The notes beneath the pieces were generated by a model. It made no database searches. It had not been told where the DNA came from and saw only the letters and a program-made list of their open reading frames with translations. A DNA stretch of 64,000 bases, taken from IMG/VR virus record IMGVR_UViG_3300025000_001646, positions 1 to 64,000 of that record; one strand, written 5' to 3'. This DNA comes from a virus. This document shows, in pieces, positions 1-64,000 of the stretch. How positions within the stretch are numbered: position 1 is the stretch's first letter; each line of letters starts with the position of its first letter. Made by a program: the position numbers and the translations under genes.

Positions 1-2441
1 ACCCGAGTGGCTGATACGATGTTTTACCAATGATTAAGCACCACGACGGGCAAATGGCAAAAGCTGCCCTTTGTCAATTCTTAGAGTTAGGAAATAATGG
101 AACTGGTAGTTGGGCATTAAGTCAAGATCAATCATCTTGGCTTATGATGGCAATACAATCTCTTCTTGATGACATTGCCGCTACTTTTGACAGTTATGTA
201 ATAGCTCCTCTTATAGATTGGAATTTTGGCACACAAGCCTACCCTAGACTTTCTTTTGAGCAAACAAATTCTCAATCCAAACAATTAATGATACAAGCCT
301 TTCAAGCTATTCTTGGTCAAGGCTCTTTACCTTCTGATTTTGTTAATGAAATTATTAACAAAGCGGCTGTTGAACTTAATCTTGAATATGAACCAAAAAC
401 TAAAGAAGAGTTTGAAGCTGAAACAAAAGAACCAGAGGAAGAACCAGAAGCTCCAGTAGAAGAACAAATAGAAGAACCAGAAGAAGTTATTGAAGATGAA
501 TGAGAGACAGAAGATGAATTAAACAATCAAGTTGAAGAAAAAAATACAGAACTTGAAGATTTATATAATAAATTAGACTCTAAAGAGAAAGAATTAAAAT
601 GAGAAATTGAAAAAGGTTTAGTTGATAGAGGTAAGGCTATTTCTGAGGCTCTTAAAGAATATTGGAGAAAAAAAGGTAAGAAAAAAGAAGAAGAACCAAA
701 GTGAAGAGAAAAAAAATGAAATACTCCAGATGAAAGAAAAGCTAGAGTTGCTTGAATGAAACAAAGAGCAGAGTCTTGAAAAGTAGAAAGACTTACAAAT
801 ATAGTAAAAGAACAAGACAAGGCTATTTCTTGAGCTAAAGATTTGCTTAGACAACTTTCTAATACAAAATCAATAACTAAAGACAAGGCACTTAAAGATA
901 AACTTTTGTGAGAAATTGCTAAACAAAAAGAAGTAATTGCTCAAATGCTTTGAAAAAAATCTGAATTAAAAGATAATCTTTCTGGTGCAAAATCAGAAGA
1001 AAAAGCTATTAAAGCAAAAGAAAAAGAAAAGGCTAAAGCTCAAAAAGAAAGAGAAAAAGAAGCTAAAAGAAAAGAAAGAGATGCTAAACAAAAAGAGAAA
1101 GAAAAAGCTAAGGCAGAAAAAGAAAAGGTTAAACAGAAAAGAGACAAAATAAAAGAAGAAATTTCATCTATACAATCAGAGATAGCAAGATTAAATATAA
1201 AGGCTTCTGATGCTAAAGATAAATGAGCAAAAGAAAAAATAAAAAATGAAATTAATAGAAAGAAAGAAGAAATATTGGCTAAAAAAGAATGATTTAAAAA
1301 TCTTTCAGAAAATGATAGTGATTTTGTTGAATTATATGATGATTGGTCGTTTGAATATGACTCTTGCATAGATTTATTGGATGAAGTAGCAAAAGAAAAA
1401 AAATACTGGAGACCAATGACTAAATATGAAGAAAGAGTAAATTTTGAAGCAATAGAAAAAGAAATGGACAAATGAGAAGATGAAACTAAGAAAAAACTTT
1501 GAGAAATTATAGACAAACAAAGAAGAGACTTGGCTAATCAAATCACAGAAATTCTAAAATCTTGAGACCCTAAAAAACTAGACACACTTACAATTAAATA
1601 CCAGAATGAATATAGCAAAGCTATTGGAGAAACTTACAAAAAGTTATTTGAGGAAGGAAAAAGAAGAGCTGCTGATGAAATTAAAGTCCCTGCTCCTTGA
1701 AATAATAAAGAAGTCAAAGACTTTATAGAACAAAAAATTAAATATTCTACTGATGTTCATCAAGAAAATATTTTGAAGCAAATAAAAGCTCCAATATTAG
1801 AAAAGTTAAAAAATAAAATTCAACTTTCTGATTTAGACGATGCAATGGATATTCTTTTCAATACAGACGAGCTTTCTGACACTGTTGAAGACATTATTTC
1901 AGCAACAGTGGTAGCAGAATCTTTTAACACTTGAAGAGATTTAGTTTTTAAAGCTAATGACGACCAAATATATGGTTATGAGTATTCAGCTTTGATGGAT
2001 TCTGATACTTGCGACTATTGTGCTAGTCTAGATTGAAGGGTTGTAGAGCCAAATAGTCCAGAATTTGAACAATATAGTCCAATTCAACATTTTAATTGCA
2101 GATGTATTTGGGTAGCAATACTTAAAGATGAAGAAGAACCACCAGAATTTACTGGTGTACCAAATTCAATTCCTCCTTCTACTCTTTCGACTTTCAAAAA
2201 TCTTACTACAATAATTCCTCTAAAGACTAATAAATCGGCTGTAAATATGGCCAAAAAAGAATTAGAAAGACTTGAGAGAGACACTGAAAGGTACGAAGAA
2301 AACGAAATATACGAAGACAGGGTAAAAACTAATAAGAAAAAAATAAAACAGCTTAAAAGGTCTGTTTGACTTTCAGATGAACAACAAGATGCCTTGAAAG
2401 ATTTTATTTCAGAAATTAACTCTTTAAATCTAAATGACTAA
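1..2441 (+). CDS. Portal (DUF935/Mu gp29-like) fused to MuF head-morphogenesis domain, 5' partial
   Basis: The reading frame is open from the window start to TAA at 2439-2441 if UGA is read as Gly. Residues about 1-130 resemble the C-terminal part of Mu-type portal proteins (DUF935). An acidic Glu/Pro linker follows, then a long Lys/Glu coiled coil (roughly residues 170-480). Near residues 665-705 is a MuF-type signature: CDYC, then LDGRVV with the Gly written TGA, then HFNCRC. Portal and MuF are usually separate neighbouring genes (Mu gp29 and gp30), so this looks like a fusion. Expected role: portal ring and procapsid assembly. The next gene overlaps its 3' end by 8 nt. Confidence 0.75.
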
Positions 2442-3471
2442 AATAAGTGAATTAAAAAAATCGGTAGAAAAACTTGTCAAGAAATTTACTTGAGAAGATT
2501 TTATTGTAGAGCTAAAAGAAAAAGATGCTTTACAAGTACAAGATGAAATCGAGAGTAAGTTACAAGGAGAATCTGTTTCAGAAATTCTTAATCTTATTGA
2601 AATAAACAAGTGAATAAGAAAATTAAATGAAGCTATTTGAATGCTTGATATTCAGCAACAAGATTTTTCAGAAATTACTGATGAGATTAAGTTACTCCAA
2701 GACTACGTGAATGCAATAGCAATTCCAAACGAAGTAACTGTAAAAAACTTTCCAGCTAAACAAGTAATTGAATGAGAAGTTAAAATCAAAGATGAAGTAA
2801 GCATTAAAGACTTGAAAAAACTTTCTGATTCTCTTTTGGAGATTAAGAAGGCTATTGATGAAGGCAATAAAAAAGAAATGAAAATTGACAAAGTAGATTT
2901 TAATTGAGATGTAAATGTCAAAAATATAGGAAAGATCGAGAAAGTACTTTGAGAAATACAAGGATTGCTTTCTAAAATTAATACAGTAAAAACACAAAAG
3001 GTTGAAGTGGTAAATCAATTAAGAGAAAGAGAATTTCCTACAACAATGAAAGTAATTCTTGATTGAGTAAGTCTTGATGCTGTAAATAAATCAGATTTTC
3101 CTCTTCCAGTTAGGCTTAGTGATGGAGAAAAATTTTATAATGGTATGGCAAAGGCAGTCGGTGGTGCTATTATGGCATCTCCTCGAACTACTTCTCTTGA
3201 GGGATTTTCTGGAACCTGTAAAAGTACCGCTGTAACTGTTTGATTAACGGCTGTTTTGCTTCCCACCTCTTCGCTTGGTTCAAGAAAAAGTATGGAAATA
3301 ACTAATAACTCTACTAACACAATATTTATAGGTTGAAGCGATGTAACAGTGGCTAATTGAGTGCCTTTATTTAAGAAATCTACTAAATCTATTCCTGCTT
3401 GAGATTGACTTTCTGTTTATGCTATTTCTGATGTGGCTGGAAATGATGTTCGTACTTTAGAAATAAGTTAA
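2434..3471 (+). CDS. Phage structural protein, coiled coil plus C-terminal beta domain
   Basis: 345 codons with about 13 in-frame TGA, overlapping the portal/MuF stop. Residues 1-200 are helical and charged. The C-terminal 110 residues are Ser/Thr/Gly-rich, with the pattern ITNNSTNTIFIGGSDVT followed by a Gly-Val-Pro-Leu stretch and VYAIS. Small beta domains of this type occur in many phage virion proteins. It lies between head and fibre genes and is probably a head-tail, baseplate or fibre-associated component. No specific family can be named. Confidence 0.65.
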
Positions 3472-3483
3472 TCTTTATAAAAT

Positions 3484-6400
3484 ATGTCAAAAATAATATA
3501 TACCGACGATAATCCAGCTGGCAAACTTTCCTTGCAAGGAAAAATAGTAGCTGGCGGAACCTTAACTTGAGTCACCTGATTAAATTATGATGTTTCTTAC
3601 ACTCTTTCTGGAAAAGAATCTACCACAAATGAGACAACAGAATGAGTTTATGTGGCTTCTCCTTATAATTATTGTTATTTAACTGATTGAAATGATGATC
3701 AGCTACAAGATTCTGGTTGAAATAGATTATATTGAAGAATAACTTTATCTTGAAGCGTATGGACACTTTCTTTTTATTCAAGTATTGCCTGAGTAGAAAC
3801 TCCATATAATTTTATAGTAGCTCAAAATATTAAATGGTATTACCATCAACTTTATAGCAGGGATAATGTCCCAGCTATTTCTGATAACGAAATATATATT
3901 CCAGATGAAGTAATAGCAGTTGGCGGCCATGTCCAAAATACTGATACTGGTACTGACAAAACTTCTTGGGTGACTAATTCTTGAAGTGCTACACAAAAAG
4001 CAACGCTAGACACTAGCGATATGACCGCTAATAAAACGATTTGAGTAGAATCGTTAAATCAAACAGTTTTACATACTTCTAATTATAACAATCCTCATCA
4101 AGTTTCAGCCAATCAAATTGGTGCTGATAAAATAGTTGATGAGATTAATCAAAGTGCTACTCACGACATTAATTCCAATAATCTTTGATCAGATGTAGTT
4201 ACTTCTTCTGATAATGTGAATAAGTTAGCAGACATTTCATCTACTGGTGCTGAAATAGAGGATGCAGTTTCTAAAAGGCATAATCAAAATACTGATACTT
4301 GAACAAGTGAGACTGATTTTAACATTAATTCATCTTCTATCACTCAAAAGGCTACACTTGATACGAGTGATATGACAGCCAATAAATCATTATGAATAGA
4401 GGCTTTAAATCAAACAATTTTGCATACAACAAATTTCAATAATCCTCATCAAGTTAGTGCTAATCAAGTTTGAGCTGATGAAATTATAGACGAAATAAAT
4501 CTAAATTGAACTCACGATATTGATTCAAATAATTTGTCTTCTGATGTAGTTACTTCTGCCGACAATATTAGTAAATTAGCAGACATTACTTCTCCTTGAG
4601 CGGATATTGAAGATGCTGTAACTAAAAGGCATTCTCAAAATACGGACACTGGTACTACTGAAACTGATTTTGACATTAACTCTGGAAGTGTAACTCAAAA
4701 AGCTACACTCGATTCTAGTGATATGACTGCGAATAAGTCTCTTCGACTTAATGACTTATATGAGGCTGGAGAACACTGGGACAAATCAAATCATCCTTGG
4801 ATAGACAAATCACAAAGTTGGACTGAAAATCAAAATTTTGAAAAATGAATTAAGGCACAACATAATACTATTGATTGAGAATGAAGCGAATTAAAAATTG
4901 AATCAATTCAATTTGATTTAAATCCTTCAGTTGCTCGTGCAGAAGGTAAAGCTTTTTGGAATGCTGATGATTGAACTCTTAATCTTTGAATGCCTTGATC
5001 AAATGTAAATTTACAAGTAGGTCAAGAAACTCTAGTAAGATGTAAAGAAGCATCATGACAAACTATTCTTAATGGTAATGTTGTTTATATAAGTGGAGCT
5101 TCTGGAGACAGACCAGAGGTTACTTTAGCTGATGCTGATACTTATAACACTAGTTTTGTTCTCGGTATTGCCACTGAAGATTTTGTTGGTGCTACTGGTT
5201 ATGTAACTATAACTGGTATGGTAAGAGATGTTGATACTAGTGGAATGACAGAAGGTGCTGTAATATGGCTTTCTCAAACAGCTGGTGCTTTTACTACTAC
5301 TAGACCTACCGCTCCCGCAATTAGTATATTTTTGGGTTATATAGTAAAGGTTCACGCTGTTGAAGGTATAATAATAATCAGACCTACTCTTGTTCCTAGG
5401 CTACAAGCTCTTTCAGATGTATATCAGGAAACTCCTAGTGACAATGAAATACCTCAATGGAATCAAGCTAATGCTAGATTTGAACTTAACGATACTCCAG
5501 AATTTGCTGATGTAACTATCACTGGTCTATCTGGTTCAGGAGTGATAACTTCAACTAGCGTAGAAACTTCTCTTGAAAATATAGACGAAGCTCTTTTTAT
5601 TGCTCGTAAACCAACTGGTATAACACCAGAGGAAGCTGCTAAGTTTACTTTGGATTATGATTACGCTACACAAGTATTAACACTTACTAAAATAAGTAAT
5701 TGGTATTACTATTTCAAAGGTAGAAAAGTATTGGTAACTGGAAACATAGTTTGTACTGCTCATACTAACTCTTATGGAACTTATTTCTATTCGTTTAATG
5801 ACGCTACTGGTGCAGTAACTGTAAGCAACTCAGTATTCGACATATCTAACACTGTTCAAATAGCCTACGTACTTTATAACCCAACTGCTACTGATACTAT
5901 AAAAGGTATATGTTTTGAAGAAAGACATGGATTGCAAATGGATGGTAAGACTCACGAATATCTACACGAAACAAGAGGGACTATTTATGAGGAAGGTGGT
6001 GCTTTAGCTGATTATACTCCTTTAACAGATACAACAGCTGCTACTACCTACTCTCTAGCCTCTACCGTCTTTGATGATGAGGATAAAGAAATAACAACCG
6101 CAGCACAAGCAGACGGTTCTAATTATGTTCATATGTGGTATACTGCCGCAGGTCAACTTGATTGGTTAACTGCTCAACCACTTCCTTATCAAATAGCAAG
6201 TAATAATATAGTTTATAATCCAGTCGGTTCCGCTCTAGTACAAGTAACTACTAACAACAGATATTTTAATTTATATCCGATAGTCACTAACTCTGTATCG
6301 GCTACTTTTGATAATATCGTATTAATAGGTAGAGGACTTTATACTTCTCTTGCTTTGGCTCAAGCTGAATCTTTCAATACGTACTTCACAAGAGTTGGAC

Positions 6401-8814
6401 TTCTAGCTGAATTTGTCCCTATGTATAAGATAACAATGAGATACACTACCTCATATTCAACCACTACTGGAAAATCAAGAATAGAAGGTGTACAAACTCT
6501 AAGAGGTCTAGTCACAATCACTGGTGGAGTACCTCCTACCGATCACTTATCTTTGGCTAACTTAACTGGCGGTACTTATACAGACGGTGGACATACAAAT
6601 TTAACTCAACAAACTGTAGTCGCTTCAACTGCTCCTACAGTAGATAGTGATATAGACTCTTTTAAAGAAGGTTCTCATTGGATCAAGCAAGACACTAACA
6701 CTCTTTATCACTGTGTAGATAATGCTGACGGTGCTGCTGTTTGGTATGGTCAAAACCAAGGACTTCTCACTACTGACAATGTTACTTTTGGCAACATAAT
6801 TGCCAGTGGTGACTTAACTGTAAACGGCACAACTACAACTATAAATTCAACTACTCTTTCAGTAGAAGATAAAAACATAACAATGGGAGACGTAGACACT
6901 CCAACAGACGTAACCGCTGACGGAGGTGGTATCACTCTAAAAGGTGCTACCGATAAGACGATAACTTGGGACAACGCTAATGATAACTGGACTTCAAGTG
7001 AACACTGGAACTTAGTAACAGGTAAAGACTTTAAAATAAACAACGTAAGCGTATTAAATGCAACCACTCTTGGTTCAAGTGTAGTGGCTTCATCTCTTAC
7101 CAGCGTAGGAACTCTTGCTAATCTAACAGTAACAAACGCACCAACTTTTAGTGCGATGACTTTGGGTTCTGTTCTATTTGCTGGGACTGCTGGTTTACTA
7201 TCACAAGATAACGCTAACTTCTTTTGGGATAATACTAATAAGAGATTGGGTATAGCAACTGCAACACCAAGTACAAAATTGGATGTGGTTTTTGATGTGA
7301 ATACTGGTGTTCTATTTCAAGATAATAAAACAGATGCTACAGAAAAAGTATTTAGACTTGGAACAACGCATTATACAAACGCAGAAGAACCTTTTTATGC
7401 TTATAAAGCTGTTTCTTCATCAACAGTAAACAGTGTAGATATTGGTGGTGGTACTTCTTTTGGAAACGCAGCTACAGATATATATTTTTTTACTGCAGCT
7501 AATAATACAACAGTTACTGGTACTGAAAGAATGAGAATAACAAGTACTGGTACTATAGGTATAGGAACTACTGTGCCAAGGTCAACTTTAGATGTTTTAG
7601 GAACTGGTATAGTAAATACCAGAATAGCTAGTAACAGTAATATAGTTTCATTAAGAATAAATGGTACAGAAGCTTCTCCTACCGTTGTCGTAAATACAAA
7701 TATTATAGGTGTACTTAGCTTTCAAGGACAATATAGCTCAACTGTTGGAGAATTTATAACAGGAGCCCAAATAAGAGCAACTGCTGTCGGTGACTTTTCA
7801 AGCACAACAAATGCACCAACTGATTTAATATTTTACACAGCTAGCACAACTGCTGGGATAACAGAAAGAATGAGAATAGCCAGTTCTGGAAATGTAGGCA
7901 TAGGAACTTCTGCTCCTGATACGTTATTAGTAGTAGGAACTCCTCTAAACTCAACAGGAAATATTCCAGGTATAACCTTAGGAGCTAGTGCTGATAGGTT
8001 TATATCAATAGGTCAAGACAGCACTCATCTAATAAACATGAACTGGAGATATAACGCAACTGCTGGTAGTGCTTATGCTCAAATAAATACTTATGGTTAC
8101 TCTAATCCTATTCAAATAGACGCTTCTAATTTAATTCTACAAGCTAATTCTGCTGGAAAAGTAGGAATAGGAACTACTGCACCAAAAGACACACTTCATT
8201 TATCTAAAAGTGGTTACGGTAGAATATGTTCAACAAGAAGTATGTATCTCCAAGGAAACGCCTATGATGACGCTGGAACATGGAAGAGAATAGCAACAGA
8301 TTATGAACCAACATTGTTTATTATGATAGAAGATGGGTCTTTCGCATTTTTTAATTCTACTGCTGGTGCGGCAGATAGTGAAATTACTTGGACAGAAAAT
8401 TTTAAAATAACAACTACTGGTTCAATAACTACATTGCCAACTTATTCAGTAACAGTAGGAGCTACTAATAGAGATTTATATATAGATAATACTGGACTAA
8501 TAGGATATGTATCATCTATTAGAGAATCAAAAACAAATATTGAATATAACCCAGATACTTCTTGGATATATGATTTGAAACCAGCTGAATTTAATTACAG
8601 GAAAAAAGATAGTGAAGGTAAATATACTGACGAGATTGACGGCGATAAACAATACGGGTTGATTGCTGAAGATGTGAATGAGGTAAAACCAGAACTATGT
8701 TATAAAGACGGTAAAGAATTGAAAGGTGTAAATTATTCAAAACTTATACCAGTATTGTTAAAAGAAATACAAAACCTTAAAAAAGAAATTGATAACCTTA
8801 AACAACTATGATAA
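3484..8814 (+). CDS. Tail fibre with C-terminal S74 intramolecular chaperone
   Basis: 1776 aa. From about residue 150 there are two and a half imperfect repeats of roughly 115 aa carrying NNPHQVSANQ, SDVVTS and KLADI. The middle is Gly/Thr/Ser-rich beta structure with several IGIGT boxes, typical of trimeric fibres. The last 100 residues (RESKTNIEY, YGLIAEDV, NYSKLIPVLLKEIQNL) match the Peptidase_S74 chaperone that folds and releases itself from fibres. TGA is a common Gly codon up to about 5060; the next 1190 codons contain none until the final codon before TAA. Presumed receptor-binding fibre. The next gene overlaps it by 7 nt. Confidence 0.85.
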
Positions 8815-9047
8815 CTTGTGTCAATCCACGCATAATCAATGGAGGAGCTAAAATTAACCTCAACGCCAAAGACGGTGAAGGAAATCTAGTACCATCAATA
8901 ATCTGGAAAAAAGGGAAGACAGAACAAATAGAAACAGATACAATATCTGAAGACAGTACTCTGACTTATAACTCAATCGTAACTCAAAAAACAGAGACAG
9001 AATCTATCAAATACTTTCTAAAACTAACCAAAAATTTCTCTATCTAG
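8808..9047 (+). CDS. Small protein downstream of the tail fibre
   Basis: 79 aa, beginning inside the fibre stop region (ATG overlapping TGATAA), so probably translationally coupled to the fibre. No TGA codons, like the fibre C-terminal half. There are no membrane segments or recognisable motif; it looks beta-rich. It could be a fibre-associated or host-recognition accessory protein. It converges with the HNH gene on the other strand, the two overlapping by 8 nt. Confidence 0.6.
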   Translation: MITCVNPRIINGGAKINLNAKDGEGNLVPSIIWKKGKTEQIETDTISEDSTLTYNSIVTQKTETESIKYFLKLTKNFSI

Positions 9048-9579
9048 GTATATACTTATAAATATTATTATTTTTTATATGATAAATATTTTGCTTTGTT
9101 ACCTTATAAATTTTAGCTATACTAGTTTGGGATAATCCTTCTTTAATCATCCTTAAAATATCAATAACATCTTTTTCGGTTAATTTTCTTAAATGTTCCT
9201 CTTTTGTAAAAATATGATTTCTTTTTTTAAAATAACAATCTTTCATATTTTCTGATTGTGTACCTAAAAATAAATTTTCAAGCTTACTATTTTCTGGATT
9301 ATCATCTTTATGACAAACTAAAGTCTTTGTGTCATATCCTTTAAAATCTAATGGTAAATTATTAAATACTAAATAAACTAATCTATGAACACTAAATATT
9401 TTTGATTTACCATTTTTGCTTAAAATTGTTTTTAAATAACCTTTATACCCTATCATATTTTTCAATATCCTTTCTTTTTCCTTAAAATTATATTCTTTTC
9501 TAGAAATACTTTTAATTCTACCAAGATTAGATACTTGATAATTAGGATAGTCTGGAATAGTTTTAAATATTTCTTGCAT
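9040..9579 (-). CDS. Free-standing HNH homing endonuclease (NUMOD4-HNH)
   Basis: 179 aa from the Met of MQEIF; an upstream in-frame Met adds 19 residues but lies inside the structured leader. NUMOD4-like start (IPDYPNYQVSNLGRIKS, residues about 7-24), then an HNH core (VHRLVYLVFN, VCHKDDNPENSKLENL), then a C-terminal helix-turn-helix-like tail (LSQTSIAKIYKVTKQNIYHI). Such genes are mobile and nick or cut near their insertion site. It is antisense to the virion operon with its own promoter, has no TGA codons, and is preceded by an interleaved leader RNA at 9601-9681. Confidence 0.85.
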   Translation of the reverse strand: MQEIFKTIPDYPNYQVSNLGRIKSISRKEYNFKEKERILKNMIGYKGYLKTILSKNGKSKIFSVHRLVYLVFNNLPLDFKGYDTKTLVCHKDDNPENSKLENLFLGTQSENMKDCYFKKRNHIFTKEEHLRKLTEKDVIDILRMIKEGLSQTSIAKIYKVTKQNIYHIKNNNIYKYIPR

Positions 9580-9600
9580 AATAAAAATAAAAATTACAAA

Positions 9601-9681
9601 AGCCAATTTACTACGGGAGGAATGTTTTGCGAACAAACCGCAGTAAACTGGCTATTATAAAACATCCCTCAATATGTTCGC
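9601..9681 (-). promoter_or_regulatory. Interleaved three-helix leader RNA upstream of the HNH gene
   Basis: Read on the - strand, three segments (GCGAACA, GGGATGTTTT, AGCCAGTTTACT) are followed in the same order by their complements (TGTTCGC, AAAACATTCC with a bulge, AGTAAATTGGCT) and then a T-rich run leading to the start codon. The helices therefore cross one another rather than nest. The third helix plus T run resembles an intrinsic terminator, which suggests attenuation. Two copies of the same architecture lie at 15183-15262 and 33283-33364. Confidence 0.6.
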
Positions 9682-9687
9682 ATATAT

Positions 9688-9716
9688 ATTATATCAAAAA
9701 AAAATATATATATCAA
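9688..9716 (-). promoter_or_regulatory. Promoter for the HNH leader/gene
   Basis: On the - strand: TTGATA, 17-nt A/T spacer, TATAAT. Transcription would start near 9681, at the first base pairs of the interleaved RNA. Confidence 0.7.
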
Positions 9717-9741
9717 TATTATTAACAATTTTACTTACTAA

Positions 9742-10032
9742 ATGGAAAATATATCTATTACCCTACAAATTGGTACTATAATAGCAATCTTTTCTTCAAT
9801 TGCTGTCTTTTCTTGGAAAGTAGCAACACTCAAAAAAGACTTTGAAAATAAAATTGAAAGTCTTGAAAAAGCTAAAAAAGATGACCTAGAAGAGCATAAA
9901 GAATTTTGGAAAACTTTAGACAAACTAAAAGAAGCAGACCAAAAACAAGACTTACTCTCAATGGAAATAAAAACTAAGTTAGAATCTATTGAGGCTACTT
10001 TAATTGAAATTAAAGCTAATATGAAAAAATAA
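9742..10032 (+). CDS. Membrane-anchored coiled-coil protein
   Basis: 96 aa. One hydrophobic segment at residues 8-25, then a Lys/Glu heptad-rich coiled coil to the end. This layout fits small phage holin-associated, spanin-like or tail-anchor proteins, but there is no lipobox and no family motif. It begins a new + transcript after the HNH gene. No TGA. Confidence 0.6.
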   Translation: MENISITLQIGTIIAIFSSIAVFSWKVATLKKDFENKIESLEKAKKDDLEEHKEFWKTLDKLKEADQKQDLLSMEIKTKLESIEATLIEIKANMKK

Positions 10033-10093
10033 TATTGAATTTTAATCAATAAAATGTTATAATTTTTGTAATATTATTAATTTTTTAAAAAAA

Positions 10094-10456
10094 ATGACAG
10101 AAAAAATCAAACTATTGAAACTTATCGAAAGTGAAAAATCACTAAAAGAATTTATTTCTATTCCTCTTGAGATTAAAAAGTCTTTTGCACTTTCAAAACT
10201 AATAGTAAAAGTAACAGAACAAATTAGTGCCTATAATGAAGCAAGAAATAATAAAGTATATGAATTGGGAGAAAAGAAAGAAAATTGACAAGTTTTTGTT
10301 AAAAATGAAAATCTTGAAGAATTTATGAAACAAATTAACGAACTTTCAGAACAAGAAGTAGAATTGGAAATTCCAGAAATTACTACTGATGACATTAAAT
10401 CTAAAGAAATTAAAACAGAAATTTTGGTTAATCTTAACTGGCTAATTAAAAAATAA
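10094..10456 (+). CDS. DUF1617-like phage protein
   Basis: 120 aa with one TGA (codon 66). Helical, with FALSKLIVKV, a Tyr-Asn-Glu-Ala-Arg segment near residue 50 and NLNWLIKK at the end. Overall pattern resembles the DUF1617 proteins found among phage virion genes. Function unknown. Without the UGA = Gly reading it would be truncated to 64 aa. Confidence 0.55.
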
Positions 10457-10469
10457 TCTTAAAATAAAA

Positions 10470-11525
10470 ATGCTTACCTGTAATTATTGTTGAAGATCAA
10501 ATAATGTTGACAGAACTTATTGCTACTATTGCTGAAAGCCTCTTGAATGAACAAGCGTAAATCTTGGTGAATACATAAATAAAGACATGACTTCTAGTGA
10601 TATACCAGAGCTTCTTAAACCTTGAGCAAAAATCCTTCCTTATTATGAAGATAAAAAAAAGTATAAAGAAGGTAAAATAAAATATACTCTTAAAGGGTGT
10701 AATCTTACTATTTGAGATGATATTTTATGGAAAGTAGATACTCAAGAAGAAGACGAATGATTTGTAGAATTTGGTTACCAATGAGAAAATACAAACGAAT
10801 TTTTCTTTTCTGGCGGTAAAATAAAATGATTATATTTATTTAATAATCATTGAAACGGTTATACTATAGAAAAAACATATACTCCTTATGTGTTTAATAA
10901 AGGATGTATTCTTACTGATGAAAAATATTCTTTCTTGCCAGAAAAAATCTCTAAAGAAATACCTAGTGAATATCAATATTGGAATAAAGAAAATAAAAAT
11001 GAAGTAAAAAATAAATATGTAGAATATATTATTAAAAAATGAATAAAATTACCTAGTTTCGAACAAGAAGAACAAAAAGATGAATTAAATAATTTTACTT
11101 TACAAAAACATTTTTGGAAAGGTAGAATAAATAATTATTTTGACCTTAGATTTGATTTCAAAGATTGATGAAAATGGCTACACTTACAATTGAGAAAAGA
11201 CCCTATGCTTAAAGAGAAAATAAATTGCATATTAAATAATCAAGAAGTCAAAGATGAAGAATGGATTAAATTAATGAGCTATAACTGATATATGCCTCCA
11301 TTAGAGGAAGCAAGTAAGCTTAATCCAAACACTTTTCCAAACTCCTATAAAGAAAATCCTAGTAAAAATACACCTTGTTGGATTAATAAGAAAGATAATG
11401 GAAAAGCTAAAATCCTAAAAAATGAAGCAGATTATAAGCTGATTAGAATGGTTGGAAGCAACTTAAAATGAGATTTTGAATTTAAGAAAAAATGAGATTT
11501 GTGGATTATGAGCAAAATCGATTAA
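10470..11525 (+). CDS. Zinc-ribbon protein with LigD phosphoesterase-like segment
   Basis: 351 aa with about 14 TGA-Gly codons. Residues 4-25 form a double CxxC zinc ribbon (CNYCGR, CYYCGK). Around residues 215-245 the run LQKHFWKGR, YFDLRFDF and WLHLQLRKDP recalls the core of LigD-type 3'-phosphoesterase domains (QKH, YDLRLE), a module also seen next to some XkdF-like phage proteases. That assignment is an inference from a short motif. It sits directly before the protease gene and is followed by a terminator at 11531. Confidence 0.5.
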
Positions 11526-11530
11526 TCAAA

Positions 11531-11558
11531 AGCCGACAACTAAACTTGTCGGCTTCTT
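11531..11558 (+). terminator. Rho-independent terminator
   Basis: Perfect 9-bp stem AGCCGACAA/TTGTCGGCT with a 6-nt loop followed by TCTTC, 5 nt after the stop at 11525. It separates the zinc-ribbon gene from the protease/capsid operon. A TATAAT at about 11571 just downstream may start the capsid transcript. Confidence 0.75.
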
Positions 11559-11599
11559 CAATATAGTATTATAATATATATATAATAACATTATTTTTT

Positions 11600-13489
11600 A
11601 TGTTCAAATACCCTTTTAATTTTAGTAAAAAATACCAAGAAGAAAACAGTTGAGATTGGATTGTTGAATGAATAGCTGCTACTAACGACAAAGACCTACA
11701 GAATCACATTATAGAGACTAGTGCATTAAAAGACGCTAGCAAAGACCTAGAATGAAAAACAGTATTATTCAATCATGACCAAGAAAGGCCTATTGGAGTA
11801 GTAATGTCATCTAATTACGATGAAAAAGAAAAATGAATTATTGTTAAAATTAAAATTTCTAAAGAAGAAGGAGACATTTGGAAAAAAATAAATGACTGAA
11901 CTCTTAATTCCCTTTCAATCTCTGGAGAAATAGAGGATGCAAAGGAATGAGAAGAGGTTTTAAAAATAAAAAAAATGAAACTAAGTGAAGTTTCAATAGT
12001 GTCATTGCCAGCTAATCCAGAGGCTAAAACACTTAATTATTATATTTCTAAAAGTTTAAATAATATGAAAAATTTTAAAAAAGAGATGAGTATGGACGTT
12101 GCGATAACAGAATTAAATAGAATGAAAGATGAATTGAATTGACCTGATGCAGAAGTTGCTGGTTATATTGCTATGTTTTTAGAACAACATAAACAAAAAA
12201 TGATGTGAGAAAAAATGGAGGAAGAAGAAACTGAAGAGACTAAAACTACTGAAACAGAACTTTCAGAAAAAGAAAGTACAGTTTACTTATTAGATTCAGA
12301 ATGAGGTTTAGATGAATCAGACAAAGGTACTTTTAGAAAACAAGTTTTAAGAATTGGTAAATTTTTTCATAAAGGTGCTAAAAATGGTATTCTTAATATT
12401 ACTAAACAATCCCTAGAAAAAATCATTAAGAATTTTAAGAATAAAGTTATAGACAATGTAAGCGTACCAATTACGCATACCTCTGACCCAGCTATGAATA
12501 CTGGGGAAGTAAAAGACTTAATTTTAACTGAAACATGATTAGACGCTATTTTAGAAATTAAAGACAAAAGTATTACCAAAAAAATAAATAAATGATTAAT
12601 TCAAGCTGTTTCAGCATCTATTGAAGAGAATTACGAAGACAAAGAAACTGGAAAAAAAATGTGACCAGTTATTCGTCACGTAGCTCTAGTATCAGAACCA
12701 TATATTAAAAAAATGTCAGCATTTCAAGCAGTTTCGCTTAGTGATGCTGAAAATTATAATCTAGTTTATTTAGAAGAAGAAGAAAAAGTAGAAGAACAAA
12801 TTGAAGAGATTAAAGAAGAACCAAAAGAAGATTTAAAATATGTAATTAATAAATTAATGGAAAAAGTTTCTGCTCTTGAAGCTAAATTTACAGAATCTCC
12901 TAAAGAGGAAACACCAAAAGAGGAAGCAAAAGCCGAGTCTGATGTTGTTGAGTCCAAAGAAGAGGAAAAAATTGAGACTAAAGAAGAAGAAATAAAAGAA
13001 GAGCCTAAAGAAGAAGATTGAATAAAAGAAGCATTTGAAAAAGCAAAACAAACAGAAAAAGAAGAGAAGCAGGAGGAAGAGGAAGACGAGGAAACCGAAC
13101 TTAGTGACACTAAAGCATTAGAGCTTAGTGAAAGAGAACAAGAATTAGTTAAAAAAGAAGCCGAGATTACTTACAACAATTATTTGACACAAGGAAAAAT
13201 AACTCCTTCTCAAAAAGATGTTTTTATTTCTATATTAACATCTAAAACTTGAGCAATTGACTTGGCTGACAATTCTCAAGCAGACCCTAAGAGCTTGATT
13301 AAAGAGTTCTTGGACAAACAGCCTAAGATTTACGACTTCAATGAAATAGGTACTACTCTTGAAAACGAAGCTAAAAACCATAATTCTGTAAATCTCTCAA
13401 GAGATGAAAGAAAGCTATTGGTTGAAACGCTTTGAATGACAGAAAAAGATGCCTTAGAAACAGTAATAGAAGCACGTAAAAATAAATAA
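11600..13489 (+). CDS. Fused HK97-type prohead protease, Mu I-like protease domain and scaffold
   Basis: 629 aa. Residues 1-150 match HK97 prohead proteases: His59 in NHD, Ser106 in SLSISG, then LSEVSIVSLPANPEA. Residues about 280-375 form a second domain of the Mu protein I/XkdF type (VPITHTSDPAMNTG, VSASIEENYED, RHVALVSEP). Residues 380-629 are an acidic Glu/Lys-rich helical tail, expected of a scaffold. It probably cleaves scaffold and capsid proteins during head maturation. TGA-Gly is frequent in the protease parts. The gene precedes decoration and major capsid genes, the classical order. Confidence 0.85.
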
Positions 13490-13514
13490 TTATTATATAA
13501 CTTATTTTCTTATT

Positions 13515-13934
13515 ATGGCAGTATTAACAGCAGCATATGATGCAAAAAGAAAAGATGGTGAAATCATCGCCTACAAAATAGACGTCACCAAAATTTATAA
13601 AGGTGCATTAGTATGCGAAAATTCATCTGGATATGCAGTAAATGGTGCAGATGCAGCAAACTACACTTTCCTATGAGTAGCTTACGAAACAGTAGACAAT
13701 TCTACAGGTTCAGCTGGTGATTTAAACATTCGTGTTTACAAAACTGGTACTTTCGTTATTCCTAAGGAAGGAGGTGGAGCTTTGCAAACTGATATTGGTC
13801 TAGCTATGTACGTAGAAGACAATCATTCAGTAAATCCTACTGGAGAATCTACTAACAGCGTTCTTGCTGGTTATGTTGTAGAAGTTCCAGACAGTTCTAA
13901 TTTAAGAATTAGAATTGATCGTGCAGTTCAGTAA
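13515..13934 (+). CDS. Capsid decoration/stabilisation protein
   Basis: 139 aa, beta-rich, placed between protease/scaffold and major capsid protein as decoration (gpD-like, DUF2190-like) proteins usually are. Sequence elements include LTAAYDAKRKDG near the start and SVLAGYVVEV near the end. Only one Gly of about 14 is TGA, so this abundant protein largely avoids the recoded codon. Confidence 0.7.
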
Positions 13935-13968
13935 TTTTATTTTTTATTAATTAACTTTTTAAATCTAT

Positions 13969-14913
13969 ATGGATTTAGTAAGATCAGATTTAACAAATCT
14001 ATTGAAAGCTGGTATGAAAAAGGAATTTTTCAAGGCTTTCGAATCAGAAGAAACTGCTTATAAAGCAATCGTAACTGAAACTTCTTCTGATAAAAATCAA
14101 GAAGTTTATCCATTTTTAGGTTCTTCTCCTACAATTTCTGAATGGAAAGATGAGAGAAAACCAGTTGGAATGACTGAATATTCTAAAACAATCGTAAACT
14201 ATGATTGGGAAGGAAGTCTAGGAGTTGAAACAAATGCTATTGACGATGAACAATATGGTCAAATCAAACTTCGGGTTCAAGATTTAGGTGGTCAATTTGC
14301 TCGTTTCTATGATGAATTAGTTTTCTCTTTAGTAAGAATGGGTAATTCTACTTCTGCTACTGCTGGAACAATTCTTGAAGGAAAAAGTATTACCGCTTAT
14401 GATGGAAAAGCTATGTTTGCAAATGATCATTCAGAAGGTGATTCAGGAACTATAGACAACTATGGAACTACTGCTTTTGGATCTAATGAACTTAAAGCAA
14501 TTATCACTGCTATGATGAAATTCAAAAATGACAAGGGTCGTTATGCTGGAATTACACCAAATCTTTTGGCAGTTTCTCCAGATGTTAAATGGGATGCTAT
14601 GGAAAAATTAAACTCTGTATATTACCCAGAAGAAGGAACAACCACTTCTAAAATGTCAAACAACGTATTGAAAGGTGCTTTGGATTTGATTGTTTCTCCT
14701 TGGTTAACTGACACAAACGATTATTTCGTTTTTGACACTACTAAGGCAATTAAACCAATCATTCTTCAAACTCGTAAAACTCCAGAATTTACTGCTCTAG
14801 ACACTGGTACTGAATCATTGTTTATGAGAAAACGTATTTTCTACGGAGTAGATGCTCGTATTGGTATTGGTTGGTCAAACTATAGACTTGGTTATGGAGA
14901 ATTTGTTGCTTAG
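13969..14913 (+). CDS. Major capsid protein, Mu gpT-like
   Basis: 314 aa. EVYPFLGSSPTISEWKDER, VNYDWEGSLGVETNAIDDEQYG and a YDELVFSLV helix follow the layout of Mu-like major head subunit gpT; length is typical. 26 glycines and none written TGA, in sharp contrast to the portal, protease and glycan genes. It would assemble the icosahedral head with the decoration protein and be matured by the protease at 11600. A strong terminator follows at once. Confidence 0.85.
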   Translation: MDLVRSDLTNLLKAGMKKEFFKAFESEETAYKAIVTETSSDKNQEVYPFLGSSPTISEWKDERKPVGMTEYSKTIVNYDWEGSLGVETNAIDDEQYGQIKLRVQDLGGQFARFYDELVFSLVRMGNSTSATAGTILEGKSITAYDGKAMFANDHSEGDSGTIDNYGTTAFGSNELKAIITAMMKFKNDKGRYAGITPNLLAVSPDVKWDAMEKLNSVYYPEEGTTTSKMSNNVLKGALDLIVSPWLTDTNDYFVFDTTKAIKPIILQTRKTPEFTALDTGTESLFMRKRIFYGVDARIGIGWSNYRLGYGEFVA

Positions 14914-14924
14914 TTAGAAATTAA

Positions 14925-14956
14925 AAGAAGGGATCAGAAATGGTCTCTTCTTTTTT
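14925..14956 (+). terminator. Rho-independent terminator of the capsid operon
   Basis: 11-bp stem AAGAAGGGATC/GGTCTCTTCTT with two wobble pairs, 6-nt loop and T run, 11 nt after the capsid stop codon. Confidence 0.8.
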
Positions 14957-14983
14957 GACTTTTGATTTTTACTTTGTTATACT
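14955..14983 (+). promoter_or_regulatory. Sigma70-type promoter of a small RNA
   Basis: TTGACT, 17-nt spacer, TATACT, beginning in the T run of the capsid terminator. Start expected near 14990, exactly at a perfect hairpin. There is no coding sequence downstream for 900 nt. Confidence 0.7.
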
Positions 14984-14989
14984 ATTTAT

Positions 14990-15100
14990 AGATTTTACAA
15001 TGCGGTTTGTAAAATCATAGCGGATTTCAAAATGGTTAAGAAAAGACTTGGTGAGTCAATTTCTCTATTAGAGAAAATCCAAGCCTTTTCTTATTATAAA
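14990..15100 (+). ncRNA. Small hairpin RNA after the capsid gene
   Basis: Begins with a perfect 10-bp hairpin (GATTTTACAA/TTGTAAAATC, loop TGCGGT). A second composite hairpin at about 15042-15096 has three stacked stems (AAGAAAAG/CTTTTCTT, CTTGG/CCAAG, TTCTCTA/TAGAGAA). The loop sequence TGCGGTTTGT recurs in the HNH leader RNA on the - strand near 9635. No open reading frame. Function unknown; it might also act as a processing or termination structure. Confidence 0.5.
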
Positions 15101-15138
15101 ATATTTTTATATTTAGTAAAGTGAAAAGATGCTAAGAA

Positions 15139-15168
15139 TTTTCTTTTTTTCTAAAAAAGTAATATAAT
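15139..15168 (+). promoter_or_regulatory. Promoter of the large structured RNA
   Basis: TATAAT at 15163-15168 behind a T-then-A tract spacer, with a weak TTTTCT/TTTCTT -35 box. Layout is like the promoter before the other interleaved leader at 33247. Start expected near 15175. Confidence 0.5.
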
Positions 15169-15182
15169 TATTTTAAGATTAA

Positions 15183-15262
15183 TAGCACAATCTTTAAAAT
15201 AAAGTATTAAGTCGTTTTATGTAATCGCTGGGAAGATTGTGCTAACTTTGATCCCAGCGATT
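15183..15262 (+). promoter_or_regulatory. Interleaved three-helix leader at the 5' end of the large RNA
   Basis: Order a1-c1-b1-a2-c2-b2: TAGCACAATCTT with AAGATTGTGCTA (12 bp), AAAGT with ACTTT (5 bp), AATCGCTGGG with CCCAGCGATT (10 bp), then TTTTTTG. Same order and spacing as at 33283 and 9601 (-), with unrelated primary sequence. The last helix plus T run could terminate transcription, making it a switch for the RNA behind it. Confidence 0.6.
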
Positions 15263-15748
15263 TTTTGTTTTACATATCCATATAATATCCATAATCTAAA
15301 CTGACTCAATGTCGAATATGGTATTGGTGTTGACTAGCGAAATCCGTTAGGGAAGAGTAGACTCGGTAAACATACCGCAAATCTTCTTTTAAAGAATTAA
15401 TAGGTTAGTGTATAACCGCACCCCCTTACACTATTACAATAAAAAATCTATTAATACATGGCGGGGTTCAATTAATGCAATTGACTGGACTAGGCAGAAC
15501 CTATTATTGTAATATAGGAAATAATCCCTGCCATTCAGAGCTTAAGAAAATTCCTAACGAGTAGTACCGAAAAAAAGAGTTATTCTTTTTCTTTTCCTTT
15601 AACCAGGAAGCCTGGACTGTTTTTAAATTTTTAAGAATTTTTCCTAAAAAAAACAAAATAAAAAGGCTAAACAAATAAGATTAAAAAAAGTAATAGCAAA
15701 AAACAAAGAAAGAGTAATAATAGAAGAAAAAAGAAATCTCCAAAAAAA

Positions 15749-15826
15749 CCAAACCTAGTTACTACAAGAAACCTACATTTGGAAAAACAATGTAAGAGTA
15801 GTAATTAACAGGTTGGAATTTTTTTT
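15749..15826 (+). terminator. Long terminator hairpin ending the structured RNA
   Basis: Nested stems CCAAACCT/AGGTTGG, TTACTAC/GTAGTAA and TACATT/AATGTA followed by eight T. It lies just before the glycan operon. Confidence 0.6.
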
Positions 15827-15907
15827 ATTTAGAATATTATATAAAAAAACTAGAAAAATATAAAAATTCTATTGATTTTGTAAAATTCTACTGTTAAAAT
15901 ATAATTA

Positions 15908-16693
15908 ATGATTGAAAAAATAATTAAAGATCGAGCAGATGTGCATATAATAACTCTTAATTATAAGAGGTTAGATTGCACTAAAGAATTATTAAAATCA
16001 CTTAGGAAAAATATTTCTTGAGTAGATTATATCGTTACTATAGTAAATAACGATGATGACGAAGAAGCTAATGAATGGATTAAAAAACAAGAAGATTGTA
16101 ATTACATCCTAGATACTGGCAATCTAGGTTTTTCTCGTTGAAATAATTTAGCTTTTGAAAAAGTAAAATCAAAATATACGCTCTTTATTAACAATGACAT
16201 TACTGTTAATAAAGGCTTTTTGAAAAAGATGATTGAGAGTATTGAAAAAGAAGAAATTAATGCTGCTGTCGGTTGTAAAATAGTCCACCCAGAAACTAAA
16301 AAAATAATGCATGCTGGTATTATATTTAATACCGCTGGTTTACCATTAGAAAGATGAAAATGAATACCAAATAATAATAAACTATTCGTAAATGAATATG
16401 AACCTATGAATGCTTGTACTGCGGCTTGTCTTTTAGTTAGATCAAAAATATTTGATTTTTTTAGATGATTTGATCCTACTTATGTAAATGGTTGGGAAGA
16501 CAATGATTTTAACATGAGAATGAGAGAAAGAGGATACCAAATAATCTATAATTGATGAGTTTTGGTTTACCATCTTGAATCTGCTTCGCCTTGAAGACAC
16601 TTAAAAGAAAAAGAAAATGTAGATTTATTCATTCAAAGATGGATTAAAACTGGAAAAGTATTTAAAATAACTTCTTGTAACCTCAAAAAATAA
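15908..16693 (+). CDS. GT2 glycosyltransferase (rhamnosyltransferase-like)
   Basis: 261 aa. NLGFSRGNNLAF, with the first Gly of GNN written TGA, then FINNDIT and NGWEDNDFNMRMRERGY are hallmarks of family 2 transferases that add sugars to surface polysaccharide. First gene of the glycan operon; its stop overlaps the next start (TAATG). The ATG lies only 2 nt after a TATAAT box, so the true start may be the in-frame GTG at 15941, which would begin at VHIITLNYKR. Confidence 0.8.
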
Positions 16694-17508
16694 TGAATAT
16701 TTCAATAATCATACCAACTTATAATAGACCAGACTTACTTAGGCTTTGTCTGACTTCTTTATTGAATCAGAATTGTAGAAATTTTGAGGCTATTGTTGTA
16801 GATGATTGAAGTAGTGAAGACATTATGTGAGTAGTAAAGGAATTTGAAAATGTACTTGAAATAAAATATTTTTGGCAAAAAGATTTATGATTTAGAGCTG
16901 GTGAAGCTAGAAATTTTGGTGCTAGAATTTCTAACACTGATAATTTTCTTTTTTTAGATAGTCATATAGTCTTGAATAAATTTGCAGTGGCACACTATAT
17001 AAACTATGCAAAAGCTAATCCAGACCTTACTATTCTTGGTAGATATGATTGGCTTGCTCCTATGAGAATTGGTTATGCTGATTTATTTATTCACTGGGAT
17101 CAAATTATTAATAACGAATTACCAAAAACTAAAATAGAATGAGAAATAGGTTATATAGGCAAAGACCCTAGAACACTTAAAATAGAAACAGTCATTGAAA
17201 AATGGGGAACTGATTGTTTTAGTGGTAACCTTTTTATACCTCGAAAACAATTTGAGGAAATAGGTGGCTTTGATATAGCAATACAATGACACGGTGGCGA
17301 AGACCCAGAGCTTGGAATGAGATTAGAAAAAGCTGGTTACAAAGCTTTATTTTCAGAAAATGTTATAGGCTACCATATTTACCATAAGAGAAATCAAGAA
17401 GAAAATATTAAAAGTTTAGAAAAAAATGTGGCTTATATAGCAGAAAAACATGGTAAGGATTTTAAAGAACTTCTTGACATACTTAGTCGCAGAAAACAAT
17501 ATACTTAA
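16693..17508 (+). CDS. GT2 glycosyltransferase
   Basis: 271 aa. Opens with ISIIIPTYNRPDLLRLCL and VVDDGSS, the latter Gly being TGA; FLDSHIVLN is the DxD-region equivalent. GGFDIAIQGHGGEDPELGMRLEKAGY closes the acceptor domain. It overlaps the previous stop by one base and resembles the next gene (shared FLDSH and ENVIGYHI or EVIGYHI), so the two probably arose by duplication. Confidence 0.8.
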
Positions 17509-17520
17509 TCTTTTTAAAAA

Positions 17521-18558
17521 ATGTTTAAATTTTCGGTAATAATACCAGCATATAATTTTCCAAATCATCTTGACTGTTGTTTGATGGCTTTGACTAGACA
17601 AACTTTCAAAGATTTTGAAGTTATAGTAGTAGATGATTGAAGCAAAGAAAGTTTGAAAGTAATTACAGACAAATACACAGACAAACTTCCATTAACTTAT
17701 ATTAGAAACGAAAAAGAAAAAGACATCTGGAAGGCGGGGCAAGCTAGAAATATTGGAATAAACTTTGCTAAAGACCACGAATCTACTTATTTTCTTTTCT
17801 TGGACAGCCACGTTGCTCTTAATCCTCTTGCAATGGAGTATTACAACGAATATTCAATTAGACATCCAAACACTGTTATTATAGGCAAATATAATTGGAT
17901 GCCTCCTATGATTATAATTCCCGAAGACATAGAAAAAAGATTTAAAGATTTTACTGAAAGAAAACTTCCACTTGACCCTAAAAATGAAGACTTGGGATTA
18001 ATATGTGAAGACCCTAGGTGAACTAATACTTGGATTAAAAAAGAAAGACAAGCTCCAGATGAAAATAAAGGTAGTCAATGGGGGCTAGGTGCTTGGACTG
18101 GTAATGTTTGTTACCCGAAAGAAGCTATTATGAAAATTGGTGGATTTTTAGACATACTAGAAAATCATAATGGAGAAGATGGTTGTTTAGGTGTAGCTGT
18201 AGAAAGACTTGGTTATTGGGCTTGCTTCTCTGACGAGGTTATAGGTTACCATATTTGGCATAATAGACCAAAAGACGCTAACAAACACACCCTAGACAAT
18301 ATAGATTTTATAGATTATGTCCATCTTATTGGTAAGTTTTGGAAATTTAATGACAGTGAAAGAAACTTAATCAAAGAAGATGTTAGAAGAGTAGCTAACG
18401 GCGAACAACCTTTAGAGCTTAATAAATCAGAAAGACAAAATCCTTGAAGTTTACATCTTCAAAATCCTAAACTACTTTTAGAAAGAATAGAAATTTTTGA
18501 AAATTCTACCTCTCCTTATGTTTTTAACTATAAAAATATATGACATCCAGTCTCTTAA
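17521..18558 (+). CDS. GT2 glycosyltransferase
   Basis: 345 aa with TGA at VVDDGS, DPRGTN, NPGS and NIGHP. FSVIIPAYNFPNHLDCCL at the start and FLFLDSHVALNPLAM as the metal-binding region place it in GT2. ENHNGEDGCLGVAVERLGYW is the acceptor-side motif. Paralogue of the preceding gene; the last 19 nt overlap the next gene in another frame. Confidence 0.8.
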
Positions 18559-19361
18559 TAACGAGCTATAAAAGAACGGCACTATTGAGAAGGTCGCTAC
18601 TTACTTACAAAACTTTTCCCGATGAAATTATAGTAATCAATGATTGAGGTTGAGATAATTTGCTGGATTTAGTTAAAGAAAAATCACAAGAAATAAAAGT
18701 GAAATGGAAATATTATGACAACTGACCAAAAGAGTATGGTAATTGTGCTAAGGCTAGAAATATTTGATTAAAAATAGCTGAATGAGATATATTGATGACT
18801 ACCGAGCCAGAGCTTATGTTTATTTCAGACCCTATTAAGCAAGCCTTAGATTATTTTGAGAAAGACAAAAATATTAGTCTAGCCTCTGGAACGGTTTATT
18901 TTTCTCAAAAATATTCTCAAACAGACTTAATTGAACAACTAGACTGGAATGATGTAAACAAGGCTATGGAAGTAGTAAATAAATATGCTAAAAAATATTA
19001 TACAGGCTATGTCTCTAATAATTGAGACATCTATTATGTAGAAGACAATCAAGCACCTTTCTTTTGAGCTTACTGGCGAGAAGATTTACTAGAGCAAAAA
19101 GGATGGAACGAAGATTTTGTTTTTTGGTGAAATGAAGACAACGAATTACAACATAGACTTGAAATGTCTCCAAACAGAATAAAACATAGCAACTTTTCAG
19201 ATATTAAAGTTTTCCACCAATTCCACGAAAGACCGCCTCAAAAAGCAATGTGAGATTGTAACCAATGACTATTAGACAGATTAAACTTGGAACAAAAATT
19301 TACTTGTAACGAATGAGATTGGTGAAAATATGACTCTTCTAAAATTATAACTTTTAATTAA
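18540..19361 (+). CDS. GT2/GT7-like glycosyltransferase
   Basis: 273 aa with 12 or more TGA codons. SLLITSYKRTALLRRSLL and VINDGGDN form the nucleotide-binding start; FFGAYWREDLL and FVFWGNEDNELQHRL match the C-terminal acceptor domain of galactosyltransferase-like (Glyco_transf_7C) proteins. In all three quoted Gly-containing motifs one or more Gly is TGA. Part of the contiguous glycan operon. Confidence 0.75.
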
Positions 19362-19362
19362 A

Positions 19363-20445
19363 ATGAAAATTCTTATTACAGGTTGAGCTGGATTTATTGG
19401 CTCAAACATAGCAAAAAAAGCTATTGAAAAATGACACTCTGTTATTGCTTTTGATAATCTTTGTAGAGAAGGCACAGAGGAAAATGTAAAAATACTTAAG
19501 GAAGTTAGTTATAATCATCCTATAATTAAATGAGATTATATTATTAATCCATATAAATTAGTTAGATGAGACATTAGGAGCGATGCCGACATTGACAAGT
19601 TAGTAAAGAATGAAGATTTTGATGCTATTATTCACATGGCCGCTAATCCTGGTGTGCCTTGGTCTACAATGTATCCTAAATATGATTTTGAACAAAACGC
19701 TCTTGGTACTTTGAATATGTTAGAAGTAGCAAGAAAATTAAATATTCCTTTTATTTATGCCTCTACAAACAAGACTTTTGATTGTTCTTTAAATGACATA
19801 CCAGAAACAGAAGGAGAAAAAAGGTATGACTGGGATTTGACTGGATTAGAGATTAAAGGCATAACAGAAAAAGGCGTAGATCATCACTTCAATACAACTA
19901 GCCCAGAAGGTTCTCAACACTCAAATTATGGAGTGTCTAAATTAACTGGGGATTTATATTGTCAAGATTATTTCAGAACTTATGGTGTAAAGACTGTTAT
20001 AAATCGTATGAGCTGCATATACGGTTTAATGCAAAAAGGCTGTGAAGACCAGTGATGGGTCGACTATTTTGTTAGAAAAATTGCTTTTGGTGATTGAAAA
20101 TTAAATATATATGGTAACGGAAAACAAGTTAGAGATTTGCTTTTTGGCGAAGATGTGGCTGAACTTTATATTACTGAATTAGAAAATATAGACAAATGTG
20201 CTGGAGAAGTATTTGTTATAGGTGGTGGAAGAGAAAATTCTATGTCTTTAATTGAAGTAATTGAAGAAATAGAAAAACAGAGTGGAAAAAAGTCAGAACT
20301 TAAATTTGACAAACCAAGACCCGCTGACCATAATATTTTTTACTGTTCGACAGAAAAAGCAGAAAGAATTTTAGGTTGGAAACCAAAAATAAGTATCAGT
20401 GAAGGTATTGCTAAAATGATTAATCAATATAACTTTTCTAAATAA
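19363..20445 (+). CDS. SDR sugar epimerase, CDP-paratose 2-epimerase-like
   Basis: 360 aa. ILITGGAGFIGSNIA is the NAD-binding GxxGxxG (second Gly TGA). The catalytic Tyr-Lys is in SNYGVSKLTGDLYCQ; STNKTFD replaces the usual NKVYG. MSCIYGLMQKGCEDQGWVDYF and IYGNGKQVRDLLFGEDV are characteristic of the tyvelose epimerase (RfbE-like) branch. Substrate cannot be fixed from sequence; another NDP-sugar is possible. Confidence 0.75.
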
Positions 20446-21072
20446 ATGAAACTTTCAGAAAATTTACAAAGCGAACTTAAAAGCTGGGTAGATGCAGATG
20501 ACGAAAATAAACTTGAAAGAGAATATATAAGATACCATAGAATGATTGAAGAGATGCTTTTAAACAAATTAAACTTAGCAAAAAGAAGTGTATTAGATAT
20601 TGGTTGCTGACCTTATTCAATATTAAATTTATTAGATTGTAAAAAAAAGACAGTTATAGACCCTCTTATTGATGATTATAATAAACATTTTGGTTTTAAT
20701 CCAGAAATTAATTATGTAAAATGAGTAGGAGAAAAAATGCCTTTTGAAAAAAATAGTTTTGATTTAGTAATAACAATGAACTCGCTAGACCATTGTGAAA
20801 ATCCAGATGAAGTAATTAAAGAAATCAGAAGAGTAATAAAACCAAGCGGATATTTAGCAATTCATATTTGTATTAACAACGCCATAAACAACCCACACCC
20901 TAGCCACAAAATCAATATAAATAGCGAATGGCTACATAATAGACTAGACGATATGTTTGAAACTGTCAGCGAAAAAGTAGTGCCTTATTGATGGCAGATT
21001 GACAAAACAACAGGAAAAAGATGACAGCCAGCTATTGCTTTACTTATGCGAAATTGTAACTTTAACAAATAA
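20446..21072 (+). CDS. SAM-dependent methyltransferase
   Basis: 208 aa. Motif I is VLDIGCGPYSIL, with the central Gly as TGA; MPFEKNSFDLVITMNSLDHCENP and RRVIKPSGYLAIHI are the following class I methyltransferase motifs. ATG follows the epimerase stop directly. In a glycan operon it probably methylates a sugar or the polymer end. Confidence 0.75.
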
Positions 21073-21248
21073 TGAAAAAAACTTGCAATCAATGTAAAGA
21101 AGAAATGATTCTTATAGACAATCTAGAAATTTTTGAGAAGAAAAAGAAAGAAAGTAAGTCTATATTTAGAGCCTATGTTTGCAGGAATCCTAAATGCCCA
21201 AACTATGCTTTATTACAAATTCCTTTAGAGGAAATGACTAAAAATTAA
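21072..21248 (+). CDS. Small zinc-ribbon protein
   Basis: 58 aa with CNQC near the start and CRNPKCPNY near residue 40, a four-cysteine zinc ribbon. It overlaps the methyltransferase stop by one base (TAATG). No TGA. Function unknown. Confidence 0.55.
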   Translation: MKKTCNQCKEEMILIDNLEIFEKKKKESKSIFRAYVCRNPKCPNYALLQIPLEEMTKN

Positions 21249-21260
21249 TTTTATTTATTT

Positions 21261-21410
21261 ATGAAAAAAGAAGAAAAAATTAAAATACCTCAAATTGAAA
21301 TATCTCAAAAAGTAATTGATGTATTAACATTAGACGAATTGAAAATAACAGTAAATTTATCAAAAATACTTATAAAAAATCATCCATTAATAAAAATTAA
21401 AATTTCATAA
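21261..21410 (+). CDS. Small hypothetical protein
   Basis: 49 aa, Lys/Ile-rich, probably helical. It begins after the recurring A/T start signal (TTTTATTTATTTATG) and lies in the operon between the zinc ribbon and the dehydrogenase. No recognisable domain. Confidence 0.4.
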   Translation: MKKEEKIKIPQIEISQKVIDVLTLDELKITVNLSKILIKNHPLIKIKIS

Positions 21411-21435
21411 TATTTAATATATAAATAATTTACCT

Positions 21436-22287
21436 ATGAAAAAACCATTAATCTGATTTATTTGACAAGGTTGGATTGGAAAAAATTATTCTGATGACCT
21501 TGAAAATAGATGTTATGAAGTTATTAGATACTCTCTTGATCCTCAATATATTTGAAACAAAGACAAAATAAAAGACGCCGACATTGTATTTTTAGCTGTT
21601 CCTACTCCAAGCACTCCAGAATGATTTGACTTTTCAATTGTTAGAGAATGATTGAGTCTTGTTTGAGATTGAAAAATAGCCGTTATTAAGTCTACAATCT
21701 TGCCTTGAACTACCGACAAATTACAAGCAGAATTTCCAGAAATTTATCTTTTTCACTCTCCAGAATTTTTGGCAGAGGCTACAGCTAAACAAGATGTAGA
21801 AAATCCAGACAGAAATATAGTTGGCTATACAGAAAAATCTCAATGTAAGGCTAGTGATGTTATGAGCGTTCTTCCAGTAGCTCCTTATGAGAAAATAATT
21901 CCAGTTAAAGAAGCAGAACTTATTAAATATGGCGGAAATTGTTTTTTCTATTTTAAGGTTATTTATTGAAATTTGCTTTATGACATGGCTAAGAAACTTT
22001 GACTTGATTATGAAATAGTACTAGATTGAGTATATAATGACAAAAGAATCGGCAGGACACACCTCAATCCTATTCATAAAAATTGAAGATGAGCTGGAGG
22101 CCACTGCTTCGTCAAAGACCTTTGTGCCTTCTACGAACTATATTCTAAAATTAATTCAGAAGACAAAGAAGGTATAGAACTTTTGAGAAAACTACAGGAA
22201 AAAAATATTAAACTTATGAAGGATTCAAACAAAGATTTAGATTTATTGAAAGGAGTATATTGAGAAAATTTAACTTTAAACTTTTAA
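21436..22287 (+). CDS. UDP-glucose/GDP-mannose dehydrogenase family protein
   Basis: 283 aa, shorter than the usual 390-440. IGFIGQGWIGKNY is the Rossmann start; DIVFLAVPTPSTPEG, KSTILPGTT and HSPEFLAE follow the family order. EAELIKYGGNCFFYFKVIYGN corresponds to the substrate-binding Lys/Asn helix and GGHCFVKDL to the catalytic Cys loop (usually GGxCFPKD). It probably oxidises UDP-glucose to UDP-glucuronate, the substrate for the decarboxylase-like enzyme at 24113. The C-terminal domain is largely missing. Confidence 0.75.
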
Positions 22288-23226
22288 ATGATATTAGTCA
22301 CTGGTGGTTATTGATTTATTGGTAGCAATTATATAAAACACTTAATCGAGAAATGAGAAAGTGTTATTAATATTGATAAACTTACTTATGCTTGAGATGT
22401 TTCTAATCTTCCAGAAAGTGACAAAATAAAGAATTTTCAAATTGACATTAATGACAAGAATTTAGTATATGATGTATTAAAAGAATACAAGCCAGAAACA
22501 ATTATACACTTCGCAGCCGACAGTCACGTGGACAATTCGATTCAAGACCCTAGCCCTTTCATAGTCAATAATATTCTTGGAACTTATAACTTACTAGAGG
22601 CTCTTAGAAAATATGGAAAAGCTAAAAAAATAATTATAATTAGCACTGACGAAGTGTATTGAAGCACCGAATATTGGGGTGTAGAAGAAGATTATAGATT
22701 TGAGCCAAACTCTCCATATTCAGCCTCTAAGGCTTCTGCCGAATGCTTAGCTTATTCCTATTACAAGACTTTTGACTTACCTATTATTATAACAAGAAGC
22801 TCTAATGTTTATTGACCTAACCAACAAGAAGAGAAGCTAATACCTAAAATAATTTCCAAATCATTAGATAAATCGGAAATTCCGATTTATTGAAATGGTA
22901 AAAATAAACGCTGGTGGTTGTCTGTATATGATTTGTGTAATGCTCTTGATTTATTAATTAAAAAAGGAAAAGTTTGAGAAAAATATAATATAAAATGAGA
23001 CTCTGAACTTTCTTCATTACAGATTGCTAAAATATTTAAAAAAACAATGTGAGATGATTTGAAAATTAAGTTTGTAGCTGACAGAAAAGCACACGACAAG
23101 AGGTATAATATTAATGACAGCAAGATTAGAGAATTATGATTTAGGAATAAACATAAATTTAAGAAAGAATCGAGAAATTTGGTATTTAATTTTATTACTA
23201 AACTTTTTGAAAAATGGAAGGATTAA
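22288..23226 (+). CDS. rmlB: dTDP-glucose 4,6-dehydratase
   Basis: 312 aa. LVTGGYGFIGSNYI (NAD site), [19 protein letters not shown] and [16 protein letters not shown], then RSSNVYGPNQ, follow RmlB closely; the Gly of DEVYG and of NVYGPNQ are TGA. It converts dTDP-glucose to the 4-keto-6-deoxy sugar. RmlA is next; RmlC and RmlD lie in the second block (57899, 60264). Confidence 0.85.
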
Positions 23227-24107
23227 CTTTCGTTGAAAATTTCGCTTATGAAAGAGATTGAAAAAGATGCCGACACTGTGGCACCAATGAGAATATAAAA
23301 ATTTATAAAATAGATGAAAAGAAAATAACTAGAACAGCAGGAGTAGACAATCTTATTACTCTTTGTAAAGATTGTTACAATAAAAAATTCTTTAATGAAG
23401 AAGAAAATGTTTGTTGAGTAATTTTAGCTGGTTGAAAAGGCACAAGGATGGCTCCAATAACTAATTTCTTAAATAAACACGAATTACCAGTAGGCAATAG
23501 ACCAATGGTTTTTCATCCTCTTTTCACTCTTAGAGAATTATGAATTAAAAATGTATTAGTTATTTTCGAGCGGTATAATACTGGAAGAATGATTGAGGCT
23601 CTAGGTAATGGAAGAGAATTTGGAATGGAAATAACTTATAGAATACAGCATTGAGCGGGTGGTATTGCAGACGCTCTTAGTCTAGCTAAAGATTTTGTTT
23701 GAAATAGAAATTTTTATGTTATTCTTGGAGACAATATTTTTGACAATAACGAGATTGGAAAATTTAAAAAATCTGTTAATCCAAAAGTATTCATTAAACA
23801 AGTAGCCAATCCAGATGAATATTGAATTGGGGAAATTATAGATTGAAAAATAAATAGGATTATAGAAAAGCCTAAACAATATATAGGTAATATGGCGGTA
23901 ACTGGACTTTACCATTATACTCCAGATGTATTCGACATTATTCAATGATTAAGACCTTCTTGAAGAGATGAGCTTGAAATAACAGACATAAACAATTACT
24001 ACTTAAAAGAATGAAAACTTGATTATGAAATTATAGAAAGTTATTGGGTTGACTCTTGATGCAATCTTTCATCATATATAGAAGCTAATAAAATTTTTAA
24101 TCTTTAA
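23214..24107 (+). CDS. rmlA: Glucose-1-phosphate thymidylyltransferase with N-terminal zinc domain
   Basis: 297 aa. Residues 15-65 carry CRHCGTNENIKIYKID and LCKDCYNKKF, an HNH-like CxxC...CxxC zinc fold unusual for this family. Then the nucleotidyltransferase core: VILAGGKGTRMAPITN (second Gly TGA), LPVGNRPMVFHPL, ILGDNIF and MAVTGLYHYTPDV. It makes dTDP-glucose for RmlB. It overlaps the rmlB end by 13 nt. Confidence 0.8.
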
Positions 24108-24112
24108 AAAAT

Positions 24113-25081
24113 ATGAAAATATTAATTACTGGCGGGGCTTGATTTATAGGATCTAGTCTAGCACAAAAACTTTTAACAAGAGAATGAATAGAAGAGATTG
24201 TTATAATTGACAATTTGAGTACTGGGAATAAAAACAATATTCCTAAAGATGAAAAAATTAAGTTTATTGAATGAGATGCTGGAGACACTGAATTAATTAA
24301 AGACTATGATTTTGACGAGATTTATCACTTAGCTAGTGCCGCTTCTCCAAAGAAATACCAGATTTATGCAATTGAGACTATGATTGTAAACGCAGAAGCT
24401 ACCAGAAAACTTCTTGATTATTGCGTAAGACAATTAAAAGAAAAGAAAAGAAAAGTCAAATTTCTATTCGCTTCTACTAGTGAAATTTATTGAGAACCAA
24501 TTAGTCATCCTCAATCTGAAACAGATCTTTCAAGAATAAATATTAATTGACCTAGAGCTTGTTACGATGTTTCAAAAGCTTATGGAGATGTTTTGACAAG
24601 ATTATATGCAGAAGAAAAAAAGATTGACACCAAAATAGTGCGAATTTTTAACACTTATTGACCTGCTTTAGATAAAAAAGATGGAAGAATAATTTGCAAT
24701 TTTATTGAACAGGCTAAGAAAAAAGAACCATTTACAATTTATGGAGCTTGAAACCAAACAAGATCTTTCTCTTATGTAGATGACACTGTTGATGGAATAT
24801 TGACTGTAATGGAAAAAGGTAAATCTGGGGAAGTATATAATGTTGGTAATCCATTTCAAGAATTTACAGTAGAATCAGTTGCCAGAATAATTTGTAAAAT
24901 ATTCCGAAATGAATATAGTGTTATTCGAAGAGATTTACCACAAGATGATCCTAGCAAACGAAAACCATCTATAAATAAAATACAATCTTTAGACTGGAAT
25001 CCTAAAGTAAATATATATACAGGAATAAAAAAAATGATTGGAGAAGAACTCCTTTCCGAAATAGAATCATTTACAAAATAA
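24113..25081 (+). CDS. SDR enzyme, UDP-glucuronate decarboxylase/UDP-xylose synthase-like
   Basis: 322 aa. ILITGGAGFIGSSLA, HLASAASPKKYQ, STSEIYGEP, PRACYDVSKAYGDVL and RIFNTYGPA match the UXS branch of extended SDRs (ASPxxY and CYDxxKR regions are typical). TGA codes Gly in GAGFIG, EIYGE and NTYGP. With the dehydrogenase at 21436 it would turn UDP-glucose into UDP-xylose or a relative. Confidence 0.75.
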
Positions 25082-25093
25082 TCTTAAAAAAAA

Positions 25094-25420
25094 ATGAAAT
25101 TCAAAATTACTGACAAGAATTGAAAAATAGTAAATTCAGCAAAATTTACAATTGAAGATTGAGAAATTAAAAAACTTATTGTAGATAAAGAACCAGATGA
25201 AATTGATTTTTCTAAAAATAAATTAGATCTTTACAAAGAGTTAGATGCAGATCAATTTAATATTGAAATGTTTGATGAAAAACCAAATGAAGAAAAAGTT
25301 GAAGAGAAAAAAGAAGAGCAAAAAATTGAAGAAAATAAAGAGGAAAAAGTTGAAGAAAAACCAGAAGAAAAAAAAGAGGAAGTAAAAGAAGAGCCTAAAG
25401 AAGAGCTAAAAAGTGAATAA
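25094..25420 (+). CDS. Acidic Lys/Glu-repeat protein
   Basis: 108 aa. The first 30 residues resemble a small beta domain (KFKITDKNGKIVNSAKFTI); the last 60 are repeats of EEKKEE/KVEEK. Such tails are usually disordered or coiled. It overlaps the next gene. Possibly a virion or scaffold-type accessory; no function can be given. Confidence 0.5.
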
Positions 25421-26156
25421 TTACTTATTAGGAAAAGATTGATTTATTGGAAGTAAATTAGCAGAGAGGCTTGAAAATCTCTCTGTTTTTGAATGAGATT
25501 TTTTGAAAGACCAATTTGATTTAAAAGGAATAGACTATGTCTTTCACTATATTTCTACAACAGTACCTTTTTGATCATTCGCAGAAAAAGACATATATGA
25601 AAATTTGCTTAATACTATTAGACTTCTCAATGCTTGTGTATTGAATAAAGTAAAGAAAATTATTTTTCCGTCTAGTGGTTGAAGCCTATGCGAAGAGCCA
25701 AAAAGCTCCCACGCTATAATCAAACGAACTATTGAGGATTTTCTTAAGTATTACCAAAGACAATATTGACTTGATTATTTAATTCTAAGGTATACGAATG
25801 TTTATGGTTACAATGAAAGACAAAATATTTGATTAATTAATAATATGATTAGATGTGCTTTGCATTGAGACATTTTTTTACAATATTGAGACTTAAAAAA
25901 GAATTATATTTATATCGATGACGCTATTGACGAAACAATTAAAAATTTAGACAGAAAAAATGAAACTATTTTAATTGGTGGACAGACTTACAGAGCAAGC
26001 GAAATTGAAAAAATAATCAATAAAAATTATTGAAATATTAGAATAGAACATTTAGAACCGTCAAAATTTGATGTAGAATATTTTTGACCAGAATTTATTA
26101 CTAATACTACTATAGAAAATGGAATTAAAAAAATTGCGAATAGGTATATTGGCTAA
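25413..26156 (+). CDS. NAD-dependent epimerase/dehydratase (SDR)
   Basis: 247 aa from GTG at 25413. YLLGKDGFIGSKLAERL is a degenerate nucleotide-binding site, VFHYISTTVPFG and KKIIFPSSGGSL replace the usual catalytic Ser motif, and LRYTNVYGYNERQ follows. TGA codes Gly in all of these. Start assigned because GTG overlaps the previous stop region and gives the normal distance to the Gly motif. Probably acts on an NDP-sugar. Confidence 0.65.
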
Positions 26157-27132
26157 TTGTATTGAAGTTCCACCTCTTTCTTATGGATGAATTGAAAGGG
26201 TTATTTTTCATACAGTTGAAACATTAAATTGACTTGGTTATGATGTTGTTTTGTTTGCTCCAAAATGAAGTAAAGTAAGTTGTAAACTGGTAGAAGTTAG
26301 TTGATGGAATGATGAGACAGATGTTTTTTACGAGGCTTTTAAGAAAGAAAATGAAATAAAACCTTTTGATATTTTGCACGACTTTAACGCTTCGGGCTAC
26401 AAGAACCCAGAAAGATTTAAACATAATTATTGTTGCACAATTATTTCTTCTGGCTATTGAACAGGAGTAGTCAATGAGCCAAACCCTATTTTTCAAAGTC
26501 AAGCACAATTAAATTGAGCAAGAGAATTTATAAAAGACCTAGATGCTCCAGTAGTTTATAATTGATTAGACAACGAAAAAATAGTATATAACGAAAACAA
26601 AGATGATTATTTTTTATATTTAGGAAGGTACGATTGGCAAAAAGTCCCACATATAGCAATTGAGGCAGTTAAAAAGGCTTGAGTGCCTTTGGTAATGTGC
26701 TGATACAATGCAGATGACAAATACTATAAAGAAAAAGTTGAGCCGTTTTTTGACTGAAAACAAATAATTAATCTGGGAGCAGTTAGTGAAGATATACAGT
26801 CAAGATTATTAAGTGAAGCCAAAGCACTTTTATTTCCTTCCAATTGGAGAGAATGTTTGGCAATAGTTTTATTACAAGCTCTAGCAAGTTGAACTCCTAT
26901 AATAGCAGAAACTTTTGACTGAAAAAATTGTATTCCAGAAGTAATTGAAAATTGAAAAGAAGGTTTTATTGTTAAGTGAAGCTATGAAATGGCAGAGGCT
27001 ATTAATAATATAGACAAAATTAAACACATGGATTGTCGTGTTAAGGCAGACAGTCTTTTTACTAGACAAAAAATGGTTGAAGGTTACTTAAAAATCTATT
27101 ATATATTATTGGAAAACAAAAAAACCTCTTAA
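26119..27132 (+). CDS. GT4 glycosyltransferase
   Basis: 337 aa. LSYGGIERVIFHTVETLNGLG and VLFAPKGS form the GT-B N-terminal half; LFPSNWRECLAIVLLQALASG with TPIIAETFDGKNCIPEVI is the GT4 donor-binding EX7E region. At least 14 Gly are TGA. Retaining transferase using an NDP-sugar. It overlaps the SDR gene by 38 nt and ends in a terminator hairpin. Confidence 0.8.
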
Positions 27133-27142
27133 TTAAAAGAGG
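27125..27142 (+). terminator. Probable rho-independent terminator
   Basis: CCTCTT/AAGAGG stem with a 6-nt loop overlapping the GT4 stop, followed by a weak T-containing tail. Confidence 0.45.
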
Positions 27143-27222
27143 CTTATTTGCTAATCTAATCTATAAAACCAATCAAACATTAACACCAAAATAATTATAG
27201 CAATTATAAATTTAAAAATCAA

Positions 27223-28011
27223 ATGAAAATTTCAATTTGTATGGCGGTTTTCAATCGGGCTGAACTTTTGAAAAATGCTATCAAATCTCTTTCTATACAA
27301 ACAAGAATACCAGATGAAATAGTAATAGTAGATGATTGAAGTGACGCTAAAAATGATTTAAAACTTGTTTTAGATAATTTTCCTTGATTAAATATAAAAC
27401 TACTAAGAAGAGAATCAAAACTATGGAATAACCCTCCTATACCTCTAAATTGAAGTGTCAAGAATGCTACTTGAGATTTAATAATCTTTTCTTTCCCAGA
27501 CATAATTCATTACAATTTCGATAATATAGAAAGATTGGAAAAAATGTTTGAAGAAAATAGTAATCAATGTATTGTAGGAGCTAAGATTTATTGGCAAGGC
27601 AAAGATGTTCTTTTACCAGAGAATATAGTAGAAAATCCTAAACTTATTGACGATTTTAATGTAAAGACTTGGTATAACTGATTTGTTTCAAAAGATGATG
27701 AGGTTGTAATTACAGAAGACTTGCAAACCAGCAATATAATGGCAGTTACTAGAGAAAATTTTATTAAGTTATGAGGTTTTGATGAAGAACTTTCACAAAG
27801 TTATTGACACGAAGACAGCGAATTTCTTAATCGTTGCCATAACAACGAAATAAAAGTAAGTAGAGACAATTCTATAATATGAATACACCAGTGGCACAAA
27901 AGACCACCAGTTTATGCTGTGGCTAATTTAGAGAGTAAAAGAGATTATTTAAATGCTAGAAGAAAAATATTAACCGCTAATGATTGAAAAGATTGGGGTA
28001 ATCTTATTTAA
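27223..28011 (+). CDS. GT2 glycosyltransferase
   Basis: 262 aa. KISICMAVFNRAELLKNAI, IVIVDDGSDA (Gly = TGA) and IIFSFPDIIHYN are the donor side; NIMAVTRENFIKLGGFDEELSQSYGHEDSEFL is the classic acceptor motif. Own leader after a terminator, so it may be separately transcribed. It overlaps the VRR-NUC gene on the opposite strand by 8 nt. Confidence 0.8.
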
Positions 28012-28357
28012 GCATATTTTCGATTAGATTTATAGCTTCCTCTGCTCCATAACATATTTCAGCTTGAACATTTTCAATCGTATTTAGATTATTAATCCAT
28101 TCTTTTTGAGCCTTTCTAACAACGCTAAGGCTTTTTTTCTGTCTTTTCATCTCTATAAATATTAGTGCAGGCTCTTTTTTAGGTAAAATAATCATTAAAT
28201 CTGGAAGACCAGCATTCAATCCCATTGCCTTATTCTTTCTTTTTTGATTCCAAGAAGTAGTGAAAGTTGAATTAGGTATTGCCGTAAATTTAATATTCTT
28301 CATATTGAGCCAGTTAGCAAGCATTATTTGCTCTTCTTCCTCTAGTGGTATATTCAT
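28004..28357 (-). CDS. VRR-NUC domain nuclease
   Basis: 117 aa, the size of a stand-alone VRR-NUC protein. EEEEQIMLANWLNMKNI, GLNAGLPDLMIILP and LIFIEMKRQKKSLSVVRKAQKEWINNL give the E...PD...ExK nuclease core and the Gln helix. Phage members act like Holliday-junction resolvases or branched-DNA nucleases. Only early-type gene on the - strand here; start preceded by the AACCTTTATTTATTATG signal. No TGA. Confidence 0.85.
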   Translation of the reverse strand: MNIPLEEEEQIMLANWLNMKNIKFTAIPNSTFTTSWNQKRKNKAMGLNAGLPDLMIILPKKEPALIFIEMKRQKKSLSVVRKAQKEWINNLNTIENVQAEICYGAEEAINLIENMLK

Positions 28358-28380
28358 AATAAATAAAGGTTATTTCTCTA

Positions 28381-28408
28381 ATTATAGCAGTATTTTAATG
28401 AAAATAAA
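28381..28408 (-). promoter_or_regulatory. Promoter for the VRR-NUC gene
   Basis: On the - strand: TTTATT, 16-nt spacer, TATAAT, about 24 nt before the ATG. Divergent from the early promoter at 28480. Confidence 0.45.
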
Positions 28409-28479
28409 GTATATTATAAAATATTTTGTAAAAAAGTAAATAAAAAGTGTAAAAAAAAGTGATTTTCTTTAAAAAAAAC

Positions 28480-28508
28480 TTGATTTTGTTAAAAAAAAGG
28501 ATTATAAT
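28480..28508 (+). promoter_or_regulatory. Early promoter (family member 1)
   Basis: TTGATT, 17-nt spacer with an A8 tract, TATAAT. Near-identical copies stand at 32033, 38036 and 50130. The 100-nt leader that follows holds a hairpin at 28551-28583 (TGCAGG/CTTGCA closing ATAATC/GATTAT), then the first early gene. Confidence 0.8.
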
Positions 28509-28607
28509 GGTTATGTTATTAAATAAAAAGTTCATTAAAATAACGATTTATGCAGGAAATAATCCTAAAGATTATGACTTGCACCTATTATTTAAACTTA
28601 TTTTATT

Positions 28608-28859
28608 ATGAAAAAAATCAATCTAGCAACTTTTAAATCATTTTTAAAGAAAAATGAAGGAAATGTATTCTTCAAACAAGAAACAGATGTAATTAGTGAC
28701 GAAGGAAGTTTTCAGATTGATGGAAAAGAAACAGAAACAAGTTTAGAAAAAGTTTATGATCAAAACATTTTAACTTATTCTGGAAATTATTTTTCAGAAA
28801 TAGAAAATGGATTTAATGTTTACAACTGTTGTGGATCTTGGAATTTTTACACTAAATAA
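28608..28859 (+). CDS. Early hypothetical protein
   Basis: 83 aa, first gene after the promoter at 28480. ATG follows TTTAAACTTATTTTATT. Contains NVYNCCGSWNFYT at the C terminus. No domain recognised; Gly codons are all GGN. Confidence 0.6.
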   Translation: MKKINLATFKSFLKKNEGNVFFKQETDVISDEGSFQIDGKETETSLEKVYDQNILTYSGNYFSEIENGFNVYNCCGSWNFYTK

Positions 28860-28871
28860 CCTTATATTTTT

Positions 28872-29366
28872 ATGGAAAATTTTTTTGAAAATCTTAAAAA
28901 TTGGAATAATTTAACAAAAGATGAAAAAAGACAAATTTCAGATCAAACAAGAAAACTTTTCAATATGAATATTGATATCTATGATGAATGTTTTGAGATT
29001 TATGTTTTTACTGAAAGTTTGAAAACGAAAACCGTAAAAACAAAAATAAAACCCGAGGAAATAACAATGGAAAAAATTTTGAAAGCTAGTGAAAAAGTAG
29101 AAAAGCTTTTAAATGTAGACACAAAGGACTTTATAAACATTGCTAAAATAATTAGAAAAGAAGTTAATCTCGGAACTTATGTATCAAGCTATGGACTAGG
29201 TATTGATACTTTACTTTTAAAAGAAGAACATAAACAAAAAATAAGAGATTATTTGAATAAAAACAAAATAGAGTTTAGAGAGGAATACAGTCAAGCAAGC
29301 TTGGTTTACCGTTTTATATTCTCTAAAAACAAAGATAACATTATAAAAATTAAAAATATTATTTAA
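28872..29366 (+). CDS. Early hypothetical protein
   Basis: 164 aa, charged and mostly helical; residues 90-130 (FINIAKIIRKEVNLGTYVSS) look like a helical bundle. 12 nt after the previous stop with the CCTTATATTTTTATG signal. No family recognised. Confidence 0.6.
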   Translation: MENFFENLKNWNNLTKDEKRQISDQTRKLFNMNIDIYDECFEIYVFTESLKTKTVKTKIKPEEITMEKILKASEKVEKLLNVDTKDFINIAKIIRKEVNLGTYVSSYGLGIDTLLLKEEHKQKIRDYLNKNKIEFREEYSQASLVYRFIFSKNKDNIIKIKNII

Positions 29367-29378
29367 CATTATTTATTT

Positions 29379-29594
29379 ATGAATTTAAACAATCTTACAA
29401 GCATAAGTGTTCATTCAATCAAAATAAAAGATTTTTATAAAGGATTTATAGAAGTAACTCATAAACAAGGAAAAGAAATTATAAATCAAAAATATTATTC
29501 AAAAATAAAAAGGCTTAATAAAGAAGATGCCAAAAATGATGCCAAAACGGCTGTATTGGAAAGTTTTCACTTAGGATGTATTCCAGAATTTTAA
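29379..29594 (+). CDS. Early hypothetical protein
   Basis: 71 aa; a predicted beta hairpin then a Lys/Ala-rich helix (KEDAKNDAKTAVLESF). Follows the previous gene by 12 nt with the same start signal. Function unknown. Confidence 0.55.
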   Translation: MNLNNLTSISVHSIKIKDFYKGFIEVTHKQGKEIINQKYYSKIKRLNKEDAKNDAKTAVLESFHLGCIPEF

Positions 29595-29613
29595 TATTTA
29601 ATCTTACTTATTT

Positions 29614-30030
29614 ATGAAAACAATAAAGAATACTGATTATAGATTTTATGATACAGAAAATTATAAAGGAAATGGTTATGTGATTTTTAAAAAAGAATTT
29701 CTAAAACATTTTGATTTAGAATTTCAAGAAAAAGGAACAAAAATGAATTTAACTGAAGAGGCAATTAATTCAACAATAGAACAAAATATAAATATTGAAA
29801 ATTTTCAAACTATAGATGATTTTTTAAAAAAAGGAACTAAAATAATAATTGAAAAAGAAAGAGAATTAATTAAATTAAGAAAAAACTGGTATAATAGAAT
29901 TTTTATTGAAATATTAAGAAATAAAAAAATAATGTTTATTGAAAGTGAAAATAAATTATATATTTACTATTATAAAGACAATACAGAAGGAACTATTTTA
30001 GGAGGAGTAATAATGAAAATTAATCTTTAA
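29614..30030 (+). CDS. Early hypothetical protein
   Basis: 138 aa. KNTDYRFYDTENYKGNGYVIFKK-like beta start, then an amphipathic helical middle, ending GGVIMKINL. Operon position between small early genes and a DNA-repair-type gene. No family recognised. Confidence 0.55.
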   Translation: MKTIKNTDYRFYDTENYKGNGYVIFKKEFLKHFDLEFQEKGTKMNLTEEAINSTIEQNINIENFQTIDDFLKKGTKIIIEKERELIKLRKNWYNRIFIEILRNKKIMFIESENKLYIYYYKDNTEGTILGGVIMKINL

Positions 30031-30036
30031 AAAAAT

Positions 30037-30414
30037 ATGCAAACATTTTTACCATATTCAGACTTTAAAAAATCAGCTAAAAGTCTTGATTATAGAAGGC
30101 TAGGCAAACAACGAGTGGAATGTTACCAAATATTAAGAGCAAATTTAGGAATTACAAGTGGTTGGATTAATCATCCAATCACTAAAATGTGGAAAGGATT
30201 TGAATATTGCTTATTACAATACACTCTTGCTATATGTGATGAATGGATTGGAAAAGGTTATAAAGACACAATCAAGCAAAAGGTTTTAGATTTAGGAATA
30301 AAAAAATCAAATAAAAAACCTAGATTTCTAGGTAATAAATACTTCTACGAAAACTACCAGAAAATCCTTTTAGAGAAAAATTACAATTACTATTCTAATA
30401 TTTTTAAAATATGA
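30037..30414 (+). CDS. Pyrimidine-dimer DNA glycosylase-like protein
   Basis: 125 aa. QTFLPYSDFKKSAKSLD, RRLGKQRVECYQIL and WINHPITKMWKGFEYCLLQY match the endonuclease V/MSMEG_6728-type family of pyrimidine-dimer excision proteins. It ends in TGA inside an ATGA overlap with the methyltransferase gene; if UGA is Gly here too, translation runs 37 further codons to TAA. The family is often a little longer, so the true C terminus is uncertain. Confidence 0.7.
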   Translation: MQTFLPYSDFKKSAKSLDYRRLGKQRVECYQILRANLGITSGWINHPITKMWKGFEYCLLQYTLAICDEWIGKGYKDTIKQKVLDLGIKKSNKKPRFLGNKYFYENYQKILLEKNYNYYSNIFKI

Positions 30415-31961
30415 TTAATAAAAATTTTTACCCTACTCCAGAAAAATTGATTTACAAAATGGTTTTTCTGGAAAATATTAAGACAATTCTCGAGCCTAGT
30501 GCTGGTAAGGGAGATATTGTTGATTTTATAAAAAAAAGAAACGAAAAACTAGACATTGATTGTATAGAGAACGATGAGATGTTACAAAACATTCTGAAAG
30601 GCAAAAAGCATAAACTAATTCACGATGATTTTTTGACTTTTGAAACTAATAAAAAATATGAATTGATCATTGCTAATCCTCCTTTCGATGAAGGAGATAA
30701 ACATTTAAAAAAGATGATTGAATTGCAAGAAAGAACAGGAGGAAAAATAGTTTGTCTTCTTAATGCAGAGACTTTAAAAAATGATTATAGTAATTTAAGA
30801 AAAGAATTAAAACAAAAACTAGAAAAATATAATGCAGAAATAGAATATTTGCAAGGCGAATTTGAAGAGGCTGAAAGAAAGACAAGTGTAGAAGTTGCAT
30901 TAATTAAAGTTGAAATTCCAGAAAAAAATGTGGATAGCTTAATTTTAGAAAATTTAAAAAAGGAGGTAATTAATGAAGACATTTTTGAAAATACAGAAAT
31001 TGTAGAAAATAATTTTTTAAATCAAATAATTAGCAGATACAAGTTTGAGGAAAAAGCTGGTTTACAATTAATTAAAGAATGGAAAAAACTTGAGCCTTTT
31101 ATTAAAGATAAGATTAATCCAAAAAAAGAGGATTATTGTAAATCAATAATCAATTTAGAAATAGAAGGAGCGAGTAAATATTCTGATAACTGGAATAATT
31201 CATATATTGAACAATTAAGATTAAAATATTGGAAGACTTTATTTGAAAATAACGAATTTATTAGAAATTTTACATCTAATATTAGAAGTGATTTATTTGC
31301 TAAAATAGAGTCTTTGAAAGATTATGAATTTTCTTTATTTAATATTGAGCAAATAAAAAATGATATTAATAAAAATTTAGAAGTTGGAATTGAAAAAACT
31401 ATTTTGGATTTATTTGAAAAATGTACTCAAGAATATTCTTATTATCCAGAATGTAAAAAGAATATCCACTATTATAACGGTTGGTGTACTAACAAGGCAC
31501 ATAAAATAAATAAAAAAATAATATTGCCTATTAATGGATTCTCTAGGTATTATGATGACGGAAGACTGGAAACATACAGACTTTCTCCAGAATTATTTGA
31601 TATGGAAAAAGTCTTTAATTATTTAGATGCATCAAAAACAACATCAAATATAAGTTTTTTGTTGGAAAGAGCTAATCAAGAAAAAAACTATAAAATAGAA
31701 TTGAAATATTTCAATTTAACATTTTATAAAAAAGGAACTTGTCATATAGAATTTACTAATCTTGATTTACTAGAAAAATTTAATATTTTTGGTTCTCAAA
31801 GAAAAAAATGGCTACCACCAAATTATGGAAAAACAAAATACGAAGATATGAATAAACAAGATCAAGACACGATTAATGAATTTCAAGGAAAAGAGAAATA
31901 CAATGAGGTTATTAACAATAAAGACAAATTCATAATAGAAAATAATAGGCTATTTTTATAA
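30411..31961 (+). CDS. DNA N6-adenine methyltransferase-like protein with DUF4942
   Basis: 516 aa. NFYPTPEKLIYKM and ILEPSAGKGDIVDFI (SAM site) then IIANPPFDEGDKH, the NPPF catalytic motif of N6-adenine methyltransferases, in residues 1-170. Residues about 390-500 match DUF4942 (YFNLTFYKKGTCHIEFTN, FGSQRKKWLPP). The combination is common in mobile elements and may protect phage DNA or act in replication. No TGA in 516 codons. Confidence 0.8.
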   Translation: MINKNFYPTPEKLIYKMVFLENIKTILEPSAGKGDIVDFIKKRNEKLDIDCIENDEMLQNILKGKKHKLIHDDFLTFETNKKYELIIANPPFDEGDKHLKKMIELQERTGGKIVCLLNAETLKNDYSNLRKELKQKLEKYNAEIEYLQGEFEEAERKTSVEVALIKVEIPEKNVDSLILENLKKEVINEDIFENTEIVENNFLNQIISRYKFEEKAGLQLIKEWKKLEPFIKDKINPKKEDYCKSIINLEIEGASKYSDNWNNSYIEQLRLKYWKTLFENNEFIRNFTSNIRSDLFAKIESLKDYEFSLFNIEQIKNDINKNLEVGIEKTILDLFEKCTQEYSYYPECKKNIHYYNGWCTNKAHKINKKIILPINGFSRYYDDGRLETYRLSPELFDMEKVFNYLDASKTTSNISFLLERANQEKNYKIELKYFNLTFYKKGTCHIEFTNLDLLEKFNIFGSQRKKWLPPNYGKTKYEDMNKQDQDTINEFQGKEKYNEVINNKDKFIIENNRLFL

Positions 31962-32032
31962 TAATATTATAAAATAAAAGTATAAAAAAACAAGACTTTT
32001 TATAAAAAAAGAAAAGAAAATGCAAAAAAAAC

Positions 32033-32061
32033 TTGATTTTTATAAAAAAAAAGAGTATAAT
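32033..32061 (+). promoter_or_regulatory. Early promoter (family member 2)
   Basis: TTGATT, 17-nt spacer (A-tract), TATAAT, identical in 27 of 29 positions or better to the copies at 38036 and 50130. Confidence 0.8.
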
Positions 32062-32070
32062 TAATTCAGA

Positions 32071-32160
32071 AAACGATTAGGAAATTAAAAAACCTGTAAA
32101 AAATCGTTTCACAAACAAAAGATTCTCTCCTACCGATTAATCTTTAGGAAGGTTTCTACC
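32071..32160 (+). promoter_or_regulatory. Structured 5' leader
   Basis: AAACGATT/AATCGTTT hairpin, then AAAGATT/AATCTTT whose loop TCCTA can pair with the following TAGGA (pseudoknot). About 175 nt of leader lie between promoter and first gene with no convincing reading frame. Confidence 0.35.
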
Positions 32161-32235
32161 AACTAGCTCTTTAAAATAACGATTAAATATGAAATATTGA
32201 GCCTAAAGCTAAAAATATTTAACCTTTACTTTTAT

Positions 32236-32391
32236 ATGAATGCAACAACAAAAAAATTTTTATGGTTTTATTTAGGAATCATAAATAACGGATCAAAAAA
32301 ATTGATAGTTTCTATTAGATTGAGAAAAATTAATGCTCTAAGAGATGCTTTGGATAAGATAGATGACTTGAAAAATGTATCTATTATTTAA
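32236..32391 (+). CDS. Small early protein
   Basis: 51 aa, starting MNATTKKFLWFYLG. An in-frame ATG 39 nt upstream exists, but 32236 is preceded by the recurrent AACCTTTACTTTTAT signal and is preferred. Basic, with KKLIVSIRLRKINALRDAL. Function unknown. Confidence 0.5.
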   Translation: MNATTKKFLWFYLGIINNGSKKLIVSIRLRKINALRDALDKIDDLKNVSII

Positions 32392-32403
32392 CCTTACTTT
32401 TAT

Positions 32404-32697
32404 ATGACAAAAGATCAAGCAAAAGAAACAATAGATCAACTTGGAGGACAATCAAGGCTGAATGCTATGATTGGAACAAAAAATTTTTGTTATGGAAATG
32501 ATGGAGTAGGATTTATGTTTAAAGGAAGCAAAATAGCTAATTGTTGCAAAATTAATATTAATTCAATGGATTTATATGACATAAAATTTCTAAAAATGGG
32601 AAAAAATTTGAAAAAAATCAAAGAAATAAAAGATGTCTATAGCAATCAATTAATCAATATTTTCCAACAAGAAACTGGTCTAGCACTTCATTTATAA
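32404..32697 (+). CDS. Early hypothetical protein
   Basis: 97 aa. QAKETIDQLGGQSRLNAMIG is a helical start; a central Phe/Gly/Asn-rich strand region follows and a Lys-rich helix ends it. Preceded by AACCTTACTTTTATATG. A small DNA-binding or regulatory protein is possible but unsupported. Confidence 0.55.
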   Translation: MTKDQAKETIDQLGGQSRLNAMIGTKNFCYGNDGVGFMFKGSKIANCCKININSMDLYDIKFLKMGKNLKKIKEIKDVYSNQLINIFQQETGLALHL

Positions 32698-32715
32698 TCT
32701 AACATTACTTATTTT

Positions 32716-32883
32716 ATGGAAATCAAACAAAATTTAAAAGAATATTTAATAAAACTTAGAGAAGAAAGAAACAAAATAATGGACAGAAACAAATTCAATA
32801 CTTATTCAAGATGGACTCAAGACGACAGAGAACAATTTAAAACATTTAAAAATGGAATAGAAGTTTTAAAAGAAATTATTTAA
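32716..32883 (+). CDS. Small early protein
   Basis: 55 aa, fully helical and charged (EYLIKLREERNKIMDRNKF). 18 nt after the previous stop with AACATTACTTATTTTATG. No homology evident. Confidence 0.5.
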   Translation: MEIKQNLKEYLIKLREERNKIMDRNKFNTYSRWTQDDREQFKTFKNGIEVLKEII

Positions 32884-32895
32884 ACTTATTATTTT

Positions 32896-33051
32896 ATGTC
32901 AATGATTAAAAATTTTCAATCACACGAAGAGGAAATGATTGAAAGATTAGAGGAAGACACTTATGAGCAAGACAGTTTAGATAAAGATCAACAACGAGAA
33001 GATGACATTAACGCTTATTTTGAAAATACATTAGACGAACACTGGGAATAA
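32896..33051 (+). CDS. Small acidic early protein
   Basis: 51 aa, strongly acidic (EEEMIERLEEDTYEQDSL, then DEHWE at the end). Short acidic phage early proteins often inhibit or mimic DNA-binding host proteins; that is only a possibility here. Confidence 0.5.
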   Translation: MSMIKNFQSHEEEMIERLEEDTYEQDSLDKDQQREDDINAYFENTLDEHWE

Positions 33052-33075
33052 TTTAATTCTTAACTTACTTATTTT

Positions 33076-33219
33076 ATGAAAAAAATTACCAAAAAAATGA
33101 AAATAATTGCATTAAAAAAGATTTATGGTTATGACAATGTAACAGCACAAAAGGCACTTACAAGATTAACTATAAGAGATGAAAAAGAGATTAAAGACTT
33201 TTATAAAACTAAAGAATAA
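33076..33219 (+). CDS. Small basic early protein
   Basis: 47 aa, Lys-rich, with KKMKIIALKKIYGYDNVTAQ resembling a short helix-turn-helix start. Last gene before the promoter at 33247. Confidence 0.5.
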   Translation: MKKITKKMKIIALKKIYGYDNVTAQKALTRLTIRDEKEIKDFYKTKE

Positions 33220-33246
33220 TTTTTGAGTTTAGTAAACTGAAAAGAT

Positions 33247-33275
33247 TTTACTTTTTTAAAAAAAAGGAATATAAT
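33247..33275 (+). promoter_or_regulatory. Early promoter (divergent -35)
   Basis: TTTACT, 17-nt T/A-tract spacer, TATAAT. Start near 33282, exactly at the interleaved leader. Confidence 0.7.
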
Positions 33276-33282
33276 AAGTAGT

Positions 33283-33364
33283 GGAATAAGTTTACCTCAG
33301 TTATTGATAATATCGATATAATACTGCCCGAGAACTTATTCCAAAACTGAGCTCGGGCAGTTTT
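33283..33364 (+). promoter_or_regulatory. Interleaved three-helix leader before the replication genes
   Basis: GGAATAAGTT pairs AACTTATTCC (10 bp), CTCAGTT pairs AACTGAG (7 bp), CTGCCCGAG pairs CTCGGGCAG (9 bp), in the order a1-c1-b1-a2-c2-b2, followed by TTTTG and the start codon 26 nt later. The three helices cross mutually. Same plan as at 9601 (-) and 15183. Probable attenuator or riboregulator controlling the 33390 gene. Confidence 0.65.
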
Positions 33365-33389
33365 GTATTGTAACTTTAATTTTATTATT

Positions 33390-34277
33390 ATGAGACAAAT
33401 AAGAAAACAGCCATTTTGTTGGCAGGAAAAAAAAATAAATAGATTAATAAGAGAAAAATTTAAAGAAAGAGATAGAGTAAAAATGCTATTACTTTATTCT
33501 ACAATTACAGAAATTGATAGTGATTTTAATGGAAAAGACATAAAATATTATACTAAAACTATTTCTACATATAGCGGATTAAATAAAGGATTTATTCCTA
33601 CTGGTCTAAAATACTTAGAAGAAATGAATATAATAAAAATTATAGAAGATAGAAATAATGGTAAATTTAAAGGAAAAAGATTAATTTTTACTCCAGAAAA
33701 AATAAAAGAAACGAACGAAAACACCATTACTGATTTTGATGCTAACGGTGAAAACATTAATGGAAAAGAATACACATCAGAAGATAGTCTTATAAAAGAA
33801 GATAGTCTTATAGAAGAAAATAATAATAATATTAATAATAAAAATTTTCAAAAAAAAGAAATTATCGATTTTACCAAACAGGAAAATCAAGAACAAAAAG
33901 AAATTCCTAAAGAATATCAAGAAGCTCATAATCTTATTGAGTCTTATAAAATCGAAGACTGTCTTAATTATGAATTAGTTACTAAAAAAGGATTTAGTTC
34001 TATGGAATTAATGGGTTATGTAGAAAGAATGTGTCTTTGGTTGACTGAAAGCGATAAAGCAAAAAGAAGACCTAAAAGAATAACAAGTTTATTATTGAAT
34101 ACTTTTAGCAAAGACCGTGTTGACTGGAGTTTATTAACACTAGAAGAGAAATATTTAAAGAGTGGAAACTTATTGAGAAAAGAACTTAGGAAAACACATA
34201 CATCAAGCGAAACTTGTGATATTCTCGACCAACTTTGGAGAAAAACTGACGTACACCCAGATGATGGTTCAAGATAA
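33390..34277 (+). CDS. Winged-helix replication-associated protein
   Basis: 295 aa. ATG at 33390 is chosen because it follows GTAACTTTAATTTTATTATT; an upstream ATG lies in the leader RNA. Residues 1-105 look like a winged helix (LLLYSTITEIDSDFNG, GFIPTGLKYLEEMNIIKII). A low-complexity linker follows, then a helical C-terminal domain. Directly upstream of the DnaB-like helicase, it may be a DnaD-like initiator or helicase loader; inference from position and fold. Confidence 0.6.
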   Translation: MRQIRKQPFCWQEKKINRLIREKFKERDRVKMLLLYSTITEIDSDFNGKDIKYYTKTISTYSGLNKGFIPTGLKYLEEMNIIKIIEDRNNGKFKGKRLIFTPEKIKETNENTITDFDANGENINGKEYTSEDSLIKEDSLIEENNNNINNKNFQKKEIIDFTKQENQEQKEIPKEYQEAHNLIESYKIEDCLNYELVTKKGFSSMELMGYVERMCLWLTESDKAKRRPKRITSLLLNTFSKDRVDWSLLTLEEKYLKSGNLLRKELRKTHTSSETCDILDQLWRKTDVHPDDGSR

Positions 34278-34294
34278 TTTAACCTTTTATTCTT

Positions 34295-35452
34295 ATGGAA
34301 TATGAAGAAGCTCTAATTTCTTCTTTGCTTATAGACCCAGAAAGTGTTAAACAGATTGACGGATTCAAATCTGAATACATACAAAATTACAATTTTAAAA
34401 AAATTTTTGTAGCCTTTGTAAAAGTTCTAAAACAAGGAAAAATACCAGATTTAATTCTTATGAAAGAATATCTAGATGAAGATACTCAAATGTTGGCTTG
34501 TGAATTAATGGCAAATGATGTAATACCATTTAATATTAGGGAATATGCAGAGAAAATTATTGAAGAATACAAGATAAAAATATTAGAACTTCTGGGAAAA
34601 GATTTAACAAATGGTCTTGATGTTGTAAACAAGATTAATGAAGTAAAAGAAATAAGTTTGAAACAAAAACATAAAGAAAAAGAACTTAAAAATAATTATA
34701 TTTGGAATACAGAAGGACTTAATTTGAAATTTCCAATCATTAAGAGAAACAAGGCAACTATGATTTATGGAGATAGTTACAGTGGTAAGACGACATTTTG
34801 TTTTGATATGGCAGTTAAAAATGGAAATATTGGGCATAAAATTTTATTTGTAAGTCTTGAAATGGAAACTAGTGACATTTATTTTGATATAGCAAGGCGT
34901 TATTCTGGAATTACGATTGAGGAAGAAAGAGACAAAAAAATCCCAGAGAGTAAGCAATTTGCTTTTAATAATAAAATTAAATATTTAAAAGAGCAAACCA
35001 ATTTATTCATCGAGGGAGCAATAATAGGCAACGATTTAACCTTTAGTCAGATTGAAAAAATAATAGACAAGTATAATGACATTGATTTAATATTCATTGA
35101 TAACTTTGACTTAATCAGAAGTGAAAGAAACGAAACCGAAATGGACAGAAATGCCAATGTAAGTAAACGAATAGTAAACTTTACCAGAACGAGAAAAATA
35201 CCAATAATAGTAATTCATCATACAAATAAGAAAGATAATAAAGGAAACAACTCAATGCGTGGTAGCCAGAAAATAATGGATAACTTTGATAATGTGATTA
35301 AACTAAACAGAGACGAAATAGACACAAACCTTTTTGTTGAAAAAGCTAGAGGGTATGACAAGACACAACATAGAGTAAAATTTTGGAAAGGAACTTTTCT
35401 TGATGAAGATGAGGATGATGACGAAATAACAATAGATCAACTTCCTTTTTAG
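34295..35452 (+). CDS. DnaB-like replicative helicase
   Basis: 385 aa. A shortened N-terminal domain (EEALISSLLIDPESV), then the RecA-like core: Walker A GDSYSGKTTF near residue 157, VSLEME, Walker B DLIFIDNFDLI, IPIIVIHHTNKK, MRGSQKIMDNFDNVI, and an acidic tail. Unwinds DNA at the phage replication fork. Stop is TAG. No TGA. Confidence 0.85.
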   Translation: MEYEEALISSLLIDPESVKQIDGFKSEYIQNYNFKKIFVAFVKVLKQGKIPDLILMKEYLDEDTQMLACELMANDVIPFNIREYAEKIIEEYKIKILELLGKDLTNGLDVVNKINEVKEISLKQKHKEKELKNNYIWNTEGLNLKFPIIKRNKATMIYGDSYSGKTTFCFDMAVKNGNIGHKILFVSLEMETSDIYFDIARRYSGITIEEERDKKIPESKQFAFNNKIKYLKEQTNLFIEGAIIGNDLTFSQIEKIIDKYNDIDLIFIDNFDLIRSERNETEMDRNANVSKRIVNFTRTRKIPIIVIHHTNKKDNKGNNSMRGSQKIMDNFDNVIKLNRDEIDTNLFVEKARGYDKTQHRVKFWKGTFLDEDEDDDEITIDQLPF

Positions 35453-35479
35453 TGATATTTATTAAAATTTGATGTTATT

Positions 35480-35508
35480 TTGGACTTTTATTTAAAAAAT
35501 AATATATT
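35480..35508 (+). promoter_or_regulatory. Early promoter
   Basis: TTGGAC, 17-nt A/T spacer, TATATT, 33 nt before the next ATG. Confidence 0.6.
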
Positions 35509-35540
35509 ACACTATTTTAAAAAATAATCTCTTAAAAACG

Positions 35541-35783
35541 ATGCTAACGATTAAAAATAAAAAACTTATTTATGAAATAGATTTTGAACCAGAAAATTTT
35601 TATTTAGTTAATGAAAATGGAGTATTTGGAGACTACGAATCTGGAGTTTGGAGCTTGAATCATAAAATTGACAGAAGCTACAAAGGAAAAACACCAGATG
35701 TCGGCTGTCCTATTTTTTATTTAGACTTTGAAGAATTTAATCAACTATTTAATTTAAAAGGACTAGAAATAGTCTGGATTTAA
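35541..35783 (+). CDS. Early hypothetical protein
   Basis: 80 aa, beta-rich, with acidic/aromatic segments (YLDFEEFNQLFNLKGLEIVW). First gene after the 35480 promoter. Function unknown. Confidence 0.55.
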   Translation: MLTIKNKKLIYEIDFEPENFYLVNENGVFGDYESGVWSLNHKIDRSYKGKTPDVGCPIFYLDFEEFNQLFNLKGLEIVWI

Positions 35784-35797
35784 CCTTTATTTATTTT

Positions 35798-35980
35798 ATG
35801 GAAAAAATTATTATACCAAAAGAAACAACTACAATTAAAGAATTAAAAATAGACAGAAACTGTAAATATGAAATAACAATAGAATTTTATGACGATGAAA
35901 CATTTAATCAATTATTAAAACTTCATCAAAAAAGCAATGGAAGATTAGGAGAATTTCAAGGAGAAATTATTATTAAATAA
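35798..35980 (+). CDS. Early hypothetical protein
   Basis: 60 aa, predicted two strands and a helix. Start signal AACCTTTATTTATTTTATG. No domain recognised. Confidence 0.5.
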   Translation: MEKIIIPKETTTIKELKIDRNCKYEITIEFYDDETFNQLLKLHQKSNGRLGEFQGEIIIK

Positions 35981-35993
35981 CATTATTTATTTT

Positions 35994-36227
35994 ATGAGCG
36001 GTGGATACTTTGAATATAAACAAGATTATTTAACAGAATTAGCAGAAGAATTATTGCCAGAAGAAAGAATATATGAATTTGGAAAATATAATTTAAAAAG
36101 ACTTAGTAAATTATTATTAGAATTAGAACAAATTATACACGATATTGATTGGCACTTGTGTAGTGATGAAGAAATAGAAAATCCAGAAATGTGGTTAAGA
36201 GACAAACTTAATAACCTTAAAATATAA
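35994..36227 (+). CDS. Early hypothetical protein
   Basis: 77 aa, starting MSGGYFEYKQDYL and then helical with IIHDIDWHLCSDEEI. The SGGYFEYKQ...DIDWxLSGD pattern is seen in small phage proteins of unknown role. Its TAA overlaps the next ATG. Confidence 0.6.
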   Translation: MSGGYFEYKQDYLTELAEELLPEERIYEFGKYNLKRLSKLLLELEQIIHDIDWHLCSDEEIENPEMWLRDKLNNLKI

Positions 36228-37462
36228 TGAATATATTTATAACTTCTGATACACATTTTAGTCACACTAAAATAATTGAACTAGGAAGACCACCAGACTA
36301 TGAAGAAAAAATTAAAAAAGAATTAATTAAAAGAGTTAAGCCAGATGATATTCTTATTCATTTGGGAGATATCTGTATTGGTAATGACTTAGAAAATAAC
36401 AATTGGTTTAAAAAGAATTTAAAATGTAGAACTTTTTTGGCACGGGGAAATCACGATAGACAGAGCTTAGAATGGTATTTATTAAATGGTTGGGATTCTG
36501 TTTCAGATAGACTAGACTTGAAATTTTACGGGAAGACTTTTTGTTTTACCCATGAACCTATTCCCTGGGATGGAAAATATGATCTGAATATTCATGGTCA
36601 CTTACACGATAATGGACATAGAGAGGAAGAATACCAGTTACATTCTCGAAACAAACTAATTTCTTTGGAGGAACTAAAATATAAACCTAAAAAATTTAAC
36701 ATTAATCTTACTAAAAAAGATATGCAATTCAGACTACGAAGAGTTTGGAATAAAGTAAAAGAGCTTGGATACAATCCATATTACATAGGACTATATGGTA
36801 GCCAAAATTATGGACTAGATACTGAAACTTCTGATTTTGATTTTAAAGCTATTATTTTACCAACGTTAGATGATTTAGTTTGTAAGACAAAACCAGTTTC
36901 TACTGTAGTGGATTTTGAAGGAGGAGAAATCGACATCAAAGATATTAGAACTTACATAGAAAGTGCCATAAAAGTAAATGTAAATTTTATAGAAATATTA
37001 AGTACAGAATTTTATTTGGGAGATAAAGATATAAAGAAATTTTTTACTCCATTATTAGATGAACTTGGCACACAATACACTAGGTCGTTATTAGGAATGG
37101 CAAAAATGAAATACATAGCTCTCAAGCACGAATACCCTAGCAAGGAATACGAAATAAAAACCTATGGTTATGACCCAAAACAACTACATCACATTAAAAG
37201 ACTTAGAATATTAGCTGAAAGATATTTGAAAGGAAACTATAGTTTCAAGCATACTGGAAAAGAAAGACTTGATTTATTGAAACTAAAGTCTGGAATTTAT
37301 ACTCTTGAAGAAGCAGAAAAAATTGCTAATAAAGAAATAAAAAAATTAGAAAAAATAGTGGATAATTATAAAAAAGAAGATATTTACGAGACTAAAGAAA
37401 AAATGGTAAAATTTAGCCAAGAAATAATTAAAAATTGTATAAAATTTAACATTTTAATATAA
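36227..37462 (+). CDS. Metallophosphoesterase fused to a nucleotidyltransferase
   Basis: 411 aa. Residues 1-145 are a calcineurin-like phosphoesterase: SDTHFSHTKII, IHLGDICIGN, ARGNHDRQS, FTHEP and NIHGHLHDNGH carry all metal ligands. Residues about 180-260 form a pol-beta-type nucleotidyltransferase: IGLYGSQNYGLDTETSDFDFKAI has GSx(n)DxD, and a later EIDIKDI supplies the third acid. Such a pairing would suit repair or end-modification of RNA or DNA. No TGA; one-base overlap with the preceding gene. Confidence 0.8.
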   Translation: MNIFITSDTHFSHTKIIELGRPPDYEEKIKKELIKRVKPDDILIHLGDICIGNDLENNNWFKKNLKCRTFLARGNHDRQSLEWYLLNGWDSVSDRLDLKFYGKTFCFTHEPIPWDGKYDLNIHGHLHDNGHREEEYQLHSRNKLISLEELKYKPKKFNINLTKKDMQFRLRRVWNKVKELGYNPYYIGLYGSQNYGLDTETSDFDFKAIILPTLDDLVCKTKPVSTVVDFEGGEIDIKDIRTYIESAIKVNVNFIEILSTEFYLGDKDIKKFFTPLLDELGTQYTRSLLGMAKMKYIALKHEYPSKEYEIKTYGYDPKQLHHIKRLRILAERYLKGNYSFKHTGKERLDLLKLKSGIYTLEEAEKIANKEIKKLEKIVDNYKKEDIYETKEKMVKFSQEIIKNCIKFNILI

Positions 37463-37463
37463 T

Positions 37464-37643
37464 ATGAAAGAATCAAAAATAAACGAATTATACGCAGAAA
37501 ATAAAATATTGAAAAAAGAATTAAAAAATAGAATAAAAAGAACAGAAACAGCAATATTATTGGCTTTTAATTTAGTTGATTACCCAGAGGAAAAAGCTAT
37601 TGAAGAAATGAAAACTATAATGATTTCATGTAATTTATATTAA
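37464..37643 (+). CDS. Small coiled-coil protein
   Basis: 59 aa, helical (INELYAENKILKKELKNRIK). Immediately after the phosphoesterase fusion. Function unknown. Confidence 0.5.
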   Translation: MKESKINELYAENKILKKELKNRIKRTETAILLAFNLVDYPEEKAIEEMKTIMISCNLY

Positions 37644-37655
37644 CTTTACTTTATT

Positions 37656-37805
37656 ATGGAAAAAACAATTAAAGAAATGATTAATTACATAATAGAAAAT
37701 GGAAATAAGGAGCAAATAAAAAGAATGATTGAAATAGCTAAAGAAATTAACAAAGATTTTACTAAAGAGGAAATAAAAGAATTTTCTAAAAAATCTAAAA
37801 TTTAA
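37656..37805 (+). CDS. Small helical protein
   Basis: 49 aa, Lys/Glu-rich helix-helix. Start signal AACTTTACTTTATTATG. Function unknown. Confidence 0.5.
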   Translation: MEKTIKEMINYIIENGNKEQIKRMIEIAKEINKDFTKEEIKEFSKKSKI

Positions 37806-37817
37806 CTTTACTATTTT

Positions 37818-38009
37818 ATGGGTCATCATCTAAAACAAAATCACAAGACTTATTATGAGTACTTAGAAGAAGTAAGAAAAAAAGACAAAGATTATATTGG
37901 TTATGATAGAAGATATTTAACTGGAAAATTTAATTTTTGGGAAGACATTAAGAGAGGTTTTGGAGAAAAATTTGGTTTTAAGAGACGTATTATTAATGAA
38001 AAAGTGTAA
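37818..38009 (+). CDS. Small basic protein
   Basis: 63 aa, Tyr/Lys/Arg-rich (KTYYEYLEEVRKKDKDYIG). Last gene before the promoter at 38036. Function unknown. Confidence 0.5.
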   Translation: MGHHLKQNHKTYYEYLEEVRKKDKDYIGYDRRYLTGKFNFWEDIKRGFGEKFGFKRRIINEKV

Positions 38010-38035
38010 AAAAAACGTAAAAAGTGAAAAAAAAC

Positions 38036-38064
38036 TTGATTTTTATAAAAAAAAAGATTATAAT
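38036..38064 (+). promoter_or_regulatory. Early promoter (family member 3)
   Basis: TTGATT, 17-nt A-tract spacer, TATAAT, almost identical to those at 32033 and 50130. A 200-nt leader without genes follows. Confidence 0.8.
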
Positions 38065-38116
38065 ATTAATATACAATGATCTTTTAAATAACAAATCAAT
38101 ATTTTATGAAAAGCAT

Positions 38117-38228
38117 GGTGTCGTGAGTTTTCTCTTATGTGGTCAGTAATATATTCCTTTAAAGGCAATTTCAGGACAATATATGAAGAACGTACGAGAG
38201 AAAAGCGGAGGCGACTTAAATCAACCGC
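38117..38228 (+). ncRNA. Structured leader RNA
   Basis: GTCG...TTTTCTCT pairs with AGAGAAAA...CGAC across an inner ATATATTCCT/AGGACAATATAT hairpin; GCGG inside the 3' strand can pair with CCGC at 38225, crossing the outer helix. No reading frame. It may control the small genes at 38268 onward or be a separate RNA. Confidence 0.45.
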
Positions 38229-38267
38229 AAAAAACTAGCCTATTTTAAAATTAACATTATTTTAGAT

Positions 38268-38402
38268 ATGCCAGATATATTAAAAGACCTTGAAAAACAA
38301 TTAGAAAAAGCTCTAGAAGATAGAGCAGATGGTGAAGTTATAAAAGCATTAATTAGAATAATAGAAATTATTAAAAATAAAAACAAAAATACAAATAATT
38401 AG
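38268..38402 (+). CDS. Small helical protein
   Basis: 44 aa, an amphipathic helix (LKDLEKQLEKALEDRADG) followed by a Lys/Asn tail; TAG stop. First gene after the structured leader. Confidence 0.45.
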   Translation: MPDILKDLEKQLEKALEDRADGEVIKALIRIIEIIKNKNKNTNN

Positions 38403-38422
38403 AAATATAATTTTAAAAAAAT

Positions 38423-38737
38423 ATGTATGGAATTGCGAAATTCGCCGATAAAACAAAATTTTCTCGGCACATTATAAAGAAATTAATTGAGGTAGGATTC
38501 TTAACACCAGTAAATCTTGGAGACAAGAATTGCAAATATATGTTCAATGAAAGTGATATAATTAAATGTAATAATTTAGTAACAATAGATTATATTAAAG
38601 AAAAAACTAATATGAGTTATGATATTATTTTGACTAAATTTAAAGATAAAAAAATAATAAAAGGAAAATTGCTTTTTAACAAAGAACAAATAGATAAATT
38701 TTTATGATTAATTTCACAAAGCAATGAACCAAATTAA
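38423..38737 (+). CDS. MerR/excisionase-like DNA-binding protein
   Basis: 104 aa if TGA at 38705 is Gly and the stop is TAA at 38735; 94 aa if that TGA is a stop. KFADKTKFSRHIIKKLIEVGFLTP followed by FNESDIIKC is a MerR/Xis-type winged helix, and a second similar unit follows. Probably a phage transcription regulator. One of very few TGA codons in the early block. Confidence 0.6.
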
Positions 38738-39122
38738 ATTACCAGAGACTAGGGTGTTAAGATTTACCGAGACTAAGATTGGTCTCAATATTACTTTAGA
38801 ATTGCAAGAAATAGACCTAACATCAGAAACTAGAGAAACTTTCAGAAATTGGTATAAAGATGGAACTAGTTTGACTGGAATATTAGGAAGCGTTGATGCT
38901 CTACCTAGACAGCAAGAAATGAAAAAATCTCAAAGACTGCATAGAATAATAGCAGTAGCAAGCAAATATATGGGAAAAACACCAGAAGAAATAGAAAAAG
39001 TAATAAAAGAAAAAAACAACATAAGTCATTTTGACGACCTTACGGAAGACAAACTTGATGAATTAATAACTGGATATAAAACTTATATACCAGACGACAG
39101 ATATAATTCTTATTTATATTAA
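38724..39122 (+). CDS. Early hypothetical protein
   Basis: 132 aa. Beta start (LPETRVLRFTETKIGLNITL) then a helical half (QQEMKKSQRLHRIIAVASKY). It overlaps the previous gene by 14 nt if that gene reads through its TGA. Function unknown. Confidence 0.55.
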   Translation: MNQIKLPETRVLRFTETKIGLNITLELQEIDLTSETRETFRNWYKDGTSLTGILGSVDALPRQQEMKKSQRLHRIIAVASKYMGKTPEEIEKVIKEKNNISHFDDLTEDKLDELITGYKTYIPDDRYNSYLY

Positions 39123-39134
39123 CCTTACAATTTT

Positions 39135-39350
39135 ATGGAATTAGGAATAATTGTTTGGGCTTTACTTGTCATTTGGACAGTATATTTAGCCAACAAAAAT
39201 GGAAGAAATCAAATAATCGCATTAATAGCTGGAATATTTTTAGGACTATTAGCAGTTATAATTTATGCAATAATGGGAAAAACTCAAGAATTAAAAGATG
39301 AAGATTTTATTAAAAAAATGGAAGCATATAAAAATATTGAAAAAAAATAA
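39135..39350 (+). CDS. Small membrane protein
   Basis: 71 aa with two hydrophobic segments (residues 2-18 and 27-47) and a charged tail. Could be a superinfection-exclusion or lysis-accessory protein; unproven. Its TAA overlaps the HNH start. Confidence 0.6.
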   Translation: MELGIIVWALLVIWTVYLANKNGRNQIIALIAGIFLGLLAVIIYAIMGKTQELKDEDFIKKMEAYKNIEKK

Positions 39351-39628
39351 TGGGAAGAAATACAGTTAGATATATTGACAAAAAAACCGCAGAAGAAGTA
39401 TTGGAAAGAGATAGATATTGTTGTGCTTTATGTAGAAGCAACTTCAAATTGGAAATCCATCATATACATTATGGCATAAATGCTGAATATGTCAAGGAAA
39501 GAAATAATTCTGATAGACTAATAACATTATGCGGTAATTGTCATTATTCAATACATAACACTAAAGGAGGTCAAGGGATAAGAGAGGCTTGTATTAAGTA
39601 TATAAACGAAATTTATGATATAATATAA
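39350..39628 (+). CDS. HNH endonuclease
   Basis: 92 aa. RDRYCCALCRSNFKLEIHHIHYG, then LITLCGNCHYSIHN: complete HNH with two CxxC zinc pairs and the catalytic His-His. Small single-domain phage HNH proteins serve in packaging or homing. No TGA. Confidence 0.85.
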   Translation: MGRNTVRYIDKKTAEEVLERDRYCCALCRSNFKLEIHHIHYGINAEYVKERNNSDRLITLCGNCHYSIHNTKGGQGIREACIKYINEIYDII

Positions 39629-39675
39629 CTTATAAGATAAAAACAAAAATAGTTTATCACTAATATTATTGATTT

Positions 39676-40080
39676 ATGATTTTTGAATTACTTGTTAGCC
39701 TGATAATTAGTAGACCAATAGAAATAGATTTTAAACATTACTTAGAACCTCACAAACAAGTGCAAGTAAAACAAACATTTGGTGAATGTGTAGCCTTTGT
39801 TAAGAAAAAACTTGGTATAAAAGAACATCTCGGTGTTCAATACGCTAAGCAAATAGTAAATTTACCACAGTTTAAAAAAATAACAGACCCTAGGGGAGGA
39901 GACATCGTAGTCGCCCCTAAAATATCAAAGACTGGACATGTTTCTTACATCTTATACAACGAAAATGGTCGTTTAAGAATACAAGATTCTAATCTATTCG
40001 GAGATAAAGTTGTGAGGGAATACTGGCTAGATTCTTATTTCAAGAGTAGTCAGGTAGTTTTCTTGCGTTATAATATTTAA
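39676..40080 (+). CDS. CHAP-like peptidoglycan hydrolase
   Basis: 134 aa. FGECVAFVKKKLG carries the catalytic Cys, RGGDIVVAP and GHVSYIL the His, IQDSNLFGD the third residue: order and spacing of CHAP amidase/endopeptidases. The first 13 residues are hydrophobic and may act as signal or anchor. A second, M23-type lysin lies at 53238. Confidence 0.7.
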   Translation: MIFELLVSLIISRPIEIDFKHYLEPHKQVQVKQTFGECVAFVKKKLGIKEHLGVQYAKQIVNLPQFKKITDPRGGDIVVAPKISKTGHVSYILYNENGRLRIQDSNLFGDKVVREYWLDSYFKSSQVVFLRYNI

Positions 40081-40091
40081 CCTTAATTTTT

Positions 40092-40232
40092 ATGTCATAC
40101 ATAACACCTCCACCTTTGATGGTGGAAAAGAAGAAAGAGAAGTTAAAAGATAAGATTATTACTCATCTAGGATACTTTTTTCTTTTCTTGCTAACTTTTT
40201 GTTTTATAGTAGATTTTTTTAACCTTAAATAA
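40092..40232 (+). CDS. Small membrane protein
   Basis: 46 aa with one C-terminal transmembrane segment (YFFLFLLTFCFIVDFF) behind a Lys-rich stretch. Next to the CHAP gene, so a lysis accessory role is possible. Confidence 0.5.
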   Translation: MSYITPPPLMVEKKKEKLKDKIITHLGYFFLFLLTFCFIVDFFNLK

Positions 40233-40235
40233 ATT

Positions 40236-40643
40236 ATGAGAGAAATAAAGTTTAGAGGAATGAATTATGAGACAAATGAATGGGTATATGGTGGTTATTA
40301 TAAAGGAACTAGAGTAAACGAGGAAAATGTTAATATAACCACAAAATTATCTGATTGTTATGTAGCAGAAAATATAATATTTGATGGATTAATATATTAT
40401 ATACAAAATGGAGAAACAATAGGTCAATATACAGGATTTAAAGACAAGAATGGAGTAGAAATTTACGAAGGCGATATTATAAAAATGAATTCAAAAGGAA
40501 TAAATTTTATAGGATATATAGAATATAATAACGGAAGATATATTGTTAGAAGAAGATCAATGCTGGATGGTTTTTATGATTTACATATTCAAAATTTAGA
40601 ATTAATAGGTAATATATACGAATATAAAGAACTTATTAATTAA
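40236..40643 (+). CDS. YopX family protein
   Basis: 135 aa. REIKFRGMNYETNEWVYG at the start and IGQYTGFKDKNGVEIYEGDII in the middle are diagnostic of phage YopX proteins, of full length. Function of the family is unknown. Confidence 0.85.
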   Translation: MREIKFRGMNYETNEWVYGGYYKGTRVNEENVNITTKLSDCYVAENIIFDGLIYYIQNGETIGQYTGFKDKNGVEIYEGDIIKMNSKGINFIGYIEYNNGRYIVRRRSMLDGFYDLHIQNLELIGNIYEYKELIN

Positions 40644-40655
40644 CATTTATAATAT

Positions 40656-40880
40656 ATGGACACTAATATAGGAGACTGCGAAATATGCAGAAAAGAGCCA
40701 GAACTTAGCGAATATATATATAAAAAATGTTTTTTTGAAACAGATAATCCTAGAAAAGCACAGGAACATTTTAGTCAAACAGGACATAATGTTAAACACT
40801 TTATTAAAGTAGTAAAAACCTGGAAAAAAGATATTTTATTTCATAAATATATTTGCCAATGAATTTATATCAAAAACTAG
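40656..40880 (+). CDS. Zinc-finger-like small protein
   Basis: CEICRKEPELSEYIYKKC, then HFSQTGHNVKHF, gives a CxxC...C...H...H pattern like UBP-type zinc fingers. The frame meets TGA at 40860 within an ATGA overlap with the next ATG; with UGA = Gly it ends 6 codons later at TAG (74 aa), otherwise it is 68 aa. Confidence 0.55.
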
Positions 40881-41089
40881 ACTATTCACAACCAATACAA
40901 AGCGTAGAGATAAAATCATCTCATTCTTGTATATTTCCAGTATGGAGACTGATAGTCAATAAACAAGAACTTGATTTTTGGGACAGAAAAACAGAGCATA
41001 GAGATGGACTTACTAAAGAAGAATTGAAAGAAAAACTTATTAATTTATATCCTAAACTTTCAAAACATTTATGCCACCAGATATCTTAA
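40859..41089 (+). CDS. Early hypothetical protein
   Basis: 76 aa from the ATG at 40859. Beta-rich with CIFPVWRLIVNKQELDFW, then a Lys/Leu helix. ATGA overlap with the previous gene indicates translational coupling. Confidence 0.5.
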   Translation: MNLYQKLDYSQPIQSVEIKSSHSCIFPVWRLIVNKQELDFWDRKTEHRDGLTKEELKEKLINLYPKLSKHLCHQIS

Positions 41090-41277
41090 TTGATGATACG
41101 ACTATTGATAAAATAAATATAAAACAAGATACCGATTATACCACTACAGGAGGAATTTTAATACAATAAAATCCTATAATAGATATTTTTGCGGATACAT
41201 TTTGTGATAATGATATTGCGGAAATAAGTAAGCAAAAAGCAGAAAAATTAAGAAATTTAATATATCCTATAATTTAA
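41071..41277 (+). pseudogene. Interrupted small gene (internal TAA)
   Basis: One frame from ATG 41071 reads 32 codons to TAA at 41167, then 35 further coding-like codons to TAA at 41275 (PIIDIFADTFCDNDIAEISK). The second part has no start codon of its own. Suggests a gene broken by a nonsense change; alternatively only the 32-aa peptide is made. Confidence 0.4.
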
Positions 41278-41284
41278 TATAACT

Positions 41285-41470
41285 ATGTATTATATTTCAG
41301 AAACAGCACCAATAGGAAGCTATGTTTGTATTAGAGAAGACGGAGGAGAACTTATTTGGTGGCAAATAAGAGATAAACAAGGAGAAAGCTTTCTTATTAA
41401 ATACCAAGATTTTACTAGAGTAATACCAATCGGTAGCGAAATAGTATCTTGGAGAAAACATAAAATTTAA
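41285..41470 (+). CDS. Early hypothetical protein
   Basis: 61 aa, Trp/Gly-rich beta protein (SYVCIREDGGELIWWQIR). Function unknown. Confidence 0.5.
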   Translation: MYYISETAPIGSYVCIREDGGELIWWQIRDKQGESFLIKYQDFTRVIPIGSEIVSWRKHKI

Positions 41471-41482
41471 CCTTACCTAACA

Positions 41483-41773
41483 ATGAATAAAGAAGAATTG
41501 GAAGATATTGTAATGTTGAGAATTATTGAAGATGCAGAATTTTTTAATAGCAAGATTATAATATCTGCAGAAAAGTTAAGAAATTATTTTAAAGAATATA
41601 TTGATATAATAATTAAAAATGTAATAATTGACTTGGATTGTGATTATAAACAATTAAAAGATTTTGATAAATATAAAAGTAATGAATATTTAAATGGATT
41701 TACGGATGGAGAATGTTGTTATGATAAAAAACTCAAACAAAAAGCTAAAGAACTTTATAATATAACATTATAA
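41483..41773 (+). CDS. Early hypothetical protein, paralogue of 41978
   Basis: 96 aa, helical and acidic. It shares the DGEC segment and C-terminal [10 protein letters not shown] with the gene at 41978, and both start after CCTTAYCTAACAATG; the two are probably duplicates. Confidence 0.55.
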   Translation: MNKEELEDIVMLRIIEDAEFFNSKIIISAEKLRNYFKEYIDIIIKNVIIDLDCDYKQLKDFDKYKSNEYLNGFTDGECCYDKKLKQKAKELYNITL

Positions 41774-41779
41774 AACATT

Positions 41780-41965
41780 ATGGGAGATGATACTTATATT
41801 GAAGTACCAATCAAATGGCTCGAACGATTATCAGAATATTCTAAAAAAGCTAATAAAGAATTTGAAGAAGAAGATATAATATTTCAAGTTGGAGTAGTAC
41901 AATTGATAGGATATTCTAGTTCAGTTGATAGCATTATAAAATATGAAAAACATATTACTAAATAA
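41780..41965 (+). CDS. Early hypothetical protein
   Basis: 61 aa, mixed helix and strand (YIEVPIKWLERLSEYSKKAN). Lies between the two paralogous genes. Function unknown. Confidence 0.5.
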   Translation: MGDDTYIEVPIKWLERLSEYSKKANKEFEEEDIIFQVGVVQLIGYSSSVDSIIKYEKHITK

Positions 41966-41977
41966 CCTTATCTAACA

Positions 41978-42223
41978 ATGGATAAAAAAGAAATGATAAA
42001 AATGATTAGTGAATACTTTGACGAATGTAATTTATCAGCACATAAAGAAATTGAAAAATTTATTTTTGAAACTATAATCCCAGAAGTATTAAATAGTGTG
42101 ATGCCAGAAATAGAAGAACATATTTGTAGATTCAATGATGGTGAATGTAAGTGTGAATGCTTCGTTAAGTTTGAAGAATGTATCAAACAAAAATCTAAAG
42201 AACTTTATAATATAACCTTATAA
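41978..42223 (+). CDS. Early hypothetical protein, paralogue of 41483
   Basis: 81 aa. A helical start, then a Cys-rich stretch ([19 protein letters not shown]) that could bind zinc, then [10 protein letters not shown] shared with the 41483 product. Confidence 0.55.
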
Positions 42224-42227
42224 ACTT

Positions 42228-43328
42228 ATGATTACACTTTGTGATTTAAACAAATCACTGATTAAAAAAGCTAAAAAACTGAAAGGAGAAATAGAATTTA
42301 AAGCAGTATGTGGAGATATATTTGAATATCAAAAAAAGAATGGTGGACTGATAGCAACTGCCTCTAATCCTAGTTTCAATATGGGAGGAGGATTAGATGG
42401 AAAGATCGCAAAAAGATTTCCAGAAGAAGTAAAACAAGCTAAAGAGTTTATGTATACTGATAATTTATTCTTTACTGTTACGGTTGACAATGAATTAAAA
42501 TCTTCAAGAGAAATAATAAAAAGAGCATTAGCAGGATGTTATGCTTATAGAAGCATAAACATTATTATTAGTGGATTCGGTACAGGTATAGGAGGATTAG
42601 ATGAAGATATTTTTATAGAAGAATTAGAATGTATTATTAATGCTGACTTGAGACATGCTAACTTGGGAGGTGCTGACTTGGGAGGTGCTAACTTGGGATA
42701 TGCTGACTTGGGAGGTGCTAACTTGAGAGGTGCTAACTTGGGAGGTGCTAACTTGAGAGGTGCTAACTTGAGAGGTGCTAACTTGGGAGGTGCTAACTTG
42801 AGAGGTGCTGACTTGAGAGGTGCTGACTTGGTAGGTGCTAACTTGGGAGGTGCTAACTTGAGAGGTGCTGACTTGAGACATGCTAACTTGGGAGGTGCTG
42901 ACTTGAGAGGTGCTGACTTGGGAGGTGCTAACTTGGGAGGTGCTAACTTGAGAGGTGCTGACTTGAGAGGTGCTGAAACAGATAACGTTATAGTTGACGA
43001 AAGAACTTGTTTCTTTTCATTACAATGTCCAGAAGAAGGTAGTTTTATAGGTTGGAAAAAGTGTAGAGATGGTAAAATAGTAAAACTACTAATCACAGAA
43101 AAAGCTAAAAGAAGTAGTGCTACTACTAGAAAATGTAGAGCATCTGAGGTTGTAGTTTTAGAAATAGATGGTAAAAAGACAGGAATAGCAGTATCTCTTC
43201 AAGATGAGAAGTTTATTTATAAAGTAGGAAAAACTATTAAAATAAAAGACTTTGACGAAGATAGATGGAATGAGTGTTCGTCAGGTATACACTTCTTTAT
43301 CACCAAAAAAGAATCTATTAATTATTAA
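42228..43328 (+). CDS. Macro domain + pentapeptide repeat + DUF5758-like fusion
   Basis: 366 aa. Residues 1-135 look like a macro (ADP-ribose-binding) domain: [42 protein letters not shown]. Residues 138-251 are about 23 pentapeptide repeats A(N/D)L(G/R)G forming a right-handed beta helix. Residues 252-366 ([49 protein letters not shown]) match the DUF5758 domain that follows pentapeptides in other phage proteins. May bind or remove ADP-ribose marks; possibly anti-defence. No TGA even in the Gly-rich repeats. Confidence 0.8.
42641..42976 (+). repeat. 15-bp tandem repeat coding pentapeptides
   Basis: About 22 copies of a 15-bp unit GGTGCTAACTTGAGA with G/A changes at a few positions. The high DNA identity points to recent expansion by slippage or recombination. 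Contained in the 42228 gene. Confidence 0.9.
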
Positions 43329-43342
43329 CCTTATAAAACATT

Positions 43343-43705
43343 ATGCAAGAATTAGATCAAATTAAAAAAGCCTTTGATACTTTTATTTCACAGGCAGAAA
43401 CCTTTGTTGAGAAACAGAAAGTCAAGGAAGAATATAAAAGATGGAGAGGGAAGGAAGGAGAAGAGTATTTTTGTATAGATGACAATGGAGATATTTATGA
43501 CGATAATGATTTTAATAATAAAGAAGATAATTTTAGATACAACACTGGTAACTACTTCCAAACAGAAAAAGAAGCAGAACAATACCGTGATAGACTACTG
43601 GCTACTACTAAAGTAAATGATAGGATAGATGAACTGAACGAAGATTGGAAGCCTGATTGGAATACTTATGAACAATGCAAATATTTAATCGTATATTCTA
43701 TATAA
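43343..43705 (+). CDS. Early hypothetical protein
   Basis: 120 aa. Helical start, an acidic Asp/Asn/Tyr-rich middle, and YFQTEKEAEQYRDRLLA, the last pattern common in small phage proteins of unknown function. A 140-nt stretch with only degenerate frames follows. Confidence 0.6.
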   Translation: MQELDQIKKAFDTFISQAETFVEKQKVKEEYKRWRGKEGEEYFCIDDNGDIYDDNDFNNKEDNFRYNTGNYFQTEKEAEQYRDRLLATTKVNDRIDELNEDWKPDWNTYEQCKYLIVYSI

Positions 43706-43765
43706 AATGGTGTTTTTGTTTATGATTATACTTTTAGGATTAAAAATGATTTGAAATTAAATTAT

Positions 43766-43843
43766 ATGAAATCGTAAGAAGTAGCATACCGAATCATCAA
43801 AGAACTAGAACCAGAATTAAAAATAATTTTTAATATTGTTTAG
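43766..43843 (+). pseudogene. Remnant frame with early TAA
   Basis: ATG-AAA-TCG-TAA followed in frame by 20 coding-like codons (VAYRIIKELEPELKIIFNIV) to TAG. Together with the weak upstream frame from 43706 this looks like gene debris; nothing else is seen in 43706-43845. Confidence 0.25.
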
Positions 43844-43845
43844 AT

Positions 43846-44130
43846 ATGACTGAAAAATTAAAAGACAAAATATTTACAGTATCAATGATATTATTAATTG
43901 TATTTCTATTTTCTTTATTGATATTTATTTGGTCTGGACAAGAATGTAAAATGGTATTAATTAAAGGAAAAATAGAATCAGTTTATTATCAACCATCATC
44001 TTTCAGAACAGGAGAAAGTTGGAGCGGATTACTTAGAAAAGATGATGGAACTTTAGAAGAATTCTACAGTAATAAAATAGTACAACCTGGTATGAATTTT
44101 GAATACGATAAAGAAGTTTGTATTTATTAA
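43846..44130 (+). CDS. Membrane-anchored small protein
   Basis: 94 aa. One transmembrane segment (residues 13-30, SMILLIVFLFSLLIFIW), then a soluble beta part including a Gly/Ser loop. Topology suggests the C-terminal part outside the membrane. Function unknown. Confidence 0.6.
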   Translation: MTEKLKDKIFTVSMILLIVFLFSLLIFIWSGQECKMVLIKGKIESVYYQPSSFRTGESWSGLLRKDDGTLEEFYSNKIVQPGMNFEYDKEVCIY

Positions 44131-44133
44131 CAT

Positions 44134-44196
44134 ATGAGCGACAAACTTTTTAGTCAATCATATTTAATAAAATATGAGAGACAAAATATTACTTAA
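44134..44196 (+). CDS. Possible 20-aa peptide
   Basis: ATG...TAA between two genes without the usual start signal. Short; may be non-coding spacer. Confidence 0.2.
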   Translation: MSDKLFSQSYLIKYERQNIT

Positions 44197-44209
44197 CATT
44201 AATTAACTT

Positions 44210-44488
44210 ATGGTAAATAAATTGACTAAAAGAGAAAGAGAATTATTTGATTTATTACAAGAATTCCCATTAATTACTACCAAAGAATTACAAAATAAAA
44301 TGAAAGTAGGAAAGAGTTTTATTTCTCAATATATAGATAGACTTAAAAAGAAAGGATATATCTTGAACAATATGTCAATATCTAAAAAAATTAATAAAAC
44401 TAATTTAACAGAAATAATAAAGATAATAGAAAAGAATAATAGGAAATTAATCAGAGAATTACAATCATTATCATTTAACTTTATTTAA
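44210..44488 (+). CDS. Winged-helix transcriptional regulator
   Basis: 92 aa. LTKRERELFDLLQEFPLITTKELQNKMKVGKSFISQYIDRLKKKGYI, split by short loops, is a MarR/LexA-like winged helix with the recognition helix near residues 33-46. Probably regulates phage genes. Confidence 0.7.
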   Translation: MVNKLTKRERELFDLLQEFPLITTKELQNKMKVGKSFISQYIDRLKKKGYILNNMSISKKINKTNLTEIIKIIEKNNRKLIRELQSLSFNFI

Positions 44489-44491
44489 CTT

Positions 44492-44839
44492 ATGAGAAAA
44501 CCAGTACAAAAAAATAACTGGATGTTATTAGTAACATTAGCTACCATAGTTATCCTATGTGTATTCATGTTAGTCAGGAGTGGAGTAGCCTTATCCAAAA
44601 TTAAGATGTTTCAAGAAGAGCAAAAGAAGGCAGAACAGATTAAGAACTTGAGTAATGAGAAGATCAGTTATCTTACAGAGATCAAAGATTTAATCGAAGA
44701 GAAGAAAGTGATACAAGAGAAACTATCGGCAGTAGAGAAGCGTATTGAGACACACGATAAGAAGATCAAGGAATTGGAGACCAAGATCAATACGATCATC
44801 GGAATACCTACTCAAGTAGATCAGGTATCAAAAATCTAG
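44492..44839 (+). CDS. Spanin-like membrane coiled-coil protein
   Basis: 115 aa. Transmembrane segment at residues 10-28 (WMLLVTLATIVILCVFMLV), then 75 residues of coiled coil: the layout of i-spanin/Rz proteins. Codon use is richer in ATC, AAG and GAG than in neighbours, suggesting recent arrival. TAG overlaps the GTG start of the next gene. Confidence 0.55.
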   Translation: MRKPVQKNNWMLLVTLATIVILCVFMLVRSGVALSKIKMFQEEQKKAEQIKNLSNEKISYLTEIKDLIEEKKVIQEKLSAVEKRIETHDKKIKELETKINTIIGIPTQVDQVSKI

Positions 44840-45336
44840 TGCTATCGTCGAAAGACCTAGTCGGTAGCACAATTAAAAAGGAGGAGGCAACTGAAAAAAA
44901 ACCATACAAGATTGGAGCAAGCGATAAACAAAACGAATATTTGCATTATGCTTGGATGATAAGCAAGAACGAAGATTTTATTTACACATTGCTAGCCGAG
45001 AATGGACAAGTAAATCATGACAGAAAACATACAGTTTCTTATTGGAGGTGTCACTCTTGGAAAAATGGAGTAACTATAAAAGGAAAATGGTATGGAAATG
45101 TTATAGACAAATCTTATTGTCAATTACCAGAACCAAAAGGATATTGGAGATTAGGAAACGACTGGGGATTTTGTGGTACATCTGATTCATATCAACCTAT
45201 AGTAAGATACGATGATAGATTTATGAAAGATCCTGGTTGGCAACTAGATCAGTGTTGGAATTTCTTTAGAAACGGAACTAGAATTTATGGTAAAGATAAG
45301 ATAAATGAAACAAAGAATCAAGTGGTATGGAAATAA
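44839..45336 (+). CDS. Lysozyme-like hydrolase candidate
   Basis: 165 aa from GTG at 44839 (TAGTG overlap with the spanin-like gene). YTLLAENGQVNHDRK offers a lysozyme-type catalytic Glu; further Trp/Gly/Cys-rich segments include WRLGNDWGFCGTSD and WQLDQCWNFF. Pairing with a spanin-like gene supports a lysis role. Family assignment is tentative. Confidence 0.45.
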   Translation: MLSSKDLVGSTIKKEEATEKKPYKIGASDKQNEYLHYAWMISKNEDFIYTLLAENGQVNHDRKHTVSYWRCHSWKNGVTIKGKWYGNVIDKSYCQLPEPKGYWRLGNDWGFCGTSDSYQPIVRYDDRFMKDPGWQLDQCWNFFRNGTRIYGKDKINETKNQVVWK

Positions 45337-45356
45337 TATTTAACCTTATTTAATTT

Positions 45357-45722
45357 ATGACAAAAAAAATAACATTATCAGAAATATTTTTCTGTACAAT
45401 GTTCATATTAATTTTAGTTTTTAGTGGATATTCTGCTATAAAACTATCAAAACAAAAAACTGTTTGTAATTATGACTATTCTACAAAAGATTATAAAAAT
45501 AACTATGAAAGAAGAATAGGAAAAATAAACAAAGTAAATAATGGAACAGTTGAAGTTATTCTTATGGATAGTTCTCTTCAAAGATTCTATACACCATATT
45601 ACTGGACAAAAGAAGATGATAATTATATTAAAAAATTTGAAGGAAAACTAGTTGAATTTTCTTATATAAGATTGGGAGATTTTAATTTTGAAATATCTCA
45701 AATAGAAGAAGTCATTATTTAA
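45357..45722 (+). CDS. Membrane-anchored small protein
   Basis: 121 aa. Transmembrane segment near residues 10-27 (FFCTMFILILVFSGYSAI), then a soluble beta domain. Similar plan to the 43846 product. Function unknown. Confidence 0.55.
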   Translation: MTKKITLSEIFFCTMFILILVFSGYSAIKLSKQKTVCNYDYSTKDYKNNYERRIGKINKVNNGTVEVILMDSSLQRFYTPYYWTKEDDNYIKKFEGKLVEFSYIRLGDFNFEISQIEEVII

Positions 45723-45734
45723 CCTTATTTAATT

Positions 45735-45851
45735 ATGAAAACTCAAGAAATTATTACAGCTATTGCCACCCTAGCTATAGTTACTTTCGTTGGTGGTGTG
45801 TGTGTTATTATAGCACTTATAGCTTGTGGATTATCAATAACATTTTACTAA
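45735..45851 (+). CDS. 38-aa membrane peptide
   Basis: Nearly entirely hydrophobic (ITAIATLAIVTFVGGVCVII), starting after CCTTATTTAATTATG. It might be a holin-like or toxin-like peptide. Confidence 0.5.
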   Translation: MKTQEIITAIATLAIVTFVGGVCVIIALIACGLSITFY

Positions 45852-45866
45852 TAATATTTTATTTTT

Positions 45867-46046
45867 ATGACTGATTTTGACCTTGTAGAACAAATCGTAG
45901 CAATTTTTTATGAATATTATAGTAAAAGCACTGAATTAGAAAGAAAAAAACAACTAAACAACGCTTACGACGAAGCAAGAGAAATATTGAAAGAATATAT
46001 AGAACAAGAAAAATATAAATGGGAACAAAAAAATTTTAAAAAATAA
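45867..46046 (+). CDS. Small helical protein
   Basis: 59 aa, amphipathic and charged (EREIL-like helix, EYIEQEKYKWEQKNF). Function unknown. Confidence 0.5.
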   Translation: MTDFDLVEQIVAIFYEYYSKSTELERKKQLNNAYDEAREILKEYIEQEKYKWEQKNFKK

Positions 46047-46060
46047 CCTTATTTTATTTT

Positions 46061-46345
46061 ATGGAAATCGAAACTGTAAAAAACAATGTTAAAAAAATAC
46101 TATCAAAATACAAAGAAACAAGAAATGATGATGGAAAATTACTAGATAATTACTATAATGAATATTTTATTAATTATTTTGATGAAAGAATTGAGAATTA
46201 TAATAACAAATGCTCAATTGAAACTATTATTAGAATGAGAAGATTTTGGCAATCGAGAGGGGAATATTTACCTACACTTAAAACAATAATGAGAAGAAGA
46301 AGGCTTGCCAATAAATTCAAACTTTATTTTAGAAAACTTAAATAG
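46061..46345 (+). CDS. Small basic hypothetical protein
   Basis: 94 aa, Arg/Lys-rich C terminus (MRRRRLANKFKLYFRKLK). Possibly nucleic-acid binding. TAG stop. 46346-46431 after it holds only A/T-rich, roughly 5-nt periodic sequence. Confidence 0.5.
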   Translation: MEIETVKNNVKKILSKYKETRNDDGKLLDNYYNEYFINYFDERIENYNNKCSIETIIRMRRFWQSRGEYLPTLKTIMRRRRLANKFKLYFRKLK

Positions 46346-46431
46346 ATTTTATGGCTTGAATTAGATTGAGTTATCTTAGATTATATTAATTTCTATTAAA
46401 TTACTTTTATTATTTTATTTTTATTTATTTT

Positions 46432-46974
46432 ATGAAATACAATTTTACTATTAAATTTACATCTCAATACTTACAGGCTAGATTTTCAGATGAAGCAAAG
46501 GAAGGTTTATTGGAAAATGCTAGAAAAACAGTTATTAAAGACGTAAAAGATGAAGATGAGATGTGGTTAAGATTTTCTTATTTTGACAAAAATGGTTATT
46601 ATATACCTGGAGAACAAATATATATGGCTTTAGTTTATTCTGGAAAAGATTTTAAAATGAAATCAAGCAGATGCAATATTTCAAATTATATTAAAGCAAA
46701 TCTTATTGTTAGCGAATTTAATTATTTAGGAAAGAAAAAACCAGATGAATTAATTGTTTCCTATGTAAAAAGAAAGGATGGTAGTAGAGTAAAGGTTATT
46801 CACCCATCTTTTAAACAAGGAACAGAATGTGATTTTGAAATTGATTTTATTGATGATTATCCAGAAAAAGAACTTAAACTACTTATAGAAAATGCAGGAA
46901 AAAGATGTGGAATAGGAGCAAGAAGACCAAGATTTGGAAGATTTGAAGTTACAAGTTTTAAAAAAGCAAAATAA
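46432..46974 (+). CDS. Phage protein with C-terminal GIGARRPRFGRF motif
   Basis: 180 aa. Mixed alpha/beta; residues 153-172 (ENAGKRCGIGARRPRFGRF) form a conserved-looking Gly/Arg loop that I have seen in uncharacterised phage replication-region proteins with a RAMP-like flavour. Flanked on both sides by A/T pentamer-periodic DNA. Function unknown. Confidence 0.5.
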   Translation: MKYNFTIKFTSQYLQARFSDEAKEGLLENARKTVIKDVKDEDEMWLRFSYFDKNGYYIPGEQIYMALVYSGKDFKMKSSRCNISNYIKANLIVSEFNYLGKKKPDELIVSYVKRKDGSRVKVIHPSFKQGTECDFEIDFIDDYPEKELKLLIENAGKRCGIGARRPRFGRFEVTSFKKAK

Positions 46975-47150
46975 ATTGGTTTACATTTGATTAAATTAGA
47001 TTAAATTCCCTTAAATTAAATTTAGTTGAATTTACACTAGCTAGATTATGTCTAGCTAGATGTGAGTTTGACTCACTAATTTATTGGATTAAATTTAATT
47101 ATATTTCGTTAGATTGATTTTGATTATTTTATATTAAATTAAATTAAATT
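46975..47150 (+). repeat. A/T pentamer-periodic spacer with two hairpins
   Basis: TTAAA/TTAGA/TTGAA-type pentamers recur through the spacer. In the middle are hairpins CTAGCTAGA/TCTAGCTAG and GTGAGT/ACTCAC (about 47035-47078). No gene. Might be an origin-type or regulatory region; no direct evidence. Confidence 0.4.
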
Positions 47151-47179
47151 TGTATTTTTTTATAAAAAAGGTATATAAT
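47150..47179 (+). promoter_or_regulatory. Early-type promoter
   Basis: TTGTAT, 18-nt T/A-tract spacer, TATAAT, 28 nt before the 47207 gene. Confidence 0.6.
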
Positions 47180-47206
47180 ATTAATAGACAATAACTTTTA
47201 AAAAAT

Positions 47207-47398
47207 ATGAAAATCAAAGTAAAGAATAAATTTCGTTCTTGATATATACCTATTCACGCTTGACAGACTTTTGATAATGTTAGAGAAAATAAATGAAAAT
47301 ATTTTATTAATACAAAATATTATGATTCAAATTATAAAGATTATAAAGAAAAAACAATTACCTATCTAAAAGAGGAAATTATAATATTAGAGGATTAG
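47207..47398 (+). CDS. Small protein using UGA-Gly inside the early block
   Basis: 63 aa with TGA at codons 12, 19 and 30 and TAG stop. KVKNKFRSGYIPIHAGQTF reads as a coherent basic beta protein only if TGA is sense. It has its own promoter, so it may be expressed with the late genes. Confidence 0.55.
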
Positions 47399-47457
47399 GT
47401 TTCAGACTTGGAAAGCCCAAATTTACATATATTATAAATTTTAACTTTCACTATTTT

Positions 47458-47688
47458 ATGAAAGGACTAAAAGAGGAAATTTTACAACTTAAGAAGGAGA
47501 AAAATTCATTGTTGAAAGACAACAAGAATTTGACTAAGATTAATGATGGACTTCTTGAAGAAAACGAAAAATTAGCTAATATTGGAGCAGACTTGTATAA
47601 GAAGTATAAGAAGGTTTGCTCACAGATAGCAACTATGTTAAACGAAAAAAGATGGGGTAAAAAAGTTGCTGTAAAAAAGAAGAAATAA
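47458..47688 (+). CDS. Small coiled-coil protein
   Basis: 76 aa, Lys/Glu/Leu heptads (LKEEILQLKKEKNSLLKDN) with a basic tail. Followed by a hairpin at 47695. Confidence 0.5.
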   Translation: MKGLKEEILQLKKEKNSLLKDNKNLTKINDGLLEENEKLANIGADLYKKYKKVCSQIATMLNEKRWGKKVAVKKKK

Positions 47689-47694
47689 AATTAT

Positions 47695-47720
47695 TAGACT
47701 GGTTTAAACGAACCAGTCTA
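47695..47720 (+). terminator. Terminator-like hairpin
   Basis: Perfect 10-bp stem TAGACTGGTT/AACCAGTCTA, 6-nt loop, then TTTAT; directly before the tRNA-like genes. Confidence 0.55.
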
Positions 47721-47725
47721 TTTAT

Positions 47726-47791
47726 GTCGCCTACTCGAGCGTATTATTTAATTAATAATATGAGTCTGGAAAAACCAGACGGGCGACTCCA
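47726..47791 (+). tRNA. tRNA-like gene without D arm, encoded CCA
   Basis: Acceptor GTCGCCT/GGGCGAC (7 bp), T73, then CCA. T arm GTCTG/CAGAC with 7-nt loop joins the acceptor directly. Middle hairpin ATTAT/ATAAT with loop TTAATTA would give anticodon AAT. No D arm and no canonical T-loop bases, so it may be a tRNA mimic or degenerate tRNA rather than a functional one. Confidence 0.4.
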
Positions 47792-47792
47792 A

Positions 47793-47859
47793 CGAGAAGT
47801 AGTTTAAGGAAAACATTAGCTACAAGCTAATAATCTAGGGTCGATACCTAGCTTCTCGA
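47793..47859 (+). tRNA. tRNA-like gene with anticodon ACA
   Basis: Acceptor CGAGAAG/CTTCTCG, short D arm GTTT/AAAC with loop AAGGA, anticodon arm ATTAG/CTAAT with loop CTACAAG (ACA after T33), T arm CTAGG/CCTAG with loop GTCGATA, A73. Cloverleaf complete but position 26 is missing and T54 is G. ACA would read UGU (Cys); if A34 became inosine it could also read UGA. No CCA encoded. Confidence 0.5.
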
Positions 47860-47885
47860 AAAAATCTTAATTAAAGGAGTTTAAC

Positions 47886-48692
47886 ATGAAGGAAAACAAG
47901 AAATTAGAATTAGTAAAGCAATTTTCTGAAAAAGAATTGGCTACTATTATTCAAAAACAAACTCAGAGAATAGAATCAGTTTACCAGCCAAAAGCTACTA
48001 AGAAGAAATTTAAGGTTGCTATTGTGTCTGATACACATCTAGGATCAAAAGTTTGTAAACTTGAATATCTCAATGATGCTTATGACATAATTGAGAAAGA
48101 ACATATTAAGACGGTGTTACACGGAGGAGATAATTTTGACGGAAATGGATTTGTGTATAAGGGGCATATCTATGAATTGTCTATCATAGGTTTTGACAAT
48201 CAGTTAAAATTTGGAGTAGAAAATTACCCAAAAAGAAAAGGTGTTAAAACTTATATGATTGCAGGAAACCATTGCTGTAGCTGGAAAGACGCAGATATTG
48301 TTCAAGCCTTTGCAAAAGAAAGAAGCGATATTGTTTATTTAGGTCAGTATTTGGCAGATGTAGTATTGAATGGTGTTAAATTTAGATTAATTCATCCCAT
48401 CAAATCTTCGGCATATGCTTTGACATATTTTTGCCAGAAGGAACTCGAAGCTATACCAAGTGGAGAAAAACCACAAGTATATATTCGAGCGCATAGTCAC
48501 ACTGCCTATTCTTTCTTCTACAGAAACATCTATGCTTTCGGAGCAGGTTCATTTCAAGGAGCTACAGATCTTACTAATAGACTTGGTATTAATGTAGTCA
48601 ATGGTTTCTGGATATTAGATATTGAAGTCAATGATGATGAATTGAACTCAATCAAGACTTTATCTTCTAAATTTATCCCGTATTACAATTAA
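47886..48692 (+). CDS. Calcineurin-like metallophosphoesterase
   Basis: 268 aa. VSDTHLGSKVC, LHGGDNFDGNG, IAGNHCCSW and YIRAHSHTAYSF supply the D-H, D, N-H and H-H metal ligands. Classical Shine-Dalgarno AAAGGAG 7 nt before ATG, unlike the rest of the window. Related phage enzymes act as phosphatases or nucleases; substrate unknown. Confidence 0.8.
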   Translation: MKENKKLELVKQFSEKELATIIQKQTQRIESVYQPKATKKKFKVAIVSDTHLGSKVCKLEYLNDAYDIIEKEHIKTVLHGGDNFDGNGFVYKGHIYELSIIGFDNQLKFGVENYPKRKGVKTYMIAGNHCCSWKDADIVQAFAKERSDIVYLGQYLADVVLNGVKFRLIHPIKSSAYALTYFCQKELEAIPSGEKPQVYIRAHSHTAYSFFYRNIYAFGAGSFQGATDLTNRLGINVVNGFWILDIEVNDDELNSIKTLSSKFIPYYN

Positions 48693-48701
48693 GGAGGTAA
48701 T

Positions 48702-48842
48702 ATGAAATTAATTATCGAATGTTCATGTTGTGGAAAAGAAGTTACAATTAATGTGCAAGGCAGTGAGAGCATGAGAGAGATGACAGAGAAAGCCATATTT
48801 TGTCACTGTAAAATTAGAAAAATTAAGGAGGCAAGGAAATAA
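48702..48842 (+). CDS. Small zinc-ribbon protein
   Basis: 46 aa with CSCCGKE and CHCK cysteine pairs. Strong Shine-Dalgarno AGGAGG. Same cassette as the phosphoesterase. Confidence 0.55.
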   Translation: MKLIIECSCCGKEVTINVQGSESMREMTEKAIFCHCKIRKIKEARK

Positions 48843-48909
48843 AATTATTTTAAAAAATGAATAAAAACTAGAATAATAATTCTAGCAATTGTAATCAAGG
48901 AGGAAAAAA

Positions 48910-49233
48910 ATGAAAAAAATTTTATTATTGATTGTATTGTTTTTAACAATTAGCTGTTTAAGTACTTCCGTTGTTAATATTACAATGGATGGGAAAATGG
49001 TATATTTTTCTTCAAATAAGCCAGAATGGATTAACAAAGAAGGAATTATAAAAGAAACAAAAGATTTTAAACTTATTTGTTATAAAGATTCTGGTGATAC
49101 TGTTGAAGAAGCAATTCTTAAAATACAGGAAAGAATAAAAGAAAAAGGTTATATTTACAATGTTATTGTTTTATATAACAAAAAATATACTGTTTATATG
49201 TTATTTATTGAATTAAAAGGGAGGTTAATATGA
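48910..49233 (+). CDS. Lipoprotein
   Basis: 107 aa with signal peptide and lipobox (LLLIVLFLTISC, Cys16), then a small alpha/beta domain. AAGGAGG site. Ends in TGA that forms an ATGA junction with the next gene, as usual in standard-code genomes; read as Gly it would run 33 codons further. Confidence 0.65.
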   Translation: MKKILLLIVLFLTISCLSTSVVNITMDGKMVYFSSNKPEWINKEGIIKETKDFKLICYKDSGDTVEEAILKIQERIKEKGYIYNVIVLYNKKYTVYMLFIELKGRLI

Positions 49234-49568
49234 AAAAGGTTTATGTTTGTTCTCCTTATCGAAGTAATATTGAACTTAATACAAAAAGAGCTAAACAATA
49301 TGGAAGAGCTATAATATTTGAAGGAAAAATACCAGTAATACCACATTTACTTTATACACAATTTTTAGATGATGAAAAAGACATTGAAAGAATAATTGGA
49401 CTTAATATAGCTATTCATCTTATGCTTGAATGTGATGAGATTTATGTTTTTTCTGAAAATAATTACATTTCTGATGGAATGAAAGAAGAAATAAAAGTAT
49501 GGTTTAAGGAGAAAAATATAAAACCAATTACAATTCTTCCATATAACTGGGGGGAAAAATATGGATAA
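49230..49568 (+). CDS. DUF4406-like/nucleoside deoxyribosyltransferase-fold protein
   Basis: 112 aa. VYVCSPYRSNIELNTKRAKQYG at the start, IPVIPHLLYTQFLDDE, and CDEIYVFSENNYISDGMKEEI are the blocks of DUF4406 and related deoxyribosyltransferase-like proteins found in phages. GGGAGG precedes the ATG inside the lipoprotein gene. Confidence 0.75.
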   Translation: MKKVYVCSPYRSNIELNTKRAKQYGRAIIFEGKIPVIPHLLYTQFLDDEKDIERIIGLNIAIHLMLECDEIYVFSENNYISDGMKEEIKVWFKEKNIKPITILPYNWGEKYG

Positions 49569-49601
49569 ATAAAATTAAAATTATTTTATGGAGGTGATGA
49601 T

Positions 49602-49973
49602 ATGGATTCAAAAATAGATTATAATTCTTTTTTTAGCACTTATATCAGAATGCAAGCAGAGCTTTACAACCATATTAAATTTTTCGATGGTAATACTCTT
49701 ATAACAAGACATTTGGCAATAACTGGAATGTTTGCAGAAGTTTACTCTTGGTTAGCAGAAACTGGAATAGGTCAAGCTTGCTATATTATTATAGAACTTG
49801 CCAAAGATAAAGAATTTGTAAAAATGATTGACGAAGAAAAATGGAAAATTTCGGAAAAAGAAAACCACGATATTTACCCCAACGAAATGGATAAACTTTC
49901 TAAGCCAATAAAAGAATATGTAAAAATAAAATATAAAAAATATTTCAAAGATAAAAAATCTATTGAAATATAA
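49602..49973 (+). CDS. Hypothetical protein of the foreign cassette
   Basis: 123 aa, helical, with LAITGMFAEVYSWLAETGIG in the middle. GGAGGTG site. No family recognised. A terminator follows. Confidence 0.5.
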   Translation: MDSKIDYNSFFSTYIRMQAELYNHIKFFDGNTLITRHLAITGMFAEVYSWLAETGIGQACYIIIELAKDKEFVKMIDEEKWKISEKENHDIYPNEMDKLSKPIKEYVKIKYKKYFKDKKSIEI

Positions 49974-49979
49974 TTAAAG

Positions 49980-50006
49980 GTCAATCTATCAAGATTGGCT
50001 TTTTTT
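49980..50006 (+). terminator. Rho-independent terminator
   Basis: GTCAATCT/AGATTGGC 8-bp stem, ATCA loop, seven T. Closes the Shine-Dalgarno cassette. A second inverted repeat (AACCCCC/GGAGGTT) follows at about 50017. Confidence 0.8.
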
Positions 50007-50129
50007 ATACACAAAAACCCCCAAATGGAGGTTCCTGTGCTATTTTATGAAAAACACTAAAAAATTATAATCTATATAAAATTAAAAGTAAAATTTTATA
50101 AAAAAATAACAAGAAAATAACAAAAAAAC

Positions 50130-50158
50130 TTGATTTTTATAAAAAAAAAGAGTATAAT
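50130..50158 (+). promoter_or_regulatory. Early promoter (family member 4)
   Basis: TTGATT, 17-nt A-tract spacer, TATAAT; same 29-nt box as at 32033. Drives the recombination genes. Confidence 0.8.
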
Positions 50159-50189
50159 TAAAATATATTATTTAATTTAAACTATTTTT

Positions 50190-50801
50190 ATGGAAAACAA
50201 TTATTATGAGAATCTATCAAAAGTAGATGTCTCTGGATTGCTTGAAAAGAAAAGCAATCTTTCTTATCTTTCTTGGGCCCATGCAATAGATCAAGTTCTT
50301 AAGAGGTATCCAGACATGATTTATGAGATTATTAAGTATGACGGAAAACCATATTATATGGATGAGACAGGAGCAATGGTTTATACTAAAGTTACTATCG
50401 AAGGAGTAACTAGAGAAATGTGGCTTCCTGTTATGGACGGAGCTAATAAGACAATGAAAAAAGAAGCCTATACATATAAGACTAAATTTGGTGATAAACA
50501 AGTAGAGGCAATCTCAATGTTTGACGTAAATAAGACAATAATGAGATGTTTAGTTAAAAACTTAGCAATGTTTGGTCTAGGAATAAGTGTTTATGCTGGG
50601 GAAGATTTACCACTTATAGACGAGACAGAAAAAACCATTGAAGAAAAAGCAATAAATACTTTTGGAAAACCATTTGATATAATGGTACAAGAACAAAATA
50701 AAGAATTACACGGAAAATGCCCAAAATGTGGGGCTTCTATGATTAAGAGTAAAACAACAGGAAACGTATTTTGTCAAGATAGGTGTTGGTCGAAAAAATA
50801 A
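50190..50801 (+). CDS. Sak3-like single-strand annealing protein (DUF1071)
   Basis: 203 aa. VDVSGLLEKKSNLSYLSWAHA, MWLPVMDGANKTMKKEAYT, FDVNKTIMRCLVKNLAMFGLG and YAGEDLP are the DUF1071/Sak3 signature. The last 35 residues form an extra zinc ribbon (CPKCGAS...CQDRCW). Promotes strand annealing in phage recombination; the nuclease gene follows. Confidence 0.85.
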   Translation: MENNYYENLSKVDVSGLLEKKSNLSYLSWAHAIDQVLKRYPDMIYEIIKYDGKPYYMDETGAMVYTKVTIEGVTREMWLPVMDGANKTMKKEAYTYKTKFGDKQVEAISMFDVNKTIMRCLVKNLAMFGLGISVYAGEDLPLIDETEKTIEEKAINTFGKPFDIMVQEQNKELHGKCPKCGASMIKSKTTGNVFCQDRCWSKK

Positions 50802-50812
50802 TCTTACTTTTT

Positions 50813-51361
50813 ATGAATAAAATTTCTCGTGATTTTTATGTCAAAAGGGGAGAAAGAGAAATGCTTTATCAGTTTACTACCAACTCAGACATTTTTAATT
50901 GTAAAAAACCAATCTATAAAATGTTAAAAGAAATATTTATAAAAGGTATTCCAGAAGAAGTAATAGGATATCAATCTATAAGTGAAGGAGAATTATTGAA
51001 TATTAACAAGGAAAGAGAAGAGAAAGGATTTATTTGTCTAGCTGACAATTATGAAAATAGAGGTAATAAACAACACGAATTTGTGCAGAATAACTTTATA
51101 GAACAAGACGACTACTTATTAGGAATAGAAGTGCCAGTATGGTCTCATAAACTTAAAATTTTTGGACATATAGACATTTTAAGATTAGTAGATAATAAAA
51201 TACAGATACTTGATTTCAAGCCTAAAGCACACCAAGAAAAAAAAGCTCCTAGTCAAGTATTCAGATATGGAGTTTGCATTGCTGAAATGATTGGTTGTAG
51301 TATTAAAGATTTAGAAATGTATTATTTTGATGATAAAAACTGTTTTAAAATTTTACTTTAA
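50813..51361 (+). CDS. PD-(D/E)XK nuclease, RecB/exonuclease-like
   Basis: 182 aa; ATG at 50813 follows the recurrent ATCTTACTTTTTATG signal. HEFVQNNFIEQDDYLLGIEVPVW, then IFGHIDILRLVDNKIQILDFKPKA gives E...GxxD...xDFK, the PD-(D/E)XK core. A likely exonuclease partner of the annealing protein. Confidence 0.75.
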   Translation: MNKISRDFYVKRGEREMLYQFTTNSDIFNCKKPIYKMLKEIFIKGIPEEVIGYQSISEGELLNINKEREEKGFICLADNYENRGNKQHEFVQNNFIEQDDYLLGIEVPVWSHKLKIFGHIDILRLVDNKIQILDFKPKAHQEKKAPSQVFRYGVCIAEMIGCSIKDLEMYYFDDKNCFKILL

Positions 51362-51369
51362 CTTATTTT

Positions 51370-51726
51370 ATGAATAATCTTGAAGAATTAATTGATTTAT
51401 GTGGATAGAATTTCAAGATGAATTTATTAATATAAGTAAGTTTTCTTGTATATTTAAAAAAGAAAAAACTTAATGAATTTTTCGATGAATTTATTATTTA
51501 CCATTATTGGAACAGAAAATTAGAAGAAAAATTAGAAAAAAAACAAAAAATGACTAAAGAAGAAATACAAAAAATGAAAGACCCTATTTTATTTGGAATG
51601 ATTAAAGAATCTAATAGACTTTATTTTATAGATGATTGGGAAGATGAATATTGTGATTTAACTTTTGATGAAATAATAGATGTAATTGGAGAAAATAAAC
51701 TTACTAAAAATATTAACCTTAATTAA
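51370..51726 (+). pseudogene. Broken early gene
   Basis: ATG 51370 starts a frame with TAG at 51406 and TAA at 51433, then open and coding-like to TAA at 51724. The intervening region reads well in another frame from ATG 51391 (WIEFQDEFINISKFS), so frameshifts have occurred. A 58-aa product from ATG 51550 may still be made. Confidence 0.45.
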
Positions 51727-51728
51727 TT

Positions 51729-52106
51729 ATGGAACATATTAAACCATTTTATACTGGAATGACTAAAGATGGGGCTATAACTTGTTTAAGAAACAAGTTA
51801 TATATAATGCAGCTTAATAATGGAAATAGTTTTGAAAATTATGATTTATTTAAAGTTTCTACTCAAGTTGCTATTGATATTGTTACTAAATATATTCCTT
51901 ATGAAGAAAATTGTGATAAAACAGAAAAATTAAAAAATGGTAATGGAGGAAATGGTGCGTATAATATGAAAGAAGAAATAGAAAATCTAAAAAAAGAAAT
52001 TAAAGAAATAAAAAGAATGAAATTATTAGAACTTGAAGCACAAATAGAAGCTAAAAAAAATTGGGGAGAACATACAGAGGAATACTGGAAAAAATTTAAC
52101 AATTAA
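51729..52106 (+). CDS. Early hypothetical protein
   Basis: 125 aa. HIKPFYTGMTKDGAITCLRN start, Gly/Asn linker near residue 72, then a coiled coil (KEEIENLKKEIKEIKRMK). Between recombination genes. Function unknown. Confidence 0.55.
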   Translation: MEHIKPFYTGMTKDGAITCLRNKLYIMQLNNGNSFENYDLFKVSTQVAIDIVTKYIPYEENCDKTEKLKNGNGGNGAYNMKEEIENLKKEIKEIKRMKLLELEAQIEAKKNWGEHTEEYWKKFNN

Positions 52107-52120
52107 CATTATTTTATTTT

Positions 52121-52774
52121 ATGTTAGAACAGATTAACACTACTAATCTTGAGTTACAAATTAAAGATACTCAAGAAAAATCAAACAATATATTGATAAC
52201 TAATGAAGAACAATTATTACAAGCTACTGACTTTTTAGGCAATGTAAAAAAACTCTATAAGAATGCAGAGGAGGAAAGAAAAGAAATTACAAAACCTCTC
52301 AACGATTCTTTAAAGGCTATTAATAAAAAATACAAAATAATTACAGAACCATTATTGGCTCTTGAAAGTAAGCTAAAAACACTTATTACAGCTTATTTAA
52401 AGAATAAAGATGAGCAAGACAGAAAAATAGTTGAAGAAGAAAGAAAATTACTGGAAGCAAAAAGGATAGAACTTGAAGAACAAGAAAAAAACGCTAACAA
52501 AGAAGAGCTAGCACTCATAGAAACGCAAAAAAACAGCCTAGAACAGCAGGAAATACTAAATATGGTAGATAATAAGCTAAACAATCAAATACGTACAGAA
52601 AACACTTTAATTAGCAAAAAGAAGGTATGGAAATTCGATGTTGTAGATATTTATAAAATTCCAAATAAATATTTGATTTTAGATGAAAAAAAAGTTGCAG
52701 AAGATATTAGAAATGGTATAATAGAGATTGAAGGATTAAAGATATATCAAGAAGAAATAATAGCAGTTAGATAG
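52121..52774 (+). CDS. Recombination-associated coiled-coil protein
   Basis: 217 aa. Long central coiled coil; the C-terminal end KKVWKFDVVDIYKIPNKYL and EGLKIYQEEIIAVR is a recurrent module in phage proteins next to annealing proteins and exonucleases. Role unknown, possibly a recombination mediator. TAG stop. Confidence 0.65.
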   Translation: MLEQINTTNLELQIKDTQEKSNNILITNEEQLLQATDFLGNVKKLYKNAEEERKEITKPLNDSLKAINKKYKIITEPLLALESKLKTLITAYLKNKDEQDRKIVEEERKLLEAKRIELEEQEKNANKEELALIETQKNSLEQQEILNMVDNKLNNQIRTENTLISKKKVWKFDVVDIYKIPNKYLILDEKKVAEDIRNGIIEIEGLKIYQEEIIAVR

Positions 52775-52873
52775 TTATAAAAACTTCTGTATCTCACTAA
52801 TATAAAAATAAATATTTTTAAAAAATAAATATATCAATATTTTAGATGATTTACGGAGGTGAATAAAAAAGAA

Positions 52874-52936
52874 AAAGCAGGTATCCAATATAATCAATTA
52901 TAGATTGCTTATTGGTATTAATCCTGCTTTTTTTTT
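52874..52936 (+). terminator. Terminator between early genes and lysis genes
   Basis: AAAGCAGG/CCTGCTTT outer stem and CCAATA/TATTGG inner stem with nine T after it. The inverted repeat also suits the converging - strand transcript. 52775-52873 before it holds nothing recognisable. Confidence 0.75.
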
Positions 52937-52943
52937 ATAAAAA

Positions 52944-53129
52944 TTATTTCTCTGTCAAAATTTTATAAAAGTTTCTCAAAACACTTAACAGAGAAGTCCA
53001 AGCCACAACTTGAATAATTTCTGGAGTAAGTCAGTTCTCTATATTAGCAACAGCCAATAAACCTGCAATGAAACAAGTTATATAAGTTTTTGCAAACGAA
53101 TAGAGATGTTGTAGAATTTTTTCTTTCAT
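52944..53129 (-). CDS. Holin
   Basis: 61 aa with one TGA-Gly. A hydrophobic segment (YITCFIAGLLAVANI) and a second weaker one (IIQVVAWTSLLSVL) around a short turn, with a basic C-terminal end; size and topology fit class II-type small holins. Last gene of the - strand lysis unit, directly downstream of a membrane peptide and an M23 peptidase. Confidence 0.65.
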
Positions 53130-53133
53130 AGAA

Positions 53134-53238
53134 TTAAAAAAGGTTTAAAATAGAATTATATAAAAATGATACTATTCCAAAAATTTCTAATATACATAGA
53201 ATCATATATATTAATATGAAATATAAAAATACTTTCAT
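53134..53238 (-). CDS. 34-aa membrane peptide of the lysis unit
   Basis: Almost wholly hydrophobic (KVFLYFILIYMILCILEIFG). Its ATG overlaps the M23 stop (TAATG). Could be a second holin, antiholin or signal-anchor partner. Confidence 0.5.
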   Translation of the reverse strand: MKVFLYFILIYMILCILEIFGIVSFLYNSILNLF

Positions 53239-53729
53239 TAGTATTTAGAGATTTTATGTTGTAGAATCCATCATTTTCAAAAGCAATCGACAAATCATCC
53301 ATAGCCATTATATACATTTATAACATTTCATTTTTCATCTTTATATCTTAATCACCAATGTAGATGTGGTTTTCATTTAGCACAACCACTGTCTCAAGTC
53401 TTGGCTATTAATTGTCATTGAGTAACTTTTGAATTATGAGTAATTAAAATTTCCGATAAATGAGCTAAAACTGTTTGTCTTCTCTTGGCTCAAAATTCTT
53501 CTGTTATATAAATATATTTACCATATCCGTCTATTTCATAGCCAGTGGTTAATATTCAATCAAATGAAGCAAATACTTCTGTTCATATAGGAGTTTTTAG
53601 GTCTACTCAATTGTGTCAAGAAAGTCACCATTTTGCATAAAAAGGTGTTTTTGTTTTTTGGTCAATCCAAGTATTGCCGAAAGGATTGTATTTTGAATCA
53701 AAACCTTCTTTAACTGGTGCAATAATCAT
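53238..53729 (-). CDS. M23 family peptidoglycan endopeptidase (endolysin)
   Basis: 163 aa. SGHNGVDLKTPIGTEVFASFDG (HxxxD), TVLAHLSEI and GDSGCAKGKPHLHWGLR (HxH) are the zinc ligands and catalytic residues of LytM/lysostaphin enzymes. Twelve or more Gly are TGA, so the gene is invisible in standard code. Start follows AACTTTATTTTTATATG and a - strand promoter. Confidence 0.85.
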
Positions 53730-53755
53730 ATAAAAATAAAGTTAAGTCTATATAT

Positions 53756-53784
53756 ATTATACTCTTTTTAAGAATATACAACAA
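53756..53784 (-). promoter_or_regulatory. Promoter of the lysis genes
   Basis: On the - strand: TTGTTG, 17-nt spacer, TATAAT, about 27 nt before the M23 start. Confidence 0.6.
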
Positions 53785-53834
53785 GATTGAAAAAAACCTT
53801 GAAATAATAATTTAAAAGTTGTAGAATATAATTA

Positions 53835-54866
53835 ATGAAAATTATAAATAAGTCATACAGACCAAAGGTTTTATTCCATTATTCAAATGAGTTTCACTAT
53901 TGCTGATTTGACGATTTAATGATTGAGTTAAGAAAAGATTTTGAGGTTACTAGTTTTTTTGATAGAAGAGTAAACGAAAATGAATATATTTGAATATTAA
54001 GATGTGTAAATCCAGATATTATAATTGATGTAGAATGGGACAGGAGAACAATGGAAAGTGAATTTAAAGACAAAATAAGAATACAATTGCCACATTGACT
54101 AGTATCTAAACATTATATGTATTGAGTGATTTGGAATAATTTTAGATATAATAAAACAATCACTTCTTGACCAGAAATTACTAAACAATTTATTGAAAGA
54201 GGATTGATTCCAAAAGAAAATTTGCTTGAATTAGGTTACCCGAAAATTGACAGACTACATAATGGATTTTATGACAAAGAAAAAATAAAAGAAAATTTAT
54301 GAATAAAAAATAATCTTAAAACTATTCTATACGCTCCTACATTCAAAGAATTTTCTTCTTTCAATTATTTTATTGAAGAAGATGAGGAGTATTTTTATAA
54401 AAGAATAAATTATTTAGCGAATAATTACAACATTATAATTAAGTTACACGCTTGAACACCAAACGAAAAATTTAAGCCGTATTTATTTGGAGAAAATGTT
54501 TACTTAATTTTTGATTATGATATTAGACCTTACCAATACTTAGCTGATATATGTATTTCTGATTTGTCTTCCGTAATATTTGAGTTTGCTTCACAAAACA
54601 AGCCAGTAATACTCCTTAGACCTTATGAAGATAACATTATAGACAAAAATTGAATAGAATGGACTATGAAAGACATAGGGACTAATTGTAAAAATTTAGA
54701 AGATTTAGAGAAGGCAGTTATGGAATATGATAAAAACCCAGAAAAAGACAGTGAAATCAGAGAAAAGTATAACAAACAAATATTTAAAAACTTATGATTT
54801 TCCAGTAAAATTCTAGCAAATAATATTCTAAAATTATATGAATCTAATAGTGCTTTCAGCTGGTAG
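53835..54866 (+). CDS. CDP-alcohol/glycerophosphotransferase-like transferase (TagB/TagF type)
   Basis: 343 aa. LGYPKIDRL, ILYAPTFKEFSSF, IIIKLHAGTP and CISDLSSVIFEFASQNKPVILL match the C-terminal catalytic region of CDP-glycerol glycerophosphotransferases. First gene of the phosphonate block; it may move a CMP-activated phosphonate or polyol phosphate onto a glycan. TGA-Gly throughout. It overlaps the next gene by 29 nt. Confidence 0.7.
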
Positions 54867-55488
54867 ATGAAGTAGGCTTAGACCACTAACAGACAACAAA
54901 CCAAAGGTACTATTGAAAATAAACTGAAAGACTATATTAGAAATGCTAAAAGAAAATGTTTGAGCCGAAAAAAATGTTGTAGTGACTTGATATCTTTGAG
55001 AAAAAATTGAAGAAAATAAGGTTACAAATGATTTATGGTATGAAAATGGTTCGTCTAGTAGTCTTTATTTGGCTAGAAACTACTTAAAATGAGATACAAT
55101 GATAGTTTATGGCGATATGATTATAGACAAAGAAGACTTTGAAGAAATGAAAAATCAAGATTGTATATTGGTAGATGACAAAGAAAAATGAGATGATTAT
55201 GATGAATATGTAAACAAAGACAGTCTTTGACTTAAATATAGAAGCGAGATTTGAGAATGTGAAAGATTTTTGTGAGCAATACATCTAAAAGAAGAAACTG
55301 CTAAAAAACTTTATAAATATTTTAAACCTTGAATGTTAAATTATAAGATTTGATTAGCCGACTTAATATGAGATTTTTTTGATGCTAACAATATAGACTT
55401 CAAAAAAGTTAAAGCTAAAAATAAATGGTTTGAATTAGACAAAATTCAAGATTATATAAATGCAAAAATATATTTTAATGATTATTAA
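54838..55488 (+). CDS. Nucleotidyltransferase, phosphonate/phosphocholine cytidylyltransferase-like
   Basis: 216 aa. LIVLSAGRGSRLRPLTDNKPKVLLKINGK, with breaks at two TGA-coded Gly, is the NTP-binding site of LicC/PntC-type enzymes; ENGSSSSLYLAR and IVYGDMIIDKEDF follow. LicC makes CDP-choline; PntC makes CMP-2-aminoethylphosphonate. The neighbouring PEP mutase favours a phosphonate substrate. Confidence 0.75.
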
Positions 55489-55491
55489 AAA

Positions 55492-56370
55492 ATGAAACTT
55501 CCTAAAATAAATTTTCAAGAAAAACTTAACTTAAAATGACAAGTTATAATCACTACATTTGATACTGGATTAAAAGACAATGAAATTATAATGATTTCAG
55601 AAGAGCCTAGCAAAGAAGAATTAGACAAAATAGTTTTTCAAACAATTACTGACACTATTTATGCTATTGGTGGTGGATCAGCTATTGATTGAGCTAAATA
55701 CCTATGCAATAAAGAAGGTAAAAAATTAATAGCAATACCAACAACTTTTTCTGGATCGGCTTCCTCTAGTCACTTAGTATTGAAAGAAAACTGAAAGAAA
55801 AAAGGTTATTCTGGAAATGAATACATACCAGATGAAGTAATAATCATCAACGATTTGCTTTACACTTTACCAGCTAAAACTTTCTTTTATTCTCTTATAG
55901 ATTGTTTTGCACATTCGCAAGAGGCTGTTAGAAGCAATAAGAATAATTTTATTATAGAATTAATTTCTGAAAATATTATAGGAACTTTTGGTAATGTTTT
56001 ACAAATGAAATTTGAGGACTTTATAAAACTTGATGAAAATAAAATGGAAGAAGAAAAAGCATTATTAGTTAGAGATTTTGGAAAAGTTTTATTAGTTATT
56101 TCTCTTTATGCTAGTTATATATTAAGTGAAGCTGGGACTAATTTACCACATGCAATTTCTTATGCTATTAGCAATTATGGACTTTCACATTGAGAAGCTA
56201 TAGCAATAGTTTATGGACTTAATGACAGAAGAATGAAAGACCTTTGAATAGAATTTGATTTAGAAAAAATGACAGATGAAATTTTATTAGATAGACACCA
56301 TTTAGACAATTTTCCTTGAGAAATTTCTAAGGATTTAATATTTAATACACTTAAAAAACTTTATGAATAG
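55492..56370 (+). CDS. Fe-type alcohol dehydrogenase, phosphonoacetaldehyde reductase candidate
   Basis: 292 aa, short for the family. AIGGGSAIDGAKYL (cofactor site, residues 58-71), IPTTFSGSASSSHL, LIDCFAHSQEA and LSHGEAIAIVYG (metal His ligands). Next to PEP mutase and phosphonopyruvate decarboxylase it would reduce phosphonoacetaldehyde to 2-hydroxyethylphosphonate, as PhpC does in other pathways. Confidence 0.75.
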
Positions 56371-57142
56371 GATTATTGGTTGCCATAATGCAATGACGGC
56401 TATATTATGAGAAGAGGCTTGATTTGATATGCTTTGGGCTTCTTGATTCGAGATTTGCACTTCTAAATGAATACCAGACAAGGATATACTTACTCAAACA
56501 GAATTTCTTGATGCTTTTAGAGAAATTAAAAACTCAGTTAAAATACCAGTAATTATAGATGCTGATACTGGTGGGACTTTAGAACAACTTAAAAGAATGA
56601 TTACTTTTTATAATCAAATTTGAATAGATTGAATATGTATAGAAGACAAGAAATTTCCAAAGACTAATAGTTTTATTGAAAAATGACAAGAACTTGAAGA
56701 AATAGATTTGTTTTGTAAAAAAATAAAGTTATTGAGCAAAGAATTTTCTGGAATGATTTTTGCTAGAATAGAAGCACTTATTGCTGGAAAATGAGAAGAT
56801 GAAGCTATAAAAAGAGCTAAGGAATATATAAAAGCTGGTGCTAATGTTATTTTAATTCATTCAAAAAGCGAAACTCCAGATGAAATAGTCTCTTTTTGCA
56901 GAAGGTATAAGAAGGAATGACTTACTATTCCTATTGCAATTATTCCAACAAAATATACAAGTTTTACTGAAAATTACATAAAAAAATACCCTCAAATTAA
57001 ATATGTTATTTATGCTAATCAATGAATAAGATCTTCAATAAAAGCAATAAAAGAAACTTATAAAAAGATTTTAAAAGATTGAGGCGTAAATAATTTAAAT
57101 ATTTCTACTCTTGATGACTGTTTTAAAATACAATGATTATAG
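56363..57142 (+). CDS. Phosphoenolpyruvate phosphomutase
   Basis: 259 aa. EDKKFPKTNS at residues 94-103 is the EDKxxxxxNS signature that separates PEP mutase from other isocitrate-lyase-type enzymes; DADTGGT precedes it and ARIEALIAGKG follows. Catalyses PEP to phosphonopyruvate, the entry step of all common phosphonate synthesis. Twelve of 19 Gly are TGA. Overlaps both neighbours. Confidence 0.9.
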
Positions 57143-57438
57143 GCGTTCCATATTCTGGCTGTGATTTTAAAGACGCTATTTATTTTCCTAGAGAAAATAG
57201 TGCTTTAGGTTATGCTATTTGAGCTAGACTAGCTTGAAAGGATGTTACTGTATTTATGCAAAACTCTTGATTATGGCATATATGAGATTTATTTTCCTCT
57301 TTCTTAATTCCTAGCAAACTTAAATGAATAAAATTTATTATTAACAACAGAAAAGAGCCAGAGCATCACAAGCATTCTTTTGAAAATATAAATAATCTCT
57401 TAAAAATTTATGGAATTGAAAATGCCGAACTTAACTAG
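57133..57438 (+). CDS. Phosphonopyruvate decarboxylase, N-terminal (alpha) subunit
   Basis: 101 aa. FPRENSALGYAIGARLAGKD and FMQNSGLWHIGDLFSSF match the N-terminal half of Ppd and related ThDP decarboxylases (ENxAxGxAxGxxLAG; MQNSGLG). The catalytic half is the next gene, overlapping by 17 nt. Shorter than usual (about 160-180). Confidence 0.75.
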
Positions 57439-57889
57439 AAGCACAGCTATATTGTCTATTGCAAAATTAAAATATGATGAACCATTAGTTATAGCATCAA
57501 CTTGATTAAATTCAAAAGCTCTTTATTCTTTAGGTCATCGAGACAGATTTTTATATAATAGATGAGCATATTGAGAAACTTGAATAATAGCATTAGGTAT
57601 TGCCGAGAATACTAATAAAGAAGTAGTAGTAATTGATTGAGACGGTAGTTTTCTGGCTTGATTTGCTAATTACCCGATTATATTAGAAAGGAAGCCTAAA
57701 AATTTGCATTATTATATTTTAAGAAACTGAAAAACACAGACTACTTGATGACAACCTCTTATACAATTTCCTAAATTAGACAAATACTTTACTATTTTTG
57801 ATATAGACGAAGACGACAGAAAGCCTCAAAACATAGAAATTACTATTGAAGAAAATGTAAAATCTTTTATGGAATATTTAAAATCTTAA
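57422..57889 (+). CDS. Phosphonopyruvate decarboxylase, C-terminal (beta) subunit
   Basis: 155 aa. VIDGDGSFLAGFAN (residues 70-83; first Gly TGA) is the ThDP/Mg-binding GDGS motif; LVIASTGLNSKALYSL and GAYGETGIIALGIAE precede it, RNGKTQTTGGQP follows. Decarboxylates phosphonopyruvate to phosphonoacetaldehyde, pulling the unfavourable mutase reaction forward. Confidence 0.8.
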
Positions 57890-57898
57890 TTTTATTTT

Positions 57899-58336
57899 AT
57901 GATTAACGGTGTAAAAATTATTGACGTTAATAGATTCTGGGATGACAGATGATTTTTTGCAGAGGTATGGAGGAAGTCTCAACAATGAGAAATGGCTCAA
58001 ATGTCTTTCACTAAAACTTACCCTTGAGTTGTCAAGGCTTTTCACTACCACGAAAAACAAGATGATTTATGGTTTTGTGTAGAAGGAAATCTAAGAGTAG
58101 TTTTAAAAGACCTTAGAGAAGACTCTCCTACTTTTAATGAAGTGCAAACTATTTATATTGGTGAAAAATCTCAAGCAGTTTATATTCCTAAAATGGTAGC
58201 TCACGGTTATAAAGTTATGGGAGAAAAGCCAGCTAAACTTATTTATTTGACAACACAAGAATATGATGTAAAAAATCCAGACGAGAAAAGAATACCTTAT
58301 GACGAATTTTATGATTGGAAAACAGTTTTTAAGTAA
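57899..58336 (+). CDS. rmlC: dTDP-4-dehydrorhamnose 3,5-epimerase-like
   Basis: 145 aa. FWDDRGFFAEVWR, VVKAFHYHEKQDDLWFCVEG and IPKMVAHGYKV are the RmlC cupin motifs, though the protein is shorter than typical RmlC (about 180). Acts after RmlB in dTDP-rhamnose synthesis. Last gene before the tRNA. Confidence 0.75.
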
Positions 58337-58344
58337 AAAATCTA

Positions 58345-58373
58345 TTGTTTTTATAAATTACTATTGGTAGAAT
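58345..58373 (+). promoter_or_regulatory. Promoter of tRNA-Gly(UCA)
   Basis: TTGTTT, 17-nt spacer, TAGAAT, 12 nt before the tRNA. Confidence 0.6.
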
Positions 58374-58385
58374 AATTATAGATAT

Positions 58386-58460
58386 GCGGGGATGAGGTAA
58401 AGTCTAGCCTGAATCGCTTCAACCGATTAAGTAGGGGATAGTCTCCCCTTCTCCGCTCCA
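58386..58460 (+). tRNA. tRNA-Gly with anticodon UCA (decodes UGA)
   Basis: 75 nt. Acceptor GCGGGGA/TCTCCGC with U73 and encoded CCA; D arm AGGT/GCCT; anticodon arm AATCG/CGATT with loop CTTCAAC, anticodon TCA at 58419-58421; 4-nt variable loop; T arm AGGGG/CCCCT with loop ATAGTCT. G1:C72, C2:G71, G3:C70, U73 and C35 are bacterial glycine identity elements. The D and T loops lack the usual GG and TTC, so it may need unusual tertiary contacts. It explains reading of UGA as Gly. Confidence 0.85.
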
Positions 58461-58475
58461 ATAATTTTTATTTTT

Positions 58476-58796
58476 ATGGGATCATCAAAGCACGGATTAA
58501 AGCCAAATCAAATATCAGTAAAAAGAAAAAGCACTAAAGTAAAAGGTGTTTCTCGTTTAAATCATTGGTCTACTATTTCAAAAATGAATATTGAAGATAA
58601 GAAAGTAAATGGTTATGTAACTAATATAACTAATATAAAAGGAAATACATTTTGGTGGTATTCTAAAGGAAGAAAAACTTGTTTAGACACAGGACTTAAA
58701 TGTGATCCAGATGGTTATAATAGATGGAATACTTATGAAAATCACCTAATAAGAAAAAAGAGATTTAAAAATCGTGTCAGAAAAAATACTATTTAA
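58476..58796 (+). CDS. Basic hypothetical protein
   Basis: 106 aa, Lys/Arg/Trp-rich (SVKRKSTKVKGVSRLNHWS, FWWYSKGRKTCLD). First gene after the tRNA, with the ATTTTTATTTTTATG signal. Possibly nucleic-acid binding. No TGA. Confidence 0.55.
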   Translation: MGSSKHGLKPNQISVKRKSTKVKGVSRLNHWSTISKMNIEDKKVNGYVTNITNIKGNTFWWYSKGRKTCLDTGLKCDPDGYNRWNTYENHLIRKKRFKNRVRKNTI

Positions 58797-58808
58797 TTTT
58801 ATATTTTT

Positions 58809-59099
58809 ATGGCTCAACACATTGGAATGATATTGGAAGATGAAGATGGAAAATTAATTAAAGACTCTAAATTAAATTTTCAAGATGTTTTAGATAAATG
58901 TGATGTTAGTGATAATGAATGGTTAGGCACAATAGATGAATATGGAAATACTGTATTTAATAATATTCAAATACCTATAATAATTAATGAATTAAAAGAA
59001 TTACCAGTAGAAGAAGAAAATTATACATTAATTAATAAATTTATAAAATTTTTAGAGCAAGCAGAGGATCACGAATATATAAAATTTATTGGAGATTAA
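58809..59099 (+). CDS. Acidic hypothetical protein
   Basis: 96 aa, acidic, with NEWLGTIDEYGNTVFNNIQI then a helical end. Function unknown. Confidence 0.5.
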   Translation: MAQHIGMILEDEDGKLIKDSKLNFQDVLDKCDVSDNEWLGTIDEYGNTVFNNIQIPIIINELKELPVEEENYTLINKFIKFLEQAEDHEYIKFIGD

Positions 59100-59111
59100 C
59101 TTTTAATTTAT

Positions 59112-59357
59112 ATGATTATAGAAATACCAGATATAAAAGACCGTAATGGAAAAACAGTAAGAATGGGAGATGTTATATATTTTCCAGAACAAAGTCTTCA
59201 CAATACATTGGTTAGATGGGATGAGGAAGAATTTTGTTTAGTACCTTTTAATTATAAATATTATTATTATAAAGACCAAGAAACTGGAAAAATGTGTCCT
59301 TTTGAAATAGTAGGAAATATAAAAGAAGAACCAAATTTACAATATGGAAGAGATTAA
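59112..59357 (+). CDS. Small beta-barrel-like protein
   Basis: 81 aa. IKDRNGKTVRMGDVIYF and LVRWDEEEFCLVPF resemble the GDxI core of YopX-like/SH3-like small phage proteins. Function unknown. Confidence 0.5.
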   Translation: MIIEIPDIKDRNGKTVRMGDVIYFPEQSLHNTLVRWDEEEFCLVPFNYKYYYYKDQETGKMCPFEIVGNIKEEPNLQYGRD

Positions 59358-59376
59358 TATTTAATTTTATTTTACC

Positions 59377-59562
59377 ATGCCAATAATGCCTTGTGTAAGC
59401 GAAAAAAAGAAAGGTTTTAAATATTGAGAAACTTGAAATTGTTATACCTATGAAGAAGGTAATAAAACTAGTGAAGAAAATGCTAGAGAACAAGCAATCA
59501 AGCAATGACAAGCTATTGAGATTAGCAGACTTAAAAAATATAAAATAACCATTAAAAAATAA
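59377..59562 (+). CDS. Small hypothetical protein with UGA-Gly
   Basis: 61 aa with three TGA codons (KYGETGNCYTYEEG, KQGQAIEI) and TAA stop. It has the look of the short KKWYVYSxTGK-type phage proteins. Function unknown. Confidence 0.5.
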
Positions 59563-59811
59563 ATGAAAAAATTTATAATAATATTAAAGGATTTATGAAT
59601 GGGATTATTGATTGCTGGTGTAATTATTTTAGCTTTATTAATTCCTAGCTTTTTGTTAATGATTTCTTGGAATTTAGGATTGGCAACTTTATTCACTAGC
59701 TTACCTAAAATGAATTTAATACAAGCAATTTTTATTGGAGGATTTTTCCATATTTTGACTTATAAATCAACTATTACAAAAACTGAAATTAAAGATATAT
59801 TTAAAAAATAA
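59563..59811 (+). CDS. Small membrane protein with UGA-Gly
   Basis: 82 aa with TGA at codon 12. Two transmembrane segments (GLLIAGVIILALLIPSFLLM; LIQAIFIGGFFHIL). Starting at the downstream ATG would lose 12 residues. Next gene overlaps by TAATG. Confidence 0.55.
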
Positions 59812-60113
59812 TGATTAATAATGAAATTTATAACGAATTTTTAAATGATAATAACTTATATGAATTTAAAGATAAAACAGGTAAAAAATTTACTTTAGAT
59901 TTAAAAAATATTCATATAATAGAAAAAGTAAATAGTGGAATAGGAGATGAAGGATATGATGATAATAATTATTCTCTATATATAGTTAATAAAAAGAATA
60001 AAAACAATCCTTTATTTCCAAATTTCTTAAAAGATGAAAAAGAAAGAGATAGAATATTCGATGAAATAATAAATACAAAACTTAATCAAGAAGTAAAACA
60101 ATTTAAAAAATAA
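59811..60113 (+). CDS. Hypothetical protein
   Basis: 100 aa, mixed (EFKDKTGKKFTLDLKNIHII). Starts in the stop codon of the membrane protein gene. Function unknown. Confidence 0.5.
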   Translation: MINNEIYNEFLNDNNLYEFKDKTGKKFTLDLKNIHIIEKVNSGIGDEGYDDNNYSLYIVNKKNKNNPLFPNFLKDEKERDRIFDEIINTKLNQEVKQFKK

Positions 60114-60126
60114 TTTTATATATTTT

Positions 60127-60279
60127 ATGAATACAGACATTGAAAACTGATTCATTCCAGAACAAACAAAAACAGAAACCAATCCAGATGGTGAGAGAAT
60201 AGAAGATTATATTGTAAATCAATTGGCCAGAATAGAGCATCTATTAATAACATTATTAGAGCAATGAAAAAAATCTTAG
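60127..60279 (+). CDS. Small hypothetical protein with UGA-Gly
   Basis: 50 aa, TGA at codons 8 and 47, TAG stop. A helical C-terminal half (DYIVNQLARIEHLLITLLEQ). Overlaps the rmlD start by 16 nt. Confidence 0.45.
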
Positions 60280-61079
60280 TTTTTGGTGCTAATGGGATGC
60301 TAGGGAAAGACTTGGTAAAAATAGATTGATTTAAAATTTACCCAGACTATAAAACAGACATTACTAATTGATTACAAGTATTTATAAAGACTTTATTGGT
60401 TAGACCAGATTACATAATTAATTGTGCCGCTTATACTGATGTTGATTGAGCCGAGAATGATGACAATGTTTGAAAATGCTGGAGTGTTAATTCTTGTAGT
60501 AAATTGGTCGGTATATGTAAACTTTTTAATACACCTCTTGTAGCATTTTCTACTGATTATGTTTTTAATTGAAAGAAAAAAGAAGGCTATTCAGAAGACG
60601 AAAAACTTCATAATAATAGACCTCTTGAAATATATTGAATGAGTAAATGGATAATGGAATTTAACATATTAAAAAATCTCAAGAAATATTATATTATTAG
60701 GATTTCATCTCTTTTCGGGAAAAATGGTAAGAATTTCGTAGACTTAATCTTAAATTATGAGAAAGAAATAAACGTGCTTTGAAATAATAAAATGAAACCT
60801 ACTTATACAGTAGATTTAGCAGAGAATGTTAAAAAACTTTTACAACTAGAATATCCTTATTGAACATACCACTTCACAAACGAATGAGCTTGCTCTTGGT
60901 ATGAATTTGCTAAAGAAATAAATAAATACAGAACACAACCAATCAAAATAAACAAGGTAGATGAATTTAAAAGACCAGCCGAGAGACCTCAATATTCTGA
61001 ATTGATTAATAATTCACCTTTAAAAATGAGGCACTGGAAAGAATCTCTCAAAGATTATATTTCTAACATTAAAAAGTAA
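60264..61079 (+). CDS. rmlD: dTDP-4-dehydrorhamnose reductase
   Basis: 271 aa. ILVFGANGMLGKDLV (NADPH site), INCAAYTDVDGAEND, FSTDYVFNGKKKEGYSEDE and IYGMSKWIMEFNI (Tyr-Lys) follow RmlD order; five of the Gly named here are TGA. Completes dTDP-L-rhamnose synthesis with the 22288, 23214 and 57899 genes. Confidence 0.8.
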
Positions 61080-61697
61080 ATGACAGAAGAATTTATTCAG
61101 TCTATTAATTGGCACAAAGGCGACCCTATAATAATTAATCCCCTAAAAGATGATCCAGCTATTCCTAATAATCAAGAAGGCTCTTTTTGTGTTGATTTAG
61201 GTTGTGGTAAGAATAAAAGAGAAGGATTTATTGGAGTAGATCAAGCTCCAGACGGAGTAGGCGATATTCAAATCAGACTTGATATATTAAACGACAAATT
61301 ACCTTTCGAAGATAGTTCTGTTGACTGTCTTTTTGCATCACATATAGTCGAACATATAGGCGAAGGCAAAATGATTGCTTTTATGGATGAGTGTTATAGG
61401 GTATTAAAACCTTATGGACTTTTTGAAATTATAGCTCCAGTTTACAATTCTAGTGATGCTTATAGACACCCAGATCATAAGAGATTTATTCATCCAGAAC
61501 TTTGGGGATTTTGGGATCCAGCTAACTGTCAAGAAGACAGAGAATGTTATGGAGTAAAAGCTAAATTCACTCTCGCTATTAATGAAGAAGAAAGAATATT
61601 TGGAGACAGTGAAGAGCCAATGATACTTAGAAAATGTCAGCCTATGAACTTTGTATATAAGAATGGCAATTTTGTTACTCTAGTAGCTATTAAATAA
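61080..61697 (+). CDS. SAM-dependent methyltransferase
   Basis: 205 aa. FCVDLGCGKNKREGFIGVDQ (motif I and II), LPFEDSSVDCLFASHIVEHI and ECYRVLKPYGLFEIIAP are class I methyltransferase blocks. Follows rmlD without gap, but contains no TGA among 14 or so Gly, unlike rmlD. Substrate unknown; sugar or peptide. Confidence 0.75.
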   Translation: MTEEFIQSINWHKGDPIIINPLKDDPAIPNNQEGSFCVDLGCGKNKREGFIGVDQAPDGVGDIQIRLDILNDKLPFEDSSVDCLFASHIVEHIGEGKMIAFMDECYRVLKPYGLFEIIAPVYNSSDAYRHPDHKRFIHPELWGFWDPANCQEDRECYGVKAKFTLAINEEERIFGDSEEPMILRKCQPMNFVYKNGNFVTLVAIK

Positions 61698-61709
61698 TTT
61701 TACATTAAA

Positions 61710-62243
61710 ATGAAATTTCTAACTCCTAAAAATAAACCAAAAGAAGTAAAAAGAATCAAACCAAATAGCAAGAATTATGTAATGAATATTACTGGAGAAA
61801 TAAGTGAAAATACCTTTGTAGATTGGAGATTTGCAGAAAAAGACAACGATTTAGTTTTCAATATAAATTCTTATGGTGGAGATTTAACAACAGCAATGAA
61901 TATATATGAAAGAATGAGAAAAGAAAAAAGAAAAAAAATATGCAAATCTTTTGGAGGAGTAGAGTCTGCCGCTATAAATATTTTTGTAGCAGGAGATGAA
62001 AGAATAGCAGGAATAAACGATGTTTTTATGATTCATAATGGAAAAGTAAATAACAAGACAATAGATGAATTACAATTTTTTATGGATTATGCAAATAGAT
62101 GTTCTGTAATAATAAGCAAAAGACTTTCTGACATAAGTATTAGACCTTTTGAGTTTTGGATGGACTTATTCACTAATGGAAAGAATAACTACTTCACAGG
62201 ACAGGAGATGTACGATTTAGGTGTAGTTACAGAGCTTATATAG
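61710..62243 (+). CDS. ClpP-like serine protease
   Basis: 177 aa. VFNINSYGGDLTTAMNIYERM, GGVESAAINIFVAGDERIAG (nucleophile Ser) and FMIHNGKV (His) match the ClpP/S14 and head-maturation protease fold. No ATPase partner visible. May process virion or host proteins. No TGA. Confidence 0.75.
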   Translation: MKFLTPKNKPKEVKRIKPNSKNYVMNITGEISENTFVDWRFAEKDNDLVFNINSYGGDLTTAMNIYERMRKEKRKKICKSFGGVESAAINIFVAGDERIAGINDVFMIHNGKVNNKTIDELQFFMDYANRCSVIISKRLSDISIRPFEFWMDLFTNGKNNYFTGQEMYDLGVVTELI

Positions 62244-62352
62244 ACAAGAATAAAAATTATGACGTAATAAGAAGTTGGTAGTACAAAGTATTAAAACAGT
62301 ATTTTTGCATTAATCAAGTTTTTTTTAATAAATATTAACTTTTTTTAATAAA

Positions 62353-62550
62353 ATGAATAAATTTGAAACAATAAGATATAAAATATATTATTGTTTTTTA
62401 AAAAAATCAAGAATATGGACTTATTTTAGAGAAGAATTTTTAAATAATTTATTATTTGAATTAGAAAGATTTGACATTGATAAAGAAAGTATTATTAAAA
62501 AATATAAAGATGAATTAATTAAAATAAGAAAAATAAACAAAAATTTATAA
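62353..62550 (+). CDS. Small hypothetical protein
   Basis: 65 aa, basic and helical (TYFREEFLNNLLFELERFDI). 62244-62352 upstream is A/T-rich spacer with no clear element. Function unknown. Confidence 0.45.
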   Translation: MNKFETIRYKIYYCFLKKSRIWTYFREEFLNNLLFELERFDIDKESIIKKYKDELIKIRKINKNL

Positions 62551-62567
62551 TATGATTTTTTAATAAA

Positions 62568-62882
62568 ATGACGAAAAAATCATTCAAAAATCTAATGGAA
62601 AAATTCATTGAGATTAAAGAAAATGTAGAAAATGTAAATAAAGCATTGAAAGTATTCGAGCCAGACTTTAATTACCTTTGCTTTAGTAAATACGAATATA
62701 TATTTTTAGACGCTCTAAAAGAAGCTATGAATGATGAGTATGACTGGATTGATTATTTCATATACGAATTAAATTTCGGGAAAAAAGCTAAAAAAGATTC
62801 TGTTACAGAAAAAGGCAAGAATATTCCTATTAAGACAATAGACAACCTTTATAATTTAATCACTAAAAATAAATGAAAATAA
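62568..62882 (+). CDS. Hypothetical protein
   Basis: 102 aa to TGA at 62874, or 104 aa (Gly-Lys added) to TAA at 62880 under the recoded reading. Helical with ALKEAMNDEYDWIDYFIYEL. The TGA lies in an ATGA overlap with the next gene. Confidence 0.5.
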
Positions 62883-63577
62883 AATTTGCTTCTCTGGTAA
62901 TTCTTTCATTCAATCGTAGAAAGATGATGGAAAGATCACTTAATTCTTTATTCGCTAATACTACATTTCCCTATGAATTAATCGTTGTAGATGACGGTAG
63001 TCACGATGATGATACTGTAGACTACTTAATGAGACTTTATAGACTTGGAAAGATTTCAACTCTTATTCTTAATGGAGGAAAGAATATGGGCGTAGGTGTA
63101 GGAATAAATAGAGGATTTGATATTGCTCACGGAGACATTGTCTTGAAATTAGATGCCGACCTTGAATATGCTCCTGGTTGGTTAGAGAAGACAGTTAAGA
63201 TTATGGAGACATTTCCAGAAATAGGGGTAATGGGATTATTTAAATACTTCCACGAACCAGTAGACCATAGAAAAATGTTTATTAGAAGAGAAGAAAGAGA
63301 CGGAGTAGCTGTAGAAGTACATCAAGATTTCGTTGGCAGTGCTATGGTAATTACTAAAGAACTTTACAATAAGAAAGGAAAGTTTGGAGAATTTAGTGCG
63401 GCTTTTGCTGAAGACACTATTTGGAAAATGGCAAGAAAATCAGAAGGCTACTGGTTAGCTCTTCCAGAAGAAGACTTGGTTTATAACTTTGGCTTTGGTA
63501 GGATTACTTCAATTCTAGTTAATAACGATGGTACTGTTAGGGACATCGCTCAAGAACCTTTAATCTTTAATAAATAA
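62873..63577 (+). CDS. GT2 glycosyltransferase
   Basis: 234 aa. SLVILSFNRRKMMERSL, LIVVDDGSHDD, LNGGKNMGVGVGINRGFDIA and LKLDADLEYAPGWLEK are clear GT2 motifs. All 19 or so Gly are GGN, in contrast to the GT2 genes of the 15.9-28 kb operon, so this copy has a different history or expression time. Confidence 0.85.
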   Translation: MKIKFASLVILSFNRRKMMERSLNSLFANTTFPYELIVVDDGSHDDDTVDYLMRLYRLGKISTLILNGGKNMGVGVGINRGFDIAHGDIVLKLDADLEYAPGWLEKTVKIMETFPEIGVMGLFKYFHEPVDHRKMFIRREERDGVAVEVHQDFVGSAMVITKELYNKKGKFGEFSAAFAEDTIWKMARKSEGYWLALPEEDLVYNFGFGRITSILVNNDGTVRDIAQEPLIFNK

Positions 63578-63580
63578 ATT

Positions 63581-63883
63581 ATGTTATATTATAATTTCGT
63601 TTTAATCGGTTGTGAAAACATAATAGAGATTGATATTTATAACTTTTTAAAAGAAAATAATTTTGAAGTTGTTAAAACAAAATTTGAAAGTACAATGGAA
63701 GAAAATAAACAAAACTATTTTATAGAATTTAAAGGAGAAAATGCTATACGAGAAAATTTCAAAAATTTAAAAACTAACGCAAGATTTATTATGGATTTTG
63801 AAGGTAAGGTAGAGGAAGAAGAAAAAGAAGGATGGATTATTAAAGGTCAAAAAATGTTATTCAGAGAATTAATTAATCAATAA
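63581..63883 (+). CDS. Hypothetical protein
   Basis: 100 aa, mixed alpha/beta (IIEIDIYNFLKENNFEVV, RFIMDFEGKVEEEEKEG). No TGA. Function unknown. Confidence 0.5.
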   Translation: MLYYNFVLIGCENIIEIDIYNFLKENNFEVVKTKFESTMEENKQNYFIEFKGENAIRENFKNLKTNARFIMDFEGKVEEEEKEGWIIKGQKMLFRELINQ

Positions 63884-63884
63884 T

Positions 63885-64000
63885 ATGAGAATTGCAGTAA
63901 TATGAGCATTTTCTACTTGAAAAACTACTTATGTTGAAAACTATAAAGGAAAAGAATTAAAAGCTATTAATCTTGAAAGATGATTTAATTCTCAAGAAGA
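63885..64000 (+). CDS. P-loop NTPase/kinase, 3' partial
   Basis: RIAVIGAFSTGKTTYVENY is a Walker A motif with TGA coding two of its Gly. Cut off by the window end. It could be a nucleotide or polynucleotide kinase. Confidence 0.55.

Follow-up and report, generated by a model that had tools for sequence, protein, structure and literature searches.

The window, i.e. the whole stretch of 64,000 nucleotides that was analysed, corresponds to bases 1-64000 of an IMG/VR virus record of 84,486 bases. The genes found in it include those of a portal protein, a prohead protease, a virion structural protein and a major head protein, a block of glycosyltransferase and sugar genes, and a block of early genes; the genes of the tape measure protein, GroEL and the large terminase are located outside the window in the same record. 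A tblastn search with the terminase gave no matches among 50,697 phage records, so the phage is distant from the described ones. A gap of 994 nt (14914-15907) separates the capsid gene from the first glycosyltransferase gene, and the RNA region within it adjoins the capsid, protease and portal genes. An earlier note on this DNA had described the region as lacking a reading frame, and indeed no ORF of at least 60 aa is present in 14914-15907 with either genetic code. The longest frame in the gap comprises 40 codons when TGA is counted as sense, and no Shine-Dalgarno-like site precedes any frame of 14914-15907. Protein coding was dropped, since there is no ORF and the 36-codon open stretch within the A-rich linker lacks a start codon. 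Positions 15200-15599 have a GC content of 0.34-0.375. Most other gaps with a length of 150 nt or more have 0.17-0.29; the exceptions are one gap with 0.31 and one with 0.35, the latter holding a tRNA.

The earlier note had placed here, at 15175-15826, a structured RNA of about 650 nt with its own promoter and terminator. The analysis supports a large structured RNA that has a promoter, pseudoknots and a terminator, at wider coordinates: the predicted RNA unit is ~14,990 to 15,826, ~840 nt (Table 1). The best predicted promoter shares the top score with two other plus-strand sites (three in the window); its -35 box merges with the T-run of the capsid-gene terminator, and the predicted transcription start is near 14990. 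The expected promoter of the RNA is thus predicted to exist, but not where it had been placed, since the start at 15175 implied a perfect TATAAT at 15163-15168 that has no -35 box. The strong terminator at the 3′ end, a hairpin followed by eight T, is present as described; the terminator scanner, which has a loop limit of 8, did not list it. The start near 14990 and the T8 end at 15826 therefore predict a transcript of ~840 nt.

Table 1. Predicted features of the gap between the capsid and glycosyltransferase genes (window coordinates).
Feature	Position	Strand	Characteristics
Terminator-like hairpin 3′ of capsid gene	14923-14954	+	14 pairs, then TTGACTTTTG
Best predicted RNA promoter, extended sigma-70-like	14955-14983	+	TTGACT, 17 nt, TATACT, TG extension
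Proposed non-coding RNA, ~840 nt	14985-15826	+	Folding z -6.0 for 14985-15840
Hairpin I, 10 bp, 6-nt loop UGCGGU (15001-15006)	14991-15016	+	Pair probability 0.99
Hairpin II, long stem	15037-15093	+	Pair probability >0.9
Closing helix P1, 5′ strand	15117-15151	+	Predicted fold, duplex energy
PK1, 5′ strand TAGCACAATCTT	15183-15194	+	Perfect 12-bp pairing
Hairpin P3, AATCGCTGGGA/TCCCAGCGATT, then T-run, terminator-like	15223-15262	+	Pair probability 0.91
PK1, 3′ strand AAGATTGTGCTA, in P3 loop	15233-15244	+	Perfect 12-bp pairing
Hairpin A	15334-15350	+	Predicted fold
Hairpin B	15351-15387	+	Predicted fold
Hairpin C, ACCGCA (15415-15420) in apical loop	15396-15455	+	Predicted fold; kissing partner of hairpin I
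KL2 strand in internal loop of hairpin C	15434-15441	+	Partner: domain D loop 15505-15512
Domain D, 9-bp stem and three short hairpins	15458-15534	+	Predicted fold
Closing helix P1, 3′ strand	15569-15601	+	Duplex -25.8 kcal/mol
Hairpin E, CCAGG-AAG-CCTGG	15603-15615	+	Predicted fold
A-rich linker (65% A), mostly unpaired	15640-15745	+	Unpaired fraction 0.57-0.72
3′ terminator, branched hairpin + T8	15749-15826	+	Hairpin 15749-15816; eight T at 15819-15826

The segment 15175-15826 is indeed structured, folding better than its shuffles with a z-score of -4.9 (-4.5 in a second run), and the many helices and the interleaved 5′ pairing noticed in it are present in the predicted fold. A boundary scan gave z = -6.5 for 15110-15605 and -6.0 for 14985-15840, and for both strands of seven control stretches taken from this phage, z ranged from -3.3 to +2.0. 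The wider boundaries fold better because the 5′ strand of the closing helix P1 sits upstream of 15175. This position does not hold as the 5′ limit, since P1 and the kissing loop described below join 14991-15151 to the region. Among plus-strand windows of 150 nt within the gap, a z-score of about -3 was reached only at 14875-15099, 15175-15324 and 15700-15849; the middle windows of the core (z from -1.6 to +0.7) fold no better than shuffles.

In the predicted fold, P1 closes a multibranched core. None of 2000 paired shuffles and none of 3000 similarly spaced segment pairs reached its duplex energy, and the best partner of its 5′ strand, scanned over the window with a step of 6, was 15569-15601. 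P1 consists mostly of purines facing pyrimidines, a low-complexity makeup that helps its stability score. Domain D corresponds to the tRNA-like fold suggested earlier at 15461-15537. Its 9-bp stem is predicted with a mean pair probability of 0.95, yet neither ARAGORN nor the Rfam tRNA model recognises a cloverleaf, and the tRNA or tRNA-like identity was rejected. A tRNA array was also considered for the region and dropped; the only tRNA genes in the window are at 47793 and 58386, the nearest being 32 kb from the RNA.

The tertiary search covered complementary unpaired segments within the folded 14985-15840, and the tertiary and long-range pairings were picked after inspection of the sequence. 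The pseudoknots claimed in the earlier note were found by complementarity, as PK1 and further loop contacts: three pairings are not part of the nested fold, namely the 12-bp PK1, the 8-bp loop contact KL2 and a 6-bp kissing loop. The last is the strongest contact and involves the entire loop of hairpin I, UGCGGU, paired with ACCGCA of hairpin C. Its energy of -7.8 kcal/mol was equalled in 0 of 200 shuffles (hairpin-to-hairpin contacts) and in 0 of 286 control windows from both strands of the phage, where the best value was -5.2 kcal/mol. KL2, with its partner in the loop of the last hairpin of domain D, is the second-best contact, and an equally good second contact arose in 8 of 200 shuffles. 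PK1 is the interleaved leader, and a perfect repeat as long is carried by 14 of 300 shuffles; PK1 and KL2 are only about 1-in-20 events each.

PK1 and P3 could also be read as parts of a cis-acting leader or control element, with P3 and its T-run as a terminator and a switch between PK1 and a hairpin at 15168-15202 gating the glycan operon. P3 is terminator-like and is followed by TTTTTTG, and PK1 (-15.5 kcal/mol) and the competing hairpin (-5.3 kcal/mol) are mutually exclusive. However, PK1 pairs with the P3 loop and not with its stem, hence the terminator need not break; besides, the unit has its own T8 terminator ahead of the next gene, and P1, hairpin C and a kissing loop 400 nt off would be needless for such a switch. 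A control element is therefore considered unlikely. It is quite unlikely that the region comprises several small independent RNAs (hairpins I-II and the core) with accidental links. The TATAAT at 15163-15168 might start a second transcript, but it lacks a -35 box, and P1 together with the kissing loop connects 14991-15151 with the core at a level far above that expected by chance.

A DNA-level feature, such as a replication origin, a packaging site or a recombination scar, whose inverted repeats merely mimic RNA helices, would fit an AT-rich gap with long inverted repeats. It would also fit the folding of the minus strand of the whole 856-nt unit (z = -6.4), which is as good as that of the plus strand, as expected of long inverted repeats, since these can fold on either strand. 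Against this, the core 15110-15605 favours the plus strand (z = -6.5 vs. -3.7 on the minus strand), and the kissing loop is found on the plus strand only, the best kissing contact of the minus strand in the same region being -3.1 kcal/mol. The unit is also framed by a promoter and a terminator on the plus strand. The cumulative GC skew climbs smoothly across the region, and a replication origin was dropped since there is no skew turn. This makes a DNA-level feature very improbable.

The earlier note named an Rfam search as a check, and this search found no family that fits the region. At the gathering level, the only match in the window and L013 was the tRNA at 47793, and at permissive levels (E 5 and E 10) only chance matches occurred. 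Known sRNAs were dropped because their weak Rfam matches are due to chance, and a group I/II intron because no Rfam match reached the gathering score. The GOLLD model (RF02032) gave its sole match in the record up to E 10 at 15157-15262, scoring 4.3 bits (E 5.9) where the cut-off is 150; sub-cut-off matches of this model were also obtained in 5 of 14 control genomes, none of which is known to hold GOLLD. The ROOL model (RF03087) had no match anywhere in the 84-kb record at E values up to 10, and the control genomes were equally silent. No OLE match appeared in the Rfam results at either permissive level, and phi29 pRNA had no Rfam match.

According to the available part of PMC12286853, GOLLD and ROOL are phage and prophage RNAs found near tRNA islands, which assemble into cages (14-mer and 8-mer) that kissing loops and A-minor contacts hold together; a disordered linker, lacking sequence conservation in ROOL, lies inside, and the cages are empty and of unknown use. 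The same part of PMC12286853 allows a comparison with the predicted RNA, which resembles GOLLD (~830 nt, phage-encoded) in its many helices, kissing loops and perhaps unpaired linker, and ROOL (~660 nt, phage or prophage) in its pseudoknots, kissing loops and perhaps linker. It differs from both in that the GOLLD family model fails on it, the ROOL model has no match, and no tRNA island is located nearby. The likeness to GOLLD and ROOL proposed earlier thus stands as regards size, phage context and loop-loop contacts, and fails as regards the covariance models and the tRNA neighbourhood. The loop-loop contacts of this style are present by complementarity in one sequence only, and the A-rich stretch 15640-15745, also seen in a single sequence, perhaps resembles the GOLLD/ROOL linker. 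By the tests run, the RNA is not a member of GOLLD or ROOL, though by analogy it may work like them. OLE (~600 nt) is likewise a large ornate single transcript, but in the partial account available it is bacterial, mostly from Gram-positive extremophiles and anaerobes, and not from phages.

No homologues were found in the IMG/VR pattern scans, in phages, in plasmids or in capsid relatives, and the helices are consequently without covariation support. These negatives speak against close relatives only, as sequences sharing less than ~95% identity escape exact-pattern scans. The exact leader 22-mer had no matches in viral contigs. The degenerate hairpin-B pattern gave 75 stretches, none alike beyond the pattern among the matches listed; at least 15 loci had at least four of five pairs, and one of them (L002) was the window's own sequence. 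The GGACTAGGCAGAACC pattern gave seven matches, all unlike, and the TAACGAGTAGTACCG pattern 18, the best local one (L111, 41 nt at 80%) being taken as chance. None of the 99 matches of the hairpin-C loop 14-mer had a stem longer than 3 bp. The blastn search against phages and plasmids yielded short matches only, with E 0.1 or weaker; a Lak-phage match was discarded because it adjoins an apparent coding start and the second pseudoknot half was not seen. The covariance model R1 was built from a single sequence, 15334-15534 given twice, and is hence without covariation. Over 36, 74 and 98 loci it found only the window itself and one fragment (12 bits, E 0.98), and over eight whole records only its own record. 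In L004, a fragment that is a 98% relative by portal, neither the RNA nor its 5′ part was found beyond short low-complexity matches. No paper on a noncoding RNA of Gracilibacteria phages was found, as judged by title and abstract.

In five capsid relatives (L098, L099, L100, L101 and L102; capsids 45-49% identical), the next gene is ~60-110 nt away from the capsid gene and the RNA is missing from this junction. L099-L101 are alike at the capsid junction, so the five represent about three lineages. The RNA is thus no obligatory partner of the capsid. A packaging or capsid-assembly RNA like phi29 pRNA, a phage RNA with intermolecular loop-loop contacts that forms a ring on the portal, would suit the adjoining capsid, protease and portal genes and the 6-bp kissing pair, but it is highly improbable given the lack of a pRNA match in Rfam, the far shorter length of pRNA, the absence of the RNA at the same place in the five relatives sharing the capsid family and the ordinary large-terminase match of the phage.

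It is very likely, judging by the sequence, that a folded RNA gene exists between the capsid and sugar genes. The best explanation, to which we assign a probability of roughly 0.6, is an autonomous gene for a large late phage non-coding RNA of ~840 nt, with a defined tertiary fold, acting as a scaffold. The folded RNA itself is well supported by the sequence, while its function is what we infer from it. The RNA would be transcribed as part of the late programme, from a promoter of its own located where the capsid gene ends, and transcription would stop before the glycosyltransferase operon. The sequence statistics support a fold with the multibranched core closed by P1, with PK1 towards the 5′ side of this core and with a kissing contact that docks the 5′ hairpin I onto hairpin C. 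The product would be the RNA in its folded form rather than a peptide encoded by it, and this RNA would serve as a scaffold in late infection. The kissing loop would act either within one molecule, folding it back on itself, or between adjacent copies, linking them into a ring or cage like those of GOLLD and ROOL. An oligomeric scaffold role in the manner of the latter, suggested by analogy, is possible though doubtful. The RNA might also represent a third class of giant phage RNA that has no kinship with GOLLD or ROOL and would form a homo-oligomeric particle via the 5′ kissing hairpin, in a phage with TGA as glycine in late genes; this reading is improbable enough to be put forward only tentatively. 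The RNA is possibly a new member of the small set of giant viral RNAs, an orphan with no known relatives.

Few large ornate RNAs of bacteria and phages are known, the cage-forming GOLLD and ROOL among them (PMC12286853, available part). An unrelated RNA of like size and habit, located beside the capsid gene in a recoded phage that has diverged deeply from others, would mean that the use of such RNA is broader than the catalogued families, and, should the third-class reading be true, RNA-only assemblies would have arisen repeatedly in phages. The RNA is a small, synthesizable test object for a question left by the available part of PMC12286853, whether large natural RNAs commonly form cages.

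The late genes of the phage use TGA as sense, and it most likely encodes glycine. The Pfam scores with TGA read as Gly vs. Trp were 229 vs. 205 bits for GroEL and 244 vs. 203 bits for an epimerase; for one glycosyltransferase the score did not improve (55.1 against 55.8). The GroEL-like chaperonin encoded by the phage (L013, 12170-13771) contains nine in-frame TGA codons. In-frame TGA is nearly missing at 28600-52800 of the window (2 in 5535 codons, 32 ORFs) and occurs in 86 of 4582 codons before 14913, 111 of 3756 in 15908-28100 and 57 of 1522 in 53200-58340, so the recoding is limited to one part of the gene programme. A tRNA with the anticodon TCA at 58386-58460, called SeC by ARAGORN only, lacks the usual T-loop and is missed by the Rfam tRNA model; it is a candidate suppressor reading TGA as glycine. 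As reported in the available part of PMC10746230, phages of CPR bacteria read TGA as glycine, which by analogy suggests a host group without assigning a host. Genome-collection scans with the capsid and the phage GroEL found no relatives.

In the plus-strand ORFs of the window, and in L013, a TAAYYT motif peaks 15-17 nt upstream of start codons. It is present at -25..-9 in 49 of 91 ORFs of at least 80 aa (shuffled mean 9.2, maximum 19), and Shine-Dalgarno-like sites precede four of these 91. The motif is weak in distant relatives (L098 0/12, L099 1/10, L101 3/17, L102 0/7), with 3/11 in L004. It is possibly a non-standard translation-initiation signal.

A second gap without plus-strand ORFs of 60 aa, 1060 nt long, is located at 52775-53834 and is overlapped by a minus-strand frame at 53238-53729 with 14 TGA. 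The first 856 nt of this gap also fold better than shuffles, with z = -3.1 on the plus strand and -3.3 on the minus strand.

Follow-up and report, generated by a model that had tools for sequence, protein, structure and literature searches.

A diverged tRNA-Gly(UCA)-like gene in a phage that uses UGA in late genes and nearly avoids it in replication genes

Genetic code 25, in which UGA encodes glycine, is known from two candidate bacterial lineages. In Absconditabacteria and Gracilibacteria, which use this code, tRNAs with the anticodon UCA are classed as glycine acceptors by the base pairs G1:C72, C2:G71 and G3:C70 and the discriminator U73 (PMC8629427). Phages of code-25 bacteria are known, some of them compatible with code 11 (PMC10746230), and one phage, RSA-ATP1 (39 kb, four tRNAs, predicted host Strigamonas, inferred code 25), encodes a tRNA-Gly-sup(TCA) that was called the first in a patescibacterial phage in March 2026 (PMC13059738). 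Recoding of late genes with suppressor tRNAs is also described, for TAG to Gln and TGA to Trp, in PMC10746230 and works cited there.

Here we describe a tRNA-Gly(UCA)-like gene in a window of 64,000 nucleotides, positions 1 to 64,000 of the IMG/VR virus record IMGVR_UViG_3300025000_001646 (Table 1). Judged by the above criteria alone, it matches the tRNAs of Absconditabacteria and Gracilibacteria in its UCA anticodon and in all four acceptor-end elements (PMC8629427), and differs from them in being a phage gene whose D and T loops fall outside the general tRNA model. With RSA-ATP1 this phage shares a UCA tRNA assigned to glycine and many in-frame UGA codons (PMC13059738); it differs in the degenerate elbow of its tRNA (the two tRNAs being set apart here by description), in replication genes that have no sense UGA and in some cases probably terminate at this codon, and in having standard-coded phages as the nearest capsid relatives found. 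It resembles the stop-recoding phages described in PMC10746230 in that the recoded codon abounds in late and lysis genes and is missing from others, and in encoding a tRNA for that codon; unlike them, it reads UGA as Gly, not TAG as Gln or UGA as Trp, and no synthetase or release factor was found in it. A phage-encoded tRNA-Gly(UCA) is therefore not unprecedented (PMC13059738), and the two-code layout and degenerate elbow are a variant; none of the papers searched describes a phage whose replication and late genes are divided in this way by UGA-to-Gly recoding.

Table 1. Features of the window, with coordinates given in window positions
Feature	Position	Strand	Basis or remark
Portal/minor head fusion	30-2441	+	18 in-frame TGA; late, TGA = Gly
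Head maturation protease	11600-13489	+	15 in-frame TGA
Major capsid protein, late gene	13969-14913	+	26 Gly codons, 0 TGA
Region B: replication, repair and modification genes	28608-52774 (about 28.5-53 kb)	+	essentially no sense TGA
Pyrimidine-dimer glycosylase	30037-30414	+	likely end at TGA 30412-30414; ATGA overlap with methyltransferase start at 30411
Region-B gene	48910-49233	+	candidate end at TGA (49231); ATGA overlap into Pfam-supported DUF7768 gene at 49230
M23 peptidase, likely lysis gene	53238-53729	-	14 in-frame TGA in 163 codons
Glycan/phosphonate cassette, TGA-rich	53835-58336	+	upstream of tRNA(UCA)
tRNA-Gly(UCA)-like gene	58386-58460	+	75 nt, encoded 3' CCA; ARAGORN, cloverleaf fold
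Acceptor stem, 5' strand GCGGGGA	58386-58392	+	pairs with TCTCCGC 58450-58456; carries identity positions G1, C2, G3
D loop AAAGTCTA	58399-58406	+	without G18G19; sequence
Anticodon TCA	58419-58421	+	loop CTTCAAC 58417-58423; ARAGORN
T loop ATAGTCT	58438-58444	+	without TTC(R)A; sequence
Discriminator U73 and encoded CCA	58457-58460	+	sequence
Three small TGA-free genes	58476-59357	+	directly downstream of tRNA(UCA); third YopX-like

ARAGORN calls a tRNA(tca) at exactly this span and strand. The gene reads GCGGGGA TG AGGT AAAGTCTA GCCT G AATCG CTTCAAC CGATT AAGT AGGGG ATAGTCT CCCCT TCTCCGC T CCA and keeps 21 of 21 stem pairs, two of them G-U: a 7-bp acceptor stem (GCGGGGA/TCTCCGC, one G-U), a 4-bp D stem (AGGT/GCCT, one U-G), a 5-bp anticodon stem (AATCG/CGATT) and a 5-bp T stem (AGGGG/CCCCT). 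UCA sits in a 7-nt loop with U33 and a purine at position 37 (A37), and the acceptor end carries the complete glycyl-tRNA synthetase (GlyRS) identity set, G1:C72, C2:G71, G3:C70 and U73. Folded without constraints, the RNA adopts the cloverleaf as its minimum-energy structure (-25.6 kcal/mol); the z-score against shuffles is just -1.75, which counts against a functional reading. When the contig was dinucleotide-shuffled 120 times (10.1 Mb in all), ARAGORN made 0 calls, and on 560 kb of fetched loci it returned copies of two other phage tRNA(UCA) genes, both above the Rfam cut-off, together with this phage's second tRNA; a chance match is therefore very unlikely. The gene is known from one assembly, since a second copy of the genome from another metagenome (G001) starts at 60,919 and so lies outside the tRNA region. 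An earlier note on this DNA had proposed a 75-nt cloverleaf with UCA, an encoded CCA and the glycine identity set, as well as atypical D and T loops, and both the ARAGORN call with its intact pairs and the loop sequences bear this out.

As RNA, the D loop is AAAGUCUA, with no GG, and the T loop is AUAGUCU, with no UUC. The expectation that tRNA models would score the gene held for ARAGORN and failed for Rfam: RF00005 gave no match at its gathering score, and a local search up to E=5 left the gene unmatched, the sole match being a chance snoRNA. Because the gene thus departs from the general tRNA consensus in the GG of the D loop, the TTCRA of the T loop and the RF00005 cut-off, it is described here as a diverged tRNA-Gly(UCA)-like gene and is not counted among the canonical ones.

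The promoter that the earlier note had assigned to the gene did not hold up. No sigma-70-like site was found directly upstream, the nearest match on the plus strand ends at 58276, within the preceding gene, and the surroundings contain 12 such sites versus 16.4 in shuffles. With no recognisable promoter and a run of genes on the same strand, processing out of a longer transcript is the simpler reading. The upstream cassette encodes a glycerophosphotransferase, a nucleotidyltransferase, an iron-dependent alcohol dehydrogenase (Fe-ADH), a PEP mutase, a TPP enzyme and a sugar epimerase. Its PEP mutase, phosphonopyruvate-decarboxylase-like TPP enzyme, Fe-ADH, nucleotidyltransferase and CDP-glycerol glycerophosphotransferase suggest phosphonate-decorated glycans, and in a relative (L054) similar PEP mutase, TPP and ADH proteins are written in the standard code. 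The phage also has a second tRNA at 47793-47859 (49 bits with RF00005) with no encoded CCA and the anticodon ACA, that is, a rare A34 for the codon UGU. Genes near it (47886, 48910 and 49602) stand out from the rest by true Shine-Dalgarno sites, and the surrounding segment may therefore be inserted.

That UGA means glycine in this genome, which the earlier note had taken as an independent finding, is well supported by comparison with standard-coded relatives. TGA aligns with Gly at 23 of 47 residues and with Trp at 0, while in the same alignments GGN aligns with Gly at 55 of 98 and other codons do so in 2.7%. In solved homologues, TGA falls on glycine at 7/9 positions in GroEL, 7/11 in PEP mutase and 4-5/9 in RmlD, and all four alignable TGA codons of the head maturation protease (4/4) are Gly in a standard-coded relative. 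Across genes, TGA and GGA trade off against each other (rho = -0.66, the strongest such relation among all codons). The tape-measure gene contains 35 in-frame TGA codons, and the terminase is also among the TGA-rich genes. A GroES-like protein and GroEL (L002, 13896-15772; contig 75895-77771) both contain in-frame TGA.

The record as a whole is an 84,486-nt virus contig with 127-nt identical ends; as a contig from another metagenome crosses the joint at 99.98-100% identity, the genome, of about 84.4 kb, is probably circular and complete. Within it, UGA is used very unevenly. TGA:GGA is 9:226 in region B and 464:359 elsewhere (Fisher p about 6e-56), and the nine TGA of region B are mostly probable gene ends, not sense codons. 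GGA is the main glycine codon in region B, which encodes a DnaB helicase, a Sak annealing protein, a DNA methyltransferase, the pyrimidine-dimer glycosylase and YopX, among others; many of the structural, lysis and glycan genes favour TGA over the other glycine codons. The recoded codon is thus found in late genes and is essentially absent as a sense codon from replication and early genes, where 'early' and 'late' are taken from gene function, gene calls are mechanical and the region borders were set after inspection of the data. The split is imperfect: the stretch at 58.5-63.9 kb forms a mosaic, and of the 26 Gly codons in the capsid gene none is TGA (p about 1e-5), against an average of 36% TGA among the Gly codons of region A. 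The phage may keep UGA out of its most highly expressed genes, such as the capsid gene.

Both parts of the genome nevertheless look alike in other respects. Region B has nearly the codon usage of the rest (r about 0.97) and the same GC3, and a motif before gene starts recurs in 32/42 genes in region B, 12/22 in region A and 13/22 in region E. This motif, TAA[CT]NTT (often TAACCTT), precedes ATG at -17 to -15 in the majority of genes, whichever code region they lie in, its TAA often being the stop of the upstream gene; Shine-Dalgarno sites are almost absent at gene starts, both in the window (1-64000) and in the contig to 84486. It is absent or nearly so in the standard-coded relatives and absent in both other TGA-recoded phages described below, and it may point to a host with an unusual 16S tail. 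The agreement of codon usage, GC3 and start motif argues that both code regions are adapted to one host.

Region B also appears to use TGA as a stop. There are five candidates, three of which are short ORFs. The glycosylase product has 125 residues when ended at its TGA and 164 when read through, and its homologues stop near residue 120-123, in agreement with the shorter product. Because ATGA junctions with short extensions, like those listed in Table 1, occur in TGA-rich regions too, termination of some region-B genes at UGA is likely, not proven.

In the closest relatives found by capsid (L004 and L052-L055, 45-49% identity), TGA ends genes and does not serve as a sense codon, which makes the recoding look like a derived trait that arose inside a group of standard-coded phages. 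DNA searches of phages and plasmids, and a search with the gene's own D/T-loop pattern, found no relative with the same tRNA(UCA); the sole match to that pattern, L042, does not score as a tRNA in ARAGORN and shows no sign of TGA recoding in its ORFs. Of 34 matches to a first tRNA-Gly(UCA) pattern, 33 are not tRNAs by ARAGORN and one is real (L022); a second pattern returned L022 and L048. A helicase-based search for relatives of the early module found none, and a genome scan turned up no code-25 genome, its hits being Priestia and a Pelagibacteraceae MAG. CGA/CGG = Trp, a marker of Absconditabacteria, was dropped because both codons are too rare to serve.

Two other IMG/VR phage contigs, IMGVR_UViG_3300036985_004989 (G003; L044) and 3300033509_000087 (G004), have in-frame TGA and a canonical tRNA-Gly(UCA), scoring 58.1 and 55.9 bits with RF00005, respectively. 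Their tRNAs share the anticodon and identity elements with ours and have normal GG and TTC loops, which ours does not, with little sequence similarity beyond the acceptor end and anticodon loop. G004 is TGA-rich across the 15.8 kb examined. In G003 (L044 16824-21331) the tRNA lies between TGA-free genes, one of them a repair exonuclease, and TGA-rich packaging and head genes (TGA:GGA 1:24 versus 159:64, p about 3e-11), so that this phage also shows the same partition. These independent TGA-using phages count in favour of a functional tRNA in ours.

How, then, should the gene and the split be understood? Close to an even chance, in our estimate, is that the host already uses code 25, as in Absconditabacteria or Gracilibacteria, and that the phage tRNA supplements a host tRNA. 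The TGA-free block would then have been acquired from standard-coded phages, or been kept free of TGA by slow UGA decoding, an account that we rate likewise at slightly below even. We found no release-factor or synthetase domain in the phage; the gene-by-gene mosaic at 58.5-63.9 kb resembles the acquisition of single genes; the TGA-free capsid gene is what inefficient decoding of TGA might produce; RSA-ATP1, with its inferred code-25 host, carries such a tRNA too (PMC13059738), as does G004, which is TGA-rich throughout the examined part; and the scarcity of Shine-Dalgarno sites fits SR1, reported to be poor in them. Against this account, region B does not look newly arrived in codon usage, GC3 or start motif, and at least one region-B gene appears to be TGA-terminated at a homology-supported end.

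A true code switch, which we entertain somewhat more tentatively, would have UGA as a stop in the host, early genes written in the standard code, and late genes in which the phage tRNA, together with a countering of RF2, turns UGA into Gly. Its most specific form is a little more doubtful still, and has the elbow-degenerate tRNA-Gly(UCA) flipping UGA from stop to glycine midway through infection of a standard-code host, the early phase following the standard code, UGA stops included, and the late phase code 25. Such a switch would be consistent with the near absence of early sense TGA, with the likely TGA stops in early genes, with TGA-rich late and lysis genes, with the standard-coded capsid relatives, with the same layout in the unrelated G003 and with the timing logic described for TAG- and TGA-recoded phages, as summarised in PMC10746230. 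But with 35 UGA codons in the tape-measure gene, RF2 would have to be overcome almost fully, and no RF2-countering factor was found in the phage. PF00472 (RF-1), PF00587 (class-II tRNA synthetase 2b) and PF02091 (GlyRS-alpha) are all absent, a synthetase or release factor being an optional feature present in some code-switching phages. Moreover, genes rich in TGA lie on both sides of the tRNA, upstream and downstream, which counts against both a switch and a functional tRNA, and the early timing of region B comes from gene function only. The literature searched yielded no UGA-to-glycine switch in a standard-code host. We rate a switch and the boosting of an existing reassignment about equal.

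It is unlikely, in comparison, that the tRNA shape is kept without decoding, whether because the gene is decaying, mimics a tRNA or donates glycyl groups outside translation. With the GG and TTC motifs lost from its loops and no Rfam score, the tRNA could be slow, unstable or unused in decoding. However, all stems, the anticodon, U33, A37, U73 and CCA are intact, decay would be expected in the stems too, and the surrounding genome uses UGA as Gly. Moreover, the loops may still allow an elbow. The D loop can be read as A14 A15 A16 G18 U19 C20 U20a A21, and with this numbering the contacts U8-A14, A15-U48 and G18-U55 would be kept, and G19-C56 would be replaced by a compensated U19-A56 pair, which would preserve the elbow. 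A tRNA-Sec, as ARAGORN labels UCA tRNAs (tRNA-SeC), or a code-4 tRNA-Trp(UCA) can be dismissed as highly improbable, since the 75-nt gene has a 7-bp acceptor stem and a 4-nt variable loop with no long variable or extended acceptor arm, and its discriminator is U73, not G73, in a genome where no TGA aligns to Trp and Gly is its usual partner in the alignments.

Overall, we consider it probable that 58386-58460 is a functional, strongly diverged phage tRNA-Gly(UCA) serving the UGA-rich late genes, a reading compatible with either a switch or a boost. While the form of the gene, the meaning of UGA and the uneven use of UGA are shown by the data above, its expression, charging, decoding and timing are inferred: the host GlyRS would charge the tRNA through the acceptor-stem and U73 identity elements, the charged tRNA would read UGA as glycine, and the UGA-rich late genes (virion, GroEL, lysis and glycan) would become translatable. 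The replication and recombination genes would not need it because they have essentially no sense UGA. The missing relative with the same tRNA, Rfam match and recognisable promoter count against this assignment; the earlier suggestion that such a tRNA could raise or switch on UGA decoding is plausible, and the contrast in UGA use between replication genes and late genes fits it.

The phage combines a UGA = Gly assignment that apparently arose in a standard-coded group, a UGA-glycine tRNA of its own and a genome recoded in only part of its genes. If functional, the tRNA would probe how little of the canonical D/T-loop elbow suffices for a bacterial decoding tRNA. If the host is code 25, phages there can keep replication genes readable under both codes. 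If the host is standard-coded, the phage would provide a UGA-to-Gly code switch, which might serve as a model for the bacterial reassignment or be its source.
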